Shown here: one piece after another, positions 1 through 64,000 of the stretch
How the letters are laid out: every line of letters starts with the position of its first letter
Numbering within the stretch: position 1 is the stretch's first letter
The notes under the pieces: generated by a model
Seen by the model: the letters and a program-made list of their open reading frames with translations, nothing else
Told to the model about the DNA's origin: nothing
The model's database searches: none
Position numbers and translations under genes: made by a program
Assembly (NCBI RefSeq): GCF_013283665.1
Contig: NZ_JABEKU010000003.1
Span: 441,806 to 505,805 of the forward strand
Direction of reading: 5' to 3'
Source of the DNA: Ensifer sesbaniae
GTDB taxonomy: Bacteria > Pseudomonadota > Alphaproteobacteria > Rhizobiales > Rhizobiaceae
Length of the DNA: 64,000 nucleotides

Positions 1-299
1 ATTAGTGTCAGCACTAATGCTGGTTCTAATGCCAGAACATCGCCTAACTGGCTCGCTCAGCAAAATCCGCTCACCGGACGCTCACCCCGAGTTGAGGGGC
101 TTGGGTCAATGACCGCCTAAGCGGCCCGAAGGGCAGATGGGGGAACCGGTTTTGTCGCTTGCGGCAAAATTGGGGGAACCGCTGTCATTGATGCAAGCCC
201 ATCAACTCGGTACGCTCGGTTTATGTTGAGAGAGAGAGAAAGTACCTCTCCGTATGGCACCGAATTTCGGCCGAAGGCCAATAGATTCAACTCACTGAG
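1..299. other. Left-edge stretch without a recognisable gene
   Basis: I see no convincing coding region here. The window opens with a perfect inverted repeat (7-base arms ATTAGTG/CACTAAT around TCAG, 1-18), which could be an operator or the base of a terminator for a gene outside the window. The rest holds purine-rich simple sequence near 225-241 and no clear promoter. Confidence 0.4.
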
Positions 300-304
300 A
301 GGGG

Positions 305-510
305 AGAAAGAGCGCTGCCCTCTCTCCCCCAACAAGCACTAAACCGGTCTCCCCATGCTTCGGCCGATGGCCTGCAGCACCGGCCGGCTGTGCCGACCGG
401 CCCAATGGGTGGGTGATCCCCCTCCGGTTTAGCGCTTGTCCCCCTCTCTTCCGCTGCTCCGCGCGAACTCGGGGAGCAGGAGCGGGGCTCCTGCCCTCCC
501 TTCCAATTTG
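305..510 (-). repeat. Dispersed intergenic repeat, copy 1 (inverted)
   Basis: This stretch, read on the minus strand, matches two other intergenic stretches in the window (about 39412-39660 and 43858-44125). Shared landmarks are a perfect palindrome with arms GCAGGAGC/GCTCCTGC (here 476-494), a GC-rich run with GAGTTCGCGCGGAGCAGCGG, the phrase GGAGGGGGATCACCC, GGGGAGACCG and GAGAGAGGGCAGCGC. The middle of this copy has diverged. Like the others, it lies directly upstream of a gene, here the small plus-strand gene starting at 553. Confidence 0.7.
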
Positions 511-552
511 GGAGGCCAAGGAGTGACCGTGGAACCTGGGATTGAGGTTGCT

Positions 553-882
553 ATGACGGAAGAGAGCAGGGCGGAAACTACGGTTTCACTTGGTGAGTTG
601 ATGGATCGGCATATCGCCGCGCAACTGGCAACCGCGGACGCCGTTCGTGTGTGGGATGAACGCAGGGCGGCCGGTGAGGTTACGAGCGTCGTCTACGTGA
701 ATGAGCTGCTGGACGTGGCGCGGGCAGAAGAGGCCAGCAAGCTGGCGATCGTCAACTATAGACCGCGCGACGATCGGGAATCGAGGCTGAAGCTGACCTA
801 TATGTCGGCTTACTTGATCGCGACACGGGGCACGTTGATCGCCAGTGAGATGAATTCAATCTTGGAGCAGGGCGGCTACTAA
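553..882 (+). CDS. Small protein of unknown function, paralogue of 48356-48742
   Basis: The product is 109 aa with no signal peptide or membrane segment. I do not recognise the family. A close paralogue is encoded at 48356-48742; the two share SLGEL(M/I)DRHIAAQLA, WDERRA, RESRLK and AYLIATRGTL blocks without gaps, which supports coding and this frame. The frame is open upstream to 436, but the upstream peptide is derived from the dispersed repeat and is not conserved in the paralogue, so ATG 553 is chosen. The gene faces the minus-strand operon ending at 938, with a hairpin (906-932) between them. Confidence 0.7.
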   Translation: MTEESRAETTVSLGELMDRHIAAQLATADAVRVWDERRAAGEVTSVVYVNELLDVARAEEASKLAIVNYRPRDDRESRLKLTYMSAYLIATRGTLIASEMNSILEQGGY

Positions 883-905
883 AGTCGCCCTCATGTGATT
901 TGAGC

Positions 906-932
906 GGAAAGCACGCTTCAAGCGGGCTTTCC
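906..932. terminator. Hairpin between convergent genes
   Basis: Nested inverted repeat: outer arms GGAAAGC/GCTTTCC and inner arms CGCTT/AAGCG. It sits between the stop codons of two convergent genes (882 and 938), so a bidirectional terminator is likely, although there is no long T run on either side. Confidence 0.5.
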
Positions 933-937
933 GTAAG

Positions 938-1360
938 CTAGTTGATTGTTGCGATCCATTCTCCGGATGCCGATTTGGCGAAACTTACAATCCGATCAAT
1001 GGGCTGCGCCTCAGGTGACATTTTGACTGAGGTCATGCAGGCGACGCCAGGGCCTGATCCAGCCTTGTCGCACTGCCCGAGCGCCACGGAAATTTCCGGC
1101 AGATCGTTTCTGTCCCAAACGAGGGGAGACGCCGCGTGAGCTTTGCGGTAGGCTGCGGTTGCTTCGGCCTCCGTCGGCGCCTCGACTGTTGGAATCGGGC
1201 AAAGGGACGGATCAGCGGAGATCGCCGCCACCAATTCTACCTTTGAAAGGGCCTCCACCTTAGGCTCTGAGGTCGCAAGATAGGTGCCGCCGGCTCCGGC
1301 CACGAGGCCGACGCTCGCGGTGATCGCTAAAAGGATGTTCTGGTTCATTGGCTTTCTCAC
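938..1360 (-). CDS. Small exported protein of unknown function
   Basis: A 140-aa protein with an N-terminal hydrophobic segment (about residues 8-28, ILLAITASVGLVAGAGGTYL) that could be a signal peptide or membrane anchor. The remaining periplasmic-type domain has three Cys residues (54, 97 and 108) that could form a disulfide. It is the last gene of a six-gene minus-strand operon (4198 to 938), starting directly after the stop of the preceding gene. I do not recognise the family. Position suggests a role linked to conjugation, but that is inference. Confidence 0.65.
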   Translation of the reverse strand: MRKPMNQNILLAITASVGLVAGAGGTYLATSEPKVEALSKVELVAAISADPSLCPIPTVEAPTEAEATAAYRKAHAASPLVWDRNDLPEISVALGQCDKAGSGPGVACMTSVKMSPEAQPIDRIVSFAKSASGEWIATIN

Positions 1361-1957
1361 TTAGGTTCTGAGGTTGAACCAGAAGCGCTCTTTGGCGCCC
1401 TTGTCGTTTGGAATGTCGAAATACCAGGGATTCGAGCGCCGCGGCCGGGGAGACGTTACCTTCACCTTGCAGCTGTTATATTTGTTGTCTCGATATCCGA
1501 AATCATCATCATTTCTACCGCTGCGAAGGATCTCCAATGTGGTCCGATTCCTGTCGTTGGCCTCTGCATCACCATAGAGGCGGTCATACTCGTCGCCGTC
1601 TTCGCATCTGTCCACGATGCGGACGCACTGGTCATTTTGATCCCGCCTGAAGACAGGGTCATCTCCATTGCCGCTCGAGGCGGGACGAGAGCCGGCAGGG
1701 CATTCCTCGAACTCTTGCCGGCCGGGTTCGCCGGCTTTCGCCTGGTGGCAGATCGGCCAATCGAACCCCGGCTTTGACATTGCGCGGATCAGTTTTTTCA
1801 TTGGCGGAACGCAATATGGGACGCCATGCCAGGAAGGGTTTTGGGAGGCGGCGCAAAGTAGAACCTGGCAGCCCCACTCGGCGTCTTGAGCCTTTGCCCC
1901 TTTAGGGGCGATTGCGATCACAGCAAGACCGGCGGCGGCATAAAGCAGACGTTTCAT
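1361..1957 (-). CDS. Secreted Cys-rich protein of unknown function
   Basis: A 198-aa protein with a clear signal peptide (MKRLLYAAAGLAVIAIAPKGAKAQ) followed by WGCQVLLC, a motif I recall in small secreted proteins of conjugative elements (WGC-x-VLLC). At least eight Cys in the mature part point to disulfides and a periplasmic or surface location. The C-terminal half is rich in Asp and Arg. It overlaps the upstream gene by four bases (ATGA), so it is translationally coupled within the operon. Function unknown; a surface or pilus-assembly accessory role is only a guess from the neighbouring virB operon. Confidence 0.7.
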   Translation of the reverse strand: MKRLLYAAAGLAVIAIAPKGAKAQDAEWGCQVLLCAASQNPSWHGVPYCVPPMKKLIRAMSKPGFDWPICHQAKAGEPGRQEFEECPAGSRPASSGNGDDPVFRRDQNDQCVRIVDRCEDGDEYDRLYGDAEANDRNRTTLEILRSGRNDDDFGYRDNKYNSCKVKVTSPRPRRSNPWYFDIPNDKGAKERFWFNLRT

Positions 1958-2364
1958 GTCAGTTGGTCCTCATTGATGGTTGCGGCTGGAGAAGCCCGAC
2001 CGACGAACAGTTTGTCGATCGGAGCGACATGTTGCACCCGGTCCCCGGCCGCGTAGATGACGGCTGCGATGAGCGCGAAGGCTGAGAACCAGAAGATCCC
2101 GATCCGGAAGAGAAGCGGCTGATTGGGGATGTCCCGGCAAAGCGACGGAAAGGCGAAAAGACCGACCAAGAAGCAGTCGAGCGCTAGATGACGTTGATCG
2201 AGAAAGAGTACAGAGACGATCAGGAGCGCCGCGGCCAACGGTGCATGAACCCACCAGATTTTTTCCGAAACGACGATCAACGCGAACGACAGCGGAATGG
2301 CGAGCAGCAGGCTCGCCAGCGGATCCGTTGCGAACGAGTTCGCAATATGAGCGAAGTCGGGCAA
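1954..2364 (-). CDS. Small integral membrane protein
   Basis: A 136-aa protein with about four hydrophobic segments (approximately residues 16-33, 37-55, 60-77 and 88-108) and a short hydrophilic C-terminus. It lies in the middle of the six-gene operon, adjacent to the nuclease-like gene upstream (no gap) and overlapping the secreted Cys-rich gene downstream by four bases. No family is recognised. VirB3-like and TrbL-like identities do not fit its sequence, and virB3 is present elsewhere in the window. Confidence 0.65.
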   Translation of the reverse strand: MPDFAHIANSFATDPLASLLLAIPLSFALIVVSEKIWWVHAPLAAALLIVSVLFLDQRHLALDCFLVGLFAFPSLCRDIPNQPLLFRIGIFWFSAFALIAAVIYAAGDRVQHVAPIDKLFVGRASPAATINEDQLT

Positions 2365-3060
2365 CTATCGGTCTGTCCTCTTAGGCTTCCTGCGGGCATC
2401 GATGAAGGGAGGTGAAATCTCGCTTTCACGCTCGGCGAGCAGGTTGGCATCGGCGATCGGCTGGCGCTCTGACGTTTTGTCCACCGCCTTGCGTCGCCAT
2501 TCGTTCATGTCGAGAACATAGGTGGCCCACATGCCGTAGCGGCCCGCCATGGCGTGCTGCTGGTAAGCTAGGTACTGGTTGTTATAGAAGTGAGGTGACG
2601 CGACGCGCGCCCAGCCGACGCGTAGCATTTCAACCGCAATGTCACGTCCGACTGATGTGCAACGCGCCTGCGGGATTCCGTCATTGCCATAAGCTACGAC
2701 TGTGCATTCGACCGGCCTGTTGCCTACGGTCCTTTTGAGCCAGGCCTTGGCGAGCGGGCCGCAAGGGACGGGGGAAGGTGCCTTCTGCCGTTCACGGTTC
2801 ACCCATTTCGGATCAAGAGCCCATTGCGGGAGTTCGCATGCGTCGATGTCGACGAGTCGAACGCGCTGCGCATATTGAGGATACCATAGAGTTCGGCCAT
2901 TGATGGCCACAACCCGCCCCTTGTAGATCGGATATACCGGAGCATCGGACCAATCATGCTGCTGCCCGATCGTCCCGGCTGGATTCTTGACCAGATCGGC
3001 GGCCGTAGCGGGTTGGACGATCGCAGCAAGAACCGCGGCTGCGGACAGGTGTCGCTTCAT
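2365..3060 (-). CDS. Secreted staphylococcal-nuclease-like protein 1
   Basis: A 231-aa protein with a signal peptide (cleavage likely after residues 19-21, ATAA). The mature part resembles the SNase/thermonuclease (TNase) OB fold: VRLVDIDACELPQ, a CGPLAKAWLKRTVGN helix, CTVVAYGNDGIPQARCTSVGRDIAVEMLRVGWA and a terminal GRYGMWATYVLDMNEW. SNase enzymes hydrolyse DNA and RNA with Ca2+. Here the usual catalytic Arg/Asp/Glu set is not clearly complete, so nuclease activity is uncertain. It overlaps the next nuclease-like gene by four bases. The highly basic tail after residue 190 is distinctive. Confidence 0.7.
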   Translation of the reverse strand: MKRHLSAAAVLAAIVQPATAADLVKNPAGTIGQQHDWSDAPVYPIYKGRVVAINGRTLWYPQYAQRVRLVDIDACELPQWALDPKWVNRERQKAPSPVPCGPLAKAWLKRTVGNRPVECTVVAYGNDGIPQARCTSVGRDIAVEMLRVGWARVASPHFYNNQYLAYQQHAMAGRYGMWATYVLDMNEWRRKAVDKTSERQPIADANLLAERESEISPPFIDARRKPKRTDR

Positions 3061-3593
3061 TGGTTTGCCTTCTTGTTTCGTGCATTCACCTCACGGCTCA
3101 AGAGAATGGCCGGGTGCTGAACGTCTTCGAACTGCCAGAGGCCGGCCCGCTTATCGCGAGCAAGTTGTTCAGCCACGGCATAGGGGACGTGATATGGCAG
3201 GCCCTCACCATTGAGGGCCGCAAAGGCGTACCCGCTGGTGATCAGGACGTTCGCCAGGTCGAGCCGTTGTTTTTCGACGGTGGCGTAGCAGACGACGTAG
3301 GCGGTATCGTCCTTCTTCGCCACAGGTGCGCAAACGGGTTTGGTGTCCTTGATATAGGCCGCGAGCACGGCAAGGGACGCCTCGCCGCAATCGCGTTTCT
3401 GCCCGTGCTTGTCGGTATAAGAGGTACCCCGCAAACACGACTGAACGCCGTAGAGCCGGAAGCGCTTACCCTCCGAAATCCACGTATCACCGGTCTCCAG
3501 TGTGACGCCGGGTAATAGATCGAAATATCCGGTCGGCGCGGCTGCGGCGGCTGATGGCAGAAGAGCCGAAAGAAGGAAAAGAGCCTTTCTCAT
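3057..3593 (-). CDS. Secreted staphylococcal-nuclease-like protein 2
   Basis: A 178-aa protein with a signal peptide ending AAAAA (about residue 19). The mature domain follows the SNase pattern: WISEGKRFRLYGVQSC near residue 40, CGEASLAVLAAYI, CYATVEKQRLDLANVLITSGYAFAAL, then ARDKRAGLWQFE near the end (the usual R-x-x-x-x-G-L/M-W signature). The catalytic acidic residues are poorly conserved. It is coupled by four-base overlaps to the genes on both sides, so three SNase-like proteins are made from one transcript. Confidence 0.7.
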   Translation of the reverse strand: MRKALFLLSALLPSAAAAAPTGYFDLLPGVTLETGDTWISEGKRFRLYGVQSCLRGTSYTDKHGQKRDCGEASLAVLAAYIKDTKPVCAPVAKKDDTAYVVCYATVEKQRLDLANVLITSGYAFAALNGEGLPYHVPYAVAEQLARDKRAGLWQFEDVQHPAILLSREVNARNKKANQ

Positions 3594-4198
3594 TGGCCCT
3601 TAACCCTCGGATCAGCCCACATTCCGAAAGAGCCCTTCTGGCCAATCTCCTCGGCCTTGGTGAGGTCGGGGCGGACAGGGGTTCCGTCTGGCTTCTTGGC
3701 AAGGCGGAGTGCGCCGAGCGATAGAAGCTGCTCCTCAAACATATCGACGGAATCGAGACTGCCCGGAAAATTGTAGTAGCCGTAACAAGTCGCGTTCTGA
3801 ACCGGCGCACCTTGCTCGCTCACGAAGGCACGGCAAAAGACGACCTTCGGGTTCTGCAGCATGATTTGAAGCTGTTGCTGCGCAAAGTCGGTGCAGGTCC
3901 CGGCGAAGTCTTCACTGCGATTGACCATCTCGCCTTTGCAAGGCTCGAGCCCGTAAAGGTGCAGCGTCGTTTTCTCGTCAACGCGGAAGTCGGTCGGCGA
4001 CACGGCCCTGAAGCCGGCCGTTGTTGCATAGCCTTTGCGGTCGGCGACTTTGCCGCCCCCGTCATAGTACTCGATCACCAGCACGGTCTTTCCCGGTGCT
4101 GCCAGGGATTTGATGTAGTCCGTATTGATGTCCGTAGCGGACAAGGCGGGTGTTGCCATAACACAACCTGTGAGTGCAGCAATGATGATCCGTTTCAT
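3590..4198 (-). CDS. Secreted staphylococcal-nuclease-like protein 3
   Basis: A 202-aa protein with a signal peptide (MKRIIIAALTGCVMATPALSA). The mature part has an SNase-like outline: VDEKTTLHLYGLEPC, CTDFAQQQLQIML, VVFCRAF, NATCYGYY, VDMFEEQLLSLGALRLA and a terminal GSFGMWADPRVKG. Catalytic residues are not obvious. It is the first gene of the minus-strand operon and diverges from virB1. The start ATG is preceded by AAGGGCTAG, a ribosome-binding-site phrase also used before virB8, the DUF3846 gene and dprA in this window. Confidence 0.7.
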   Translation of the reverse strand: MKRIIIAALTGCVMATPALSATDINTDYIKSLAAPGKTVLVIEYYDGGGKVADRKGYATTAGFRAVSPTDFRVDEKTTLHLYGLEPCKGEMVNRSEDFAGTCTDFAQQQLQIMLQNPKVVFCRAFVSEQGAPVQNATCYGYYNFPGSLDSVDMFEEQLLSLGALRLAKKPDGTPVRPDLTKAEEIGQKGSFGMWADPRVKGQ

Positions 4199-4357
4199 TT
4201 TCTAGCCCTTACCCATATTGCTTCCGTCTATTCCCCCGCGAAAAGGGGTTTAAGTGTGCAGCAAAAAAGTGTATCGCTGAACCAAATCGATGTCACGAGT
4301 TCACCAACTTAATCAGTTTTCGTGTCAATCACAACACCGCAAGTTTGGCGGGGACCG
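4199..4357. promoter_or_regulatory. Divergent control region between nuclease-like operon and virB operon
   Basis: About 160 bases separate the two divergent start codons. Both promoters should lie here. I see no convincing sigma-70 hexamer pair and no strong palindrome, so the regulator of virB expression cannot be named from this sequence. Confidence 0.5.
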
Positions 4358-5317
4358 ATGGAAAAAAGGGCTAGAATTGCAGGCAGTTCGGGCAAGACCG
4401 TATTGGCGGGGACGGCCCTTTTGACCGTGATCCTGGGCGGGATTTGTCACGCCCAAGACGGTCATAAAAATGGAAATATCATAGTCAATAAAAGCACTTG
4501 GCAGGGACGCAGTAAATCTGAGCTTGCAAGGAACTTTGAGGAACGGTGGCATGGCTCCGAAAAGGAGTTCGTCCTTGGCACCAATGGCGTCGTAAAGCAG
4601 ACGGACAGCGCAGACGAAAACCACCAAGAATTTGGGGGTTCGAATCAATTTGATGCAGCTTTGGGCTATTCCGCTGCTGCCATTGATGCAGCGCACGATA
4701 CTGATAAAGCGCAACTTCCGACGGGCTCAATAACGCAAATTGGCGCAAATCGACAGGCTAGAAGCAGCGCCAATGAAGTGCATGAATGTGGCCCGTCTCC
4801 GCTCAACGCCGAAGAAATTAAGTCTATGGTTGTGCAGACGGCGCGGAAGTACAGCGTCGATGAAGTCTTCGCGACGGCCATCGCCTGGGCCGAAAGCGGC
4901 TTTGATCAAAGCCGCAACTCTCCCAAGGGTGCGCGCGGGCCAATGCAGCTCATGCCGGCTACGGCCGCACGTTTTGGCGTCAAGGATGTCTGTGATCCGG
5001 CGCAGAACATTGAGGGCGGCGTGAAGTACCTGCGGGTGCTTCTGGACGAGTTTCAAAACCCCCTCCTTGTCGCGGCCGCCTACAACAGCGGCGAACAGCG
5101 GATCTACGAACACGGCGGCATCCCGCCCTTCGAGGAAACGCTCGGATACGTCGCCAAGGTCGTGAACTATCAGCTCGGCATGCCTATGCCGGCGGCACGA
5201 AGCAAATCGAGAAAGGCCGCTGACCAAGCGGTCTCGGATGCGAGTGACAGCGGGGACGCTGGTGTCATCGCTGTGAAAAAAACCGGCGCGTTTGTCGGCG
5301 GTGTGATGCACTTTTGA
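4358..5317 (+). CDS. virB1: VirB1-like lytic transglycosylase
   Basis: This is a periplasmic lytic transglycosylase that opens peptidoglycan for T4SS assembly. The 319-aa product has an N-terminal signal segment (VLAGTALLTVILGGICHAQ), a variable linker, then an SLT domain (about residues 140-270) with the catalytic Glu179 in AWAESGF, the GPMQLMP motif and AAYNSGE. The frame is open from a GTG at 4322; ATG 4358 is preferred because it follows GGGGA and removes a non-signal extension. It is the first gene of the plus-strand virB operon; virB2 follows after 11 bases. Confidence 0.85.
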   Translation: MEKRARIAGSSGKTVLAGTALLTVILGGICHAQDGHKNGNIIVNKSTWQGRSKSELARNFEERWHGSEKEFVLGTNGVVKQTDSADENHQEFGGSNQFDAALGYSAAAIDAAHDTDKAQLPTGSITQIGANRQARSSANEVHECGPSPLNAEEIKSMVVQTARKYSVDEVFATAIAWAESGFDQSRNSPKGARGPMQLMPATAARFGVKDVCDPAQNIEGGVKYLRVLLDEFQNPLLVAAAYNSGEQRIYEHGGIPPFEETLGYVAKVVNYQLGMPMPAARSKSRKAADQAVSDASDSGDAGVIAVKKTGAFVGGVMHF

Positions 5318-5328
5318 AGGAGAGAAGT

Positions 5329-5676
5329 ATGCAGATTTCGATGCAAACGGGGAAGTCTCAGGCTGTAAAGTTTGCGGCCCTGTTCGGTCTCGTGGCCGCT
5401 ATCCAGGTTGTTGGCGCGGACGTCGCCTTTGCTCAGGCTACCGGAGGAGGCGCCTTTGCGCCGCTTCAAACCGCTGTCCAAATGATCGTCGATTTCATCA
5501 CCGGCCCCTTCGGCCGCCTGATGGCGATCATTGCCGTCATCGGCCTTGGCTTTCTCGCCTTCGCCGGCCGCCTTTCGTGGTTCACGGCGGGCGCGGTGGT
5601 GATCGGCATTGGCCTTGTGTTCGGTGCGCCGGCGATCGTTGACCAGATGATTTCGTCTGTCGGCGGCGGCAACTGA
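5329..5676 (+). CDS. virB2: VirB2-type pilin (TrbC/VirB2 family)
   Basis: Major T-pilus/conjugative pilus subunit. The 115-aa prepilin has a long signal peptide ending AFAQ, then two hydrophobic helices (roughly 55-78 and 82-100) separated by a short Arg-containing loop (AGRLSW), as in VirB2. ATG 5329 is chosen over the upstream TTG because AAGGAGAG lies at the right distance. Cyclisation as in TrbC cannot be judged from sequence alone. Confidence 0.88.
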   Translation: MQISMQTGKSQAVKFAALFGLVAAIQVVGADVAFAQATGGGAFAPLQTAVQMIVDFITGPFGRLMAIIAVIGLGFLAFAGRLSWFTAGAVVIGIGLVFGAPAIVDQMISSVGGGN

Positions 5677-5678
5677 TC

Positions 5679-5978
5679 ATGAGCGAATTTCAGGACGAAA
5701 AGCCATCTCTGACGCCGCTGGTGATCGGGTTAACCCGGTCCCCAACACTTTGGGGTGTGCCGTACATGGCGGTGGTGCTGATCGTCGGCATCACCATTAT
5801 TGGTTGGCTGGCAACGAACCATCTTCTGGCGCTGCTCATCGCGCCGGTCGCCTACCTTGTCCTGTTCTCGCTCTGCACCTGGGACAACAAGATCCTCGAC
5901 GTGCTGCAGGTGACGTCTCGCAAGACGCCGCGCACTCCCAACAAGCGCTTTTGGGGCACCAACTCTTACGGACCGTAA
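5679..5978 (+). CDS. virB3: VirB3-like T4SS inner-membrane protein
   Basis: A 99-aa protein with the VirB3 pattern: hydrophilic N-terminus, LTRSPTLWGVPY motif, two transmembrane segments (about 29-48 and 50-67), and a short cytoplasmic tail. VirB3 associates with the VirB4 ATPase and contributes to pilus biogenesis. It starts two bases after the virB2 stop and is followed two bases later by virB4. Confidence 0.88.
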   Translation: MSEFQDEKPSLTPLVIGLTRSPTLWGVPYMAVVLIVGITIIGWLATNHLLALLIAPVAYLVLFSLCTWDNKILDVLQVTSRKTPRTPNKRFWGTNSYGP

Positions 5979-5980
5979 CC

Positions 5981-8440
5981 ATGCTGAAAGTCGTCAAAGA
6001 AGAGCTTGGGTTTGGCCGGGTCGCTGGAAATGAGCGGCCCATGTCGACTCATATCCCGTATCTGCGCCACGTCTCGGATACCGTCATCGGGCTGGAGAAC
6101 GGCTCACTCTTGAGCGTCATCAAACTGGACGGCCTGTTCTTCCAGACGCAGGACCAGGCTGAGCTCAACATGCGCTCGGTCGTGCAAAATACGATGATAC
6201 GAGCACTGGGGTCCAGCCGCTATTCACTTTGGTCTACCGTAATCCGCCGAGAGGTCGAGACGGAAATCGGCGGCGCGTATGATGAATCATTTTGCGACCT
6301 TTTGAACAAGCGCTACATGGAGCAACTGCGCCATAAGCGCATGTTCACGAACGAAATTTACCTGACTATCGTGCGCTCCGGCATGCGGGGCGCACTTGGC
6401 GTCGGCGACACGCTGAAAAGGATCTTCGACAAGGCAAACAAGGACGCTCGGGTCCAGCAAACGCGCGAAGATGTCACGGAGCTCGAAGAGCTGATCGGCA
6501 ACATAGTGCGCGATCTGCACAAGTATGGAGCCCGGGCGCTCGGCATTACCTATCGTCGCAGGAACGACGACGAGGCCAAGATTGAAGGGCAGGAGGAGAA
6601 GGAAAGGGGCGACCCCTATTCCGAGCCCTGCGAATTCTTCAATACGATTCTGACATGCGGCGTGCCGCGCAAAATGCGTCTGCCACGCATGGGAATCCGC
6701 AATTACGTCGGCACGTCGCGACTGCATTTCAGCAAGCGGACCATGCAGGCCCAAGCAGCGGTCGACGAAGACAGCCGTTATGGGGCGCTGTTATCGATCA
6801 AAGAATATCCGCCCTTTACCGGCCCAGGCATGCTCGATGGCCTGTTGCAGGTGAACCACGAATTCATCCTGACGCAATCCTTCACGATCGCCGACAAACC
6901 AATTGCGCAAGAGCGCATCAGCCGTCTCCAGCGGCAAATCCGGGCATCGGACGAATCCGGCAGTTCGGTCGAGCAGGATATCGACTTTGCGCTCAATAGC
7001 CTGATGAACCAGGAAGCCGTATTCGGCTTCCACCATCTTTCGCTTTTGTGCCTCTCTCGCGATCTGCAGGGCATAAGCCGCACGGTTTCCGAACTCGGCG
7101 CCTGCCTTACCGACATGAACATCAACTGGCTTCGTGAGGATCTGAATCTCGAAGCCGCGTTTTGGGCGCAGCTCCCCGGCAACCACAGCTACATTGCTCG
7201 CAAGGCGATGCTTTCGAGCGCGAATTTCACCGGCCTCTCCTCGATGCACAATTTCGCGACAGGACAGGCGGATCGCACCCATTGGGGACTGCCGATCACG
7301 ATACTCGAAACCACGTCGCAAACGCCGTACTGGTTTAACTTCCATCGCCGCGACATCGGCCACTTCCTCGTCACCGGCCCGACGGGTTCTGGTAAGACGG
7401 TCGCATTGACGTTCCTGCTGGCGCAGGCGATGCGCGTTTCTCCAACGCCGAAGGCCGTATTCTTCGACAAGGATCGCGGCGCGGAGATCTTTGTAAGGGC
7501 GATCGGCGGCTCCTATGAGGTGCTGTCGCCGGGGACGCCAACCGGCTTCAACCCGCTTCAGCTCGATAACACCGGCCCCAATCGTGAATTTTTGCTGCGC
7601 CTTCTGAAAGCAATGCTGCGCTCCGGCGATCGCAGCGACTTCACCCAGGAAGACGAGGACACGCTTGAAAGGGCGATCGTCCGTCTGATGCAGGAACCTG
7701 CGGCGGAGCGCAATTTGCCAAATCTCGCCGGCCTGCTGGTGGGTCGGTCACGGGCAGACGCCAATGACCTTCACGCTCGCCTTCGCCCTTGGATTGATGG
7801 CGAAAAGGCGTGGCTTTTCAATGCACAGCATGACGTCCTCTCCTTCTCAGGCCGCAGCGTCTTCGGATTCGACATGACGAACATTCTCGGTAACGAGGAT
7901 CTTCGCACGCCGGCGCTGATGTACCTCTATCACCGCCTGGACGAGCTGCTGGACGGCGACCCGGTCATGTTCTTCATGGACGAGGGCTGGCAGCTCCTAA
8001 TGGACGAGACCTTTTCGGCCTTCATCGTCGACAAAATGAAGACCATCCGTAAGCTCAACGGTATTGTCGGTTTCGGCACTCAGTCCGCCGCGGATATAGC
8101 CAAGGCAAAAGCCTCGCATACGCTCATCGAGCAATCGGCGACCAATATTCATTTCCCGAACCCTCGGGCCGACGAAGACAGCTATATCAAGCGTTTCGGC
8201 CTGACGGTGAAGGAATTCAACTTCATCAAGAACACCCCGCCCGAAAAGCGAACTTTCCTGATCAAGCACGGCAATGACTCGGTCATCGCCCGGCTCGATC
8301 TCTCCACCATGCCCGATCTCGTGAAAGTGCTTTCCGGGCGCAAGGAGACAGTCGAGGAATGCGCGGCGCTTCGGGAAAAATATGGCGACGAGCCCGAAAA
8401 CTGGCTGTCTGAATTTTGCGGATGGGAGAAAGCCGAATGA
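5981..8440 (+). CDS. virB4: VirB4-family T4SS ATPase
   Basis: This 819-aa ATPase powers pilus assembly and substrate transfer at the inner membrane. Walker A is GPTGSGKT at residues 466-473 and Walker B is VMFFMDE at 662-668; the CagE/TrbE N-terminal domain precedes them. Length is close to Agrobacterium VirB4. The frame is open from 5750 inside virB3, but ATG 5981, right after the virB3 stop, starts the conserved N-terminus. The stop overlaps the start of the next gene (ATGA at 8437-8440). Confidence 0.93.
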
Positions 8441-9525
8441 GGAAAAGTCCTGCATTAGGGGTTATCTCTGCGCTGTGGCTCGGTGTTTCCGGACCGGCAC
8501 TCTCTCAGGTGCCGGTGATCGACGGGAAGGTGCTCGAGACCGACACGAAACGCGACGCGACAACCACCGAAATCGAGAAGACGGATAGCGACCGCCATAC
8601 GGTCAGCAAAAGCGTCACGTGCTCGATGTATCGTCCCGGGCGAGGCGGCGATGCAGCCTCAGCAGCGACGGCCAATCCGGAAATTGCCGGCCTGGTCAAG
8701 CGCGTAGCTCAGGAGGAAGGCGTCGATGAAAAACTCTTCATGGCGCTCGTCTACCAGGAAAGCCGCTTCAATCCGTGCGCGAAGTCGCCGGTCGGTGCGA
8801 TCGGGCTCTCTCAGCTCATGCCGGGTACGGCAAAAGACCTCGGCGTCGATCCCCACAATGTCGAAGACAACCTTCGGGGCGGCGCACGCTATCTGAAGCA
8901 ACAGCTTCGCCGGTTCAACGGCAACACCAATCTGGCACTGGCCGCCTACAACGCGGGACCTGGAAACGTCCAGAAGTATGGCGGGATTCCTCCCTTCAAA
9001 GAGACGCAAGGGTATGTGGCGAACATCACCCAAAAGTGGCTCCCGGCCTTCGGCGGTTCCGACGTTGCAAACATCCCGGTGAATTATGGCGGTGGATCGA
9101 CGGCCTTTACCGGTATGCGGGATTCCACCATCAACTCCATGGCGACGTCTCAGGCGATTGGGGAAGGAAGCGGCAACGTAGCGTCCTGGATGCAGCAGTT
9201 GGGCGCAATGTCCAGCGGCACGATCCAGGATAGTTGGGATCACAATTCCGGTGCCCGCAATGCCAATCTCGAAATGATGAACCAGGTCATCCGCCTCGGC
9301 ACGACGATGGCGGACCTTATGAACTCGCGTAACGCGGTTGATCTCAGCGGCTTGTCCGGATCGTCGCGCACGAGCGATTTCGAGAGAAATGGCGACAAGG
9401 GCGATCGTGAAACGACTGGTGTTTGCGATGCCCGGCAGGGGCTCGAATGGAGCCCGACTGAGAAAGCTTGCGTCCAAAAGCGGGAACGTGAGGACAACGT
9501 AAAACTGATGTTGAACGCTCAATGA
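8437..9525 (+). CDS. Second lytic transglycosylase with VirB5-like N-terminus
   Basis: A 362-aa exported protein with a signal peptide, a mature N-terminus [11 protein letters not shown], then an SLT domain (about 85-205) with catalytic Glu108 in VYQESRF, GLSQLMP and [11 protein letters not shown], and a long C-terminal region (206-362) with a helical segment near [10 protein letters not shown]. The N-terminus matches the mature start of the next gene, virB5 (QVPVIDGANLE), so it looks like a hybrid of a transglycosylase and a VirB5-like part. It is the second transglycosylase of the operon, besides virB1, and is coupled to virB4 by an ATGA overlap. Confidence 0.85.
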
Positions 9526-9536
9526 GGAGAACTGCC

Positions 9537-10241
9537 ATGAAACGTTTGATTTCGACGGCGTATTCGGTGGCCGCCCTTGCGTCCTCGGCTTTGGCGCAGG
9601 TCCCGGTGATCGACGGTGCCAATCTTGAGATTGCACAGAGAACGTCGAAGACGACCGATGATATTCTCGGCACCAACAAGGAAGTCCTGAAAACGGTCCA
9701 GGAGACCCTTCAGGCGGTCACCGGTGATCGCGGTAGCGATGCCAACCAAATGCAGAATCTTGCCGTCGGCAATGGATTTAGCGTCTCCCAAATGCCGTCG
9801 TTCGATAGCCTTATGTCCGGCGGCGTTCCGAACTTCGGCAGTATGGGCGGTGATGTCTCCAAAGTCGCAACGACCTTCATCAACGGCTTGCAACTGGTGA
9901 AAAATCTGTCCGGCCATGCGGGCAGCTCCTTTTCGGGCGACAAATCCTACGAGGAGATGGTGAACACCGTTCTTGGTGTTGCCGCCCTAGTGACGGGTTC
10001 CCAGCAGGCCGTCCAGACCCGCCGCACCTCTTTTGAGCAGGCAGGCGCAAATATCGGCCAGGCCAAGGACATCAAGGGCTCGATCGACCAGAACACACAG
10101 CTTCAGGTGCAAGCCGGGCTGACGATCAATGAACTGATCGGCGTGATGAATGGTGCCGTGTCGTCTCTCCAGGCCGACAACCAAAGGCGCTTGACCGACA
10201 TCTCCAACTCCAAGAAGGCCCTCAGCTACAGTGACCAGTAA
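9537..10241 (+). CDS. virB5: VirB5-like minor pilin
   Basis: VirB5 proteins are minor pilus components at the pilus tip that help contact recipient cells. The 234-aa product has a signal peptide ending SALA, mature QVPVIDGANLE, and long alpha-helical stretches with coiled-coil character (for example 36-55 and 150-225). ATG 9537 follows GAGGAGAACTGCC. Position between virB4 and virB6 is canonical. Sequence identity to classical VirB5 is low, as is normal for this family, so the assignment rests on secondary structure and order. Confidence 0.8.
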   Translation: MKRLISTAYSVAALASSALAQVPVIDGANLEIAQRTSKTTDDILGTNKEVLKTVQETLQAVTGDRGSDANQMQNLAVGNGFSVSQMPSFDSLMSGGVPNFGSMGGDVSKVATTFINGLQLVKNLSGHAGSSFSGDKSYEEMVNTVLGVAALVTGSQQAVQTRRTSFEQAGANIGQAKDIKGSIDQNTQLQVQAGLTINELIGVMNGAVSSLQADNQRRLTDISNSKKALSYSDQ

Positions 10242-10455
10242 AATCACCATACCAGCGAAGGTGCTTTTTCCTCTGCTGATCGCGGCTGGCCTCGCCGGCT
10301 GCGGTACAGCGGCGAAGGAAAAGACCGCGCCTTGCAAGAGACCTGCACTGACCTCCTACGCGCCGGATCCGCGTCCCGAATGTGGCCCGATGATGAGCAT
10401 CAACGGCGACGCAGCAGCCGCCTTTGCGGCGATCGACGCAATGATGGCTGAATAG
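10231..10455 (+). CDS. Small lipoprotein, VirB7-like or entry-exclusion-like
   Basis: A 74-aa protein with a lipoprotein signal; the lipobox is LAGC with Cys24. The mature part is about 50 aa and contains two further Cys residues and a TSYAPDPRPECGPMMSI segment. The start is GTG inside the end of virB5 (11-base overlap), so it is coupled to it. The slot just before virB6 is used in related T4SS operons either for VirB7, which pairs with VirB9 in the outer-membrane core, or for an Eex/TrbK-type exclusion lipoprotein. VirB7 is slightly preferred because no other lipoprotein occurs in the operon. Confidence 0.65.
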   Translation: MTSKITIPAKVLFPLLIAAGLAGCGTAAKEKTAPCKRPALTSYAPDPRPECGPMMSINGDAAAAFAAIDAMMAE

Positions 10456-10468
10456 GACGATTGCGACG

Positions 10469-11497
10469 ATGCAGGATTTCCTTGGGGCGCTGCTCGACAG
10501 AATTGAAGAGACCGGCGCGAACTTTTCCTCGCGAGCCTACCAGATCGTTGGCGACGAGGTGGTGCCGCTGCTCACCATCATGTTCATTGCATATGTGGCC
10601 TATTACGGGCTGCAGCTTTTCATGGGAACCGCCCGCGTCAGCGTCGCCGAGATCATCGGCCGCGTGACCCGTATGCTGATCATCCTGGCGCTGGTCAGGG
10701 AGTGGGACTACTTCAATACGCTTTTCTACTCTTGGATGAACGACACGCCGGAAGATGTCGGCCGCGCGATCCTGACCGCCACGGGAACCGGTATCACGGA
10801 ACCGACGAACGGCCTGTCGATGATCTGGCGAACGGCCAACGAGGCGGCTTCTGCATTCGCTGAGCAGTCCGGTTACTTCTCGGTGCTACCGTCTATGGTC
10901 GGGTTTCTGATCATGTTTGCGGTAGCGGTTTTTATTGCCGTGGCGCTGGCGATCCTGCTGCTTGCCAAGGTGATGATGTGGGTCCTGATCGGGACCGCGC
11001 CAATATTCATCGGCTGCATGCTGTTCGAGCAGACGAGAGGTTTGGGCGTCGCATGGTTCCAGCAGGTATTGATGTATGCGCTGATTCCGCTGTTCGTTTA
11101 TGTCGTGGCGGCATTCCTGATCGCAGCTATGGACCCGGAATTGACGAAGGTCAGCAACGCTGCAAACCAAAGACGCCTTCAGCTTAGCGACATTTCCGCC
11201 TTCCTGTTGCTCTGCGCCGCCGGCGCGTTTGTCCTCTTCAACATTCAGGTTCTCGCGCAAGGCATTACTGGCGGTGTTGCCGCCGGCGTCGGCAACGTTG
11301 CGCGCACTATCGGCCGATATGCCGGCATATCCGCGCCGATATCCGCCCTGTCGGGTGGGCAAAAGCTAGCGGGAGCCGTTGGCAACGCCGGCATGCAGGC
11401 AAGGGCGCGAACGCAAGAAGGCATGAAAACCAATATTCGAAACGCCGCTGCTGAGGCGATGCAGAACCGCATCAGCAACAACAGCACGCCTCGCTGA
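10469..11497 (+). CDS. virB6: VirB6-like polytopic T4SS membrane protein
   Basis: A 342-aa protein of the TrbL/VirB6 family, which forms part of the inner-membrane channel. Hydrophobic segments are visible at about 30-50, 65-80, 132-152, 155-175, 185-205 and 225-255. The Trp-rich central region of VirB6 is only partly recognisable. The C-terminal 80 residues are Gly/Ala-rich and probably cytoplasmic or periplasmic. It starts 13 bases after the lipoprotein gene. Confidence 0.87.
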   Translation: MQDFLGALLDRIEETGANFSSRAYQIVGDEVVPLLTIMFIAYVAYYGLQLFMGTARVSVAEIIGRVTRMLIILALVREWDYFNTLFYSWMNDTPEDVGRAILTATGTGITEPTNGLSMIWRTANEAASAFAEQSGYFSVLPSMVGFLIMFAVAVFIAVALAILLLAKVMMWVLIGTAPIFIGCMLFEQTRGLGVAWFQQVLMYALIPLFVYVVAAFLIAAMDPELTKVSNAANQRRLQLSDISAFLLLCAAGAFVLFNIQVLAQGITGGVAAGVGNVARTIGRYAGISAPISALSGGQKLAGAVGNAGMQARARTQEGMKTNIRNAAAEAMQNRISNNSTPR

Positions 11498-11534
11498 GGC
11501 GCGAAAGTAAGGGCTAGGTTTAAGGGCTAGACGA

Positions 11535-12230
11535 ATGGCAGATACGAATGAAGCAGTTCTTCGGACCTATTTTCAGGACGGCGATCGCTGGGAGCAGGAA
11601 ATCGTAAAGAAGGCCAAGCGATCGCGCGCGCTCGCATGGTTCGTCACGACGATTTTCGGTGCGATAACCTTGCTGTCATTGACGGCGCTAGTGATGCTAG
11701 TGCCGCTGAAAAGTTTCGAACCGTACATCGTCGAGGTCGACAAAAACACCGGCTATATGGAGGTCAAGACCGGCCTCACGAAGTCAACAAACCTCACGGA
11801 TCAACAGGCGGTCACTCAGGCCAACGTCGTACGCTACATTCGTTCGCGTGAAGGCTATGATCCCTTTGCCATTGAGCAGAATTTCGGCATTGCCGCACTG
11901 CTCTCGACGGGAGATGCGGCCCGGGAGCTTCAGGAGCTCTATAGCGCGGCAAATCCGAACAACCCGGCCAGGGCCCTGGGAAAGAACAAGAGTGTCACCG
12001 TCGATATCAAGTCCGTGACCTTCTCCAATGCGAGCACGGCCTTGGTGCGGTTTTCGACGACCGAGAAATCCGATACCGACTCCATCACCCGGCATTTTAT
12101 TTCGGTCGTCCGCTACCGCTATACGGACACCCCGGCGACCAATGAATGGCGCTTCGAAAACCCGTTGGGCTTCCAGGTCTATAACTACCGTCGCGATCAA
12201 GAGACGGTGACACCCGGAGGCGAAAAATGA
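11535..12230 (+). CDS. virB8: VirB8-like T4SS assembly protein
   Basis: A bitopic inner-membrane protein that nucleates T4SS assembly. The 231-aa product has a short cytoplasmic N-terminus, one transmembrane segment (about 34-58) and a periplasmic NTF2-like domain with VEVDKNTGY, VRYIRSREGYD and the terminal NPLGFQVYNYRRDQE. Two tandem AAGGGCTAG phrases (11509-11517 and 11522-11530) precede the ATG; the second is the ribosome-binding site. It overlaps virB9 by four bases. Confidence 0.92.
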   Translation: MADTNEAVLRTYFQDGDRWEQEIVKKAKRSRALAWFVTTIFGAITLLSLTALVMLVPLKSFEPYIVEVDKNTGYMEVKTGLTKSTNLTDQQAVTQANVVRYIRSREGYDPFAIEQNFGIAALLSTGDAARELQELYSAANPNNPARALGKNKSVTVDIKSVTFSNASTALVRFSTTEKSDTDSITRHFISVVRYRYTDTPATNEWRFENPLGFQVYNYRRDQETVTPGGEK

Positions 12231-13036
12231 TCACACGCCTCCTGCTTTCTGCGGCCTTCTCGGCCGCTATGCTGACTCACGTCCACGCGGCGCAGGCACC
12301 ACGGCCGGGCTCGCTCGATTCGCGTGTCACCAGCGTCGTCTACCAGTCTAACAATGTGGTGAAGGTTTCTGCCACCTACGGCATCTCCACCATGATCATT
12401 TTTGATGAGGACGAAAAATTCGAAACGATCTCGCTCGGCGACACCGATAGTTGGCAAGTTGCCCCCTCCGAGAAGGGCAATATCCTGTTCGTCAAGCCGA
12501 TCGCCAAGAACGTCGCCACCAACATGAACGTCGTGACCAGCAAGAGGATCTATTTCCTCGAGCTCAACGACCATGCGCCGACCGACGGCAAACAGGTCTT
12601 CGGCATCCGGTTCGTCTACCCAGAGAAGGACCTGAACGCCTCGCTCCGCAAGGAAGCGGAGTACCGGGCGGCGAACCCGAATATGGCGAATATCGACAAG
12701 GCCAACGTCAACATCGACTATTCGTTTTCCGGCGACCCATCGCTGAAGCCGATGGTGATCTTCGACGACGGGAAAAAGACCTTCTTCAAGTTCGGCAGCC
12801 GCGTGCCGGCGATTTTTGCCGTGCAGTCGGATTTTTCCGAGACGCTGCGCAATTTCCGCAAGGAGGGCGAATACATCGTCGTCGATGGTGTCGCGACACA
12901 ATATACGCTCCGCGACGGCAACCAATGGACCTGCATCTTCAACCTTCGCAAGCCTGACTTCGGCGCTCCGGATCCGGACATTCTCGGTCCGGCTCATGAC
13001 ACCAAGGCGACGAAACGTAGGAGGAGCGGCAACTAA
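12227..13036 (+). CDS. virB9: VirB9-like outer-membrane-core protein
   Basis: VirB9 forms the T4SS outer-membrane core with VirB7 and VirB10. The 269-aa product has a signal peptide (about 1-22), an N-terminal beta domain (DSRVTSVVYQSNNVVKV), and the C-terminal VirB9/CagX domain with NIDYSFSGD, FKFGSRVPAIFAV and DGNQWTCIFN. Its stop overlaps the start of virB10 (TAATG). Confidence 0.93.
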   Translation: MITRLLLSAAFSAAMLTHVHAAQAPRPGSLDSRVTSVVYQSNNVVKVSATYGISTMIIFDEDEKFETISLGDTDSWQVAPSEKGNILFVKPIAKNVATNMNVVTSKRIYFLELNDHAPTDGKQVFGIRFVYPEKDLNASLRKEAEYRAANPNMANIDKANVNIDYSFSGDPSLKPMVIFDDGKKTFFKFGSRVPAIFAVQSDFSETLRNFRKEGEYIVVDGVATQYTLRDGNQWTCIFNLRKPDFGAPDPDILGPAHDTKATKRRRSGN

Positions 13037-14238
13037 TGAAGCGCAGCCCCGAACTTGAGGCCATGATGACTGCCGACGAAACGGCGGTCAGCAATCGGAA
13101 TGCTGGACGAAATCAAACTCTCGGTATGGCCGCCCTTCTCCTGGGTGGCGCTGTGGCCGCCTATTTTGTCCTTGCGACGGCTGGCGAAAAGCCGCGTGAT
13201 GTCGCCGACAGCGACGAGGAGTTTCAGACGACGACTTTTCGGCCACCGTCCTTTGTCCGCGACGAAGAGAAGCCGGAACCGGAGCCCGAACAAGAAGTCA
13301 TCAACCTGCCAACGCCTCCTGAGGTGGTAGAGGAAGTCGATACGACCGAGTTCAAGGTTCCAGCGCCGCCAGAGGTCGTCGAACAAACGCCCGAAGCCGC
13401 GCCGGTCGAAGAGTTTCCCGAGCGGTATAAATCGGGCCTGATTTCGCTCGACCATAAAGGAAACGGGAGCGGGAACGGCAGCCTGACAGGCGAAGGCGAT
13501 TCCGGATTGACGGTTGCCGGCGAGGACCGCAACAGCAAGTACCTGGCTGCGGCTGCGGGCCTAGCGGACCGAACCGCCAAGGCCCGGCAGATCGCGCGCA
13601 TCGACGCGATGATGCCGGAGGGAACCTTGATCCCCGGAATCCTCGAGACGGCCATCAACAGCGATCTGCCCGGCCAGATCCGCGCCATCACCTCCCAGGA
13701 TGTCTATTCCTTCGACGGCCGGCGTGTTTTGATCCCGACCGGAACGCGCCTCATTGGCGAATATCAGTCGGAGGTGACCCGCGGACAAAAACGCATCTTC
13801 GTCATCTGGACCAGGCTTATTCGCGATGACGGCGTTTCCGTGCGCCTCAACTCGATCGGCACGGACAGCCTGGGCCGGTCTGGCTTGACCGGTCATGTCG
13901 ACAACAAGTTCCGCGAACGGTTTGGGGCGTCGATCATGCTCTCTATCGTCGGCGGCGCTGCCAGCTATCTGACCGGATATGGCAGTCAGGAAGCCTCCAA
14001 CAACAGCGACGATGCCGCACGGGGCGAAGAGATCGCGCGGGAGACCATCGCGCAGACCTTCAGCGACATGGCGAATACGGTCCTCAGTGAAAACCTCCGT
14101 ATTCCTCCCACCATCAGCGTCAGCCAAGGCGAGCGAATCTTCGTCTACGTGCGCCAGGACCTCGATTTCAGCGCCATGTACGACGATCCGGTCACCGAAG
14201 CGATGAAGGAGATCCGACGTGAACGTCGCGGCAGGTAA
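13036..14238 (+). CDS. virB10: VirB10-like T4SS energy sensor/channel protein
   Basis: VirB10/TrbI spans from the inner to the outer membrane and responds to ATP use by VirB11 and VirD4. The 400-aa product has a transmembrane segment near 30-50, a Pro/Glu-rich periplasmic linker (about 60-125), and a C-terminal TrbI beta-barrel with IPGILETAINSDLPG, the antenna-type region, and GERIFVYVRQDLDFS near the end. It overlaps virB11 by 20 bases. Confidence 0.93.
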   Translation: MKRSPELEAMMTADETAVSNRNAGRNQTLGMAALLLGGAVAAYFVLATAGEKPRDVADSDEEFQTTTFRPPSFVRDEEKPEPEPEQEVINLPTPPEVVEEVDTTEFKVPAPPEVVEQTPEAAPVEEFPERYKSGLISLDHKGNGSGNGSLTGEGDSGLTVAGEDRNSKYLAAAAGLADRTAKARQIARIDAMMPEGTLIPGILETAINSDLPGQIRAITSQDVYSFDGRRVLIPTGTRLIGEYQSEVTRGQKRIFVIWTRLIRDDGVSVRLNSIGTDSLGRSGLTGHVDNKFRERFGASIMLSIVGGAASYLTGYGSQEASNNSDDAARGEEIARETIAQTFSDMANTVLSENLRIPPTISVSQGERIFVYVRQDLDFSAMYDDPVTEAMKEIRRERRGR

Positions 14239-15241
14239 CACGATCAAACGCGATCCGCACTACTTCCTCAATCGCGCCCTCGAACCGATCAAGCAATTCC
14301 TGGATGACCCGAAGGTGGTCGAAATAGCCGTCAATAAGCCAGGCCACGTTTATGTGGAGCGGTTCGGGGCCGATCATATGGAGCACCATTTGATCGAGGC
14401 CCTGACGGCCGATGAAATCCAGAATATCGGCGAGCGTGTTGCAGCGGCGACCAACCAGTTTATCAGCCGTTCCAAGCCGATCCTCAGCGCGGCGCTTCCA
14501 ACCGGCGAACGGATTCAGATCGTCCTGCCGCCGGGGGCGCCCGACGGAGGCTCGATCTCGATCCGCAAGCAGGTGGTGAATAACTTCACGCTCGAGGAGT
14601 ATCGCGACAACGGCTCGCTCGAAAAAGTATCTGTGGCCGTCGGCGGCCTCAGCGACATCGATCGGGAGCTGATCGGGCACCTGCGCGCGAGCCGGATTTA
14701 CGATTTCATCCATACCGCCATCACTCGACGGGTCTCTATCCTAATCAGCGGCGGCACGTCATCTGGCAAGACGACCTTCCTCAACGCGTGCCTGAAGAGT
14801 GTGGAGCCATATGAGCGGATCATCACGCTCGAGGACACACGCGAGCTCTTCCCGCCTCAGGCAAACACGGTTCACTTAATTGCTTCGAAGGGTGACCAAG
14901 GCACCGCAGACGTGACCATTCAAAATCTGCTCGAGTCGTCGTTGCGCATGCGTCCAGATCGTCTGTTCGTCGGCGAAATTCGGGGCGCGGAGGCGTTCTC
15001 CTTCCTGCGCGCGATCAACACCGGGCATCCGGGCAGTATGTCCACAGTTCACGCCGATACCCCGATGGGCGCCTATGAACAGCTGGCCATGATGATGCAG
15101 CAAGCCGGCATGTCGGCGGGTTTTTCCAAGCAGGATCTCATGTCCTATATCCAGATGGTGATCCCGATCGTCATCCAGCTCCGCCGTGACGGCGGCAAGC
15201 GCGGCGTCTCCGAAATCTTCTTTGCCCGGGATGAAGCATGA
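14219..15241 (+). CDS. virB11: VirB11-family traffic ATPase
   Basis: A hexameric cytoplasmic ATPase of the T4SS. The 340-aa product has Walker A GGTSSGKT (178-185), an Asp box EDTRELF, Walker B-type GEIRGAEAF and a His box (NTGHPGSMSTVHAD). The GTG start at 14219 follows AAGGAG and lies inside the end of virB10; no ATG fits better. It ends with ATGA shared with virD4. Confidence 0.93.
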   Translation: MNVAAGNTIKRDPHYFLNRALEPIKQFLDDPKVVEIAVNKPGHVYVERFGADHMEHHLIEALTADEIQNIGERVAAATNQFISRSKPILSAALPTGERIQIVLPPGAPDGGSISIRKQVVNNFTLEEYRDNGSLEKVSVAVGGLSDIDRELIGHLRASRIYDFIHTAITRRVSILISGGTSSGKTTFLNACLKSVEPYERIITLEDTRELFPPQANTVHLIASKGDQGTADVTIQNLLESSLRMRPDRLFVGEIRGAEAFSFLRAINTGHPGSMSTVHADTPMGAYEQLAMMMQQAGMSAGFSKQDLMSYIQMVIPIVIQLRRDGGKRGVSEIFFARDEA

Positions 15242-17328
15242 CCAAGGGGCTCCAGGCCTTCTACCTGCTCTTTTGCGTCGGGATAGCATTCGTTGTCTGG
15301 ATGCTCGGGTACGGCCTGGGTCTTCAGCTCTTCTATAAAGACGGGCGGGTTCTCGAAGAGACGATCACAAGCAACCCCTTTGTTCCCATTCAGCAGTTCT
15401 GGATTTATCACACTAGCCCTGCCCTGCAGAAGGTTGCGCTTGGCTCGATGGTGCCGGCGCTGATCGTCGCCGGCCTGGCCACATATATCGGACTGAAACC
15501 GACGAGCAGCCCCTTGGGAGATGCGGCGTTTCAGGACATTGCCTCGCTTCGGCGCGGCAAATGGTTCCGTAAACAGGGCCATATCTTCGGACGCATAGGG
15601 CGCAGCATTCTCCGCACCAAGGACGATCGGCATCATCTGATCATCGGCCCTACCCGCTCCGGTAAAGGCGCGGGCTATGTCATCCCGAACGCGCTGATGC
15701 ACGAAGGCTCGATGATCGTCACCGACCTCAAGGGCGAGGTTTTCAAGGCGACCTCGGGCTATCGCCGCCAGAATGGCAGTCAGGTCTTTCTTTTCGCGCC
15801 GGGTTCGGAAAAGACCAACCGCTACAATCCGCTCGATTTTGTCCGGCCAGAGCGCGGCAATCGCACCACTGACATCCAAAACATCGCCAGCATCCTGGTG
15901 CCCGAAAACACGGCATCGGAAAACTCGGTCTGGCAAGCGACGGCGCAGCAGGTCCTTGCCGGCGTCATCAGCTACATCACCGAAAGCCCCTTCTATAAGG
16001 ATCGGCGCAACCTCGGCGAGGTCAATTCCTTCTTCAATAGTGGCGTCGATCTGCAGGCGCTGATGAAATACATCAAGGAAAAAGAGCCCTACCTGTCGAA
16101 GTTCACCGTCGAGAGCTTCAATTCCTATATCGCTCTATCCGAACGCGCGGCGGCCTCGGCGCTTCTGGATATCCAGAAAGCCATGCGGCCTTTCAAAAAT
16201 GAGCGGATCGTTGCGGCAACCAATGTCACCGACATGGATTTGCGCGCGATGAAACGCCGGCCGATGTCGATCTACTTGGCGCCGAACATCACCGACATAA
16301 CCTTACTGCGCCCTCTCCTCACCCTGTTCGTGCAGCAAGTGATGGACATCCTCACGCTCGAGCACGATCCCAGCTCTCTTCCCGTCTATTTCCTCCTCGA
16401 CGAGTTCCGGCAGTTGAAGCGGATGGACGAAATCATGACAAAGCTGCCCTATGTAGCCGGCTATAACATCAAGCTCGCCTTCATCATCCAAGACCTGAAA
16501 AACCTCGACGAGATCTATGGCGAAACCTCCCGGCATTCGCTGCTCGGCAATTGCGGTTATCAACTCGTCCTCGGCGCCAACGACCAGGCCACGGCCGAAT
16601 ATGCGTCGCGGGCGCTCGGAAAGCGCACGATCCGCTATCAGTCGGAGTCGCGCACGATCGAATTGTTGGGCCTGCCGCGCCGCACGAAGGTAGAGCAGAT
16701 TCGCGAACGTGATCTGATGATGCCGCAGGAGGTCCGGCAAATGCCGGAGAACAAGATGATCCTGCTCGTCGAAGGCCAAAGGCCGATCTTCGGCGAAAAG
16801 CTTCGGTTCTTCAAAACGCAGCCTTTCAAGTCGGCGGAAGCATTTTCGCAGGCCAACATCCCGCAGGTGCCGGAGGTTGAATATCTCCCCGCGAAAGCCG
16901 TTCCCGCCACGACCTCGGAATATGCCAACGGTGGAGACCCTTCCGTCGAAATACCCTCGCCGGTGCCCATGACAGAAGAGAAGCCGGCCGCGGTCGCGAC
17001 GATCGAGCCGGTTGCCGCAACGCCGGACGCTGCCGCAGTGGAGATGCCATCCGCCAAGCGAACCGTCAGCAAAAAGGCTCTGCGATCAAAGCCAAAGCCG
17101 ACGCCTGCGAAGAAGGAAACGGTAGCGTCCGCAAGCCTTGCCGCTATGGAGGCCCGGATAAAGGCGGTTGAGGAGGGCCTGAAACCAACGGCGGCGCAGC
17201 TCAAGGCAACGGTCGAAACGAAGGTCGAAAAGCTCGGCGATAAATCACCGACTACGCGCCGCAATTACATGGACATTTTCAACACGACGATTCCTGATCC
17301 CGTCGAAGTTGGGGTGGCAGCCGAATAG
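15238..17328 (+). CDS. virD4: VirD4-type coupling protein
   Basis: The type IV coupling protein brings relaxase-DNA and effector substrates to the channel. The 696-aa protein has two N-terminal transmembrane segments (about 5-25 and 60-83), Walker A GPTRSGKG (137-144) and Walker B VYFLLDEF (383-390). The C-terminal 140 residues form a Pro/Ala/Lys-rich tail absent from short VirD4 proteins, which may add substrate contacts. It is coupled to virB11 by an ATGA overlap and closes the virB operon. Confidence 0.93.
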   Translation: MTKGLQAFYLLFCVGIAFVVWMLGYGLGLQLFYKDGRVLEETITSNPFVPIQQFWIYHTSPALQKVALGSMVPALIVAGLATYIGLKPTSSPLGDAAFQDIASLRRGKWFRKQGHIFGRIGRSILRTKDDRHHLIIGPTRSGKGAGYVIPNALMHEGSMIVTDLKGEVFKATSGYRRQNGSQVFLFAPGSEKTNRYNPLDFVRPERGNRTTDIQNIASILVPENTASENSVWQATAQQVLAGVISYITESPFYKDRRNLGEVNSFFNSGVDLQALMKYIKEKEPYLSKFTVESFNSYIALSERAAASALLDIQKAMRPFKNERIVAATNVTDMDLRAMKRRPMSIYLAPNITDITLLRPLLTLFVQQVMDILTLEHDPSSLPVYFLLDEFRQLKRMDEIMTKLPYVAGYNIKLAFIIQDLKNLDEIYGETSRHSLLGNCGYQLVLGANDQATAEYASRALGKRTIRYQSESRTIELLGLPRRTKVEQIRERDLMMPQEVRQMPENKMILLVEGQRPIFGEKLRFFKTQPFKSAEAFSQANIPQVPEVEYLPAKAVPATTSEYANGGDPSVEIPSPVPMTEEKPAAVATIEPVAATPDAAAVEMPSAKRTVSKKALRSKPKPTPAKKETVASASLAAMEARIKAVEEGLKPTAAQLKATVETKVEKLGDKSPTTRRNYMDIFNTTIPDPVEVGVAAE

Positions 17329-17377
17329 TGATCAGGGATCTAAAATCGGGAACCAATGGGGGACTGGTGGTGGCGAA

Positions 17378-17620
17378 ATGAATTCTGTATCGCGCTTGCG
17401 GGAGAGAGCCGCCACAACGTTGCGTGCCTACCGGCAGGCGGAGGCGCACTTTCATGCGCTTCAGGAACGGAAGGATGCGCTGGATGCCGAAGAGCGGGTC
17501 ATTCTGCATATATGGGCGGTGAAGCTGTCGAAGTCTTCACTCAGCCCGGAGGATTGCGAAGGTTTCCGAGCCGCATATCGGTCGCTCGGCGAGCGGCGTT
17601 TAGAGCTTTTCGAGCCTTGA
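17378..17620 (+). CDS. Small cytoplasmic protein of unknown function
   Basis: An 80-aa soluble protein, mostly alpha-helical (RLRERAATTLRAYRQAEAHFHAL, coiled-coil-like). The frame is open back into virD4, but ATG 17378 is the first methionine outside it. Its stop TGA overlaps the TTG start of the XRE gene (TTGA at 17617-17620), so the two are probably made together. Unknown family. Confidence 0.55.
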   Translation: MNSVSRLRERAATTLRAYRQAEAHFHALQERKDALDAEERVILHIWAVKLSKSSLSPEDCEGFRAAYRSLGERRLELFEP

Positions 17621-17976
17621 TCCGCTTGCAGCGCACGCTCAAGGGAATGAGCCAGACGACACTGGCCGAAGGGCTCGGCGTCACTTTCCAGCAGGTCCAG
17701 AAATACGAGAAGGGCACAAATCGGGTCGGCTCGAGCCGGCTACAAGCCATTGCCAACATTCTCGGCGTCCCGGTTGCCTGGTTCTTCGAGGAGGGGCCTG
17801 TGAGCTCTTCGACTTCGCAAGGGCCGGAGGCGGGAGTCGGCAGGGAAATCACGCAGTTCCTGAACTCCGTCGAGGGGCTGTCGCTCAATCGCGCCTTTGT
17901 GAAGATTCAGGACGACAAGATCCGACGGAAGGTCGTTGACGTGGTTAAAGCGCTGGCAAGAGAGCCTTCGGAGTAA
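17617..17976 (+). CDS. XRE-family regulator with shortened N-terminus
   Basis: A 119-aa helix-turn-helix protein: LQRTLKGMSQTTLAEGLGVTFQQVQKYEKGTNRVGSSRLQAIANILGVPVAWFFE is a canonical rhizobial XRE domain, followed by a short helical tail (VKIQDDKIRRKVVDVVKAL). Family members usually begin about 10-12 residues earlier; here the upstream codons in this frame belong to the overlapping gene. A TTG at 17617 overlapping the previous stop gives a coupled start. Likely a repressor of local plasmid genes. An alternative is that the N-terminus was lost by a rearrangement. Confidence 0.65.
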   Translation: MIRLQRTLKGMSQTTLAEGLGVTFQQVQKYEKGTNRVGSSRLQAIANILGVPVAWFFEEGPVSSSTSQGPEAGVGREITQFLNSVEGLSLNRAFVKIQDDKIRRKVVDVVKALAREPSE

Positions 17977-18142
17977 GACCGGAATCTATCTGTCAGCCGA
18001 GGTACCACGACGTCGATCGTCTCGTAGCTTCCGGGCGGTTGCCGCTCGACCGTGGAGAGATATTGGGAGCGGTCAGTGTCGATCACCGGCCGCTGTTCTG
18101 AGGTCGGCATGAAGCATGCCGACCTGGACAAGTAAGCCGACC

Positions 18143-18355
18143 TTAGAACGGCCAGAAGCTTCCCAAGTAGGTCGCTGTCTCGTTTACCCATACCATGGTG
18201 TCGCGATACCAGGCGGTAACTGTTTCCAAGGCCATCTGGACGCAGCCGAGAAAAAACACAAAGAGGATAACGACGGCGAAGAACTTACCAAACCCTTCGT
18301 CGCCCTTCGGGTCATTGGTCTGGATAACGTATTGCTGCCGGTTATCGTTCAACAT
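18143..18355 (-). CDS. Small membrane protein downstream of relaxase
   Basis: A 70-aa protein with one transmembrane segment (FFAVVILFVFFLGCVQMALETV, about 25-46) and a hydrophilic N-terminus. It starts five bases after the relaxase stop, so it belongs to the mobC-relaxase transcript. Function unknown; a membrane partner of the relaxosome is possible but unproven. Confidence 0.55.
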   Translation of the reverse strand: MLNDNRQQYVIQTNDPKGDEGFGKFFAVVILFVFFLGCVQMALETVTAWYRDTMVWVNETATYLGSFWPF

Positions 18356-18360
18356 ATCTC

Positions 18361-20796
18361 TTAACGGTCCCGATCGTCGCGGTCGCGTTCCCTCTGTTCC
18401 ATTTGTTCCCGCTCAAGCTCCTCGAGACGAGGAACGTGCTGTTGGGCGGGATCAGTCCGTGTCGTCTCTCCGCTACGCTGTGCGGCTTCCCGATCCCTAT
18501 TTAACCGATCTTGCAGGCGATTTGTAGCGTCGACGGTGGAAGCCAGGTCGTGAGCTTCCCGCGTGTCGCTATCGACCGGCGTCTGATCCTCTTCTTCGGC
18601 ACGCAAATCGCGCCGCTGCTCGTCGACAGTCTCCGCAGTCGACGGCGCCTTGTCCTTCGCCTCAGTCGGACGATCGGCATTGTTTTCCACCTGATCGATC
18701 GCGCGTTGCAGATCGGGATCCTGCTCGGCTACCTCTCGAAGGTAGCTGTTGCCCTCGATCGCCATTTGCACGGCTCGCTCCACCGCCCGGTCAAGCCCAG
18801 CCTGCATTGCCGCCTTGCCGTCGGCCGAAAAATCGCCGGCCTCGATCCGATCAAGCCCCTCGCGGTAGTGGTCGATGTCGATCAAGGCTTCATTGCCGGC
18901 CTCGACGACAGCCTCGCTGTGTTTGGCGACCGCGGCATCCCATGCCTCGTTGACCGGATCGCGGGGCTCATTGCGCGCCTCTTCGCCGCCCCGCTCCGCC
19001 AACGCATCCTTGCGTTGTTCGTAGAGTTCGACCAGCTCCCGCTTCTGGTTGACAAAATCTCGCGCCAGGCCCGCGACCTCATCAAAGTCGGCCCGGTCAT
19101 CCGGAGCCACGGTGCGCTCCAGTTTGAACAACGCCGTTTCGACTTTCTTCTCATAAGCTTCAAACTCTGCTCGTGACGTTTCGCGCAATTCTTGACCCTC
19201 CAAAACCATTTCCTGCAATGTAACCAAATTGGCGCGGAAATTCGATCCGAAATCTGCATGAATGACGCTGGCACTTGCCTCCGTCGTTGCCGCTGAAAGC
19301 CGGGTTTCTAAGTATTCTCTGTGCTGTGTGGCATAGGCAACGGCGTGACGATCTCCACTCGCTAGGGCGACCTTCTGCCACGATTCCTGCGCCATTTTGA
19401 TGTACTGCCGGCTCCTGTCGCTCTTCGCAATCGTACGCCGGCCGCTGCGTTTGGCGTCGTACCGAGCCTGCGCCGGCTCGCTGGTGCCAACATGCTCCGT
19501 GCGGCCGTCGCGGCTCACCGGCCTAACCTGCGTGCGCGTGAAAGCCGGCGGACTGGCAAACTCGCGCCGATCAGTCATTTCCATCTCAATGCCGTGTTCC
19601 CGCGCCTTCTCGGCCATCACCGATCGCCATTCACGAAACACGGCCGGCGTGGTCTCGATGCGATCGCCGGCGTCCGATCGCATGGCGACGATCGCATGCG
19701 CATGAACGTGCGGTCGCTTACCCCCCTCTCCAGCTTCTTTCGGGTCGCTGGCAGGATCGTGCATGGCGAAGACGTAGCGATGGCCCGCAAACTGGTGCGC
19801 CAGGAAGTCGCGTACTGCCCGCTCGAACGACGCCACGTCCGTTCCGGCCCGCGCCGACATGATGACATGCATCACGTCGCGGCTCTTTCGGCTGTGCAGC
19901 TCGCCGCGCCATTCCTTCTGCACCAGATCGCCAGCCGCCTTTTCGTCCGATACTGGCCGGCCGCGGTCATCGCGAACGTCCTGATGCTGCTCGAGCAGGC
20001 CGCGCAAACGGCTGGCGCCGAACTCGACGCCGTTCCCGTACCCATGAAACGAGAACGTCGCGCCGGCCTCGCTGGCGGCCGCACTGGCGTCATACCGGCC
20101 CTGGATGATGCCGGCCGCTTTCGCGTCTCCTGTCAGCCGCTCCCCCTGCCCGCTTCTGAGGACCACGAGCCCTGTAACCGATATTGAGCCGTCTGCTATC
20201 TTCTCGACGCCATAGGCATAGCGCCGATCGCCAAAGCCGCTCGATAACGTGCTGCGCACGAACTCATGCAAGGTGTCGTCGGACGCAAGGCCAGAAACCG
20301 CTATCTCGACGCTGAAGCTCCCCATGTCGCGGCTTTCGGCGCGGTTTTGGAAAAGATGATCCCAATCACCGCGCACCCGGGCCAATTCCTCACGGCCCTC
20401 AAGGATTCTGCCGTTTTCGTCCTCAGCCTTCAGCTCCCCGGATCGGGACACGTAGTTCAGCATCGCCCCGACGCGCGCTCCGCCCCCGTACGATGCCATT
20501 TTGACGACGGCCGGCTGGCTTCCCTTGGCGACGGCGGCAAGCCTCGCCTCCATCGGCCGGCTTGCCGCCGTCGCCGGCATGGTCTGCGTTCCAGGAGCCC
20601 TCCAGCTTTTCGATCCAGCGCCCCCTGCCCCACCAGAACCTCCGCCACCACCAGCGCCGAGCTGCGCCAATTGTCTGAGGCGCTTGCGCATCTCTTCCTC
20701 GGCCGCAGCACCCCGGCCACCCGACGCCATCTCATGTAACAGCGCTGCGCGTCGCTGCTCCCATTCGCTGGTGAATGCGCCGAAGAAGATTTCCAA
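18361..20796 (-). CDS. Conjugative relaxase (MobA/VirD2-like)
   Basis: The relaxase nicks oriT and pilots the strand through the T4SS. In the 811-aa protein, a motif-I-like Tyr region (KMASYGGG...MLNYVSRSG, Tyr103/Tyr115) and the three-His metal motif HVHAH (363-367) are visible. The N-terminal 70 residues are a Gly-rich linker. The C-terminal half is helical and very charged and ends RERDRDDRDR, a likely T4SS translocation signal. The start is TTG at 20796, three bases after the mobC stop, behind GGGGGAG; no upstream ATG is available. It is one of the longest MOB-P-like relaxases I would expect. Confidence 0.85.
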   Translation of the reverse strand: MEIFFGAFTSEWEQRRAALLHEMASGGRGAAAEEEMRKRLRQLAQLGAGGGGGSGGAGGAGSKSWRAPGTQTMPATAASRPMEARLAAVAKGSQPAVVKMASYGGGARVGAMLNYVSRSGELKAEDENGRILEGREELARVRGDWDHLFQNRAESRDMGSFSVEIAVSGLASDDTLHEFVRSTLSSGFGDRRYAYGVEKIADGSISVTGLVVLRSGQGERLTGDAKAAGIIQGRYDASAAASEAGATFSFHGYGNGVEFGASRLRGLLEQHQDVRDDRGRPVSDEKAAGDLVQKEWRGELHSRKSRDVMHVIMSARAGTDVASFERAVRDFLAHQFAGHRYVFAMHDPASDPKEAGEGGKRPHVHAHAIVAMRSDAGDRIETTPAVFREWRSVMAEKAREHGIEMEMTDRREFASPPAFTRTQVRPVSRDGRTEHVGTSEPAQARYDAKRSGRRTIAKSDRSRQYIKMAQESWQKVALASGDRHAVAYATQHREYLETRLSAATTEASASVIHADFGSNFRANLVTLQEMVLEGQELRETSRAEFEAYEKKVETALFKLERTVAPDDRADFDEVAGLARDFVNQKRELVELYEQRKDALAERGGEEARNEPRDPVNEAWDAAVAKHSEAVVEAGNEALIDIDHYREGLDRIEAGDFSADGKAAMQAGLDRAVERAVQMAIEGNSYLREVAEQDPDLQRAIDQVENNADRPTEAKDKAPSTAETVDEQRRDLRAEEEDQTPVDSDTREAHDLASTVDATNRLQDRLNRDREAAQRSGETTRTDPAQQHVPRLEELEREQMEQRERDRDDRDR

Positions 20797-20799
20797 GGC

Positions 20800-21201
20800 C
20801 TATTTCTCCCCCCGGCGCTGATATCCGGCCCGTCGCGACAAAGAGCGAAGCTCGCTCATCACCGCCGCCTGAATGCGTTGCACGTTCTCAAGGTTGATGT
20901 TCAGCTCGCTTGGATGGACGCCCCGGTCACTGTTGAGCGCCCTTGCGACCTGGTTGAGGTTGATTCCGATCATCCGCATGTCTTCGAGCAGCGCCGCCAT
21001 CACCAGGCGGTCATCCCCCGTCAAGATCGGCCGAACACCTGCGCCCTCCAAGAGCAAAGACCGGAAAAAGCTGGATACGGTCATCCTCGCTTCCTCGGCC
21101 GCCTTCTCAATCGCCGCGTGTTCGTCGCCCGTCACGCGAACATGCACAGTTCGATCTTTCTTCACTGGCTCCAAGGGAGCGTTGAATTTCCCGTCATCCA
21201 T
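20800..21201 (-). CDS. mobC: MobC-like relaxosome accessory protein
   Basis: A 133-aa ribbon-helix-helix protein (HVRVTGDEHAAIEKAAEEARMTVSSFFRSLLLEG) with the MobC-type C-terminus (IGINLNQVARALN). MobC proteins bind oriT and help the relaxase melt the nick region. It precedes the relaxase gene in the same transcript and faces the probable oriT region. Confidence 0.82.
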   Translation of the reverse strand: MDDGKFNAPLEPVKKDRTVHVRVTGDEHAAIEKAAEEARMTVSSFFRSLLLEGAGVRPILTGDDRLVMAALLEDMRMIGINLNQVARALNSDRGVHPSELNINLENVQRIQAAVMSELRSLSRRAGYQRRGEK

Positions 21202-21370
21202 ATGGCCGTTGGCCCCCTACTGGCGCTTGCGACAGTCGATCGAGGGCACGTCCCTCGATTGTGGAAAAAGGGCGTAGCACATTTTTCCGTATCCTGCCAC
21301 CAACAGTATGAAAACATTCAACCCAACAACGCCGAGCCGCACTCGCTTCGCTCGTCCATTTGAATTCTCT

Positions 21371-21392
21371 GGGCCGGGACTTCGCCCGGCCC
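21371..21392. repeat. Strong GC hairpin in oriT region
   Basis: Perfect 8-base arms GGGCCGGG/CCCGGCCC with loop ACTTCG. It could terminate transcription from the mobC side or form a structured element at oriT; there is no T run, so a simple Rho-independent terminator is less likely. Confidence 0.5.
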
Positions 21393-21610
21393 TCTAATCG
21401 TGGCAACGCTCACCAGGGTTCACCTCCAAATCCGCTTCTGAAGGCCCTTGTCTGCCCCCCGTACTCAGCCGCAAGGGACGCTCCGCTCTTCGCCCTTGCC
21501 GCTTGCGTGCGAGCGTCAGTATCGGCCCTTACGCGGCTCCGGGGTTCACTTATCCGACAGCGCTTTCAGGCGGCATCGCCGGGGCGACCGCATTGAGCAT
21601 GTGAACATTC

Positions 21611-21762
21611 CACACGAGTTAGGCACACGATGTTTTCACACGAACATACCGAGACAGCATGGGGATAATTATTCACAAGATGTGTACTTGGTTTAATGGA
21701 AGAGATCGTCTACACCATATGGTAGCAGCATGACACATTATCGTGTGAGCAATTACTCACAC
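21611..21762. promoter_or_regulatory. 13-base-period CACACGA repeats and palindrome upstream of virC1-like gene
   Basis: CACACGA starts at 21611, 21624 and 21637, a 13-base period, and recurs inverted at 21741-21747 within GTGTGAG-N6-CTCACAC. The block lies just upstream of the ParA/VirC1-like and RHH/VirC2-like genes. It is a good candidate operator or overdrive-like binding site for these products. Confidence 0.55.
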
Positions 21763-21845
21763 CATGTGTACGTGCGGTTTGAAATTGCCGCGCGGACACC
21801 CAACCGCCGAGATACAGATCGGTCTGGCAAAAGGAGTTGTCACAT

Positions 21846-22559
21846 ATGTCACTATGCATCTCCGCCGTGAGCGGCAAAGGTGGAGCCGGAAAGACGACAG
21901 CGGCAATTCTAATCGCCGGGGAATATGCCCTTCAGGGAAAGCGCGTCCTTCTCATCGATGCCGACGGCCGCCAAAATCTGCAGGAATGGTGGAAGCGCAG
22001 CGAGGCGAAGGACAACGTACCCGAAAACATCGAGCTGGTCACGGCAGCACGCCAGACCGCCGTCCAACAACTCCTGGAGAACGACGCGAACAGGTTCGAT
22101 GTCGTTTTGATGGATACACCCGGGCAGGACACGGTTCTAAGAGATACCATCATCGCCGCATCACACATCGTCCTGACGCCAATCCAACCTAACCAGGACG
22201 AGATCAAGGCGGCAGGACAGGCCGCGGCTGACACAGCCGATATCTCCGACAAAGTAGGACGACTGATCCCCCACGCCAATTTCGTCACGCGGATTACTTT
22301 GCCAGCCAGAGCGCTGGAAGCGTATCGGCTCATAAGACCGTTCGTCGAGAATCTCCGCCAAGGCGGCTACGACTCCCATCTGCTCGACACCGAACTTATG
22401 GAGCGCAATTGCTATCGTGAGATCCGCAATGGTTACGGCACTCTGCAGATGTTGGAACTCACCGATCCGGTGCGAAAAGCGAGAGCGGAAGTGATGAGCC
22501 TGGTTCAGAACATCGAAAGGCTTCTGTCAGGACAGAAAGAGGTAGCGGTCAATGGCTAA
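21846..22559 (+). CDS. VirC1/ParA-like ATPase
   Basis: A 237-aa deviant-Walker P-loop ATPase: SGKGGAGKTT (about residues 7-16), LLIDADGRQNLQEW, VVLMDTPG. In Agrobacterium, VirC1 binds overdrive next to the T-DNA border and raises relaxosome activity; the size (VirC1 is about 231 aa), the DADxxxxLxxW motif and the following RHH gene fit VirC1 better than a segregation ParA. ATG 21846 follows AAGGAG at nine bases; a TTG at 21837 is less likely. It overlaps the next gene by eight bases. Confidence 0.75.
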   Translation: MSLCISAVSGKGGAGKTTAAILIAGEYALQGKRVLLIDADGRQNLQEWWKRSEAKDNVPENIELVTAARQTAVQQLLENDANRFDVVLMDTPGQDTVLRDTIIAASHIVLTPIQPNQDEIKAAGQAAADTADISDKVGRLIPHANFVTRITLPARALEAYRLIRPFVENLRQGGYDSHLLDTELMERNCYREIRNGYGTLQMLELTDPVRKARAEVMSLVQNIERLLSGQKEVAVNG

Positions 22560-22959
22560 GGGTCTAACGACGGTTTCAGATTTTGCAGTCGCACCACGTC
22601 GCAGTCGTCCAGTGGACCCGGCTGCGAAACAGGACGACCCGTCCGCGGAGGGGCCGGCAGAGCAAGCAGCTGCACCTCTAAACGCAGAGGCGGATCAACC
22701 GTCGAACCGTTTGCTTGCGCCGACGGAAGAAGCCCGACGCGAGCGGTCAGTGAGCAAAGCCCTGCAGCGAGAAGATTCGAGAGTACGCTTGCGCGACCTG
22801 AAGAGGGCACGCGGTCGCGAATCCAAGCACTACGTCAACTGCCCGTTGGACTACGAAACGAAGAAACGGCTGGAGAAAGCCTCTTTCGAGAACGACGTGA
22901 AGATGACAGTTATCATGAAGGCGGCAATCGATCAGTACCTCAAAGATAACGGCTATTGA
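22552..22959 (+). CDS. VirC2-like ribbon-helix-helix protein
   Basis: A 135-aa protein with a disordered, charged N-terminus (1-85) and a C-terminal RHH-type domain (YVNCPLDYETKKRLEKASFENDVKMTVIMKAAIDQYL). VirC2 of Agrobacterium is an RHH DNA-binding partner of VirC1, and ParA-RHH pairs also occur in partition cassettes. Overlap with the ATPase gene and closeness to oriT support a VirC2-like role. Confidence 0.68.
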   Translation: MAKGLTTVSDFAVAPRRSRPVDPAAKQDDPSAEGPAEQAAAPLNAEADQPSNRLLAPTEEARRERSVSKALQREDSRVRLRDLKRARGRESKHYVNCPLDYETKKRLEKASFENDVKMTVIMKAAIDQYLKDNGY

Positions 22960-22962
22960 TCA

Positions 22963-23355
22963 ATGGCAGGCCGCGGCTTCCTGCTCGGCGTAGCTTTCGG
23001 CTGCGTCCTCGGCGTATACATCGCGCCTCATCTCGGCCACCCGCCGGCCGGGAGGGGAGACATTTCAGGAACCATTTTGCCTCAAGTGAATATTGCGCAG
23101 GCGGTACCCGAAAAGGGTATGTGGCCGACTAACGATCAAGCAAAGGCCCAGCTATTCGACTTATCCAAATGGGACCTTAAAAAGCATGGTATTGGTTCAA
23201 AGGTGAGCGTTAACCGCTGTATCCGGATTTCCCAGGGCGAGATGTCCTGCGAGCTGATGGCGCGGCTCACCTGGATCGAAGGTGAAACGCAAATTGAAGC
23301 GTTTTTTCAAGCGAAACCGGACGGTTGGAAGATGGTGGCTGCGAAGAATCGCTAA
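22963..23355 (+). CDS. Small exported protein in virC-like operon
   Basis: A 130-aa protein with a hydrophobic N-terminus (FLLGVAFGCVLGVYIAPHL) that is a signal peptide or anchor. Its mature part has two Cys (about 86 and 95) in a SVNRCIRISQGEMSCEL segment. It starts three bases after the VirC2-like gene, so it is co-transcribed. I do not recognise the family. Confidence 0.6.
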   Translation: MAGRGFLLGVAFGCVLGVYIAPHLGHPPAGRGDISGTILPQVNIAQAVPEKGMWPTNDQAKAQLFDLSKWDLKKHGIGSKVSVNRCIRISQGEMSCELMARLTWIEGETQIEAFFQAKPDGWKMVAAKNR

Positions 23356-23506
23356 TTGCTTTATTTCGATTTACGGACAATGTTAGTGGTCCGCATCGTG
23401 GGCATGACTTGAAGCATTTCGGTTCACTGCCTCTGGGAAAATCGTCGTTTAAAAATCCCCCAAAATAGGTAGGAAAAACCGCCGCGATTCAGAGGAGGGG
23501 GATGTG

Positions 23507-23525
23507 CCAAATTGCTGCAATTTGG
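23507..23525. promoter_or_regulatory. Palindromic operator candidate CCAAATTG-N3-CAATTTGG
   Basis: A perfect 8-base inverted repeat about 47 bases upstream of the XRE gene at 23572. The half-site CAAATTGnTGC recurs upstream of the second XRE gene (44313-44323) and in the leader of the orphan repC (37275-37285). Likely binding site of this XRE protein or its paralogue. Confidence 0.55.
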
Positions 23526-23571
23526 TGCATAGTGGCCGCCGAGGGCGGCTTTCATAATAAAGGTAAGGATC

Positions 23572-24066
23572 GTGATTGATCTAAGCAGCTACAAAAGTGC
23601 ACGGGGTTTAATTGAAACAAACGATCCGGAGCTGGAGAGGCCGGTCTACCGGAAGCCCGGCTTCGAAGGCATCCAAACAGCAAGAGAAATGGATGAACGG
23701 ATCTCGAATTTTCTGAAGGACATTCGTGAAACCAAAAATCTCTCACGCGCGGAATTGGCTCATTTGCTCGGGCTTTCTGTGTCCGTTTATGGGCGGTACG
23801 AGCGCGCGGAGTCGCGCATGACCGTTCCTCGCCTGATTCATCTCTGCGAGCTGATGGGCTTCATGCCCATAGACATGATCTTTGAAGCTGCTCCGCACCT
23901 GTGGGGCAAAACGCCGGAAGAAGCCGAAGAACGTCGAACGCTAACGAGGCTGATTGAACAGCTGCCACCAGACACCACGCGTGATTTGATCCGGCTCCTG
24001 AAACGCATGACGCCCGGGGAACAAGCAACCGATGCTATTTCCGCCAGCAGGAGCGAAGGCAGCTAA
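23572..24066 (+). CDS. XRE-family transcriptional regulator A
   Basis: A 164-aa protein with an XRE helix-turn-helix (LSRAELAHLLGLSVSVYGRYERAESRMTVPRLIHLCELMG, about 52-88). A PVYRKP motif precedes the domain and HLWG follows it; both recur in the paralogue at 44541-45107, so the two form one plasmid-specific family. The start is GTG behind AAGGAT. Its own upstream palindrome suggests autoregulation. Confidence 0.78.
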   Translation: MIDLSSYKSARGLIETNDPELERPVYRKPGFEGIQTAREMDERISNFLKDIRETKNLSRAELAHLLGLSVSVYGRYERAESRMTVPRLIHLCELMGFMPIDMIFEAAPHLWGKTPEEAEERRTLTRLIEQLPPDTTRDLIRLLKRMTPGEQATDAISASRSEGS

Positions 24067-24437
24067 AACACGTATCTGAATCGCAGAAAATGGCGCGATC
24101 GTTCGCGTCTCCGGGAATTCAGGTGTTCGTTGGTCTCCGCTGAAGGCGACGGCCGATTCGGAGCATACGAAGGACGACATTGCCGCCGCTAAACGGCCTC
24201 GCCCCTACCCTATCGATCTCTCTGAAGTAGCACACCAGGGCGGCTATCGCTCAATCAGGCGCTCGTTTCTAAGGGCTGATTGTTGTCCAATTCTGACTAA
24301 AGTTCAGTTGGGACAGCCACGCCCTCGGCCGGAATGTGCCAATTGCGGTCACTAGCTCGGCTCGAGTGAGTGACCGATTCGGGTCCGAATGCGGACTGGC
24401 TGCTTCTGGCGTGAGTCATCACGGCAAGTGGTCGCAA
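24067..24437. other. Gene-free stretch between convergent genes
   Basis: 370 bases between the XRE regulator and the end of the Gabija-type helicase gene. No coding region and no clear terminator were seen. Confidence 0.4.
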
Positions 24438-25856
24438 TCACTTGGCTGAGAGATCGAGAGCGGCCGTTACAATGTCGATCCGGCGCGACGCTCGGGTCAA
24501 AGCGACATAAATATCTTCCTTCGTGGCGGGCTCCGTCAGGAAAACCACCGAATTTTCATACTCCAAGCCCTTCGCGAGGAGGGTGCTGGTGACGATCTTA
24601 TAGCCATGGCGTCGGCCGGCATGGCGCCGGCGTTCCTGCACATGCCAGGCGCATTCCAGCAGCGACGGGCTTCCGGGCAGGCAGCGCAGCTGAAGGCTTT
24701 CACGGAGCGCAAAGATGAGTTCACCGCGGAACGTACGCCTCCCCTTCCGGAATTCGTCGAGCATCGCGATGACCGGCTCCAACTTGTCACTCGTCACGAT
24801 CGCCAGGGCTGCGGCTTCGGCCGCCGTGAGGGGCTTGCGGATCTGCTTGCCGCCATGGATTTCACTTATCCGGCGTAGGAAAGGCGTCTGGTTCACCCCG
24901 ACAATCGACCGTTGGAGCAGTCCCATCACGAACGTTAAGCGATCCATGCCGGCCGTTGCCTCAATCGTTGAGCAGGCTGTCTGCAAATCCTTGCATTCGA
25001 TCGTCTCGACGTTTTGAGCATGGACCCGCTTCGCCAATGCCGCACGCACCCGTTCGCTGCTTTTCGAGCCGATAATGGCGAGCCGGTTGGCGTCTGACAG
25101 GCTACCGTGGCCACAGGCCTTTTTCTCCAAGGCCCGTAACCGCCCGGGTTCGTCCAGGTGGTGAACCTGGACACAGGCCGGCGCCTTGCGCAAGTCGATC
25201 GCCTTGCCTGCGAGCAGGTCGGCCCGCACGATGCGAAGCCATTCGGCAAGAGGATCATTCTTTTTGTTTTTCCAGCGCCAAGGCGTGCCCAGCTCGTCGA
25301 GTTCAGGAAAGGCCGGCAGTACGTCCTCCTGCCAGCGCACGGTTGCTTCGCCACCAAAATCGAAGATGCTCTGCAGCGGATCTCCGAAAATGAGGGTCGG
25401 GACAAGTCTGGATAACAGCACCACGACCGCGTGCTGGTCAGCGCTACAGTCCTGGTATTCATCCACGAGAACGAGGCCGTAAGATGCCTGGATCACCCGG
25501 TCGATCGAGCGCCCGTCGAGCAGCTTCCGCGTGGACGCGTAGACCGTCGACCACTGATGCCCCCGCGGCGTTACCAGTCGTGGGAAACCCGACGTGACCG
25601 GATAGGCGGCCGCGTATCTCAAGGACCAGGCGGCAATTGTTTCGAGCTGGTAGCGATCGGACCTCACGCCCTTTTCCCGGAGGCGCTTTCGGAGCGCGTC
25701 GACGCCGGCGAGGGTATGGGTGAGCAGCAGACAGCGGCACGATGTTTCCGCCACGATGTCGGCGATGGTTTCCGTCTTGCCGTAGCCAGCCGGTGCCACC
25801 ACCGAGCCGTTGGCTTTCTCCTGCAGGGCCGTCCGGATCCGGTCAGGAATGGCCAT
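24438..25856 (-). CDS. gajB: UvrD-like helicase, GajB-type Gabija component
   Basis: A 472-aa superfamily-1 helicase: Walker A APAGYGKTE (Lys27), motif II VDEYQD (131-136), and motif VI VALTRAS (451-457). It is shorter than UvrD/PcrA (about 720 aa) but close to GajB (about 494 aa). It overlaps the OLD-type ATPase/TOPRIM gene upstream by 14 bases in the gajA-gajB order. In Gabija, GajB senses DNA ends and activates the GajA nuclease during phage infection. Identity rests on the pairing; a stand-alone repair helicase is the alternative. Confidence 0.8.
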   Translation of the reverse strand: MAIPDRIRTALQEKANGSVVAPAGYGKTETIADIVAETSCRCLLLTHTLAGVDALRKRLREKGVRSDRYQLETIAAWSLRYAAAYPVTSGFPRLVTPRGHQWSTVYASTRKLLDGRSIDRVIQASYGLVLVDEYQDCSADQHAVVVLLSRLVPTLIFGDPLQSIFDFGGEATVRWQEDVLPAFPELDELGTPWRWKNKKNDPLAEWLRIVRADLLAGKAIDLRKAPACVQVHHLDEPGRLRALEKKACGHGSLSDANRLAIIGSKSSERVRAALAKRVHAQNVETIECKDLQTACSTIEATAGMDRLTFVMGLLQRSIVGVNQTPFLRRISEIHGGKQIRKPLTAAEAAALAIVTSDKLEPVIAMLDEFRKGRRTFRGELIFALRESLQLRCLPGSPSLLECAWHVQERRRHAGRRHGYKIVTSTLLAKGLEYENSVVFLTEPATKEDIYVALTRASRRIDIVTAALDLSAK

Positions 25857-27600
25857 CGATCCAGCCCCGAAGAGCGCTCACCATTTCCTGCAGTCCCTTG
25901 TGCGCGTCCTTAAGATGCGGGCCGAGGATCTTTTGCGCTATATGCTCCGCCTTCGCGATGTCCTTATACCAAGCTCCATGCAGGTCCTCGCTGTCCTTTT
26001 TCTTCTTCCCCTTTGCCCTAGCTGCCAAGGCGTCGAGAACGGTCGCGTCGCTCAGGCGGGCTCTGACCTGATCGATGGAAGTGAAGCGATCATCCGCTTG
26101 CCGGGGCTTGTTGGCCGCGTCGAGAATAGCTGTCGGTTCGAGGAAGGTGAGGGTGTAATCGAAGAGCATCTCGACGGCTGCCAGGGGCAGCTGGTGAAAC
26201 AGGACATCTTCCGTTGAGCAACCCTTATCCCAACGAAACACGGTGACACCGGCCTTTTCCAACTTGCCAAGAATCTCGGTGTCCGCAGGATCCTGATCGG
26301 AATCCAACAGCAAGCCCACCTGGTAGCCCAGGCCGCAGAACTGTCCCGCCAGCGCCGGGGCATTGTCGACCCCGCCCCCGTCAGCCAGCGCGATGCCCTT
26401 GAGAGCCAGGTTGTCGAGATGCTGGGCGACCCAATAATCATCCAGTCCCTTCAAGAGGCCGACTTCGGTCTTTCCCTCACATATCAGCACTGTGGGAGCC
26501 AGATATGCTTCAGGCATCGAACGAGGGGGCGCCTGGGGATCCCGCTTGCTATATTTCTTGTCGGCAGGCCGAACCGTCACCTTACCGTCCTCGGCGCGGC
26601 GGACGACATGCAGATCGTGAACACTCAGCTCGCGGATAACAATGGGCGAATGCGAAGTGATGAACACCTGAGGACTTACGCGGTCCTTCGACTTCAGGTG
26701 CTTGAGCAGGCGAACGATCCGGTGAGGCTCGAGCCCGTGCTCGACTTCGTCGATGATAGTCAGGCATAAGGACGCCTTGGAGTAATCCTGCAGGGCCGCG
26801 ACGAGTAGCCTTGACGACCCCATGCCCAACGCACGAAGGGGAACTTCCCCATCGTGAATGGCGACGCTTCCGTTTGTGATAGCGAGGTTTTGGACGTCCA
26901 GACCGGCAGCGATCGTACCCGGCAGTGCGAGGCCCACCTTCTTGGCAGCCAGCTTGACGCTCTCGAGGCTGCTTTTGAAGAGCGCCGCCGCCTCGGTCTT
27001 GAAATGATTGCGGGCAAGTCGGCCGGCACGGGCGAGAATGTCCTGGGTGGCCGCGGCTCCTTCGCTCATGCGGGCAAGTGTGGAATTCCGCCCCCAGCTC
27101 AGATGCCGGTCCGCATAGACACCCAAGCGAGCCGGGGCAACGCTTGCTCTGTGCGCATAAGTCAGCGAGCGCTCCTTCATGTCGCCCGCAGCAACACGCT
27201 CATTCCAAAGCGTCCACGTTCCCTCGAGGCCCTCATCAATGCTGAGCATGATTGATAAGGCATGTTGGCCCTTCTCGGGTAAAGGGGGTTCGTCGATGAC
27301 CTTTCCATCGTCAGAGATGCCCCTCAGATACGGAGCATACATCGCATCCGAAATGAATTCGTCCGGCAGGTCAGTTAAAGTCACAATGATTTTGGTGGCT
27401 TTATTGAACTCGCCTCCAAAGAAATCAAGATCGTCGAAGCTCAAGGTGTGGCGCGGTGAAAGCGCCAGTTCGACGGCATCCAAAATGGTAGTCTTACAGG
27501 AATCTCCCGGACCGATCAGACAATTTACCCCGGCTGCAGGTGCCCACCATAGTTGCTTTATCCCTCGGAAATTCTCAATTTCTACGTAGCCGACGCGCAT
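25843..27600 (-). CDS. gajA: OLD-family ATPase/TOPRIM nuclease, GajA-type Gabija component
   Basis: A 585-aa protein (GajA is about 578 aa). An ABC-type ATPase half carries VEIENFRGI, Walker A GPGDSCKT (30-37), Walker B LTIIDEVEHGLEP (280-292) and the ITSHSP switch (314-319). A C-terminal TOPRIM domain has LICEGKTE (Glu375) and LLDSDQD (Asp433/Asp435). The Walker A has Cys35 where the last Gly of G-x4-G-K-T is usual. GajA nicks DNA when nucleotides are depleted. It starts at ATG 27600; the upstream 350 bases hold its promoter. Confidence 0.82.
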   Translation of the reverse strand: MRVGYVEIENFRGIKQLWWAPAAGVNCLIGPGDSCKTTILDAVELALSPRHTLSFDDLDFFGGEFNKATKIIVTLTDLPDEFISDAMYAPYLRGISDDGKVIDEPPLPEKGQHALSIMLSIDEGLEGTWTLWNERVAAGDMKERSLTYAHRASVAPARLGVYADRHLSWGRNSTLARMSEGAAATQDILARAGRLARNHFKTEAAALFKSSLESVKLAAKKVGLALPGTIAAGLDVQNLAITNGSVAIHDGEVPLRALGMGSSRLLVAALQDYSKASLCLTIIDEVEHGLEPHRIVRLLKHLKSKDRVSPQVFITSHSPIVIRELSVHDLHVVRRAEDGKVTVRPADKKYSKRDPQAPPRSMPEAYLAPTVLICEGKTEVGLLKGLDDYWVAQHLDNLALKGIALADGGGVDNAPALAGQFCGLGYQVGLLLDSDQDPADTEILGKLEKAGVTVFRWDKGCSTEDVLFHQLPLAAVEMLFDYTLTFLEPTAILDAANKPRQADDRFTSIDQVRARLSDATVLDALAARAKGKKKKDSEDLHGAWYKDIAKAEHIAQKILGPHLKDAHKGLQEMVSALRGWIDGHS

Positions 27601-27953
27601 ATATTTTGCCCCCTCTTCTAGGTTAAGTTGAGGCTATAGCGACGTCAAACCGAAATGCCGCAAGAGTTTAGATGCTCCTCCTCTGTCCAGCTGGCTATTC
27701 CCGATGGCAGTGCTGGGGATGATCTAAGGATAGATCGGGAACTCGCCATTTCCGACCCAAAGTCCGAACGTTAATCGTGGTCGAGCTTGGATCCGCTGTC
27801 TCGTGCACAGATGCCGTCACGCCGTAACCAGTACGATATCCGCTCTTGGGGGGGGGCCGGGACGACCGCTATGACCGACAGGGGGGCCGAATGCTGCCTC
27901 CCACCGTCATTTCGCCCTCTACCGGAACCGACCCCAAATAGCCCTCTCGCCAC
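27601..27953. other. Gene-free stretch between repC and the Gabija-type genes
   Basis: About 350 bases with no supported gene. It should hold the promoter of the Gabija-type operon (minus strand). It has G tracts near 27850-27860 and 27882-27887. No terminator hairpin for repC was recognised. Confidence 0.4.
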
Positions 27954-29177
27954 TCATGAGGCCCTTCGCGCCTGATTAGAGCATGTGCGCATTAACGCCA
28001 TCAACATCGGCCCGAGCGAAAACTCGCCGCGCTCCGCCTTTCGCGTCAGATCACGCAGGTACCCGCCGGCCGAGTTGATATGCCCTGCCCTCTCCAGAAT
28101 GCACGCCATCACGGCCGCGGCGTTCTCCGCTCCCAGGGCTTCGCAAGCTTCCTGATAGGCGCTGGGACTGACGCCGAGCATTGACCGCACGACGATAGCC
28201 GCCGACATCAGATCACGCCAGCTTTCGATCGTACCGTTCGGCCCGTAGTCGCGGATCTCCGGGCAAGCCTGCAGCACCATACCCAAAGGAAACGCCTTTA
28301 TCGGCTCCCGCATCGGCCGGATGTCAGGGCTCTGCTTCGCCCCCTGCTCTTTTCGAGAGCAAGGTTCAAGTTCATGGATGGATTCGGTATTTGAATTCTG
28401 TATGTGGCGTTCGTTTTGGACAGCATTGCTGTCCGTATTTTCGGAATTTTCCTGAATTTCCAGTCGATTGATGATCTCGTCCCGCAGCATTTGCATTTCG
28501 TCGAGGATTGGCTCTATATCCGCGACCGTCGGCGTGCGCGGGATGCGGCCGGTCAGCTCGAGGAACATAGCCTCGATGCGTCCCCAATCGCCGGCGGCCC
28601 CCTCCTCGATCGCAGCGGTAAGCAGTTTGCGAACATCGCGCCGGCAGATCGATAAGGCCTCTTTCGCTGCGCGAAAACGCCTACGCTCGGCGGCGAGCTT
28701 TTGGGCAGCATGCGCAAGCTCCTCGGCGCGAGCAAGCAACGGCGCCAGGCTGAAGCCAAAAGCCTCCTCGATCGCACCTGAGTTATCCTTTCGCGCGTAG
28801 CGCTTGCCATTAGCGCTGTCTTTCCGCTGGATCAGGCCTGCCTCGACGAGCGCCACGAGATGTCGCCGCAACGTCGTGCCCGCAATACCGTGGGCGCGAA
28901 CCGACAACTGTTCGTTTGATGGAAACACGACAAGGCCGCGTTCTTCGGAAAGCTCACTCTCCGGATAGAACGTCAGCAACGCGTCCAAAACGGCAAGCGC
29001 TCGGTCCTGAATCCCCAGAACCGCCCTCGCCTCACAGGCGTCACGGAACACTTTCCATTTGTCGACGGTCTTGCCGGGTTTGATCTCGGCCGTCCGCATC
29101 TGCCCTCTGACATGGGCGAGCGAAATCGACCGCCGCCCAAAGGGCGTCGTCACATTTCCAACCTGCATTTCCTTCAC
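27954..29177 (-). CDS. repC: RepC replication initiator of the repABC operon
   Basis: A 407-aa RepC: N-terminal GRRSISLAHVRGQM, DKWKVFRDACEARAVLGIQDRALAVLDALLTFYP, VFPSNEQLSVRAHGIAGTTLRRHLVALVEAGLI (winged helix) and the C-terminal domain with YGPNGTIESWRDLMSAA and AGGYLRDLTRKAE. RepC binds oriV, which in this plasmid class lies inside repC. It follows repB after about 190 bases that hold the counter-transcribed RNA. Confidence 0.93.
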   Translation of the reverse strand: MKEMQVGNVTTPFGRRSISLAHVRGQMRTAEIKPGKTVDKWKVFRDACEARAVLGIQDRALAVLDALLTFYPESELSEERGLVVFPSNEQLSVRAHGIAGTTLRRHLVALVEAGLIQRKDSANGKRYARKDNSGAIEEAFGFSLAPLLARAEELAHAAQKLAAERRRFRAAKEALSICRRDVRKLLTAAIEEGAAGDWGRIEAMFLELTGRIPRTPTVADIEPILDEMQMLRDEIINRLEIQENSENTDSNAVQNERHIQNSNTESIHELEPCSRKEQGAKQSPDIRPMREPIKAFPLGMVLQACPEIRDYGPNGTIESWRDLMSAAIVVRSMLGVSPSAYQEACEALGAENAAAVMACILERAGHINSAGGYLRDLTRKAERGEFSLGPMLMALMRTCSNQARRAS

Positions 29178-29261
29178 CTTTCAGAAGGCAAAAGAAATCC
29201 GCTCACCAAAACGGCGCCTAAGACTCTTGACGGGGATTCGAGGAAATGCGATTCTCAGATT

Positions 29262-29316
29262 GCTTAGATATGAGAGAGGCTTCCACGACGGCAACGTTTG
29301 GGGGCCTTTTTCTTTT
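29262..29316 (+). ncRNA. Counter-transcribed RNA between repB and repC
   Basis: On the strand opposite repABC there is a terminator: stem 29277-29284 with 29300-29307 (AGGCUUCC with GGGGGCCU, two G-U pairs) followed by T-rich sequence to 29316. A promoter-like TTGACG (29227-29232) and GATTCT 17 bases downstream would start a transcript near 29262. A ctRNA of about 50 nt at this place represses repC in repABC plasmids. Exact ends are inferred. Confidence 0.7.
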
Positions 29317-29343
29317 GCGGTTCTACGTCTCCTATTAGCTCCG

Positions 29344-29359
29344 ATTGTCAGCTGACAAT
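29344..29359. promoter_or_regulatory. parS-like partition site 1
   Basis: ATTGTCAGCTGACAAT is a perfect 16-base palindrome that fits the inner part of the repABC parS consensus GTTnnCnGCnGnnAAC. It lies directly after repB. The same palindrome occurs upstream of repA. Confidence 0.8.
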
Positions 29360-29363
29360 TCTA

Positions 29364-30359
29364 TTAATCGGCTGATTTTCCGTCCTTTTCCTGCTCAAAC
29401 ATCGCAACGAACTCATGCATGTGCGAGGATAGGAATTCTGCGAATTCTGCCGATGTAACAGTGATCTTTGAACCGCGGGCGCTGTGTTCGATTGATGCGA
29501 GCGGTAAGCCTTTTTTGGTTCGCACCGCTTCAATGTCCTTTGATTTTTTCTCGGCTACCGTCATCGCCTTCCATAGACGATCAAACCGCTTGTTGGTCTC
29601 GGTCGCCAGAAAATCGGCTGCCTGCAGTTCCTTCTCGACCCTTTTGGCGGCTGCGCTGCTGTCCTTCAGCCTTTCCGCGAACGCCAGCCAGCGCGGCCGC
29701 CCGACCTTCGGGGCTGGGCCTATCGCCAGGATGATTTCGGATGGGACGTTTTCGGCGACTTGCAACAACCGGGAGATCTCCGGCTTGTCTACGGACAATG
29801 CCCTGGCAATCGTATCGCGATCGAACCCATGTTCTTCCAAACGTCGGGCAAAGAGCGCCCGCTCAATGAAACTGAGGTCGATACGGGGGCCGTTCTCCTG
29901 GCCCTGTGCGAGGATGACCTGCTCATCAGTCAAATTCCGAACAACTGCCTTGACGGACCGGCCGAGGTCGTTTGCTGCACGCAAACGCCTGTGACCGTAA
30001 GCCGCCTGATAGTGGCTCGGCTTGGACGGGTGAGGCCTCACAAGGATAGGCACCTGTTGACCGCTGTCTGCGATCGATGTCTTCAAGTCGTCGAACTGCG
30101 GATCGGCTTCGAGCGGTATGCGATCCCGAATGAATGAGACCTCTATGAGAGCGGGATCAAGTTCAATGACCTTGTCGCCGGCGGCAATTGCTTCCCGCAA
30201 ATCCTTGGCCGCCGCCGCCTCCTCATTCAGCCGGCCCAGCGACAGATTCATAGCGCGGACAGCGCCGGCTGGCTTATGTGCCACCGGCGCTTGCGGAGTT
30301 TCCGCCTTTGTGTGCTCGGCCGAGCTCACCATGCTCTTGAGGATGTCTCTGCCTTTCAT
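29364..30359 (-). CDS. repB: RepB plasmid-partition protein (ParB family)
   Basis: A 331-aa centromere-binding protein. It has the ParB N-terminal domain (DPQFDDLKTSIADSGQQVPILVRPH, GHRRLRAA, GQENGPRIDLSFIERA) and a helix-turn-helix (FDRDTIARALSVDKPEISRLL). It acts with RepA on the parS-like palindromes at 29344 and 31711. It overlaps repA by four bases. Confidence 0.93.
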   Translation of the reverse strand: MKGRDILKSMVSSAEHTKAETPQAPVAHKPAGAVRAMNLSLGRLNEEAAAAKDLREAIAAGDKVIELDPALIEVSFIRDRIPLEADPQFDDLKTSIADSGQQVPILVRPHPSKPSHYQAAYGHRRLRAANDLGRSVKAVVRNLTDEQVILAQGQENGPRIDLSFIERALFARRLEEHGFDRDTIARALSVDKPEISRLLQVAENVPSEIILAIGPAPKVGRPRWLAFAERLKDSSAAAKRVEKELQAADFLATETNKRFDRLWKAMTVAEKKSKDIEAVRTKKGLPLASIEHSARGSKITVTSAEFAEFLSSHMHEFVAMFEQEKDGKSAD

Positions 30360-31573
30360 GCCCTACCCCATGAAGCTCGAATAAGGGCCTCCACTTCGGA
30401 GTTCACGCTGTCCATCGCTTCAACAGCCCTGTCGTAGGTCTGTCGATGCATCGTTTCCCGGCCCGCCTCGTAAATCGTCTGCTTGGAAAGGCCAGCGTCG
30501 GAGACCGCGGTCGACTTGACCATCATCGAAGTCAGAACGCGTTCGCCGAAAAGGCTTCTGAGGAACGCAACGATTTGGGCCTGAGGCCCATCATTGGGTT
30601 CGTACCTGGTCACCAAGTATCGCATCCAATCGTAGTCGAGATCGCCTCCAGCCTCTTTGACTACGCCGAGCAGATCGGAGGTCATAGACAGGAACTGGTT
30701 CATCGATGCGACATCGAGCATTTGCGGATGAACGGTGATCAGCACCGAAGTAGCCGCGCAAAGGGCCGATAGCGTCAAGAAGCCGAGAGTAGGCGGACAG
30801 TCGATAACTACGACATCATACCGATCCTGCAGGTCCATGAGCGCGTTGCCGACACGCATGAAGAACATGTCCGTATCAGCAGAGTCTCGCGATGCGAGTG
30901 CTCGCGGCGTGTCGTGCTCAAATTCGTGAAGTTCCAGGTTTCCCGGAATGAGATCCAACCCGGCGAAATAGGTTTGCCGGACCACCTCTCCTACCGGACG
31001 CCGTTCGGTGTCATATCGGATGGCGCCATAGAGCGTCTCGTTATCGTGCACATCGAACTCAGGCTGAAAGCCGAGCATGGCTGACATGGAGGCTTGGGGG
31101 TCGAGATCGACCGCCAAGACACGATAACCACGCAAGGCGAGGTATTGAGCTAGATGGGTGGCTGTCGTTGTTTTGCCCGAACCACCCTTGAAGTTTGTCA
31201 CCGCGACCACCTGAACGTGGTCACCTTCGCGGCGGCCGGGCAAATACGACGGTTTCGTTCGTCCGAGGAACTGCCGGATTGTGTTCACTTCCTCCAGGGA
31301 GAATGTCCTTCGGCCTGCCGCAGTCTTTTCGGATGTTACGGCCTCTTCTTGCGAGGCGATGTGACGGACGTAACTGTCAGTGACACCGAGGAGCTTTGCA
31401 GTCTCCGTACTGCTGAAACGCCGCAATGTTTTCTTCGCGTTTGGCGAAAAGAGCTTCTCGAATAAAATCTGCAACTGGCCACTTAGGGAGGCCGAGTCGT
31501 GCGCTATGGTTTCGTCGATTGAAGCACGGGAGCGCTTCTGTCGGTTTTCAACAATCGCAGCTTTTGTCGCCAT
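30356..31573 (-). CDS. repA: RepA plasmid-partition ATPase (ParA family)
   Basis: A 405-aa ParA-type ATPase with an N-terminal DNA-binding region (LLGVTDSYVRHIASQEE) and the deviant Walker A NFKGGSGKTT (about 127-136, Lys134), VLAVDLDPQASMSAMLG and VVIDCPPTLGF. RepA segregates the plasmid and represses the repABC promoter with RepB. It is the first gene of the operon; promoter and parS-like site lie in 31574-31822. Confidence 0.94.
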   Translation of the reverse strand: MATKAAIVENRQKRSRASIDETIAHDSASLSGQLQILFEKLFSPNAKKTLRRFSSTETAKLLGVTDSYVRHIASQEEAVTSEKTAAGRRTFSLEEVNTIRQFLGRTKPSYLPGRREGDHVQVVAVTNFKGGSGKTTTATHLAQYLALRGYRVLAVDLDPQASMSAMLGFQPEFDVHDNETLYGAIRYDTERRPVGEVVRQTYFAGLDLIPGNLELHEFEHDTPRALASRDSADTDMFFMRVGNALMDLQDRYDVVVIDCPPTLGFLTLSALCAATSVLITVHPQMLDVASMNQFLSMTSDLLGVVKEAGGDLDYDWMRYLVTRYEPNDGPQAQIVAFLRSLFGERVLTSMMVKSTAVSDAGLSKQTIYEAGRETMHRQTYDRAVEAMDSVNSEVEALIRASWGRA

Positions 31574-31822
31574 TCACGCAATTTCCGGTAATTCATTGAA
31601 ATTCCCGCAAATGATCTTGAAACGCGCGTTCGCGTCAAGGAGTTTTTGGTTAACTGAAATTAACGGTTGTGGCAAATCCGAATAAGTTAGTGATCTCCGC
31701 TACTTAGAAAAATTGTCAGCTGACAATTGGGGGTAAGTTGTTCGGCATCCCCACTACTCGAAATTCGATTCTTCGAGAGAATCGGTTGTAACTGCTCCGA
31801 CTCACTAACATGAGCAAGGCCG
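31574..31822. promoter_or_regulatory. repABC upstream region
   Basis: The 249 bases upstream of repA contain the second parS-like palindrome (31711-31728) and A/T-rich sequence suited to the repABC promoter. The ardC stop lies at its far end. Confidence 0.6.
31711..31728. promoter_or_regulatory. parS-like partition site 2
   Basis: AATTGTCAGCTGACAATT, an 18-base perfect palindrome about 140 bases upstream of repA, identical in its inner 16 bases to the site after repB. It matches the repABC parS pattern TTnnCnGCnGnnAA. Confidence 0.8.
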
Positions 31823-32707
31823 CTAAGCGGCCCCGCTCTGCTCCGGAGATTGGAGGCCGTGCAGATAGTCGGCTGCCGTCTGAGCCTTGGCAGCCGCCGT
31901 GATAATCGCCCGCTTGTCTGACTTCAACGCCTTGAGCCAACTTTCAAGGTACGTTGCGGTATTGCCGCGGGGATCGTGCGCGACACCGAGATCAGCGCAA
32001 AGGAAGCTGCTCGAGAGCTCTGAGACCAATTCGTCCATGGCGTAGCTTGCGCTGCCGAAGCGGCCACTCAGATCACGATTGAGACGATGTTTTGCCCCGA
32101 CCCAATGGGACATTTCGTGCAGTAGAGTGGAGTACAGATGAACTTCGTCTACAAACCGAACCCTATCGGGCATGAGGATGTCGTCAGGACCAGGACGATA
32201 GCAAGCTGTCGTTCCGCCGTAGGTGACAACCGCTCCAGTGTTGCGCACGAAGGTCTCGACGGTTTCCAGATGCGGAATTGACGTGGTCGGCAGCTCCTCG
32301 GGCGGGCGATAGAACTGCGGCGGAAGGTTCTCGATCTGCTCGACGTTGAAGACCGTGTAGCCCTTGAGATATGGGATGGCGCGATCGTCATCGTCTTCGC
32401 GCTCCTTAGGGGTGAAGGTGCCGTATTTGACGACAAGGGCACCTTTTTCGCCCTTTCGGACCTGGCCGCCGAGATCCTGACTTTGGCGATAGGTCATCCA
32501 GGTGTTCTCCTCGTAGCCGGCGAGCTCGCTTGCAAGCCACAGCATCAGGACATTGATCCCGCGATAGGCTTCGCCGGTGGCGCGGCGGGGAACGAGGGAG
32601 CCGCGGCTGTTTCCGCGCCAGGGCCGGATCCACGGCTTGGTACCGGCTTCAAGCTGCTCGATGATGGCGTCCGTGATGCGCTGGTAGGTGTCCTTGATGT
32701 TCTGCAT
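31823..32707 (-). CDS. ardC: ArdC-like antirestriction protein
   Basis: A 294-aa protein with the ArdC architecture: an N-terminal ssDNA-binding domain (YQRITDAIIEQLEAGTKPWIRPW, YRGINVLMLW, YRQSQDLGGQVRKGEKG) and a C-terminal zincin-type metallopeptidase domain with HEMSHW and the downstream ELVSELSSSFLCADLG acidic helix. ArdC proteins protect incoming plasmid DNA from host restriction. The leader has a GGAGA ribosome-binding site after CAACCAACGAAA. Confidence 0.88.
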   Translation of the reverse strand: MQNIKDTYQRITDAIIEQLEAGTKPWIRPWRGNSRGSLVPRRATGEAYRGINVLMLWLASELAGYEENTWMTYRQSQDLGGQVRKGEKGALVVKYGTFTPKEREDDDDRAIPYLKGYTVFNVEQIENLPPQFYRPPEELPTTSIPHLETVETFVRNTGAVVTYGGTTACYRPGPDDILMPDRVRFVDEVHLYSTLLHEMSHWVGAKHRLNRDLSGRFGSASYAMDELVSELSSSFLCADLGVAHDPRGNTATYLESWLKALKSDKRAIITAAAKAQTAADYLHGLQSPEQSGAA

Positions 32708-32930
32708 TGCCGTCTCCTTTCGTTGGTTGACGGCAAAAAATCCAAGATAGCCGAAACGAGCCCATGCACCCGTAGGGCCGCAACGGAGTGGAGGACCGCG
32801 CCAAGCGGTTGCATGGGGGAGGGGCTATCGTAGCTTGTCCGTCAATCATCCGACGGAAGGAGAGGGCGCTGAACATTGACGCCTGCTCATCATGGCCGGC
32901 GTGGTGCAGCTTTAATGGCGGGTGGGTTCC

Positions 32931-33980
32931 TTACCGCCCATGATCGTTGTCATCGCGCTCACGGCTTCGCTGTGCCGCCATTTGCGCCTCGATCGACTTC
33001 AGCTCCGGGTTTTGGTCCTGCTGTGGCTGCCCGGCCGGCGTTGGTTGCGATTGCGGCTCCCGGGCCGGCTGCTCTCGTCCCAGGCGGGAAAAGTCCGATC
33101 GGGCGGTAAAGGTGATTTCCTCGTCCGCCGGCAATCTCTCCGGCAAGTCGGCGCGATCGGCGACGGCAATTCCCTGATCGGTCACGAGGCTGGTAAGGCG
33201 GTCGTCGACTCCGAGAACCGTGCCAGTGATTTCCTCGCCGGCCCGGGCGGTGCGAACGTTGTGCTGTAAGGGCTCCTCGCCGCAGTCTTTCAAATCCGCG
33301 AATGCCGCTCGGATCGCCTCACGGCGGTTAGGATCCATAGCGTCCTGCACCACGTGCTTCATGGCATGGCTCGAAGGGTCGTTCGTAGTCTCGATAGACG
33401 CCTCGATCATGCGCGGCTTGCTGATCACGGAAAAGTCGATCTCGTGTCCGTAGCGACGACCTAGTTCGGAAATGAAAGCCTCTTGGGCGCGGCCGTTGCC
33501 CTCACGAAACGGATGCACATAATTCAGTTCGGCAAGAACCTGGCCGGCACGTTCGGCAAATTGCTCTGGCGTGGCATTGCGAAGGGCCTGCGGATCTCGG
33601 ATCGGCTTGAGCGCCTCGTCCAAGCCCATTTCTATCCGCGACCCGGGCAGGAAGGGCGAGCCGCCCTTAGAGAGGCCGCCGATCGGCTCCACCCGCTGGC
33701 CGTCGACAATCGGACTTTCGTTGCGCGTATGACCGGCCCACTCATAGACGTCCTGAAAAATGTACCCGTGAATCGCCTTCAAATGTGCCCTGTCGAAATT
33801 ACCGCTCGGTCCACGCCCCTCGGCTATCTCGATCTGTCGGATGTGGGTCAGCGCGTATTCGGCCGGTCGAAGTTCGGAGTGTGTCGTCAGGCTCAGTTTG
33901 TTGCGCAAGACGCCCGTGCGATCTGGATCGTCGGGAACGTCGGGGTAGGTGTAAGCGCCCTTTGGCTGCTCGTTTGGCAT
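32931..33980 (-). CDS. Fic-domain AMP-transferase toxin, VbhT-like, without BID domain
   Basis: A 349-aa Fic protein. The Fic motif is HPFREGNGRAQE (156-167): the catalytic His and the phosphate loop are intact, but the last Arg of the usual HxFx(D/E)GNGRxxR is Glu. A flap region (GSRIEMGLDEAL) precedes it. An OB-like segment (GEEITGTVLGVDDRLTSLVTDQG) and a Gln/Pro-rich tail ending RSRERDDNDHGR follow; no BID domain is seen. ATG 33980 is preferred, behind GAGGA; a longer frame to 34028 would run through a terminator hairpin. A VbhA-like antitoxin gene lies just upstream. Confidence 0.85.
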   Translation of the reverse strand: MPNEQPKGAYTYPDVPDDPDRTGVLRNKLSLTTHSELRPAEYALTHIRQIEIAEGRGPSGNFDRAHLKAIHGYIFQDVYEWAGHTRNESPIVDGQRVEPIGGLSKGGSPFLPGSRIEMGLDEALKPIRDPQALRNATPEQFAERAGQVLAELNYVHPFREGNGRAQEAFISELGRRYGHEIDFSVISKPRMIEASIETTNDPSSHAMKHVVQDAMDPNRREAIRAAFADLKDCGEEPLQHNVRTARAGEEITGTVLGVDDRLTSLVTDQGIAVADRADLPERLPADEEITFTARSDFSRLGREQPAREPQSQPTPAGQPQQDQNPELKSIEAQMAAQRSRERDDNDHGR

Positions 33981-33992
33981 CGATTCCTCATG

Positions 33993-34022
33993 AAAAAAGC
34001 CGCCCGGGAATACAGGCGGCTT
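33993..34022 (-). terminator. Intrinsic terminator between antitoxin and fic gene
   Basis: Read on the minus strand, arms AAGCCGCC/GGCGGCTT enclose a loop of about ten bases and are followed by a T run (TTTTTT). It lies 22 bases after the antitoxin stop and about 12 bases before the fic start, so it should reduce read-through from antitoxin into toxin. Confidence 0.7.
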
Positions 34023-34043
34023 GTTCAAATCACTGATCGAAGA

Positions 34044-34250
34044 TCAGGCGCGCTTAAGGCGCGCCAGCATCTCTTCGCGAAACTCTTCCGTGGTGATGTC
34101 GCCGGCGACATAGCGGGCGTTTGCCGCCTCGAGCACCGGATCGTGAACATAGCCCTGCCGGATGTTCGCAGCGCGAGCCTGCTCGGCGGCCTTACGCCGC
34201 TTCTCGACAGCTTCCGGCGATCGGTCCGGTCGGCGGGAATGAACGTTCAT
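34044..34250 (-). CDS. VbhA-like antitoxin of the Fic protein
   Basis: A 68-aa protein. Residues from ANIRQGYVHDP to the end align without gaps, as far as I recall, with VbhA of Bartonella (SQRLEG...DP...GEL...). VbhA-type antitoxins inhibit Fic toxins through a S/T-x-x-x-E-G/N helix whose Glu contacts the last Arg of the Fic motif. Here the motif reads A-N-I-R-Q-G, so the Glu is Gln. ATG 34250 follows GGAG and lies inside a perfect 14-base palindrome (34238-34251), a possible autoregulatory operator. Confidence 0.8.
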   Translation of the reverse strand: MNVHSRRPDRSPEAVEKRRKAAEQARAANIRQGYVHDPVLEAANARYVAGDITTEEFREEMLARLKRA

Positions 34251-34251
34251 T
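34238..34251. promoter_or_regulatory. Palindrome over the antitoxin start codon
   Basis: AATGAACGTTCATT is self-complementary and covers the ATG. Antitoxins often repress their own operon, so this may be an operator, but a chance palindrome cannot be excluded. Confidence 0.35.
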
Positions 34252-34285
34252 GGCAAATCTCCAGTTACCGGGCAACCTAGCAGGA

Positions 34286-34309
34286 AAAATGCTGGAAATC
34301 CAGCATTTT
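34286..34309. terminator. Bidirectional hairpin between DUF736 gene and antitoxin
   Basis: Perfect 11-base arms AAAATGCTGGA/TCCAGCATTTT with a 2-base spacer. It lies downstream of the DUF736 gene (minus, ends 34370) and upstream of the antitoxin; A and T ends on both arms suit a bidirectional Rho-independent terminator. Confidence 0.65.
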
Positions 34310-34369
34310 GCCGGGTTTTCCGGCCTTTTCGGGGATGCGCCCGACTGGTTGCCGGGCGCTGTGGGCCGA

Positions 34370-34705
34370 TCAATCGCGGGGTTCCCACTCGATGATCGCC
34401 TGCAGAGAAGCGTCGTCCTGGCCGGGGAACCGGCCGAGATTGGCGTTGTAGCGGAGCTTGCGGATCGAAAGAGTGTAGTAGGGCTTGCCCTCCTGGTTAT
34501 CTTTCTTCCAGATGCCGCCGACCTCGATGTCATGGCCGCGCGGAGATTTGGCGTAAACGCGGTGCGTCGGGGCCTTATCGTTGTCCGAGTCAAACGGCAC
34601 AACCTTGATGTCCATGTCCCGGTCGATGGTGGAGATGAGGCCGGTGCCCTTTGCGGTGTCGAGGTTGTCGCGGTCGAACTGGATGTAGTTGGTGATGTTG
34701 TTCAT
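34370..34705 (-). CDS. DUF736-family protein
   Basis: A 111-aa protein of the DUF736 family, common on rhizobial plasmids: RDNLDTAKGTGLISTIDRDMDIKVVPFDSDNDKAPTHRVYAKSPRGHDIEVGGIWKK, then YYTLSIRKLRYNANLGRFPG. Function unknown; it often neighbours antirestriction and conjugation genes. ATG 34705 follows GAGGAG; the longer open frame upstream has no supporting pattern. Its leader shares CAACCACCAA(A/G)GAGGA with the gene at 40832. Confidence 0.85.
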   Translation of the reverse strand: MNNITNYIQFDRDNLDTAKGTGLISTIDRDMDIKVVPFDSDNDKAPTHRVYAKSPRGHDIEVGGIWKKDNQEGKPYYTLSIRKLRYNANLGRFPGQDDASLQAIIEWEPRD

Positions 34706-35108
34706 GTCTTTCACTCCTCTTTGGTGGTTGCGATGATCGTTCAAACGGCACGGCGGTGAGCGATGGGCACCGTAGGCCGGAGCGGGAGCGGAGGAAGCTG
34801 GAGGACGCGAAAATTTGGCTCTCGCGAGGAAGCCGAAGGCGGGGAAATTTTTGTGACATCCGGCTTTGCGCAAATTCGCGACGACGTGCGAACGAGCGTT
34901 ACAAGCAACCGCCTTAGAGGGGTGTGGCTTGAACCTTTTTGGCAACGTTTCCCGGTTCCTCCAACGACATACAACCGCAAATCCTGCATCAATATTATTC
35001 AACAATCCGGCATGAGCAACAGGTATTGCGGCGCTTTTGACGGACAGTATGAGGCAATAAGGTGCACAATGCCATATATGCCATTGCACCACATTGGCTA
35101 TCACATGA
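34706..35108. other. Gene-free stretch with imperfect palindrome
   Basis: About 400 bases. It holds the DUF736 leader and, at 35061-35090, an imperfect 30-base palindrome centred on CCATATATG, just downstream of the nuclease-like gene that ends at 35109; this could be its terminator. No gene was supported. Confidence 0.45.
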
Positions 35109-35621
35109 TCACGGCATCGCGGATGATTTGGAACGGCGGTAGACGTGTGGGCTTTCAATTTCAGCCGCCCACATACCGAAACCGTTATCGCGGGCTCTGT
35201 TCTCGGCTTGGCCGTACTCGACCTCGCTGATTGAGTGGGTCGCCGGCAAATACCGCAACATTGCCTCTGCCAGTCCAGCCTTCACCATCGCAAGTCCGAT
35301 ATCGACATCTCCGATGAAGCACTGGCCAACCAAGCGGCGATACTGGTCCTGGTCGATGATGTCGCAGCGGACATGCTGCCCGTCGATCATTTTGCCGAGG
35401 TAGCTCCGAGCTGCGACGCCACAGCGCCACACCTTTCCGTCTTTCAATCCGGTCTGATCGCGCTCGCAGGCATCGATGGCCGCGATCCTGATGCGCTGGT
35501 TTCGGATACTGATGGTGTCACCATCGATCACGCGGGCGCGGCCCGAAAGGTCGGCGGCTTCTGCCGAACCACAAATGACGATGAGGGTGGCGAAGAACGC
35601 CGGCAAGGCTTTAAGTCTCAA
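35109..35621 (-). CDS. Secreted SNase/thermonuclease-like protein 4
   Basis: A 170-aa exported protein with a signal peptide ending SAEAA and a better conserved SNase domain than the three at 2365-4198: ARVIDGDTISIRNQRIRIAAIDACE, CGVAARSYLGKMI, CDIIDQDQYRRLVGQC, DIGLAMVKAGLAEA, ARDNGFGMWAAE. The GDT-I and I-R-I-x-x-I-D elements match active SNases. It overlaps the orphan repC by four bases, an unusual coupling of a nuclease-like gene to a replication initiator. Confidence 0.82.
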   Translation of the reverse strand: MRLKALPAFFATLIVICGSAEAADLSGRARVIDGDTISIRNQRIRIAAIDACERDQTGLKDGKVWRCGVAARSYLGKMIDGQHVRCDIIDQDQYRRLVGQCFIGDVDIGLAMVKAGLAEAMLRYLPATHSISEVEYGQAENRARDNGFGMWAAEIESPHVYRRSKSSAMP

Positions 35622-36895
35622 TGTGTGACCTCCATGGAGTTTCGGGCGGCGAGCCCGAAAACGGAGCGGGCGAGATGCAATTCACCCGCGGCGGCGCGGT
35701 CCGTCAGGGCCCGCAAATAACCTCCCGGCGACTTGACGTCCCGCCGGTCGTATTTCTCTAGCGTCACAGCGACCGCGACGGCGGCTTGCTGCTCACCCAT
35801 CAGTTCGACGGCGCGGCGGCGGGCATCCTCGGAGATCCCGGCAAATCGGCACATCAGCGGCATGGCCCGCGCCAGGTCGGCCCAACTGGTGGGCGTAAAC
35901 CCGTAGGTCTTCAATGCTGGCACCGCCCTAAGCACGTCTTGCAAGGCCACTATTGCCTGTGGCAAGCGCTGTGGCTGGTTGATTTCGCTCCAGCGTCGCC
36001 CCAGGCTTTCTTCAAAAGCCCATTTGCTGGCGGAGCCAGCCTGAAGGGAACTGAATTGTTCGGCGTTAGCCGAACGCCGTTCTTGGCTACTATCTGCAAG
36101 TGGATAGGGGGTTGTAATCTGTTTGTGCATGTCGTTTTCGACATGCGGGCATGTCATATTCGGGGTCGTTTGCGCTTCTGCCGGTCGGCGCGGAAGTCGC
36201 ATCAACCGCTCCACAATCCAATCCAAGAGGGCTGTTGCCCGGCGCAACATACGGCTCGGCGCTTTGCTGGGAACCCCAACAAGATCGCTCACGCGATCTA
36301 TGCGGCCTTCGATCAGCCTCACGACGTGCTCGGAATGCTCGGTGGCGATCGCTATGGCGTAGCGAGCATTGCGAAGCGCCCCGCGATAGCGCCGCAAAGC
36401 CGCATCGGCGGCCTTCTTCTCGGCGCGCGCGTGCCTGACCAATTCATCGAGTTCGGTATATCGGACGATCAGAATTCGCAGGTCGATCCCGCATCCGTCC
36501 GTGATCTCGCCTTCGCCGTTGCGTATGGGATAGCGCTTGTAATTGCCGCTGTCTTGCATAGTGATAAGGCCCGCGTCGAACAGGCGCGACAGCATACGGC
36601 TGACGCGGCCGACCGACCGGCCGATTTCGAACGCCAATTGCTGGTTGGACTTAAACACGATCGGGCGGCCCGATTTGTCGAATGTATCGGCCTGGGCCGT
36701 GTTGATCAGAGCTATCAGCAGATGGCTTTCGGTTCCATTGATCAAGCCAGTACACGGAAGGCTTTGAACAAGTATGGCCAACTGTGCGCGCGTTATCGTG
36801 CCAATTTCTGCCGACTCTGCCAGTCGGCGGAAGTGGGCACGCTGCGGCGTTATCCGGCGGCCGTTTGGCCGCTGATGCGTTTGGGTGTTCCCCAT
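35618..36895 (-). CDS. repC: Second, orphan RepC-family replication initiator
   Basis: A 425-aa RepC-type protein: RRITPQRAHFRRLAE, FKSNQQLAFEIGRSVGRVSRMLSRLFDAGLI (winged helix), a central charged region, and the C-terminal LKTYGFTPTSWADLARAMPLM, GGYLRALTDRAAAGELHL typical of RepC. Sequence differs widely from the repABC RepC in this window. No repA or repB accompanies it; the leader carries a counter-transcribed RNA-type terminator. It could be a second replicon, a remnant of plasmid fusion, or a modifier of copy number. Confidence 0.85.
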   Translation of the reverse strand: MGNTQTHQRPNGRRITPQRAHFRRLAESAEIGTITRAQLAILVQSLPCTGLINGTESHLLIALINTAQADTFDKSGRPIVFKSNQQLAFEIGRSVGRVSRMLSRLFDAGLITMQDSGNYKRYPIRNGEGEITDGCGIDLRILIVRYTELDELVRHARAEKKAADAALRRYRGALRNARYAIAIATEHSEHVVRLIEGRIDRVSDLVGVPSKAPSRMLRRATALLDWIVERLMRLPRRPAEAQTTPNMTCPHVENDMHKQITTPYPLADSSQERRSANAEQFSSLQAGSASKWAFEESLGRRWSEINQPQRLPQAIVALQDVLRAVPALKTYGFTPTSWADLARAMPLMCRFAGISEDARRRAVELMGEQQAAVAVAVTLEKYDRRDVKSPGGYLRALTDRAAAGELHLARSVFGLAARNSMEVTH

Positions 36896-36984
36896 TCCTC
36901 GTCTCCGTCTTGAGACCAGGGAAAGCTTCGCCGTTCACCGAAAAGGTGCTTTCATTATTGACAGGGAAGGGAGGGTCTGCGAGA

Positions 36985-37050
36985 AGTGATTTGGCTAATT
37001 TATCGACTCACAGACCGCTTCCGGATTTCTTCGGGAGCGGTTTTTCTTTT
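36985..37050 (+). ncRNA. Candidate counter-transcribed RNA for orphan repC
   Basis: On the strand opposite repC, stem ACCGCTTCC (37014-37022) with GGGAGCGGT (37033-37041) is followed by TTTTTCTTTT to 37050, a good Rho-independent terminator. TTGACA at 36958 is a possible -35 but no good -10 is visible, so the 5' end is only estimated. The layout copies the ctRNA upstream of the repABC repC. Confidence 0.55.
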
Positions 37051-37366
37051 CTGGTCGGGTGTGTCTTCTCCGTAAAGATGGTCAGAATGTCAGTTCCGAA
37101 ATCGCGCTGATTCCGCTGATTTGGAACCATAGCGTCATAAAGCATAATGGCGCAACAACGTGCTACATGCCGTGGCCTTCAAAGCGCGATACGCTAACGC
37201 CTATGTACTGCTTTTAAAGAGTTTTCTCGCCCTTATCCAAATCAATCGTGCTATCTCAAATTTAGCATTTCGCAGCAAATTGGTGCGCAGTCTTCTCCGA
37301 ATCGGAAAATCTCCGGGTGGGAAGGGGAGCTTGAAGGGGAGGGGGATGGGGCCTCCCCTCAACATG

Positions 37367-37397
37367 ATTGCGGGCCAGGTCGATCCTGGCCCGCAAT
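37367..37397. terminator. Strong hairpin downstream of ParB-like gene
   Basis: Perfect 13-base arms ATTGCGGGCCAGG/CCTGGCCCGCAAT with loop TCGAT, about 70 bases after the stop of the minus-strand ParB-like gene. No long T run follows, but it is the obvious transcript end. Confidence 0.55.
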
Positions 37398-37466
37398 CAC
37401 CGGTGCGCTAAAATGGCGGGAGGGCCGATCACGCGGAAGGGAAACGTGACCGGCCCGCGACTGATG

Positions 37467-39395
37467 TTACTCAGTCGCTTTGGGGAACTGCTCGTCTTCG
37501 GGGCTGCGCTCGGCTCCAATCTCCGGTTCGGCCTCGGGCGATGTTATGCGAACAGGGGACGGCAACCAGCCGCTTCCGGCAACAACACGATCTGCGATCG
37601 TCACCGCTTCGGATTTCTTAGCAGCGGCTCTAACCGACAGTTGCGCTTCGCTGCCTTTCGCCTCGGCTACCGCAAGTTCGATAGTCGTCCGGTTTACGTG
37701 CTTGAAATAGCTGTCGCCAGTCGTCACGAACCAATCGGGCATATGCACCTTGAGAGCGTGGCCAAGCTGGTTCGCCTGCTCGATGCCCTTTTTCCGATCC
37801 GTGAACTTCTTCTCCACCGCATTGACCGCGTGCGCCGCGCCGAATGCCAGTAGGGAAAGCACGGTGTCTTGCGGCTGCTCCAAGAGCCAATCGAACAGAT
37901 CGGCAGGATTGCCGGGGAGGTGATGGCCATAGTTATCCGCAAGGTCATTGAAAGCGGCGAGCCCCTTGCAGCTTTCGGCGTCCTTCATCGACGGTTCCAA
38001 GCGCTCGTGAGTCAGCGACAATTGAAGGGCGCTCTGCTCCGTATTATACGGGTAAGTCACGCGCAACAGCATCGCATGAACGACGGCAACGAGGGCGACC
38101 TCCGGATTGTTCGCCAGTTCGATGCGCAGCGCGGCAGTCTTATGAGCCGTCAGGTCCTCGATCAGGGCAGCCGAATGGCTGATGGACGGGACTTTGGGCG
38201 CTACCATGCCCTTGCCGCTCGGCTCGCCCTCGCCATAATCGTCCTCGTCCTCCGTCTCAGCGGTTTCGTCCGGCTTTACGAAACCGCGCTCGATGGCGAG
38301 CCGACCGTAATAGTCGAGGAAGACGAAGGTTCCCGCCTGTTCCAATGCCTCGGCGCTGTACGCTTCCGTCCGGGCATTGAGCGCGTCGATCCGTTTTTCG
38401 ACCTCCGCCAGCTTTGTCTCTGCCTCGTCGTCGGCCACGCCGTTTTCGATCAACTCGGCAAGCTCGTCATATTCGGTCTGTGAGGCATCAAGCGCGGCCT
38501 GATCTTCCTCGGAAAGAGCAATCGCCTCCGGATAGTGGCGCTTCATGGCATGATAGCCAGCGGGGGCCGTTGCGGAGCACTCCACCCATTTCCAGCCTTC
38601 GGCGCGAACGGTGGCGGCGGTCGCCTCGAGCTTTTCCGCCACCAGCTTTTCGACCAAGGCGGCATCCGCCGCATATCCGGCGTTACGGTCATCGAACAGG
38701 TCTCGTTTGACCGCTCCCCCGGCTTCTTCGTAAGCCGCCAGTCCGCCGATGAACTGCACGCGCTTATCCGTCGCGGCAATCATTTCCTCGGTGAGCGCTC
38801 GCCGGATCGAATGCGCATCGCGGTTCCAAGTGGGAAGCGCGTTCCAAACCGACACCTGCCGTTCGTGGTCATCGCTGACGGTGAAGGCCGATAGCTGCGC
38901 AAAGCTCATGTCCTCGTCGCGGTAAAGCTGCAATAGGACCGGCGACACGCGGGCAAGCGCAAGCCGCTTGCGAACGATGGTTTCGGTCGTGCCGAAACGG
39001 GCCGCGATGTCGGCAACATCCTTGCTTTGCTTGGCAAGCGCGTCGAATGCCTCGTACTGGTCGAGCGGGTGCATGTCCTCGCGCATGATGTTCTCGGCAA
39101 GGCTGATTTCCGTGGCGGTCGCGCCTTCGCGCTCTTTGCACTCGACGGCGAAATCCTTGGTAATCTCCCCCGCCTCGGCCAGCAGATTAAGAGCGGCAAG
39201 GCGTCGGCCGCCCGCCGTCACGAAATAGCGGCCCTTTTTGTCGCCCTTGCGAACCACAAGGTTTTGCAAAAGCCGGTAGCCGTCTTTTCTGATGTTGGCG
39301 GCCAGTGCTTCGATACCCTCGGCGCTGTAGGTCTTGCGGACGTTCTTCGGATCGGCGTCCAGCTTGTTCAATGCAACGGTGATGATCTCGGTCAT
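37467..39395 (-). CDS. Large ParB-like nuclease-domain protein
   Basis: A 642-aa protein with a ParB/Spo0J N-terminal domain: VALNKLDADPKNVRKTY, IEALAANIRKDGYRLLQNLVVRKG, GGRRLAAL, AENIMREDMHPLDQYEAF, and a KorB-type helix-turn-helix (VADIAARFGTTETIVRKRLALARVSP). The C-terminal two thirds is acidic and unknown. Such long ParB-like proteins are common on rhizobial plasmids and probably bind DNA, but RepB is the partition protein here. ATG 39395 is chosen; the frame continues upstream only through the dispersed repeat. Confidence 0.82.
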   Translation of the reverse strand: MTEIITVALNKLDADPKNVRKTYSAEGIEALAANIRKDGYRLLQNLVVRKGDKKGRYFVTAGGRRLAALNLLAEAGEITKDFAVECKEREGATATEISLAENIMREDMHPLDQYEAFDALAKQSKDVADIAARFGTTETIVRKRLALARVSPVLLQLYRDEDMSFAQLSAFTVSDDHERQVSVWNALPTWNRDAHSIRRALTEEMIAATDKRVQFIGGLAAYEEAGGAVKRDLFDDRNAGYAADAALVEKLVAEKLEATAATVRAEGWKWVECSATAPAGYHAMKRHYPEAIALSEEDQAALDASQTEYDELAELIENGVADDEAETKLAEVEKRIDALNARTEAYSAEALEQAGTFVFLDYYGRLAIERGFVKPDETAETEDEDDYGEGEPSGKGMVAPKVPSISHSAALIEDLTAHKTAALRIELANNPEVALVAVVHAMLLRVTYPYNTEQSALQLSLTHERLEPSMKDAESCKGLAAFNDLADNYGHHLPGNPADLFDWLLEQPQDTVLSLLAFGAAHAVNAVEKKFTDRKKGIEQANQLGHALKVHMPDWFVTTGDSYFKHVNRTTIELAVAEAKGSEAQLSVRAAAKKSEAVTIADRVVAGSGWLPSPVRITSPEAEPEIGAERSPEDEQFPKATE

Positions 39396-39840
39396 AATGT
39401 TTTCCCTTTTCCCGCGAAGCGGTCTCGTGCCCGAAGGGGCAGGAGCCCCGCTCCTGCTCCCGAGCTCGTGCGGAACAGCGGGGGAGAGGGGGCAAGGGGA
39501 CAAATCGGAGGGGGATCACCCGCCCGAAGGGGCGACGCATGATCCGCCCATGCGGATCCGCGGCGATCCTGCACGGAGCGAGATGAAGGCGAGCGGAGGA
39601 AGGACGGGGAGACCGATTTTCCCCTTGCAGGGGAGAGGGGGCAGAGCGCCCTTTCCCTTTCAAAGCAACAATGAGCGTACCAGGCGTAGGCTTAGCAAAG
39701 CGGCCGAAGACCGTTCGCGCGCCGCTTGACCGGTTAAAAGGCCCGCCGCAGGAGGTTCAGCATAGCGACGGCGATCAGCCGGGAACCGGGACCGACTGGC
39801 CCCGGCAAGCGGTACTCTTAAGACGGCCCTACCTATTTCA
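39396..39840. other. Intergenic region upstream of ParB-like gene
   Basis: Mostly the dispersed repeat (copy 2). The part from 39661 to 39840 holds no supported gene or clear hairpin. Confidence 0.4.
39412..39660 (+). repeat. Dispersed intergenic repeat, copy 2
   Basis: About 250 bases closely matching 43858-44125 in the same orientation, and 305-510 inverted. It includes the palindrome GCAGGAGC-CCC-GCTCCTGC (39439-39457), GGAGGGGGATCACCCGCCC, ATCCTGCACGGAGCGAG and GGACGGGGAGACCG. It lies directly upstream of the ParB-like gene, in the same orientation to it as copies 1 and 3 are to their genes. Confidence 0.78.
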
Positions 39841-40098
39841 CTAGCGAGGCAATCGCCCAATGAGCACAGTGTTGTCAGTTCGGTTGCCACAGTCGCAGCG
39901 GAACCTGCTTCTCAGGTTCATAAGATATTGATCGCCCCAACGCGCAAGCACTGCGTCCTTGTTGACCCACCCTATGCGGCCACATGCCGAGCACCGTGCA
40001 CCCAAGACCTCCCACTCCTGTAAGCCTTTAATCGTGTTGTACATCGCAGGGTTATGCTCGATGTACGTTGCGGGCTGAAATGGCGCGGTCAGTTTCAT
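39841..40098 (-). CDS. Small zinc-ribbon-like protein
   Basis: An 85-aa protein with CSAC and CDCG pairs (CxxC...CxC) that suggest one zinc-binding site, and basic residues between. I recall similar small proteins on rhizobial plasmids but no function. ATG 40098 is chosen over a longer reading because it begins the hydrophilic core. Confidence 0.6.
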   Translation of the reverse strand: MKLTAPFQPATYIEHNPAMYNTIKGLQEWEVLGARCSACGRIGWVNKDAVLARWGDQYLMNLRSRFRCDCGNRTDNTVLIGRLPR

Positions 40099-40176
40099 TG
40101 CTCTTGCTCGATACGAGGAAGAGAACAAAATAGGAACATAATCCTAGGCGAGTCAAGATCGGGATCCTAAATGCAC

Positions 40177-40458
40177 TTAGTCCGCGATCAGCCCGATAAG
40201 TTTCCGGTCCACCGCACACGCCTCGATCAGCGACGTGTCGCCATTTAAGACGGCAACCAGTTCCCCGGCAGTCATGGACCGGAACACAAACACGTAGAGA
40301 GCCATCGCACCCAATTCCTCATCATTATCGGGGTCGCCTTCTTCCAGTTCGGCACGCTGCTCAAGTGCAGCACGACGGCAATCGGCCTCATGCTCCGCAA
40401 AGTACAGAACATCGTCGAAACCCGGCGTGACCTGATACGCCCAGAGCGTGAATTCCAT
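40177..40458 (-). CDS. Small acidic protein of unknown function
   Basis: A 93-aa acidic protein (EEGDPDNDEELGAMALYVFVF), no signal peptide. ATG 40458 is preceded by AAGGAGAT on the minus strand, a strong ribosome-binding site, which supports it being real. Family not recognised. Confidence 0.55.
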   Translation of the reverse strand: MEFTLWAYQVTPGFDDVLYFAEHEADCRRAALEQRAELEEGDPDNDEELGAMALYVFVFRSMTAGELVAVLNGDTSLIEACAVDRKLIGLIAD

Positions 40459-40603
40459 TTGGATCTCCTTTCCTCATCAACGCTCCAGTTATAGTTGCGG
40501 CTCCGCACCTTCGAAATTGTAGGATTCAACAAGGTCCGCAGCTCGCAAGAGTTCAAATCTGTAAGCGCCAACGTTGACGAGACCCAAGGTTCAGGGCGGA
40601 AAG

Positions 40604-40628
40604 CTGCGCCCTGCAGTGCAGGGCGCAG
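40604..40628. terminator. Perfect hairpin after gene 40635-40832
   Basis: 12-base arms CTGCGCCCTGCA/TGCAGGGCGCAG around a single G, seven bases after the stop of the minus-strand gene. On that strand CTTTCC follows, so it probably terminates the transcript. Confidence 0.6.
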
Positions 40629-40634
40629 CGCTGC

Positions 40635-40832
40635 TCACTTCGCCTTGTTGTCGTTGTCAGCCTTGGCGTTGAACTCGCACTGGTAACTGACCTCGACCTT
40701 CGCGACGAGCGGAAGCGAGACCGCGACCGAGATTTTCAACTGGCCCTTATGGGACAGTTTGACGACTTGCCGATTGATGTAGAGGCGAAGGCGGCGACCG
40801 GTTTTCTGGCAGAAGGTTACGAGCGTTTTCAT
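40635..40832 (-). CDS. Small basic protein of unknown function
   Basis: A 65-aa basic protein (MKTLVTFCQKTGRRLRLYINRQ) with an alternating beta-like pattern. ATG 40832 follows AAGGAGGATCACCCTC. The leader CAACCACCAAGGAGGA is nearly the same as that of the DUF736 gene. A strong hairpin lies just downstream. Family not recognised. Confidence 0.55.
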   Translation of the reverse strand: MKTLVTFCQKTGRRLRLYINRQVVKLSHKGQLKISVAVSLPLVAKVEVSYQCEFNAKADNDNKAK

Positions 40833-41302
40833 GAGGGTGATCCTCCTTGGTGGTTGTGCGTAATCGCGAAGCTCGAATACGGCAGGGATGGCCGAGTGCA
40901 CCGCGAAGCGGTCGCAACGGAGCGAAGCGGAGAGGAGAACCCTTTAGGGTTGCACGCCAAGGCCGGCCCTGACGTATCGTGCGCAGCGTTAGATTGCGGA
41001 CAGCCACCAAGGAGAGGCCGGAAAACGCGGCCTTCGTAGCCCCGGCCGCCGCCTTCTCCGATCAATCGGCAAGTCGCCATCCGGCCACCAGGCCGGATCT
41101 CGGTCGCGGTCTTGCTGTAGCTGGGTCCAGGCAGGACTCCAGTGTTCGACGGCCGCCAACGACAACAAGGCGAAGTGAGCCGGCCCGCGTCAGCGGGGCG
41201 GCCGCCGTGGATGGGGAGGGGAGCACGAGGGGAGGGGCGTCAGGGGCGCCCCTCGTATCAACCTTGGTCCGCTCGATGCGGATCAGGGCTGATTGCGCGG
41301 CG
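40833..41302. other. Gene-free GC-rich stretch
   Basis: 470 bases without a supported gene. It contains leader-like sequence of the kind also seen at 32730-32830 and 34760-34830 (GCAACGGAG and AAGCGG phrases), and a second GCCACCAAGGAGAGG near 41003 on the opposite strand. Confidence 0.35.
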
Positions 41303-41608
41303 CTAGCGGACAATTCCAAGGCGTTCACCGAGGCTCGGTGGAGACGGCGGTCCGGCCTCCTTGACCATTGCCAGCATCATTTCGCGCGTGAGGCCGTGAA
41401 CCTCGTGGCCTTGCGCCCGCGCGGTTTCGATGATCGACTCCAGGCTCGGATATTCCTCAAGGAAAGCGCCTAGCCATAGGGCGCATTCGTCGGATTCAGG
41501 GTCCGGAAACGCCTGCAAAAAGAAGGTCCTCAAGGGCCGGTCATAGCCAATCGTGGCTTCCGGGTCGGCCCTGGTCGCGGATTTCACTGCAACGGTATAG
41601 CGGCTCAA
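41303..41608 (-). CDS. Small protein of unknown function
   Basis: A 101-aa protein. The TTG at 41608 follows AAGGAGCAAGCA at good spacing; an in-frame ATG at 41650 has no ribosome-binding site. It contains SDECALWLGAFLEEYPSLESIIETARAQGHEV, acidic and helical. It is at the end of a run of small minus-strand genes beginning at 43839. Confidence 0.5.
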   Translation of the reverse strand: MSRYTVAVKSATRADPEATIGYDRPLRTFFLQAFPDPESDECALWLGAFLEEYPSLESIIETARAQGHEVHGLTREMMLAMVKEAGPPSPPSLGERLGIVR

Positions 41609-41665
41609 TGCTTGCTCCTTACGTGGCCTGTTCGGGGGAGGCCGCGCCATAGGCGCGGCCTCGAT

Positions 41666-41905
41666 CTATTTGAAAAGCGGCATTGTCCGCTGGTTGGTGA
41701 GGGCGGCTCGCTCAGTCTCGAAAGTGTACCCGTCCCACTCCTTCCAAACCTCCCAACCCTGCGCGGTGGCGCGTCCGTACCAGACGCGCACCCGCACTTT
41801 ATCGGCGGCAAGCTCCTCGACAATGGAAACCGTGAAGCTTCCGCCCATGCCTGACGGCGTGTCGAAAACCTCGACGCTGCGGCGCTGGTGTCGCATGACT
41901 GGCAT
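41666..41905 (-). CDS. Small protein of unknown function
   Basis: A 79-aa protein with a beta-strand-rich pattern (FTVSIVEELAADKVRVRVWYGRATAQGWEVWKEWDGYTF). It starts three bases after the stop of 41909-42355, so it is probably co-transcribed. Family not recognised. Confidence 0.55.
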   Translation of the reverse strand: MPVMRHQRRSVEVFDTPSGMGGSFTVSIVEELAADKVRVRVWYGRATAQGWEVWKEWDGYTFETERAALTNQRTMPLFK

Positions 41906-41908
41906 TCC

Positions 41909-42355
41909 CTAGAGCTGGAAATGAGCGACAAGCGCCTGATTGGCACGGTGGCAGGCAAGGGCATAGGCGACGATCTGCGCCACCATGTCCGGATCGGTCG
42001 CACCCGCCCGTTTCGCCCTGTCGGCCATGTCCTCGGCAAGTTCGCTATCGTCCTCACCAACATGCTTGTTGCCGACGATCCATGAAATCTGTCCGGTCGG
42101 CACTTCCGGCCGGAGTTTTGCCGGAAGGGCGGAAATCCGCCCCTTCCGTGTGCTCGCTGCGGTTCCGGCCTGTTCGGCCTCAGTCGTGGTCGGATAATAG
42201 GCCACGACCAATTTCCGGCGCTGCGCATCGGCGGCGCTGATGAAAACCTGCCCGCCGTCCTCGGTCTTGTAGAGCGCCCAATCGGCGGCCGTGCCACCGA
42301 AATAGGGGTCGCCCGTGCCGTGAAACTCCATGACGAAATAGATTGCCTGAGTCAT
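41909..42355 (-). CDS. Protein of unknown function in small-gene operon
   Basis: A 148-aa soluble protein (MTQAIYFVMEFHGTGDPYFGG, then VFISAADAQRRKLVVAYYP). The C-terminus is helical with DDSELAEDMADRAKRAG. It lies 30 bases after the 42386-43387 gene in the same direction and is preceded by AAGGA. Family not recognised. Confidence 0.6.
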   Translation of the reverse strand: MTQAIYFVMEFHGTGDPYFGGTAADWALYKTEDGGQVFISAADAQRRKLVVAYYPTTTEAEQAGTAASTRKGRISALPAKLRPEVPTGQISWIVGNKHVGEDDSELAEDMADRAKRAGATDPDMVAQIVAYALACHRANQALVAHFQL

Positions 42356-42385
42356 CGGAATGTCCTTCCTTCGAATGGGGGAAGA

Positions 42386-43387
42386 TCAGGCGCCATCGGC
42401 GCCGCTGATCTTTTTCAGGACGCATTGCGCCGCGTAGCGCCCGGCCTCGTTCAAATGCCGTTGCCACGCGCCTTGCGACGGCGACCAGCGGAAGCCGTTG
42501 GCCTTCAGGACGTGCCGCGTCGGATCATCGGGCTTGCCGGGAAAGATCAACTGGATACGCGCGATGTCGGCGTTCTCCTTGATCTCGACGGCTCCGGCGC
42601 TCGTCTCGACCTCTTGGCTTTGGGTGCCTCGCTCCTTCATCCTTGCAAGGGCCGCAAGGCGCTGTTGCAGGCGGCGAAGCTCGGCGCGGCTGTTGGTCGT
42701 GGTGAAACCGCGCCGGGACTGCCACGGCGCTAGTTTGATGCCGCTGGCTGCGGCTTCCGGGGAAAGGCCGGTGTTCGCCACGACGGCGGCAATCATGTCC
42801 TCTTCGCTGGCGAGGTCCTTTTCCATGCGCCGGATGATCGCGTTCGCTGCTTTCATCCGGTCAATGGCAAGCGCTGTCTCCTCGATGCGCGTCATGATCT
42901 TCTGCAGGGCCACTGGATCGCCGGAACGGATTGGCTCATCATCGGTGCCATGCGGAAATGCCTTCCGCTTCACCGCCTTGCGCGCCATCGCCTCGTGCGC
43001 CTTCAGGTCGGCGCGGCGCGCCTCAGCGATCCTCATGCGTTTCTCATTGCGGGCGACGGGAAAGCGGGCGGGGCCGGTGATAAACCAGTTCATGCAGCGG
43101 CCTTCCGCCGCCCAATAGCGCCGCGTCAATTCGACGTGGCGGCGGGCGAAGGCTTCGATTTCCGGTTCGGGTATCGGTGCGCAGGCTTTGTCCCAAAGCT
43201 CGGCCACGCAATCGGCGAACTGGTTCAACCGCTCCGCAAGCTCTGAAAGCTCGGCCTTCGTGCGCCGGTCGGGAAAGTGGGTGACGGCGTGAAACTGCGC
43301 CTCGATGTCCTCCGCCGCAATGGTTGCGGCGAAGGTTCCTGCGACGATAGCGAGGATGTTGTTTTCAAAGGCTGCGATTTTCATCAT
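42386..43387 (-). CDS. Plasmid accessory protein with nucleic-acid-protein-like C-terminus
   Basis: A 333-aa, largely helical protein. The C-terminus FRWSPSQGAWQRHLNEAG is a motif I recall from plasmid and phage accessory proteins of unknown function. It is coupled to the DUF3846 gene by an ATGA overlap (43384-43387); a longer frame reaching 43525 overlaps that gene fully and is rejected. No catalytic motif is visible. Confidence 0.65.
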   Translation of the reverse strand: MMKIAAFENNILAIVAGTFAATIAAEDIEAQFHAVTHFPDRRTKAELSELAERLNQFADCVAELWDKACAPIPEPEIEAFARRHVELTRRYWAAEGRCMNWFITGPARFPVARNEKRMRIAEARRADLKAHEAMARKAVKRKAFPHGTDDEPIRSGDPVALQKIMTRIEETALAIDRMKAANAIIRRMEKDLASEEDMIAAVVANTGLSPEAAASGIKLAPWQSRRGFTTTNSRAELRRLQQRLAALARMKERGTQSQEVETSAGAVEIKENADIARIQLIFPGKPDDPTRHVLKANGFRWSPSQGAWQRHLNEAGRYAAQCVLKKISGADGA

Positions 43388-43839
43388 GCCTCTCCCTCGA
43401 CAAGGGTAGGGGCGCGGCGCTCGATGCGGCATTGCAAGCCTGCGAGCGCACCGGCGATGATGATCCCGCCCGGTGAAATCTCGTCGGCCTTGGCGAAAAC
43501 CGGGTCCAGGACCGGGCGGCAGCATTTGAAATGCTTGGCCGCATCCTCGAGACTGACGAGGGGAGACGTGTAGGGGGAGCTACCATCGCCGCCAACAAGA
43601 ACGATCTTGCCCGCGATCGGCTGCGGGAAGCCTTCAAAGATGGTGAAGGCGGTCAAGCCGTCCTTCAATCCTTCCTCGTCGACAAAAAGCGTGTGGCGCT
43701 CATCGAAGCGCACGACTTCGAGAAGACGGCATCCAACCAAGTCATAAATCGGCCTGATGCCCATCGAGACCGGAAGCTCGACTGGCCTAAAAATCGTCGT
43801 TTCCGGGTCCAGCACATAAGCTGTGTTTGCGCGTACCAT
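43384..43839 (-). CDS. DUF3846-like protein
   Basis: A 151-aa protein with the DUF3846 pattern: VLDPETTIFRPVELP, IYDLVGCRLLEVVRF, TLFVDEEGLKDG, GKIVLVGGDG. The family is found on plasmids and phages; function unknown. ATG 43839 follows AAGGGCTAGAACA, identical to the leader of the dprA gene at 63645. Upstream lies dispersed repeat copy 3. Confidence 0.75.
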   Translation of the reverse strand: MVRANTAYVLDPETTIFRPVELPVSMGIRPIYDLVGCRLLEVVRFDERHTLFVDEEGLKDGLTAFTIFEGFPQPIAGKIVLVGGDGSSPYTSPLVSLEDAAKHFKCCRPVLDPVFAKADEISPGGIIIAGALAGLQCRIERRAPTLVEGEA

Positions 43840-44540
43840 TGTTCTAGCCCTTTCCATTCCGCGAAGCGGTCTAGCGTCTGCCCGAGGGGCAGGAGCCCCG
43901 CTCCTGCTCCCCGAGTTCGCGCGGAGCAGCGGGAGAGAGGGAGGCAAGGGAACAAAACGGAGGGGGTTCGCCCGCCCGAGGCAAAGCCGAAGGGGCGACG
44001 CGGGATCCGCGCATACGGATCCGCGTCGATCCTGCACGGAGCGAGCCAAAAGCGAGCAGAGGAAGGACGGGGAGACCGTTTTTTCCCTTGTGAGGGAGAG
44101 AGGGCAGCGCCCTCGTTCTCTCCTTCAGGAAGGCAGAGCCGGCCGCCAGGCCGCCATTTCGGATACGGAAAGGGCCGCCCTGCCTCGTAGATCAGGACGG
44201 CCCCCGCGGTTCATGACAAGAAGGGCTAGCGACTTGCCACGACCAACCCGTGATAGAGTTTTCGGCAGGCAATATGCTGATTTCACAGCGGCCTGTAAAC
44301 GGGATTTCGAGGCAAATTGATGCAGTCAGGCGAGACGCGCCGAAGCGGCGCTTGCGCAACCGATCGTTACCCGCATGGGCGAAGAGCGCGTTTTTGCGGG
44401 CTTCGTGCCGAAGGCATAGAGCGGGCTCGCTTCAGCGATGCGCCAAATTGATACGAGACATGACGCTTTAAGGGGTCCAATATTACAACCTTTTGGGTTA
44501 AACAGGTCTGTACCACGCTAACAACCCTATGGCAGGATGA
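43840..44540. other. Intergenic region between divergent genes
   Basis: About 700 bases: repeat copy 3, then A/T-richer sequence with CAAATTGAT-type half-sites at 44313-44323 and 44444-44452 that may be operators for the XRE gene at 44541. Confidence 0.45.
43858..44125 (+). repeat. Dispersed intergenic repeat, copy 3
   Basis: Very similar to copy 2 (39412-39660), with the palindrome GCAGGAGC-CCC-GCTCCTGC at 43889-43907, GAGTTCGCGCGGAGCAGCGG, GATCCTGCACGGAGCGAG, GGACGGGGAGACCG and GAGAGAGGGCAGCGC. It lies upstream of the DUF3846 gene. It has a short insertion (GAGGCAAAGCC) relative to copy 2. Confidence 0.78.
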
Positions 44541-45107
44541 ATGGCAGGACCGTCTCTCGATCAATGGATTATAGACCTCGGTTTACAGCAAATTGATGAT
44601 CCGAGCATAGGTAAACCGGTTTATCGCAAGCCCTTCGACGGTAAGGTCATTCTCAGTGCGGATCTTGAAGAACAGATCAGCTCAAGCCTGCGGGAAGCAA
44701 GGGATCGGCGGAGACTGGCCCGGAAAAAAGTGGCGACCATGCTCGGCCTTAGCGAGCGGGTCTATGAGCGCTACGAAAACAACGTTTCGCGTCTGACTGT
44801 CGGCCGACTGGTTCACCTCTGCGAGGTCTTGGGGGCGCGTCCGGAAGAGATTCTATCATCGCCGGCACGCCACCTTTGGGGCGAAACCGAAACCTCCGCA
44901 GAGCTGCTTTTGGCCTCGATCGAAAAGCTCCGGACCTTTGACGAGGAAACGTTGCAGGACGTTCACAGCCTGCTCAGTCGAATTGTGAGCCAATCGAACA
45001 TCAACAACGACGGCGATAGAGATGGCGCGGCACCTGCCGCGCCATCTCTTCCGCTCGCCGCCGATGCCTTGCAGGGGGAGGCAGAGCATGGGAATAAAAC
45101 AGCCTAA
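44541..45107 (+). CDS. XRE-family transcriptional regulator B
   Basis: A 188-aa paralogue of the regulator at 23572. Shared blocks are PVYRKP, a helix-turn-helix (ARKKVATMLGLSERVYERYENNVSRLTVGRLVHLCEVLG) and HLWG. The N-terminus is longer (MAGPSLDQWIIDLGLQQIDD). CAAATTG half-sites lie upstream and at 44588 just inside the gene. It overlaps the next small gene by 20 bases. Confidence 0.78.
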   Translation: MAGPSLDQWIIDLGLQQIDDPSIGKPVYRKPFDGKVILSADLEEQISSSLREARDRRRLARKKVATMLGLSERVYERYENNVSRLTVGRLVHLCEVLGARPEEILSSPARHLWGETETSAELLLASIEKLRTFDEETLQDVHSLLSRIVSQSNINNDGDRDGAAPAAPSLPLAADALQGEAEHGNKTA

Positions 45108-45390
45108 GCGACTGATGCTGGAAACCGAGATCCCGGCTTTTGTTGACGAGATAATTGCGACCGGCTGCGACATCTGCGCGATCGGTCACGATGGGTATGT
45201 CATCGGGGACAGCGACCTGACAGAAGAAGAATACGAGGTCGCAGAGCCGGAGCTGATCCGGATTGATGAAAAATATGGCGACCGCGACATGCTGCTACTG
45301 GAAATCGCCGCCCACCTTCGCTCGCTTGGCCGATACATCGATCCTGGCTCGAACGTGAGACATTGGACAGAAAACGCAAAGCCGCACTAG
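45088..45390 (+). CDS. Small acidic protein coupled to XRE regulator
   Basis: A 100-aa acidic protein (MGIKQPKRLMLETEIPAFVDEIIATGCDICAIGHDGYVIGDSDLTEEEYEVAEPEL). ATG 45088, inside the end of the XRE gene, follows GGGGGAGGCAGAGC. Translation is probably coupled to the regulator, so it may modulate it. Family not recognised. Confidence 0.6.
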   Translation: MGIKQPKRLMLETEIPAFVDEIIATGCDICAIGHDGYVIGDSDLTEEEYEVAEPELIRIDEKYGDRDMLLLEIAAHLRSLGRYIDPGSNVRHWTENAKPH

Positions 45391-45656
45391 GAGCATACGT
45401 TGCGCAGTTCACCGGGCACGATTCCGACTCCAAGCGACCTCTTGAAACTTCACGTCGGTCGTCGGATTCGTGGGCGAAGGGTTTGGCTGCAATTGTCGCA
45501 GGGAAAGCTAGGCGAGAACGTCGGCGTGAGAGCCGCCAGATAGAAGAGTATGAGACGGGGACCGCGCGTGGCGCGCGATGCCCAGCTCATGTTCGCCGGG
45601 CCTTCTCAGCACACGACAGAAACCGCTTCAAGCTCAAGCCAGCCAGCAGAATGTAA
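45363..45656 (+). CDS. Doubtful small basic protein
   Basis: A 97-aa basic frame with a TTG start, overlapping the previous gene by 28 bases and the oppositely oriented rcgR-like gene by 70. Composition (RRERRRESRQIEEYE) is plausible for a nucleic-acid-binding protein, but nothing else supports it. Confidence 0.25.
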   Translation: MDRKRKAALGAYVAQFTGHDSDSKRPLETSRRSSDSWAKGLAAIVAGKARRERRRESRQIEEYETGTARGARCPAHVRRAFSAHDRNRFKLKPASRM

Positions 45657-46609
45657 GGTGGCATGCCGAGCGAATAGTGCCCACAGTTTAATTTCATAAT
45701 ATTTGGCCTAGCTCCGGCGTCCTTCAGCCGCTGCATGAACCTCTCCGATAGCTCTGGCAACACCACTTTGTCTCTCTTTGCCAACACAACGTGAAGATCA
45801 AGATCGGACCGCGCCAAACGATCCGCGTAATTCTCCATGTTGAGCGGAGCCCATGCCCTTCTCAGATCTGCCAGCCCGATCTCAGGTTCAAGGCTATTTT
45901 TTATCGATCGTGTCGCGCGCCCCGTCCAGACCATATCCGCTAGACTCCCCGCCGTCAGAAACAGCGAGGCCTTAGACACCGCCTGGTCGTGCGCCGCGAT
46001 GATCCCCGCGACCCAAGAGCCCAAGCTCATACCGAGAACCGAAATCTCTCCATAGCCCTCGCTCTTCAACCAGCGTATGAGTTTTCGCCCATCCCATACG
46101 GCCTGCCTTACAGACTGGATCGTTCGGCCGAGATTCGAACTAAGCATATAATCGGCGTACAGCGAGCCGGGACGGCTGCGCTCGAAGTGATAAGGCATAG
46201 CAATCTCGACAACCGTGATCCCACGCTGCGAGAAAAACTTGGCAATCTGACGATTTCGGGCGTTGGCATTCCAGTGATGAAAAATCACCAATGCCTGATC
46301 GTGCGAGCCGCTCTCGGTGATTTTTGCCCAAACGACGTTGTTCTCTTCGACGTCAGTAGAAATGTCCGATGGAAATCTGAGCCACCCATCGTGCCTTTCA
46401 AAGCCCTGACCGCTCCCGCTCGGCTCATCGTACCAGCTTGAATCAGACAGGGCCTGGTCCGCAAGGACACAAAACTCGTCGATAGTTTCTATCCTCTTCT
46501 CGTCCGGAAAGGCCCGGCCGGCATCGAGGATGAAATCCGTTACTTTCTTCGCTTCCTCACCGCGCCGCGCCCGCCGCTCGTCCCAACGATCAAGCCAATT
46601 ATGATACAC
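45587..46609 (-). CDS. rcgR: Alpha/beta-hydrolase, RcgR-like putative lactone hydrolase
   Basis: A 340-aa alpha/beta-hydrolase with nucleophile elbow GMSLGS (Ser195), a likely Asp in AKRDKVV and His in CGHYSLG. An HHWNA motif (111-115) could form the oxyanion region. It is paired, with an 11-base overlap, with the RcgA-like membrane protein. I recall RcgA/RcgR as a pair required for conjugation of Rhizobium plasmid pLPU83a, with RcgR named a putative quorum lactone hydrolase. The GTG start at 46609 is inferred. Confidence 0.72.
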   Translation of the reverse strand: MYHNWLDRWDERRARRGEEAKKVTDFILDAGRAFPDEKRIETIDEFCVLADQALSDSSWYDEPSGSGQGFERHDGWLRFPSDISTDVEENNVVWAKITESGSHDQALVIFHHWNANARNRQIAKFFSQRGITVVEIAMPYHFERSRPGSLYADYMLSSNLGRTIQSVRQAVWDGRKLIRWLKSEGYGEISVLGMSLGSWVAGIIAAHDQAVSKASLFLTAGSLADMVWTGRATRSIKNSLEPEIGLADLRRAWAPLNMENYADRLARSDLDLHVVLAKRDKVVLPELSERFMQRLKDAGARPNIMKLNCGHYSLGMPPYILLAGLSLKRFLSCAEKARRT

Positions 46610-48308
46610 TCTGGTTGCTTCCTAACTCGCTTGCTCGCCATCGCCCAAACTCTGGATCAAAGAGGCCGTATGTCGCAAGCAGCACTCCAACGCCGACGAG
46701 AATCGAAAAGCCCTCAAACGCATCGATCAACAAGTAGCTGGCCAAGAGCAACCCTACGACTGCAGACATCCTCCGTAGAGGCACGCGAAACCGCTTTCCG
46801 ACACCCAAGCGGATGGAAGCGTACAGAAAAACGATACAGGTCGAAATGGCGACTAGGAGGCTGCTGTAATGCGTTGGCATCCTATAGCTGATGCTATTGC
46901 CGCCGTCGTGGCGCTCATACAGGGCCGAAGACATATCGTGGGCAATCCAGGTCACGATATCTCCTCCGTTCGAGCTCAGGTACGAGCTTTGGACCTTCAT
47001 GCATATGGCGACCAGAACACCCAGGACAGTACACCGGAAAATCCCGCGCATTACCCTAAGGCCGATTTCACCGCCCTCGCGCCGATGTTCTACCGGTCGC
47101 ACAGTTGATGCCTCTTCAATTCTCCAGAGATCATGGACGATCGTATGAAGCAGAACGAGGCCCACGAAAAAAAGGTAAAAGCAGAGGCACATGTAGAGAT
47201 ATGCGAGCGCCGTGAAAACAATCGAAACTGGCACGGATATGACGTCAGGTTGCACAATCGCTAACGTGCCCCAACTGGTCGCGTAGTCGTCACCGCCTTC
47301 TAGCAGCGGGATTAAACACACGCCGATCCACTGAAAAAGACCCGCGAACAAGACGCAGATCAAGAAAACCGCCCAGTATGTGTACGAATAAGCTTGAACG
47401 TTGCGCGTCCATGCATCGTCGCTTTCCAACCGGTCGCCCTGCGCTACCAGCCTGAAGCGCGCGTCATGTTTCCAGAAGACCAGCAGCTCTATCACGAACG
47501 CGAAAAATAGCGGCAGGAGCACCATGAAGAGGAACGTCCAGTTCGGCGCCCATAGAAAACCGACCTGCTTAACGACACCATCCGCCCGGCTATAAGTGGC
47601 ACTGTGGATCCCCACGATATACGACAAAAACCCAAGGGCGGAGGCACCCGCGAATATCGACGCCGGTAAATTCAAGGGAGATCCGCGACTAAAAAGCGCT
47701 TCCGATCTCATCGCCAAACTGACACGCCGCCCCGACCCCTTATCAGTCTCCCGTGCCAACTTGGGCGGGGACGCTGTTTCATCATCGACGGTCGCAGCCC
47801 GTGGCATTTCTGGAACCCCGGCCGCAACGTTGCTTCCGGCTTTCTTCAAATCTCGCCTCTTGGCCGTCAACCGAGATTGCGCTGCACTGAGCTCCATCTG
47901 CCATTCGCTGATTGCCACCGGATCATCGCACCCAAAAATCCTTGCCAGCCAACGAATGTTGGCAGTGCTAATCCCTTTCTCGTTCTCTTGAAACCAAAGC
48001 TGCACCGTTCGCAGATCGACCCCAATCCGGTTGGAATCGATGTGTGAAATCGCCTCGGCAAGAAGCTCCGGCGTCCATGGACCTGTGGGAAAACCATCAC
48101 TGCCCAATGGCCGCCCCGCTCCCGCCGCCGCTAACTGTCTGAATAATTCTTTGAAATCACTGCCGTCCTTCGGTGGAGGAAGAAATAACTTTCCATTTTT
48201 TAACAATGGCTTACGGGCTCTGGTTTCGTTTGGTTTCGCTAGATTTCTTATCCTATCGTGCCTTTGTCCTCTATCAATCCACTCGGTGCAACTTTGTGGC
48301 GCCTGCAA
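46599..48308 (-). CDS. rcgA: RcgA-like polytopic membrane protein
   Basis: A 569-aa protein: a cytoplasmic N-terminal part with an XRE-like segment (VDLRTVQLWFQENEKGISTANIRWLARIFGCDDP, about 95-130) and about eight transmembrane segments between 215 and 550. NCBI names such proteins RcgA family putative transporter, as I recall; the family is tied to control of conjugation in Rhizobium. The TTG at 48308 is uncertain; a TTG 33-34 codons later is an alternative. The neighbouring gene at 48356 diverges from it. Confidence 0.72.
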   Translation of the reverse strand: MQAPQSCTEWIDRGQRHDRIRNLAKPNETRARKPLLKNGKLFLPPPKDGSDFKELFRQLAAAGAGRPLGSDGFPTGPWTPELLAEAISHIDSNRIGVDLRTVQLWFQENEKGISTANIRWLARIFGCDDPVAISEWQMELSAAQSRLTAKRRDLKKAGSNVAAGVPEMPRAATVDDETASPPKLARETDKGSGRRVSLAMRSEALFSRGSPLNLPASIFAGASALGFLSYIVGIHSATYSRADGVVKQVGFLWAPNWTFLFMVLLPLFFAFVIELLVFWKHDARFRLVAQGDRLESDDAWTRNVQAYSYTYWAVFLICVLFAGLFQWIGVCLIPLLEGGDDYATSWGTLAIVQPDVISVPVSIVFTALAYLYMCLCFYLFFVGLVLLHTIVHDLWRIEEASTVRPVEHRREGGEIGLRVMRGIFRCTVLGVLVAICMKVQSSYLSSNGGDIVTWIAHDMSSALYERHDGGNSISYRMPTHYSSLLVAISTCIVFLYASIRLGVGKRFRVPLRRMSAVVGLLLASYLLIDAFEGFSILVGVGVLLATYGLFDPEFGRWRASELGSNQSVS

Positions 48309-48355
48309 GATGAAGCGTACAACTGTTGGATTTTGGGATGTTAATTTCAGAACAG

Positions 48356-48742
48356 ATGAGTGCGTCAGCTTCCTATGGTGTTTCTAATGTAGAAATCTCG
48401 GGACCTTCGGCTAGGACGCGACACAAAGAAGGTAGAAGGGCGGAAACTGCGGTTTCCCTTGGTGAGTTGATCGATCGGCATATCGCAGCGCAACTGGCGG
48501 CCGCGAATGCCGTTCATGCGTGGGATGAACGCAGGGCGACTGGCGGGGTTACGAGCGTCGGCTATGCAAATGAACTGTCGGACGTTGCGCGGGACGAAGA
48601 AGCGACCCGACTGGCGATCGTCAATTACTTGCCGCGGGGCGAGCGGGAATCAAGGCTGAAGCGGACCTATTTGGCGGCTTACCTGATCGCAACACGGGGT
48701 ACTCTGACCGCCAATGAGATTAATTCGGTCTTGGATTTCTGA
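48356..48742 (+). CDS. Paralogue of the small protein at 553-882
   Basis: A 128-aa protein whose last 105 residues align without gaps with the gene at 553 (SLGELIDRHIAAQLAAANAV, WDERRATGGVTSVGYANEL, RESRLKRTYLAAYLIATRGTL). The N-terminal 25 residues are not shared. The start is uncertain between ATGs at 48338 and 48356. It diverges from rcgA. Function unknown. Confidence 0.65.
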   Translation: MSASASYGVSNVEISGPSARTRHKEGRRAETAVSLGELIDRHIAAQLAAANAVHAWDERRATGGVTSVGYANELSDVARDEEATRLAIVNYLPRGERESRLKRTYLAAYLIATRGTLTANEINSVLDF

Positions 48743-48774
48743 GCGAAGCTACGATTGAATGCGCAGGCCAACGC

Positions 48775-48990
48775 GTGCTTACACCAGAGCAAAGAAAAAA
48801 CTGCATTGACGAGCTTGCAATCATCGTCGCGCTTCATCGCCTTCGAGAAGTTACATCTCCAGTCTACGTAAAGGACATCGCGAAGCTGGTCGAAATCGAC
48901 CAAGAACGCGCGACTTTCCTGCTCAAGTCCCTCATAGATCGAGACTTCATCGATCCTATCGAAATTGACTTCGGGAATTGGAGCCAGCGC
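48775..48990 (+). pseudogene. Truncated winged-helix-like gene
   Basis: Codons 1-70 encode a plausible winged-helix start (MLTPEQRKNCIDELAIIVALHRLREVTSPVYVKDIAKLVEIDQERATFLLKSLIDRDFI). After about 48980 the frame runs on to 49227 but the residues become low-complexity and overlap a transposase-like remnant on the other strand, so the gene looks cut by an insertion. Start GTG 48775. Confidence 0.4.
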
Positions 48991-49014
48991 GGTTCGCCGC
49001 GCTGCTCCGCTGGA

Positions 49015-49340
49015 TTATGCGCCGGACTCCGCGCTGACTGCCTGCGCCACGGGAATCTCGTACTCCTCGAGGTTTTGAATGAGGGAAAATGTCGATGCCT
49101 TTGTTCGCCAGATATTCGAGAAATGGCACCTGATTGCAAAACCGTCTGGGTTCATGGCTGCGGATTTTGGCGACCAGCGCCGGATCGACGCGACGGCGAT
49201 CGAGATAGTCGAATGCCGCGTCGTTGAGGGCATAGTCCTGATCGTTGCCTCTCAGAAGCGACAGAAAGTTCAGCCGGGACCTGGAGGGCGTGGTGCGGAA
49301 ATTGGTGAACTGCGCCCCGCCAATCTGGGTCGTATGGAAA
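49015..49340 (-). pseudogene. Transposase-like remnant
   Basis: A minus-strand fragment reads SRLNFLSLLRGNDQDYALNDAAFDYLDRRRVDPALVAKI, which resembles a stretch I remember from rhizobial transposases (RLNFLxLLRxGHxDYVLNDAAxxYMR). The frame changes near 49080 and ends at 49015, and no flanking transposase domains or terminal repeats are seen. It marks a past insertion at the border between conjugation genes and defence cargo. Confidence 0.4.
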
Positions 49341-49715
49341 TTGGAGCGCGCATGCCGGCGCTCGGCGCGCCGCCGACTTTCTTGCCGGTGCAGCCGAGGG
49401 ACAGCCGGGCGGCCGCCTGACACGCAAGAGCGCCGCCCATAGGATCGGGAGGCGCTCTCTCCAGGCGTCAGTAGTACCATCGTCAACGGACGTGCGCGCC
49501 TGGCAAAGGGAAAGTTGCGGCGCCGGCCGTGGGTGAACCTGCGCCGCAAAGGCGCTGTTTGCCGTGGTCCGGACTACCAAAACCTGGCCGAGCATGCACG
49601 AAGAGAAGAAAATCTGCCGTCCCGGTCGCGGCCGGGCGGCAGCGTAGCGCGTAACTTTACACGCTAGTTGTGTTTCCATAACCTTTCCGGACTGATTCGA
49701 AACTGCGAGTCCGCC

Positions 49716-50120
49716 GTGATTGTCGCTAAAGCCCAGCTGTCCAGGACGCCGCCCCATCCGGGGCGGTTTGTCCGACTTAAGATCATCGAGCCACGCGGCT
49801 TGTCCGTGAAAGATGCGGCGTCCGCGTTGGGCGTTCACCGGGTGGCCTTATCGCGCCTTCTCAACGAGCAGGCGGCGCTGTCTGCCGAAATGGCAATCCG
49901 CCTCGAAAAAGCCTTTGGGGCGGATATGGCTCACCTGATGCGGATGCAAAGCGAACACGATATCGGCCAAGCCCGACTAAAGTTCAGCAGCGTCGAAGTC
50001 TCTAAAGGTATTAACGACGATGAATCCAGGAACAATACACGGAGAAAGAAAACACTTCAAAGAGCTATAGTTATGAAAGACGGTGAAAATAGGAAGCTGA
50101 AGAGTAACCGCCGCGCTTGA
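49716..50120 (+). CDS. HigA-type XRE regulator beside restriction genes
   Basis: A 134-aa protein with the HigA signature: PPHPGRFVRLKIIEPRGLSVKDAASALGVHRVALSRLLNEQAALSAEMAIRLEKAFG. The C-terminal 60 residues are basic and not part of HigA. No RelE/HigB-type toxin gene is upstream, so it is not an obvious toxin-antitoxin pair; with the methylase gene 39 bases downstream, it may be the controller of the restriction-modification operon. The start is uncertain (GTG 49716, or TTG 49668). Confidence 0.65.
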   Translation: MIVAKAQLSRTPPHPGRFVRLKIIEPRGLSVKDAASALGVHRVALSRLLNEQAALSAEMAIRLEKAFGADMAHLMRMQSEHDIGQARLKFSSVEVSKGINDDESRNNTRRKKTLQRAIVMKDGENRKLKSNRRA

Positions 50121-50159
50121 ATAGAATAATGTTAATTAATTGCCAAACGGGGGATCGGA

Positions 50160-51182
50160 ATGGAGAAGGCGGCGCTTCGGATAATAGCCGGCAAGGATGT
50201 AAGCCCAAAGAGACAAACAAAGGCCGCTAGGCCAGCAGGCAGCAAGCCGAAGACAAAGGCCAATGCCGCGATGGCCCCGATGGTCATTGACGACGGTATT
50301 TTCGGGTCGCCGCTACTGCAACGGAAGGCGTACTACGCGGACGAGCACACCATCATCCTGAACATGGATGTTTCCGAAGCGCTCCGACTGTTGGCGCAGG
50401 CAGGAATGATGGTGAATTGCATCGTCACGTCACCGCCATTCTATGGACAGCGTGATTACGACGTTGACGGGCAGATCGGCCTTGAAGAACACCCGTCTTC
50501 GTTCATCGAAAAACTGGTCCAGACGTTCGACTCCTGCGATCCCATCCTCGCTCCGAACGGCAGTATGTGGGTCAATATCGGCGACACCTATTGGAGTGGC
50601 AAAGGCGAGCACAAGAGCGGCGAGGTAAAGCAGGGCGCACGCCGCTTTGGTCTCCGGCCTCAAGACAAGAAGGGCGACGGCAAGTGGTGCATCCCCAAGC
50701 AGTTGCTCTTGATACCGCACCGCTTTGCTATCGCGATGCAGGACAAGGGCTGGACCGTCCGCAATGACAACGTCTGGCTAAAGCCGAATCCCATTCCCGA
50801 TCAGGTGCGCGACCGGTGTTCTATGTCCCACGAGTACGTCTTTCATTTCGTGAAAGATCGTTGGTATTACTTCAACAAAGAACCGGTCGGCCGACCGACT
50901 GACTCCGGCTCGGTTCTGCCGCCGCTCGATACATGGGAAGTGCCCCCGGTGCGCGGCCTCCATAACGGTCACAAGGCGCGCTTCTCCGAAGAACTTGTTC
51001 GTATTCCGATCCTCGCGACCACGCCCTCCCGGGGCGTTGTCCTTGATCCCTTTGCCGGTAGCGGGACAAGTCTCGTTTTCGCGCGCAAGAACGGATTCCG
51101 CAGCATCGGTATCGATATCAAGAAGGACTTCTGCAAGATGATGGTCCAGAACCTTGAGAAGGTCGGGAGCGGAGCCGTATAG
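50160..51182 (+). CDS. Beta-class DNA methyltransferase (N6-adenine or N4-cytosine)
   Basis: A 340-aa site-specific DNA methyltransferase: motif IV TSPPF (90-94) precedes motif I DPFAGSGTS (296-304), the order of beta-class amino-methylases. The central region holds the target-recognition part (about 140-280). It is coupled to the McrB-like gene (TAGTG overlap at 51180-51184). It should modify host DNA against the downstream restriction complex. Specificity cannot be read from sequence. Confidence 0.87.
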   Translation: MEKAALRIIAGKDVSPKRQTKAARPAGSKPKTKANAAMAPMVIDDGIFGSPLLQRKAYYADEHTIILNMDVSEALRLLAQAGMMVNCIVTSPPFYGQRDYDVDGQIGLEEHPSSFIEKLVQTFDSCDPILAPNGSMWVNIGDTYWSGKGEHKSGEVKQGARRFGLRPQDKKGDGKWCIPKQLLLIPHRFAIAMQDKGWTVRNDNVWLKPNPIPDQVRDRCSMSHEYVFHFVKDRWYYFNKEPVGRPTDSGSVLPPLDTWEVPPVRGLHNGHKARFSEELVRIPILATTPSRGVVLDPFAGSGTSLVFARKNGFRSIGIDIKKDFCKMMVQNLEKVGSGAV

Positions 51183-53200
51183 TGGCGATATTTCTTTCGG
51201 CTAAAAGGATCGAACGGGCGATCAGCCAGTTGGGCGAGTCGCGCGCGAAGCGCACGCCGCTGTTTGATTTTATGATCGTCAAGCGGACAATGGCCATCAA
51301 AGGCGCGGCAAGCGTCGCCATTGCTGAGTCAGCGCCGGCCTTTATCCAAGCTCTTGAAGAAATCGGGGCTGCCGGACTTGGCAGGGACGATCACTACTAC
51401 TTCAATCCATTCGCATTGCGGGAAGCGGACAAGACCGGATATCGGCCGCGCCGTTACCGATCGAATGGCACGAACTCAACAATCTCCGGTACGCCCTGGC
51501 GGGATATCATCGTTCTGAGCAGTGACTCACCACGACAGGCAAGCCTGGCATCTGGCTACGATACCCACCTCGCGGCATTGGCGCTCACCGCTAACAAGGC
51601 AAAGTCCCTTCCGAACCTCACCGAGGCGGCGGTCTGGTACTGGCGGGGCCAGGACCTCGATAGCGTGCTGACGGGAATCTCCGACGCCGCCGGTCGCCTA
51701 AAGCGTGTTACCGACGAGTTTGTAGCACGCATCGGATTCACCGCTGCCGAGATTGCGGCCGTCTTCGACACGTCCATTGACGATAGCGCCACAGACGACG
51801 GCGGTCCCTTTGTGTCGAGCGCGCCAGCCCCGCAGGACTATCTCCCGGTAAAATCCTTGCCGGTCGGAGTTACCAAGGCGGAGAACCCCGCCGAGGTATC
51901 GTTCGCGCTTGTCACCGCGCTCGCAGCCAAAAATTTCGTCATCCTGACCGGCCCTTCCGGCACTGGCAAATCACGAGCAGCCCTGAAACTGGCCGAGGGC
52001 CTGCAGCGCCTCCATGCTGACGAGGTACAGGGCTCGATCTTCGAATTGATAGCAGTGGGGCCGGATTGGACCTCACCCAAGCGGCTACTGGGATTCCGAA
52101 CGCCCTTCGGGAAGGAGCGCAAACTACCAGACGGAACCACGACGCACGAAAGCTATGAGATCACCGACGCGATCCGCCTCATTCTTCGTGCGAGTCATTC
52201 GGATGCGGCCGATATACCGCATTTTCTGATCTTCGATGAGATGAACCTTTCCCATGTGGAGCGGTATTTTGCGCCTTTCCTGTCCCTTATGGAGGCGGCG
52301 AATATTCTCGATGCGGAAAGCGGCCTCTCTCTGATCGGCGGCGACGATCTGAAGCTGATCGCGGCCGTACTCGAAGCCGACAGTCCCGGAAGTAGGGAGT
52401 CGGAGGCGGCAACCGCGATGCTCAACGACGGGCGCGACTTCATCCTTCCGCCCAATCTGTTTTTCGTCGGCACGGTCAATGTCGACGAGACCACCTACAT
52501 GTTCTCACCGAAGGTTCTCGACCGTGCGCATGTGATCGAACTGAATGCCGAGCGGCCAAGCGCCTACCTTGGGGCTGCCACCCGCACGGAGCCCGGAGGG
52601 ATCGTTGCCATTGCTCAAGCCGATGTTGCGCTAAAGCGCGGGATCGATGCGCGCGAGAGTCAAAAATACGCCGTGGCCAATCCCGCGACCATCCTCGATT
52701 CCCTGACCGACACGGGGCTTACGGCAACAGAGATCGACACGATCCGCGCAGCTATGGTGACAGCGCTTGACGGTACTTACGATCTCGTTTCGCCGGTGGG
52801 CTTTGCATTCGGCTATCGCATCGCGAAGGAGGTTTTCATCTATGTGACGGAGTGGATGCTGACCAAGCACGCGGCCGGGGCCGACAAGGCCGCGTTGCTT
52901 AAGGCTTGGTACGACGCGCTCGACTACGCGGTCCTGCAAAAGGTTTTGCCGAAGATTCACGGAAACAGAAGGTCGCTCGGCGACAGTCTGCGCGCGCTTT
53001 CCGCCTTCTACGCAGGGAACGATTCAAACTCGACTCCAAGTGCCGGCTACACGTTGGGTCTCGGTACGAAAGTTGAGATACCGGCGGCGGGCAAGCTGGC
53101 GTTGGCGGGAACGGCAACGCAGCTTCCCTTATCTCGGCAGAAACTCGACACCATGCACGACCGCCTACAGGCGACCGGCTACGTGTCATTCGTAAGCTGA
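51182..53200 (+). CDS. McrB-like AAA+ NTPase (LlaJI.R1-like)
   Basis: A 672-aa AAA+ protein of the McrB class: Walker A TGPSGTGKS (256-264), Walker B FLIFDEMN (348-355) and the McrB-type sensor TVNVDETTYMFSPKVLDRA (431-449). The N-terminal 220 residues are a likely DNA-recognition domain without a known motif. McrB-type NTPases use GTP to translocate DNA to the nuclease subunit. GTG 51182 overlaps the methylase stop. Confidence 0.85.
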   Translation: MAIFLSAKRIERAISQLGESRAKRTPLFDFMIVKRTMAIKGAASVAIAESAPAFIQALEEIGAAGLGRDDHYYFNPFALREADKTGYRPRRYRSNGTNSTISGTPWRDIIVLSSDSPRQASLASGYDTHLAALALTANKAKSLPNLTEAAVWYWRGQDLDSVLTGISDAAGRLKRVTDEFVARIGFTAAEIAAVFDTSIDDSATDDGGPFVSSAPAPQDYLPVKSLPVGVTKAENPAEVSFALVTALAAKNFVILTGPSGTGKSRAALKLAEGLQRLHADEVQGSIFELIAVGPDWTSPKRLLGFRTPFGKERKLPDGTTTHESYEITDAIRLILRASHSDAADIPHFLIFDEMNLSHVERYFAPFLSLMEAANILDAESGLSLIGGDDLKLIAAVLEADSPGSRESEAATAMLNDGRDFILPPNLFFVGTVNVDETTYMFSPKVLDRAHVIELNAERPSAYLGAATRTEPGGIVAIAQADVALKRGIDARESQKYAVANPATILDSLTDTGLTATEIDTIRAAMVTALDGTYDLVSPVGFAFGYRIAKEVFIYVTEWMLTKHAAGADKAALLKAWYDALDYAVLQKVLPKIHGNRRSLGDSLRALSAFYAGNDSNSTPSAGYTLGLGTKVEIPAAGKLALAGTATQLPLSRQKLDTMHDRLQATGYVSFVS

Positions 53201-53204
53201 CAAC

Positions 53205-55166
53205 ATGGCTATTCCGCTCCACCGAGCGCGCTTCTCATGGGGGGCCAAGACCCACATCGACCTCGAATGGTCCAAGGGCAGCGGCAAACAGCTTCCCGTT
53301 CCGCCGCCGGCCCCGCAACTGGTCATGGCCGAGGAAGAAACCTCGCCGGACGAGCACACCGCGCGCGGAATCCCCGCACTATGCTGGCGCGAGAACAGTC
53401 CTGTTCTCTTTGAGCGATTCCAGCTGCGGGAGAACACCGAATATCTCGTCGATGTAACGCTGCCCAAGAGCCTCGCCGACCTGGAAAACGGCGCGCCGTA
53501 CCCGAAAGGTTGGCCGTTTAACGAACGGCTCGCAACCGTGTTTCGCATCGACCCGCCGAGACGATGGCGCGAGAATGCCGATGGCAGTACGACGATTTCC
53601 GGTCTTCTGCGCTTGCGGGGCCACGCCGGCATTCTCGACCTGAGCCTTGGTCACGATGCGCCCCTCATTGCCGAGGTTGTTTGTCGCAAACTCGGATATC
53701 TTGATGAGTTTCGCGCCCTCCTTGACGAGGTGGCGGAGGAATTTTCTGAACTCCTCCTTCAATGCGACAGTCCGGTCAGCGCGTCCTTCAATCTTTCCGA
53801 CGTAACGCCCGAAACTGAAGCGGCGCTCCTCTTCCAGATGCGACACATCATGACCGACCGCAATCTACCGGTCGCGCTTGATGAAATCAGGCGCTCCTTC
53901 CATACGCGGCTCGATCAATGGCGGGGGATCGAGGATATAAGCGCCGTCCAGGAGCCTGACGTTGTTGCCTTCATCGAGGAACTTGACGAGTCCGTGCTTG
54001 TAGAAGGCGGCCCCCTCGCGCGCCTCTTTCATGGCTACAGCCCGCGCGAGTTTCCAGTGCTCGAGACGTGTGAGACAGCCGACACGGTCGAGAACCGCTA
54101 TGTTAAATTCTTTCTCGAAGAATTGCTGCTTATCGCGCAGCGCCTAGCAGCGAGCCTGGCGCACAACCGAAGAACCGCTTCGCTCCGGGAGGTAGAGGGC
54201 TGGATTTTCGCCCTGGACGAAGAACTCGCTTCCGGGCAGTGGCGGCAGGTCGGAACGTTCCGCAATTTCCCTTCAAATTCGCAGGTACTTCAAAAGCGCC
54301 GCGGCTATCGTGAAATCCTGAAATTCGATCTGTCGCTCAGGATGAGCCTTGAACTGCCGTGGAAGCGTGCCGGACAGCTGGCCGATGGATTGATCGGCGA
54401 CCTCCGGCCGGTCAGCGAATTGTATGAGTATTGGTGCTTCTTTCTGTTGCGTCGTTCGCTGGCAGAACTCGCCGAGGCGGAACTGCCGGGCGACAGTTCA
54501 CTAATTGACGTTACCGAGGGGGGCTTGCAGGTCCGGCTCCTTCGCGGCAAGCGCAGTCGGGTCAGCTATCTTTACAAGCGGGATAGCACGAGCACCGTCA
54601 AGATGAACCTGTTCTACAATCGCGCCTTTCAGCGCCCGACGCGCAGTCTCTCCGCATGGCACGGAAGCTACACGGCCCGCTTCGACCCGGACTACAGCAT
54701 AGAGATCATCGTCCAAGGCGACGGTTTCCTTCATCGCCATTGGCTCCACTTCGACGCCAAGTACCGGCTGGACTCTGTTGACCTTGAGGCCGTTTCCGAG
54801 ACCGAAGACGCCGAGGATGATCTGGACGCCGACTATGAGGCCGAACTGGCGCGCGTCTATCGTCAGGACGACTTGTTCAAGATGCACACCTACCGGGACG
54901 GCATCATGAGCAGTCGCGGGGCCTACATACTTTTCCCCGGCGATAGCGCATCCCTCAGACTCACCGGACCGCGCAAGAACTTGTTCGTGCGACATCCATC
55001 CGCGTTTGATGGCAGCCCGGCCTACCTATTCCCCAGTGTCGGCGCGTTCGACCTTTGCCCCGGTCGCGACAACGGCCAGCGGCCCATTATTCAGGAATTT
55101 CTGAAAGGCATCCTCGACGCCGTATCTACGGGCAGACCCTACTACGAGGAGCAGGGGATGTTTTAA
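53205..55166 (+). CDS. McrC-like DUF2357/PD-(D/E)XK nuclease (LlaJI.R2-like)
   Basis: A 653-aa protein: an N-terminal DUF2357-type region and a C-terminal PD-(D/E)XK nuclease core: FDPDY (Pro495-Asp496), FDAKY (Asp517-Ala-Lys519) and DLFKMHTYRD (556-565), the McrC arrangement. It starts four bases after the McrB-like gene. McrC-type subunits provide the cleavage activity. A stand-alone type IV McrBC system would not need the cognate methylase, so a LlaJI-like modification-restriction system is favoured. Confidence 0.85.
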   Translation: MAIPLHRARFSWGAKTHIDLEWSKGSGKQLPVPPPAPQLVMAEEETSPDEHTARGIPALCWRENSPVLFERFQLRENTEYLVDVTLPKSLADLENGAPYPKGWPFNERLATVFRIDPPRRWRENADGSTTISGLLRLRGHAGILDLSLGHDAPLIAEVVCRKLGYLDEFRALLDEVAEEFSELLLQCDSPVSASFNLSDVTPETEAALLFQMRHIMTDRNLPVALDEIRRSFHTRLDQWRGIEDISAVQEPDVVAFIEELDESVLVEGGPLARLFHGYSPREFPVLETCETADTVENRYVKFFLEELLLIAQRLAASLAHNRRTASLREVEGWIFALDEELASGQWRQVGTFRNFPSNSQVLQKRRGYREILKFDLSLRMSLELPWKRAGQLADGLIGDLRPVSELYEYWCFFLLRRSLAELAEAELPGDSSLIDVTEGGLQVRLLRGKRSRVSYLYKRDSTSTVKMNLFYNRAFQRPTRSLSAWHGSYTARFDPDYSIEIIVQGDGFLHRHWLHFDAKYRLDSVDLEAVSETEDAEDDLDADYEAELARVYRQDDLFKMHTYRDGIMSSRGAYILFPGDSASLRLTGPRKNLFVRHPSAFDGSPAYLFPSVGAFDLCPGRDNGQRPIIQEFLKGILDAVSTGRPYYEEQGMF

Positions 55167-55435
55167 GCGGTGGCCGGGCGTCGTCCCGCAACTCCACCGT
55201 CAGCCAAGCTCGTGCTCGAGATGACCCGTCTTGAAACCCAGCCCCCGCTCTCGGTGAGTTTGATCAGCGTTTGTGGGAAGGTCGATCCGGTGCGGCGACG
55301 CGTGGCCGGAGATGCCTGGAGCAGCAAGGCGTCTACGGTCTCCAACAGGGTTTCGGAGGAGACCGGTTTCTGCAGGCAACCGAATATCGGTGACGAGAGG
55401 CAATTGCCCGCTTCGGCGACACCACTTTGTGGCAC
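55163..55435 (-). pseudogene. Possible response-regulator receiver fragment
   Basis: The minus-strand frame contains FGCLQKPVSSETLLETVDALL, like the last part of a receiver domain (LxKPFSxETLLxxVxxLL). Nothing before it resembles the phosphorylation site, so at best it is a remnant. Confidence 0.3.
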
Positions 55436-55485
55436 CCGGAACTACGTCCTTCGGCTACAAGCGCCGCGTCTGCTGCACTAAAGCA
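55167..55485. other. Stretch between restriction and SRAP genes
   Basis: Apart from the possible response-regulator fragment (55163-55435), no gene is seen. The McrC-like gene ends just before, and the SRAP gene ends (minus) just after. Confidence 0.35.
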
Positions 55486-56148
55486 CTAAAGGAGCAGCGG
55501 CTCTGTAGCTCTCTCCGCTGGCAACACCGTCATCGCATCATTGGGATAGGGGCGCTGCAGCGCCTTCGCTTGTTCCCAGTCGGCCGTCATCCAGAGCTCG
55601 ATGTCAGCCTCGCTCGTCAGCAGAACCGGCATTGCCTTGCTATGGATTGGCTTGGCGACGTCGTTGGCATCGCAGGTGAGGAAGCCGAACAGCTCGTGCT
55701 CGCCCGCACGTGGGTTCTTCGTCGATCCGCGCTCGCCTTTCCATGCAGTCCAGATTCCGGCGAAAAAGGCGAGGGGCTGGCCGTAGTCGATCACGAACTG
55801 GCGCTCGGTCTTCTTCGGTTTCGTGTCTTCCCACTCGATGAATGTCCTCCATGGCACCAGGCAGCGGCTCTCAACGCCCAGCCAGCGGCGCCAATGCGGA
55901 GAATCCGTCTTGCGGATGTTGGTCACTCCATAATCGGGCTTCCCCTTCGTCACGAACGAAGGTGAGGGCATGCCCCATGTAAGGTTTGCGATCTCGCGCT
56001 CCCCGTCCGCGGTGTTCCGAACGACCGGCGCGACCCGATCGGGATAGGCCTCCTGCGACGGGTTCGCCCGGTTCGTGATATCGCGCGCCGCCTTCGATCG
56101 GCGCCACAGTTCGTCAAAGAGCACTTCGATCGTGTACTTGTTGCACAT
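55486..56148 (-). CDS. SRAP-domain protein (HMCES/YedK family)
   Basis: A 220-aa SRAP protein that forms a covalent link with abasic sites in single-stranded DNA. Cys2 (MCNKY; usually MCGRY) is the catalytic residue after Met removal. Further motifs are PSQEAYP, TNIRKTD, CLVPWRTFIEWE, AGIWTAW, FGFLTCDAN and IHSKAMPVLL (His of the active site). ATG 56148 gives Cys2; a start upstream would bury it. It ends a small minus-strand operon with two short genes. Confidence 0.9.
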   Translation of the reverse strand: MCNKYTIEVLFDELWRRSKAARDITNRANPSQEAYPDRVAPVVRNTADGEREIANLTWGMPSPSFVTKGKPDYGVTNIRKTDSPHWRRWLGVESRCLVPWRTFIEWEDTKPKKTERQFVIDYGQPLAFFAGIWTAWKGERGSTKNPRAGEHELFGFLTCDANDVAKPIHSKAMPVLLTSEADIELWMTADWEQAKALQRPYPNDAMTVLPAERATEPLLL

Positions 56149-56156
56149 GCGTCCCC

Positions 56157-56312
56157 TCAAGCGTTGCGATTGATCCTGCCAAGTCTCAGGCCGTTTCCTT
56201 CACGGTTTTCACATTGGGAGCAGACGAGATGAGGGCGGAGAATGGCTATCGGCGTGTCGGCGCCATACTTCTTCGCGAGCTGCCATCGGTCAGGTCTCCG
56301 GCCGATGTTCAA
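56157..56312 (-). CDS. Small zinc-ribbon-like protein
   Basis: A 51-aa frame: DRWQLAKKYGADTPIAILRPHLVCSQCENREGNGLRLGRI, similar to short rhizobial proteins I recall with GADTPI...LRCSxCG. The TTG start at 56312 overlaps the end of the preceding gene. It lies eight bases upstream of the SRAP gene. The start is uncertain. Confidence 0.45.
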   Translation of the reverse strand: MNIGRRPDRWQLAKKYGADTPIAILRPHLVCSQCENREGNGLRLGRINRNA

Positions 56313-56496
56313 AACAGAACCATTTGGACGGGCCTTTGCCGATAGAGAAACCGAAGCCGCCCCATTTGGTGCATGTCGGGTGTTCGCAGAGATGGACCCA
56401 CGGACCGTCGGTTGTATCCTTTGTCGCGCCCTGTTCATCGCTCACGAGACGGTCTCCTCTCTGGCTCCGCCCAAAATTGGGGAGTTCGGACGCCAA
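56290..56496 (-). CDS. Small Cys/His protein of unknown function
   Basis: A 68-aa protein with CEHPTCTKWGGFGFSIGKGPSKWFCFEH: Cys and His residues that could bind one zinc. It is first of the three-gene operon ending in the SRAP gene. Family not recognised, but the pattern is plausible and hydrophilic. Confidence 0.5.
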   Translation of the reverse strand: MASELPNFGRSQRGDRLVSDEQGATKDTTDGPWVHLCEHPTCTKWGGFGFSIGKGPSKWFCFEHRPET

Positions 56497-56534
56497 TGAT
56501 TGTTCTCTGTTTGTTCTTATATTATTTCAATCTC

Positions 56535-56801
56535 ATGGTCGAGACAATTGGCGAAGCTTTCAGCCTGGGATGGCGACTTAAGGCGCGCTGCGCATACGGT
56601 AAGCGCGAGGGCCTGAAGTCGATTCGCGAGTGCACGTGGACCTATGATCTCGACATGCTGACGCTCGTCACCACTCGCGGCCGGGACTTTCCGCTTGCTA
56701 TGCTCGCGTCTCGGCTCCGCTGTCCACGCTGCGGATCGCGTCTGGTTTCGGTGGTGTTCATTCCCCCGGCTGACGGGGATCTGAGAAGGGGCGCGGCCTA
56801 A
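56535..56801 (+). CDS. Small zinc-ribbon protein
   Basis: An 88-aa protein: IGEAFSLGWRLKARCAYGKREGLKSIRECTWTYDLDMLTLVTTRG..FPLAMLASRLRCPRCGSRLVSVVFIPP. The CxxC pair at the end indicates a zinc-ribbon. ATG 56535 is chosen. Such genes accompany SRAP and LigD genes in rhizobia. Function unknown. Confidence 0.62.
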   Translation: MVETIGEAFSLGWRLKARCAYGKREGLKSIRECTWTYDLDMLTLVTTRGRDFPLAMLASRLRCPRCGSRLVSVVFIPPADGDLRRGAA

Positions 56802-56804
56802 ACT

Positions 56805-56996
56805 TCAATGAAGTGGTGAGGATTTCGCCTTGCGGATGATCGCGCCGGCGGCCTCTTCGAACATCCTGTCTGTGGCCTCGAGGGCGAACCAGTGATTATG
56901 CGCCAGTTCGATCAAAGCGTCGGCGACCTCTCGCTCAGTCCAGCCGGCCGCCTCGGCGCAGTCGGCCACCGATCTGAAGGCGAATTCGATCGCCAT
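56805..56996 (-). CDS. Small protein of unknown function
   Basis: A 63-aa, helical, acidic protein (MAIEFAFRSVADCAEAAGWTEREVADALIELAHNHW). It converges with the zinc-ribbon gene. I recall homologues beside DNA-repair genes in rhizobia; no function is known. Confidence 0.55.
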   Translation of the reverse strand: MAIEFAFRSVADCAEAAGWTEREVADALIELAHNHWFALEATDRMFEEAAGAIIRKAKSSPLH

Positions 56997-57093
56997 CTGG
57001 CAATCCAGATCGCGATCGGGATACGCGCTAACGCGCTTTGGTGATGGAAAGATCCAGCTTAGACGTTTTTGCTGTTTCGTGCGTTAATGCGAG

Positions 57094-58071
57094 ATGGCTA
57101 AAACAGCGAAGAAGACACCGCCTCCCGCGCCGCCGGCCGATCCTATGCCGCGCCGCGTCGATCCCTGTGTTGCAACCCTCGTCGACAAGCCGCCGAAAGG
57201 TCCGGAGTGGGCCTTTGAGGTGAAGTGGGATGGCTACCGGCTGGCGGTCCATGTCGAGCCAGGCGAGGTGAGGGTGATTACGCGTGGCGGCTACGACTGG
57301 ACCAAGAAGTTCGGCTCGATCGTCGCTGAGGCGCGCCAGCTCGGGCACGCGTCCATGATCATCGACGGCGAGGCGGTCGTTCTGGATGAGCAGGGCCGGT
57401 CAGATTTCGGGCTGCTGCAGCGCGCGGTCGGCAAGAAACCGAGCTTACACGAGCCGAGTGAGATAATTTTCTATGCCTTCGATCTCCTCTATCTCGACGG
57501 CCACGATTTGCGGTCGCGGCCGTTGGCGGAGCGCCGGCGCAGGCTCGAGCCGATCGTCGCCGGCAGGGCTGGCGCGATTCGCTTCTCGGAGGAGGTGCAC
57601 GCCGACGGCGCCGAGTTCTTTCGCGCCGCGTGCGAGCTCGGGCTAGAGGGCATCATCGCCAAACGCAGGGACGCACCATATCGATCGGACCGCCGCCCGG
57701 AATGGCTCAAGATCAAATGCGCTCGGCGCGATACCTTTGTGATCGTCGGCTATGAGCCTTCGACCATGCCACGAGCGATCGGCCGATTGCTGCTCGCGGC
57801 GAAAAAGGGGAACGGCCTCGTCTATGTGGGCGGTTGTGGGACCGGTTGGAGCAACGAGGAAGCGGTAGAGCTTCGTGAACTGCTCGAGGCGATCCCCGCG
57901 ACGCGGCCACCGGTGACGCTGAAACGAAAGGGCGCCGTCTTCTCCGAGCCGCTGCTTGTCGCCGAGGTGGAGTATCGAGCCTGGACGCAGGACGGAAAGC
58001 TTCGGCACCCATCGTTCAAGGGCGTCAAGAAACGGGCGCGCAAGGTGAAGGTGTATTCTCTGGACAAGTAG
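57094..58071 (+). CDS. ligD: ATP-dependent DNA ligase (LigD ligase-domain type)
   Basis: A 325-aa ATP-dependent ligase. The nucleotidylation motif is EVKWDGYR (Lys44), followed by DGEAVVLDEQG, FYAFDLLYLDG, EGIIAKR and EWLKIK; the OB domain follows from about 220. The polymerase and nuclease domains of full LigD are absent, so it is the stand-alone (LigC-like) form. It seals DNA breaks, often with Ku, which is not in the window. Start at ATG 57094. Confidence 0.9.
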   Translation: MAKTAKKTPPPAPPADPMPRRVDPCVATLVDKPPKGPEWAFEVKWDGYRLAVHVEPGEVRVITRGGYDWTKKFGSIVAEARQLGHASMIIDGEAVVLDEQGRSDFGLLQRAVGKKPSLHEPSEIIFYAFDLLYLDGHDLRSRPLAERRRRLEPIVAGRAGAIRFSEEVHADGAEFFRAACELGLEGIIAKRRDAPYRSDRRPEWLKIKCARRDTFVIVGYEPSTMPRAIGRLLLAAKKGNGLVYVGGCGTGWSNEEAVELRELLEAIPATRPPVTLKRKGAVFSEPLLVAEVEYRAWTQDGKLRHPSFKGVKKRARKVKVYSLDK

Positions 58072-58157
58072 ACGACGCACCCGCCGCAAGCGACGGCGCT
58101 GCAAACCGTAGCAGGCGCGACCGAAGCCTGCGCTGCCACGGTCTGCTGCCGCATTGG

Positions 58158-58949
58158 TCATTGACCTTCAACGTACTCCTCATTGTTCCACAATGCTTGT
58201 TCATCCGCTGGGTGGATGTCGATCGGCGAAGCGCTGCAACCCGGGCAGTGCCAAAGGTTCTTGGCGATCTGCGTCCCGGTAAATATCTCATCGCAATGAA
58301 AGCAGAACCACCGATTGGAAAGGGAGCCGAATAGAGGGTGTTGAACGCCCCCATTGGCATCAGGCACTGTTGATCGACGGGGCCAGTCGGAAGCAATTCG
58401 GGCGCGCACCTGCTCGGCCCGAATTTGGGAGACCCTGAGCGCCTTTTCGACGAACCCCTGATCCAGAATCGGGTTCGACTTGATCCGCCTATCGGTCACA
58501 CTGGCTTCCGCGGTCGCGGACGGTGCCTCGGGAACGACGATCCGCCAGCCGCGCCCGTCCATGAACACATCGTCACAGTCGACACTAAGGCGGAATTTGT
58601 GACCGTCGAGCACGCCGAAGATCTCGTCTGCCGACAAGGGATCGGCGTCATCTCTTGGTATCGACGCAACTATCGTGGTACCCGGGACGGAGCAAAGTGC
58701 GTCCAAACCGGCGGTGCCAGATTCCTTGGATTTTAGAGGGTTCACCGTGTCGACGATCTCTTTCATTGCTTCAATCTGGGTCGAACTCGGTCGCCACCCC
58801 TTCTTGTAAGCCACCGTCAGGGCATTCCAATGTGGATATCCCATCTGCTGGGCGGTCACTTCGAGAGCACTGAACTGCTTGATACGTCGCGCACGCGCGA
58901 GCTTCTTGGCGAGACTTTTGATGAAGTCGAGGGATTCTGTCGTTGTCAT
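58158..58949 (-). CDS. Protein with glyoxalase-related N-terminus and zinc ribbon
   Basis: A 263-aa protein. The N-terminal 60 residues (DFIKSLAKKLARARRIKQFSALEVTAQQMGYPHWNALTVAY) match the short glyoxalase-related/antitoxin-like domain I recall as Glyoxalase_8. A central beta-rich part follows. The C-terminus has CFHCDEIF...CPGCSA, a zinc-ribbon. Function unknown; a regulatory or stress role is possible. Confidence 0.65.
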   Translation of the reverse strand: MTTTESLDFIKSLAKKLARARRIKQFSALEVTAQQMGYPHWNALTVAYKKGWRPSSTQIEAMKEIVDTVNPLKSKESGTAGLDALCSVPGTTIVASIPRDDADPLSADEIFGVLDGHKFRLSVDCDDVFMDGRGWRIVVPEAPSATAEASVTDRRIKSNPILDQGFVEKALRVSQIRAEQVRARIASDWPRRSTVPDANGGVQHPLFGSLSNRWFCFHCDEIFTGTQIAKNLWHCPGCSASPIDIHPADEQALWNNEEYVEGQ

Positions 58950-59288
58950 GATCCATTCCTGACAGTAACGGATCCGACTATGTGCCCACTGCTAATCAAA
59001 TCCGCCCAATCGGGAACGGTTCAAAGCTGCCAGGATAATCGCACTGCCACGAGCTTTGCATGGTGGGCACACCGGCCTGTGCGTAGAGACCGCAACCAAT
59101 GTGGCGAACAACGAATGTGACGTCAAGTCGATGACCATTCAGATATTTACTCTGGTGTCGACTCGTGCCTCATGATGTCATCATCAAGAGCTCGGTCAGA
59201 ATGGCTCTGATTCTCGCTTTAGCCCGGCCTCGGCATCATTTCTGTCACCCGATAACGGAGTATGCACGCTAATGTTAAGAGGGCTTGA
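58950..59288. other. Gene-free stretch
   Basis: 340 bases with no supported gene. It should include the promoter of the gene starting at 58949 (minus). A TGATGTCATCATCA near-palindrome occurs around 59174. Confidence 0.35.
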
Positions 59289-59617
59289 ATGAGCATTTCG
59301 AAGCGTATCCTGTTCGAAGGCGATCCCGCTGATGATGCAGCACGGGCTTTGATCAAAGACGCGAGCAGACCATCAGTGAATATCGATTCAAAATCCCCTT
59401 GCGCCGGAAAAATCGGCTAGGTGCAGGTGTCAAGTGGGATCCGATCTGGCCCAACAGCGTCAAGCAAGCGGCCAACGAGCTTAATATCGAATTTATTCAG
59501 GTGAACGATCAAGCTCGCACCCGAACTCGTGAAGAGGCCGACAAGGTGAGCAAATTGGCGGAGAGTATCTGGAACCAGGAACACGAGCAGTTCGCGATTC
59601 TAGTTGGCGACCAGTGA
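59289..59617 (+). pseudogene. Small gene, possibly frameshifted
   Basis: Two overlapping frames look like parts of one gene: 59289-59420 (MSISKRILFEGDPADDAARALI, ATG behind AGAGGG) and a second frame that supplies SEYRFKIPLRRKNRLGAGVKWDPIWPNSVKQAANELNIEFIQVNDQ to 59617. The join would need a frameshift near 59370. The second half alone is 72 aa from a TTG at 59399. Family not recognised. Confidence 0.35.
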
Positions 59618-59744
59618 ATCACCTCGATGCCGATCGAGGAGATCAGGACCGGGCCTGGAGTTGTCGCTAGATCATGTCCTATACGGGGTCGAGCTGGCTT
59701 CAACGATGTCTGAGTAGTCGTGCTGTGGCAAAAAGAATAGACGA

Positions 59745-60527
59745 TCACAATCCTTGCAGGGCCAATTCATCGAGCATCGCGCGACCAAATTCATCGATCG
59801 TCATATAGTCGGCGATCAGTTGTGGGTGGAAGACTGCCCGAGGCGATTTTTCGGTTACTGAATGCGTCATCCATGGCCGCCAAAGTCCTAGGGCTTTCTG
59901 AGCCGCTTGCAATTCTTCATAGGCATGGACATGTAGATTGCGCAACGCTTCGGCCGACTGCACCTCAAGCTTGTTGTAGCTGTCGATTGCCTCAGGCGTG
60001 ACGATGTATGGCGGTATGTACAGAGGGATCCGATGAGCAAGGCTGTCTCGAAAGCCCTTAAGGTGCTGATCGACCCAATTCTGGCGGCTTTCAAGATGGG
60101 CGACAAATTTCTGACTGAATGACGCGCGCACCTCTTTGCTTTTGGGACCAAGGCCCACCTTCAACGGGTCCAGCTCCTTTCCGTCCTTTAATACCGGTTT
60201 CTCGCAAACCCAGATCCAGGCGAGGTTATCGAGACAACCAAAGGCGTTCATCACAAACGACTGGATTGCGATCGTCGCCTCGAGAACGGTGTCTTTTGCC
60301 GGAATCTGTTCAAGCTCTGGAGGAAGTTTCTCGAAGATTAGATCTACCGCATGAGCCATGGTTCCGAGGCGACGGGAAAATCCATGGTAGGCAAATTCCC
60401 GACCACGCTCTGACTTATAGGTGCGGGTGAGAAACTGTTCACGCAGGGAGGCGAACCGCTGGCGCATGTCCTTTTGGCCGGCGTAAAGCTCATCGATAGC
60501 TTCTTTGCTGAAGTATCCCGCCATCAA
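59745..60527 (-). CDS. HEPN-like protein, last gene of putative defence operon
   Basis: A 260-aa mostly helical protein. R160-DSLA-H165 fits the HEPN ribonuclease motif R-x4-H inside GFRDSLAHRIPLYIPP. An aromatic-rich helical region (QSFVMNAFGCLDNLAWIWV) precedes it, as in other HEPN-like unknowns. ATG 60527 overlaps the preceding small gene by four bases. It is the last of four coupled genes. Function by homology is unknown to me; the HEPN call is from motif and helical content. Confidence 0.6.
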   Translation of the reverse strand: MMAGYFSKEAIDELYAGQKDMRQRFASLREQFLTRTYKSERGREFAYHGFSRRLGTMAHAVDLIFEKLPPELEQIPAKDTVLEATIAIQSFVMNAFGCLDNLAWIWVCEKPVLKDGKELDPLKVGLGPKSKEVRASFSQKFVAHLESRQNWVDQHLKGFRDSLAHRIPLYIPPYIVTPEAIDSYNKLEVQSAEALRNLHVHAYEELQAAQKALGLWRPWMTHSVTEKSPRAVFHPQLIADYMTIDEFGRAMLDELALQGL

Positions 60528-60727
60528 TCAAACAGCCCATAGTAGAGATTCCACAATCGGCTGCTCCGTGGCTCTGCCGTCCGCAAACAATCGACTGTCC
60601 GAGGATTCGCCGGATCGATCTGACAAAGACTGGTTACGAGTGCATATCTCTGACGTTCGACCTCAGCCAGCCGCCACCCAGACCAGCCCAATGCGACTAC
60701 GAGCAGGACAATAATGCTATTTCTCAT
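60524..60727 (-). CDS. Small membrane-anchored protein in HEPN operon
   Basis: A 67-aa protein with one N-terminal hydrophobic helix (SIIVLLVVALGWSGWRLAEVE) and a short extracytoplasmic tail with two Cys (about 35 and 48). It overlaps both neighbours by four bases. A membrane partner of the HEPN-like proteins is possible. Confidence 0.55.
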   Translation of the reverse strand: MRNSIIVLLVVALGWSGWRLAEVERQRYALVTSLCQIDPANPRTVDCLRTAEPRSSRLWNLYYGLFD

Positions 60728-61197
60728 GCTCTACCTTCGAAGAAGAAATTGACGTCGGGTTCCCATTCCGCCGCCAAAAGCAGGACCGCTATGGTCTCGG
60801 CGACGAGCGCCGCGTCTCGCTTAGGCTCACTGTCAAAGTACTTTCCGCCATGGAAAAGGTTGTTACGAACCCGTCGTACCGCACCGAATAGATCTTGGGT
60901 CGAAACGGGTATAGCCGCCTTGGCGGCAAAACCCCACGCCCCTGACTGATCTATCACCTCAGGTTTCGGAGGGTCACTCAATATGGTCGGGCAGAGTTGA
61001 CTGTCTCTGACATGTTTAAGAAACTTTGTCCCAATATGCTTGCTGTTGGCAAAGCTGTCCCACGTTATCTCGACGCTGCCCTTAACATCGCGACAATAGC
61101 GAGCCATTTTTAAAGCAAGTTCAAATCGCGCAAAGATTCTAAATAGCTCGTCGCTTCGTGGTGGCAAATTATTGGCGGCCGTTAGATCAACCGTCAT
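60724..61197 (-). CDS. HEPN-domain protein
   Basis: A 157-aa helical protein with R111-NNLF-H116-GG, a typical HEPN R-N-x-x-x-H active-site motif (RxxRNNLFHGGK). HEPN proteins cut RNA in many toxin-antitoxin and abortive-infection systems. It is second in the operon, coupled by four-base overlaps on both sides. Confidence 0.7.
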   Translation of the reverse strand: MTVDLTAANNLPPRSDELFRIFARFELALKMARYCRDVKGSVEITWDSFANSKHIGTKFLKHVRDSQLCPTILSDPPKPEVIDQSGAWGFAAKAAIPVSTQDLFGAVRRVRNNLFHGGKYFDSEPKRDAALVAETIAVLLLAAEWEPDVNFFFEGRA

Positions 61198-61952
61198 GAC
61201 GGCTTCTTCTCCAGATGGGTCTCGACAAGGAAGGTTGCGACGGCGCCAGCAGTATTCACGGCCAAACTCGCATGGCGCGGGGATGGTTTCACGGGCTTGC
61301 CGCCGCGACCATGCGAATCCGACAGACGATTTCGAAGCGTGCCGATACCGTTCACGAGATTCATAGCGCCGCCGAGAATGGCCTTGATCGGCTCTTCTGA
61401 ATGCTGGTTAGGCGCGAGATTCAGTGCTTTTGCGGCCATTCCGTAGAGCTTCGGAAGATCCTCAGTGTCCGCATAGGTGATACCCCGTTCGTCGAGGATG
61501 CGCTTGCACACTGTCTCGAGCAGCGTCCTGGCTATGGTAATAGCGCCCTCCGGATCAGTGGACCGGCGGGCAAGCGCCTTGGTCCATACGGAGTGAACGC
61601 TCTCTGTATCGAACGATACAAGTGCATCAGAGACAACGGTGTCACCTGGAGCTCGGCCTTTGCCCTCAAGGTAGTCAAATAGGGGCCGAAAGCCTTCTGC
61701 GATAAGCTCACGCCGCGGCTGCCACTGCGGCGACTGCTTCTGCGTCCACGATCGAAACGTACTGAGATTGCGATGCGAACGCACGAAGGGTGGGAGCAGA
61801 TTCTTCAACTCTTCGTCGTACATGAATTCGCGCCGAAGATGCTCATAGATACGATTATCTGGAGAACCATCCGTCGCGGCAGCCGTCATGATGCTTTCCA
61901 ACATTGTTGCTCGCTCAATGGGGCTGTCAGGCAATTCGTCTTCGTAAAACAT
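61194..61952 (-). CDS. Abi_C-type abortive-infection protein
   Basis: A 252-aa protein. The C-terminal half fits the abortive-infection Abi_C family: AITIARTLLETVCKRILDERGI, LYGMAAKALNLAPNQH, ILGGAMNLVNGIGTLRNRLSDSHGRG, HASLAVNTAGAVATFLVETH. Arg209-x4-His214 within RNRLSDSHG is the HEPN-like motif. The N-terminal part (PPFVRSHRNLSTFRSW) is unknown. First gene of the four-gene operon; its promoter lies in 61953-62078, shared with the divergent recombinase. Confidence 0.75.
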   Translation of the reverse strand: MFYEDELPDSPIERATMLESIMTAAATDGSPDNRIYEHLRREFMYDEELKNLLPPFVRSHRNLSTFRSWTQKQSPQWQPRRELIAEGFRPLFDYLEGKGRAPGDTVVSDALVSFDTESVHSVWTKALARRSTDPEGAITIARTLLETVCKRILDERGITYADTEDLPKLYGMAAKALNLAPNQHSEEPIKAILGGAMNLVNGIGTLRNRLSDSHGRGGKPVKPSPRHASLAVNTAGAVATFLVETHLEKKPS

Positions 61953-62078
61953 TGGCGACCTGGTTCAATTAAGTGGCTCACGATAGCATAGCGCATTAGG
62001 ATTGCTACTTTCAATTTTGAGCTAGGCGCGTAAACTAGGCTCAGTGAAGTATACTCTATTTGGCCATGAGGAGCGGAA
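61953..62078. promoter_or_regulatory. Divergent promoter region, HEPN operon and recombinase
   Basis: 126 bases between divergent start codons, A/T-rich (GTATACTCTATTT near 62047-62060). A serine-recombinase site would be expected beside its gene, but I cannot define crossover repeats. Confidence 0.4.
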
Positions 62079-62696
62079 ATGCGTATCGCCCGGGTTTATC
62101 TGCGTGTGAGTACGCAAGGGCAGGATCTCGAACGGCAGGAATCAATCATCGACCAGGCGAAGCAAGCAGGTTATTACGTCGCCGCAGTCTACCGGGAAAA
62201 AGCGTCAGGCGCTCGGGCCGACCGGCCGGAGCTGCTGCGCTTGGTCGCCGATCTTCAGCCCGGCGAGGTGGTGATTGCCGAAAAGATCGACCGCATAAGC
62301 CGCCTGCCATTGCCCGAAGCCGAAAAGCTGGTCGCGACGATCCGGAAGAAGGGTGCCCGTCTCGCCGTACCCGGGGTTGTCGACCTCAGCGATCTGGCCG
62401 CCGGCGCCGACGGCGTTGCCAAGATCGTGCTCGAGTCGGTCCAGGAGATGCTTTTGAAACTGGCGCTGCAAATGGCTCGAGACGATTTCGAGAATCGGCG
62501 CGAACGCCAGCGGCAAGGCATCGATTTGGCGAAGTCGGGCGGCAAGTACGTCGGCCGACAGGCCGACACCGCAACCCATGAGCGGATCATCGCTTTAAGA
62601 TCAGGCGGCAATAGCATCGCTCGAACTGCAAAGTTGGCGGGATGCAGCGTGTCGCAGGTAAAGCGAATTTGGGCTGAACATCAGCGCTCTAAATAG
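62079..62696 (+). CDS. Serine recombinase (resolvase/invertase family)
   Basis: A 205-aa small serine recombinase: RVYLRVSTQGQDLERQ with catalytic Ser11, GARADRPELLRLVADLQPGEVVIAEKIDRISR, and a C-terminal helix-turn-helix (ARTAKLAGCSVSQVKRIWAEH). Such enzymes resolve plasmid multimers or mobile-element cointegrates. It lies between two defence-type modules, as expected in a mobile cargo region. Confidence 0.9.
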   Translation: MRIARVYLRVSTQGQDLERQESIIDQAKQAGYYVAAVYREKASGARADRPELLRLVADLQPGEVVIAEKIDRISRLPLPEAEKLVATIRKKGARLAVPGVVDLSDLAAGADGVAKIVLESVQEMLLKLALQMARDDFENRRERQRQGIDLAKSGGKYVGRQADTATHERIIALRSGGNSIARTAKLAGCSVSQVKRIWAEHQRSK

Positions 62697-62954
62697 AGAC
62701 CCGCGGGGGCACAATATCAATGTCGATACGATCTCCCCTTGAATTGGCCATTTTCGCAGCTTCTCGCCATCAGTCTGTGATCTATTGGTTCTGAGGGTTC
62801 CGGCTCTCGGCTCAGCGATCCGGACGGTGACGAGGCTGGGGTAACTTGGAAATAGCCCTGGCCTCCCTCCCCGTCACCAATCTCTCCCTGTAGTTGAATA
62901 TTACACCAGCGCTTCCTACATTTTGAGTGGCTGAACTAAGGGGAGGGGCTATTG
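62697..62954. other. Upstream region of the PRTase/DprA pair
   Basis: 258 bases without a supported gene. TTGAATATT at 62894-62902 may be part of a promoter. No hairpin stands out. Confidence 0.35.
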
Positions 62955-63641
62955 ATGATTTATTACAACATGGTCGCTGGATGGATGGGCTTTCCGCACC
63001 TGAGCGTTTCTAACGGCGTGACGCATTCTTATGCGATAGCCTACAAGCTGAAAGACAAGACAAGCGAGAAGTGGACCGCCCGCTTCATTCGCTTCAAGGA
63101 TAAAATCAACAAGGCTGAGTGGGGAGCGTCCACAGTTCTCTATGAGGCTGTCCCTGATCTCATCAAGCATCTAGGCGTCGATCCCAAGCGCACCGTGTTC
63201 ATCCCGGCACTTTCATCCGGTGAAACCAAGGCAGACCCAAACCGGGCAATCCCATGGATCGCGAAGGAATGCGCGAGAATATGCGGTGCCCAATATAACG
63301 ACACAGCACTTTCTAAGAATGTCCACCAGAAGATTCATACCATCTATTCAGCAGAAGGCAGAACCGCAGAGCTGGATAAAGCCAAATATCAGTCCGCTAA
63401 AATAGATGCGGATCATGTCTTCGTTTTCGATGACTTCATTACGCGCGGTGATACACTGTCGCGCATCGCTCTAGCGGTGCTTGCGACAAATCCAAAGTGC
63501 AAGGTCTACGGGATTGCTCTGGCGAAGGCTGAAAGTGTTGACTACTGCCCCAATCCAGACAACGACCAAGTTCCTGCCAGATGGGATAATCTCTGGAGCC
63601 AGGGCGAGCAGGAGCACGACGCAAAATTCAAGAAGGGCTAG
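62955..63641 (+). CDS. Phosphoribosyltransferase-like protein of a DprA-linked pair
   Basis: A 228-aa PRTase-fold protein. The PRPP-binding loop is VFVFDDFITRGDTLSRIA (Asp159/Asp160), matching the V-x-x-x-D-D-x-x-T-x-G-x-T-L pattern. It has no ComF zinc ribbon. ATG 62955 follows GGGGAGGGG. The dprA gene starts four bases after its stop. I recall DprA plus phosphoribosyltransferase pairs being listed as predicted defence systems. Confidence 0.75.
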   Translation: MIYYNMVAGWMGFPHLSVSNGVTHSYAIAYKLKDKTSEKWTARFIRFKDKINKAEWGASTVLYEAVPDLIKHLGVDPKRTVFIPALSSGETKADPNRAIPWIAKECARICGAQYNDTALSKNVHQKIHTIYSAEGRTAELDKAKYQSAKIDADHVFVFDDFITRGDTLSRIALAVLATNPKCKVYGIALAKAESVDYCPNPDNDQVPARWDNLWSQGEQEHDAKFKKG

Positions 63642-63644
63642 AAC

Positions 63645-64000
63645 ATGGCTGCATCATCCATATCCTCGACCTCGGTGGCGCTTGCCGCTTTGATGAAGCT
63701 CAAAGGCGTCGGTCGGCGCGCCGCCCTGCGCATAATCTACGCCCCCATTCCGGACAGTGACGCAAAAGAACTCGTCGTGGATAGGGCGACACGAGCGAAA
63801 CTGTCGGAAGGCGCCCTACTGGACGCATGGGATCGAGCGGAAGATGAGCTGGAAAACACCCAAGCCAGCGGAATCAAATTCTTTTCCTTCCATGACGAAG
63901 GTTATCCCGAGCGGCTACGAAATATCCCTGATCCCCCGGCCGTCCTCTATGTGAAAGGCGATGTAAAAGGTTTACATGCGGCCAGGTGCATCGCTGTCGT
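63645..64000 (+). CDS. dprA: DprA-like DNA-processing protein (partial, runs off window)
   Basis: The first 118 residues are visible: LAALMKLKGVGRRAALRII (helix-hairpin-helix type start) and YPERLRNIPDPPAVLYVKGD, the hallmark start of the DprA Rossmann fold. DprA binds single-stranded DNA and loads RecA in transformation, but plasmid copies paired with a PRTase-like protein are thought to be defence genes. ATG 63645 follows AAGGGCTAGAAC. The 3' end is beyond the window. Confidence 0.82.
   Translation, partial: MAASSISSTSVALAALMKLKGVGRRAALRIIYAPIPDSDAKELVVDRATRAKLSEGALLDAWDRAEDELENTQASGIKFFSFHDEGYPERLRNIPDPPAVLYVKGDVKGLHAARCIAV

Follow-up and report, generated by a model that had tools for sequence, protein, structure and literature searches.

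Four overlapping genes on a rhizobial plasmid of Ensifer sesbaniae: a probable stack of HEPN-type abortive-infection genes

Gene organization of the operon

The window analysed in this study is a stretch of 64,000 nucleotides from Ensifer sesbaniae (contig NZ_JABEKU010000003.1, positions 441,806 to 505,805). Within the window, four overlapping genes, as given in a preliminary description of this DNA, lie on the minus strand between positions 59745 and 61952. The first gene, g1 (61194..61952), encodes an AbiJ/Abi_C-type protein of 252 aa, recognized by Pfam Abi_C, PADLOC AbiJ and phrog_23253, and the second, g2 (60724..61197), encodes a small candidate HEPN-like protein of 157 aa, for which the basis is phrog_19013, a 28-row alignment and a structure model. 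The third gene, g3 (60524..60727), codes for a small plasmid protein of 67 aa, known from its plasmid relatives; it carries a single hydrophobic helix at the N-terminus, in agreement with its previous designation as a one-helix membrane protein. The last gene, g4 (59745..60524), encodes a protein of 259 aa from a candidate HEPN-like family, characterized by an invariant R159-x4-H164 and a helical model. A serine recombinase gene (62079..62696, plus strand; Pfam Resolvase, 4.6e-21) is located outside the operon and is divergent from g1. A gene of the recombinase family is also found at about 0.6 kb or nearer to g1-type genes at two other loci (L019 and L020) and to an AbiJ_NTD5-Abi_C gene of Azospirillum (L192).

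Two of the three ATGA overlaps described earlier are present (61194-61197 and 60724-60727), but the junction between g3 and g4 is TGATG, in which the stop codon TGA and the start codon ATG have one base in common (60524). If g4 started instead at the alternative TTG at 60527, the g3/g4 overlap would be TTGA. Promoter-like sites numbered 3 against 1.9 expected, and no terminator-like site was detected. With all three junctions overlapping, g1 to g4 are probably co-expressed, and interdependence between them could have arisen here.

Conserved residues and predicted folds of g1, g2 and g4

All three larger proteins had been described as HEPN-type on account of an R-x4-H motif, and the motif is indeed present in g1, g2 and g4, although that of g1 (RLSDSH) is not the conserved one. 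The bare motif is little above chance and constitutes weak evidence, because it occurs in 18 of the 45 six-frame open reading frames of 150-300 aa within the window (spurious frames included) and in 21-43% of shuffled sequences (43% for g1, 21% for g2 and 43% for g4). At the sequence level, the real evidence that raises R-x4-H above chance is residue conservation, with R111 of g2 invariant in 28 rows and R159 of g4 invariant in 83 rows. Since the scans demanded part of the motif, residues N112-K119 of g2 and A163-P171 of g4 (genome scans; R159-P167 in the viral g4 scan) are invariant by construction, while R111, E26 and K30 of g2, R159 of g4 (72 genome rows) and the motif residues of g1 lie outside the search patterns. 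The alignments leave out 8 of 90 g4 loci because of stops, unread bases or their length. Of the 31 g2 loci, 4 were discarded, 3 that tblastn did not recover and 1 for its length; of the 36 g1 loci, 5 were discarded for stops or length, and 6 near-identical ones were removed by hand.

The Abi_C likeness of g1 was confirmed by Pfam Abi_C (PF14355; 4.8e-23, 81.5 bits against a cut-off of 24, residues 167-243) and by PADLOC AbiJ (6.1e-22); the match to phrog_23253 reached 3.6e-71. The proposed motif RLSDSH, however, starts at the variable R209. The invariant residues in 26 rows are R207, N208, D212 and H214, giving R-x6-H, that is, R207-N208-x5-H214, which is described as a less typical HEPN spacing in PMC3710099. 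A second motif, E146-x3-K150, is also conserved. The N-terminal part of about 150 aa gave no AbiJ_NTD model of Pfam at E<=1. The domains AbiJ-NTD1 to 5 are optional at the N-terminus, and the family includes versions that have none. When the g1 profile was compared with the PDB, nothing was retrieved beyond a designed protein (0.044) and a single unrelated chain. The predicted HEPN nature of g1 is solid on these domain matches and motifs.

The g2 protein matches phrog_19013 at 4.1e-14 over nearly its full length, a family that carries no assigned function in PHROGs. Two motifs were identified, E26-x3-K30 and R111-N-N-L-F-H116-G-G-K, in which E26, K30 and R111 are invariant in the 28 rows; R111-N112-x3-H116 is of the R-x4-6-H type with a polar residue after the arginine. 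In the fold search with the structure model (pLDDT 88), Csm6 (Z 3.5 and 3.3), HepS (2.7) and AbiV (2.3) appeared among unrelated rows of up to 4.5, and Foldseek returned no match at E<=0.001. The g2 profile gave a weak match to a CRISPR-associated protein (E 0.015). No Pfam HEPN model was above its cut-off for g2, DUF4145 reaching 12.9 bits against 23.1; among the 28 members, HEPN_Swt1, HEPN_Apea and DUF4145 were each matched by one member (E 0.077-0.12), alongside unrelated families at 0.13-0.35. On motif conservation g2 is likely to be a HEPN protein, the HEPN reading of phrog_19013 being our own.

For g4, no model was above threshold in Pfam, PADLOC, NCBIfam or PHROG, and the only Pfam match of the window protein was HepT-like (E 0.14, under the cut-off). 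Of its four R-x4-H sites, R159/H164 alone is invariant in the alignment (83/83 rows), and it is placed at the end of helix 148-164 in the structure model (pLDDT 97). The second motif E-x3-[KR], which many but not all HEPN families have, was not found as an invariant pair in the g4 alignment; D/E99, N100 and R51-R52 are conserved instead. The model superposes on the HEPN chain 4nqf_B (Z 8.6, 132 residues, rmsd 3.4) and on HepT 6m6u_H (Z 8.5, 129 residues of the 131-residue chain, rmsd 3.5), but a higher score was obtained with rhodopsin (Z 9.4, 183 residues, rmsd 4.3). Foldseek gave no match at E<=0.001 in PDB or BFVD, and the sequence profile gave none in the PDB. When ten distant relatives were compared singly with Pfam, one (L094) matched HEPN_Cthe2314 at 1.3e-5, with 25.7 bits against a cut-off of 27.1, and 4 of the 83 members matched HEPN_Apea, at best with 0.0088, in a set of 41 weakly matching families of which most were unrelated. 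Thus g4 is likely a HEPN protein by its conserved motif, with helical bundles such as rhodopsin outscoring HEPN in the fold search. The fold matches do not settle the class of g2 or g4, and the claim of three HEPN-type proteins now stands as solid for g1 and likely for the other two. Profile-profile comparison among the g1, g2 and g4 families gave no relation, and common ancestry of the three therefore lacks support.

Distribution and neighborhoods of the four genes

All four genes together were detected only in the near-identical plasmid pSF83666d of S. fredii CCBAU 83666 (97.4% over 6.4 kb), and among 16 genomes of the genus the operon DNA was present only in the window's own. Outside this plasmid lineage, for loci flanked on either side by over 2.5 kb (some duplicate or near-identical ones included), we counted those in which a second gene of the set lay no more than 2.5 kb away: none of 27 for g2, one of 26 for g1 (a g3-like gene only) and one of 77 for g4 (g3 only). 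The conserved co-occurrence expected from the preliminary description is thus not observed, leaving its proposal of one phage-triggered toxic complex unsupported. Looser associations include g2 and g4 relatives 2.7 kb apart in Blastomonas (L014), a g3-like gene after the AbiJ_NTD5-Abi_C gene of Azospirillum (L192), and, in Amylibacter (L051), a g4 relative after which, beyond some unread bases, comes a protein of 441 aa whose Abi_C end resembles g1. A gene caller used in the analysis is naive and picks antisense frames. The g2 relative of L014 also has a restriction-type neighbor, for which a relation to AbiJ was considered; the comparison showed none. On six other plasmids, g1-type genes occur with no g2, g3 or g4 relative in the stretch examined.

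The only members that recur together are g3 and g4, in two S. meliloti plasmids, one of S. meliloti GR4 and a second in which the two genes are likewise adjacent. GR4 keeps g3-g4 with 77% DNA identity over 59742-60594 and the same TGATG junction; g1-g2 are absent from the 10.8 kb examined, and a DUF4238 gene is located upstream of the pair. Relatives of g3 were found on plasmids of S. meliloti, Azospirillum and Polaromonas, as well as in one other genome, and two of them (L192 and L193) have no g4 relative nearby. A same-strand open reading frame with a hydrophobic segment (Kyte-Doolittle mean >=1.6 over 19 residues, rather than a trained predictor) ends within 10 bp of g4 at 8 of 100 g4 loci (L010, L015, L034, L035, L036, L072, L095 and L109), and the GR4 locus scored 1.58 against the threshold of 1.6. 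In L109 g4 is broken and the partner frame may be spurious. Except among L034, L035, L036 and L072, the upstream partners of g4 showed no sequence relation at E 0.01.

The neighborhoods of g2 relatives are diverse. One relative (62%, L030) starts 1 bp after a Gabija GajA-GajB pair, another comes after a PDC-S71 helicase, and others sit between prophage tail-type genes, as judged by eye from known family features. In a P4-like element of E. coli, a g2 relative (L196) lies between the integrase gene and the gene for polarity suppression, adjoining a DEAD helicase and a HamA protein; this interval of P4-like elements is described as a hotspot of anti-phage systems (PMC9122126). PADLOC was applied to 105 of 120 neighbors of g2, selected from 123 candidates by manual removal of near-duplicates; the most frequent match was HamB, in 3. 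For g4 neighbors (139 of 191 candidates), 198 families were matched, the 25 listed being in one member each, and no recurrent defence family was seen among those listed.

Among 199 genomes of the order, the window's own genome counted, the window g2 was found in 5, g3 in 2 and g4 in 4; a viral-based g2 profile, poor for alphaproteobacterial relatives, found 2 of 385 genomes of the class, again with that genome included. By record title, g4 relatives occur in several bacterial phyla. Scans of viral contigs with single sequences of g1, g2 and g4 gave nothing, and alignment scans gave 36 g1, 31 g2 and 10 g4 loci. Against the phage collection, the window g2 had no match, a viral g2 relative matched 4 records and a viral g4 relative 1 record.

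Interpretation and comparison with known defence systems

We consider it probable that the four genes form a local stack of HEPN-type abortive-infection genes, each acting independently, that is carried by a conjugative rhizobial plasmid; because their relatives occur separately in other bacteria, separate defence modules are indicated rather than one four-part machine. Context and what AbiJ is known to do both speak for a defence role; PADLOC gave no match for g2, g3 or g4. Separately mobile defence genes would have been brought together and joined by translational coupling. The g1 protein may be an abortive-infection factor of AbiJ/Abi_C type that consists of one protein: its N-terminal half would recognize a phage product or keep the enzyme inactive, and the HEPN dimer formed by the C-terminal part would then cleave RNA and arrest growth. 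Growth arrest by RNA cleavage has been proposed as the action of AbiJ-type proteins and demonstrated for Tha, a HEPN system made of one protein. The g2 product would be a small protein of HEPN type that frequently has no dedicated partner and enters many different neighborhoods, and g3-g4 would be a two-gene unit that pairs a small membrane protein with a second HEPN-type protein of larger size. Most simply, we infer, g3 would serve g4 as a tether or switch at the membrane. Each module would work alone, and co-transcription may give additive or broader protection against phages.

Among the alternatives, two appear unlikely. In one, the sole true multi-gene system is g3-g4, as a pair of membrane protein and HEPN protein like HEPN-TM, with g1 and g2 as unrelated upstream cargo. 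The pair and its junction are kept in GR4, hydrophobic partners adjoin g4 at the eight loci above, and HEPN-TM is a named system (PMC11087260), but most g4 loci examined are devoid of such a partner, g3 relatives also occur away from g4, and the upstream partners are mostly unrelated in sequence. The other holds that g2, g4 or both are helical proteins with a structural R/H motif instead of HEPN nucleases. The empty Foldseek results for both, a g4 bundle that fits HEPN no better than it fits rhodopsin and receptors, the unrelated profiles of the three families and the unrelated Pfam families at similar E-values are all in its favor; against it stand the invariant R and H at a helix end, the E-x3-K of g2, and the weak Pfam matches that several members have to HEPN families of different kinds.

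More speculative, and distinctly improbable, is that g4 represents a HEPN RNase family not described before, for which interchangeable membrane proteins could act as tether or gate. RNA cleavage would then be triggered by envelope damage or entry, not by an internal phage product, and on this plasmid g4 would be coupled with two further HEPN effectors into a layered RNase response from a single transcript. The membrane protein would be g3 here and, elsewhere, one of several unrelated proteins that have between one and three hydrophobic segments. Still more doubtful is a toxin-antitoxin device for plasmid maintenance, in which a coupled small gene restrains a HEPN toxin as the nucleotidyltransferase does in HEPN-MNT pairs. 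It agrees with the overlapping genes and the plasmid location, and single g4 relatives adjoin nucleotidyltransferase-type genes (L058 by motif, L017 annotated AbiEii), as a g2 relative comes after an AbiEii-like gene (L003, by eye); however, Pfam detected no nucleotidyltransferase among g1-g4, and a motif scan was positive near only 1 of 105 g4, 0 of 50 g2 and 0 of 50 g1 loci. The least credible is a single four-component system, as initially proposed, with g1, g2 and g4 as HEPN subunits, g3 as the anchor and RNase activity freed by phage infection. One operon with three overlapping junctions does combine three HEPN-type proteins with a membrane protein, and a g4 relative is beside an Abi_C protein in L051, but co-occurrence is not conserved, GR4 keeps g3-g4 with no adjoining g1-g2, and g2 relatives lie between phage tail-type genes in the absence of the other members.

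Under the stack of separate modules that we prefer, what was tempting to regard as a new multi-subunit system becomes testable gene by gene. The occurrence of g2 relatives by Hachiman-type genes in the E. coli P4-like element and after Gabija makes g2 testable in E. coli with coliphages. Two HEPN-like families, g2 and g4, are without an assigned function in the searched libraries, and if both are RNases, catalogues of defence genes miss two effectors.

Several known systems offer points of comparison. Tha is described as a single-protein HEPN defence of S. aureus prophages (301 aa), carried on mobile elements, with an unnamed N-terminal part, a C-terminal HEPN domain and tail proteins as the trigger (PMC11087260); likened by this description and not by sequence, it is a model for the possible action of g1 and g4, although the motif of g4 is away from its C-terminal end. 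HEPN-TM, as named in the same source, combines a HEPN protein with a membrane protein as g3-g4 does, a likeness in gene arrangement only, with the HEPN nature of g4 as a candidate. The g4 model superposes on HepT of the HEPN-MNT (MntA-HepT) system (129 residues, rmsd 3.5, Z 8.5), but the nucleotidyltransferase located there beside the HEPN gene has no counterpart among g1-g4. Relatives of g2 are found directly after GajB of Gabija (L030) and beside the DEAD helicase and HamA protein of Hachiman (L196), whereas other g2 copies occur without either system; g2 is not known to be a component of Gabija or Hachiman as described. From the AbiJ family (PF14355), g1 differs in its N-terminal half, with no AbiJ_NTD match at E<=1, but resembles it in the C-terminal HEPN domain, which is above the curated cut-off and carries both R-x6-H and E-x3-K.

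Gene arrangement and plasmid setting

The four genes g1 (61194-61952), g2 (60724-61197), g3 (60524-60727) and g4 (59745-60524) are numbered as they are transcribed and together occupy 61952 to 59745 of the minus strand. An ATGA overlap is common to g1/g2 and g2/g3, as in the preliminary description; the third ATGA proposed there, at g3/g4, reads TGATG, the overlap being a single base.

The window is placed at 441806-505805 of a 515-kb contig, and its nearest plasmid relatives come from Sinorhizobium. The region 56288-62676 is 97.4% identical to pSF83666d, a 76.8-kb plasmid of S. fredii CCBAU 83666 typed as conjugative, which also matches 96% of window 1-24000 at 88% identity, and on these two matches the operon region is, by sequence, plasmid-like. 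A run of N directly precedes the first base of the window, and window 1-55 is repeated exactly at the contig end (G000:C3:515306-515360). Because of this N run and the 55-base end repeat, contig positions 441806-515360 look like a separate circular plasmid of about 73.5 kb, akin to pSF83666d, that was scaffolded onto a larger replicon.

Several further genes were noted in the window. Close to g1-g4, 62952-63641 (plus strand) encodes a phosphoribosyltransferase-like protein (PADLOC ShosT, 8.8e-9). Consecutive genes at 50160-55166 (plus strand) encode a DNA methylase (N6_N4_Mtase), a 672-aa protein that Pfam does not match at E 1e-4, and a DUF2357/PDDEXK_7 nuclease; they probably form a restriction-type system carried by the same plasmid. 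At 24438-27600 (minus strand), a 585-aa AAA_15/AAA_21 ATPase is followed by an overlapping 472-aa ORF; this could be a Gabija-like pair. The pSF83666d counterpart of 57094-58071 (plus strand) is annotated as NHEJ DNA ligase LigD, and in Bradyrhizobium (L013) a g4 relative likewise has a ligD as its neighbour.

Distribution of the four genes

Among the genomes compared, the complete g1-g4 set was found in just two places, the window's own genome and pSF83666d. The set is not conserved; the combination is new to us, but local. S. meliloti GR4, which has other parts of the same plasmid backbone in common with the window, keeps g3-g4 (77% DNA identity over 59742-60594) with the identical TGATG junction; g1 and g2 are absent from the stretch compared, and a DUF4238 gene lies upstream of g3-g4. 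When loci with more than 2.5 kb of sequence on both sides were counted, with the window lineage excluded, another member of the set was found within 2.5 kb at 1 of 26 g1 loci and 1 of 77 g4 loci, and at none of the 27 g2 loci. The g1 case is an Azospirillum g3-like gene beside an Abi_C gene with AbiJ_NTD5, and the g4 case is GR4. Outside this count, a g4 relative (L051) is followed, across unread bases, by a 441-aa protein that ends in an Abi_C part like that of g1, and at L014 the g2 and g4 relatives are separated by 2.7 kb. Six other plasmids carry g1-type genes without g2, g3 or g4 relatives, two of them with a recombinase family gene within about 0.6 kb, and an alignment scan found g1-type genes on 36 viral contigs.

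The g3 product (67 aa, a single hydrophobic helix) has relatives at 57% in GR4 and on a second S. meliloti plasmid, at 38% in Azospirillum oryzae, at 29% (E 0.04) on a Polaromonas plasmid and at 38% in one further genome. From these relatives, g3 is also found apart from g4, and it looks like a plasmid small-protein family rather than a dedicated subunit.

AbiJ-type and HEPN-like products

By its matches to Pfam Abi_C (4.8e-23), PADLOC AbiJ (6.1e-22) and phrog_23253, which covers it nearly end to end (3.6e-71), g1 is assigned as a new AbiJ member. Its invariant residues in 26 aligned rows are E146, K150, R207, N208, D212 and H214. PMC3710099 counts AbiJ among six abortive-infection systems with a primary component that defines a HEPN-domain group. 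Two features given there for HEPN domains, an R-to-H spacing of six residues and an E-x3-[KR] element, are present in g1. The motif RLSDSH named previously has R209 as its first residue, which varies, being K in one relative (L021).

The libraries searched assign no function to the families of g2 and g4, both of them HEPN-like. The 157-aa g2 product matches phrog_19013 (4.1e-14), a PHROG of unknown function; its Pfam match to DUF4145, at 0.12, is below the cut-off. In all 28 aligned rows E26, K30, R111, N112, H116, G117 and K119 stay the same, those of N112-K119 by construction since this stretch is in the scan pattern. The predicted structure, a confident one (pLDDT 88), places R111 within helix 100-115, and a g2 profile aligned with CRISPR-associated proteins among PDB sequences (0.015-0.025) through the RN-HGG stretch.

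For g4 (259 aa), no match above cut-off was obtained in Pfam, PADLOC, NCBIfam or PHROGs. Its relatives came from 88 stretches of the genome collection, 80 of them kept; going by record titles, many are alphaproteobacterial and some belong to other phyla. All 83 aligned rows have the R of R159 and the H of H164, with A163-P171 (R159-P167 in the viral scan) invariant by construction, and both residues lie in helix 148-164 of the very confident predicted structure (pLDDT 97). In VIA-align, 4nqf (Z 8.6, 132 of 151 residues) and HepT (Z 8.5, 129 of 131) resemble the model, HEPN structures having the smallest rmsd among the rows listed; helical bundles such as rhodopsin score up to Z 9.4, and by the tool's own warning bundles below about Z 13 may have only arrangement in common. 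One relative (L094) matches HEPN_Cthe2314 just under the cut-off over residues 68-162, spanning its R-x4-H at 151-156, and HEPN_Apea matches weakly in 4 of 83 members, alongside many unrelated weak families. Because of the invariant R159 and H164, the model and its scores against those of bundles, the near-match and the weak HEPN_Apea matches, g4 is likely, but not proven, to be HEPN; for both predicted models, g2 and g4, the fold evidence alone is inconclusive.

The defence neighbours of g2 and g4 relatives are given as plain occurrences, without a claim of enrichment. In R. leguminosarum Ta9k, where a Gabija pair is present (GajA 7.7e-301, GajB 3.3e-237), the g2 relative begins 1 bp past GajB, in Tp73_4 it is downstream of a PDC-S71 helicase, and in Blastomonas it touches a gene reading, by eye, like a restriction-type nuclease. 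On several viral contigs the relatives are flanked by tail-type genes (by eye), and in phage vB_EcoM-611R5 a baseplate_J gene follows a few genes later. In E. coli, a g2 relative is present in 20 of 5426 genomes at an identity of at least 99%; in strain 190 (L196, 4501-8577) it lies between the integrase and phage polarity suppression genes of a P4-like element, adjoined by a convergent DEAD helicase and HamA pair. PMC9122126 describes an anti-phage system hotspot in P4 satellites, the psu-int interval, with HEPN domains among the finds.

No recurrent partner was found among the families listed beside g4 relatives. At 8 of 100 g4 loci, one of them doubtful, an ORF on the same strand that contains a hydrophobic segment ends no more than 10 bp from the g4 relative; the upstream ORF of GR4 scores slightly below the cut-off for such a segment. 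Nucleotidyltransferase-type genes adjoin two g4 relatives. At L034, L035, L036 and L072, a protein of 237-276 aa with two hydrophobic segments (82-95% alike across the four), a membrane partner other than g3, ends 5-6 bp before the g4 relative. Upstream of a distant g4 relative, the gene at L149 5031-5879 has an R-N-x3-D-H-like end by eye, and its product may be a HEPN protein too.

Modules and known systems

We favour the reading of g1-g4 as a stack of modules able to act alone. We infer RNase activity, triggers and protection for these genes. The small g2, for which a partner is often not evident, would act as a HEPN effector on its own. According to PMC11087260, Tha is a single HEPN protein, a non-specific RNase activated by phage tail proteins, and it is the nearest experimental model for g1 and, more loosely, for g4. 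By analogy, one part of g1 (more loosely of g4) would sense, the HEPN dimer would cut RNA and the infected cell would stop. The arrangement of g3 beside g4 resembles HEPN-TM, named in the same paper, and by this comparison g3 may tether or gate g4.
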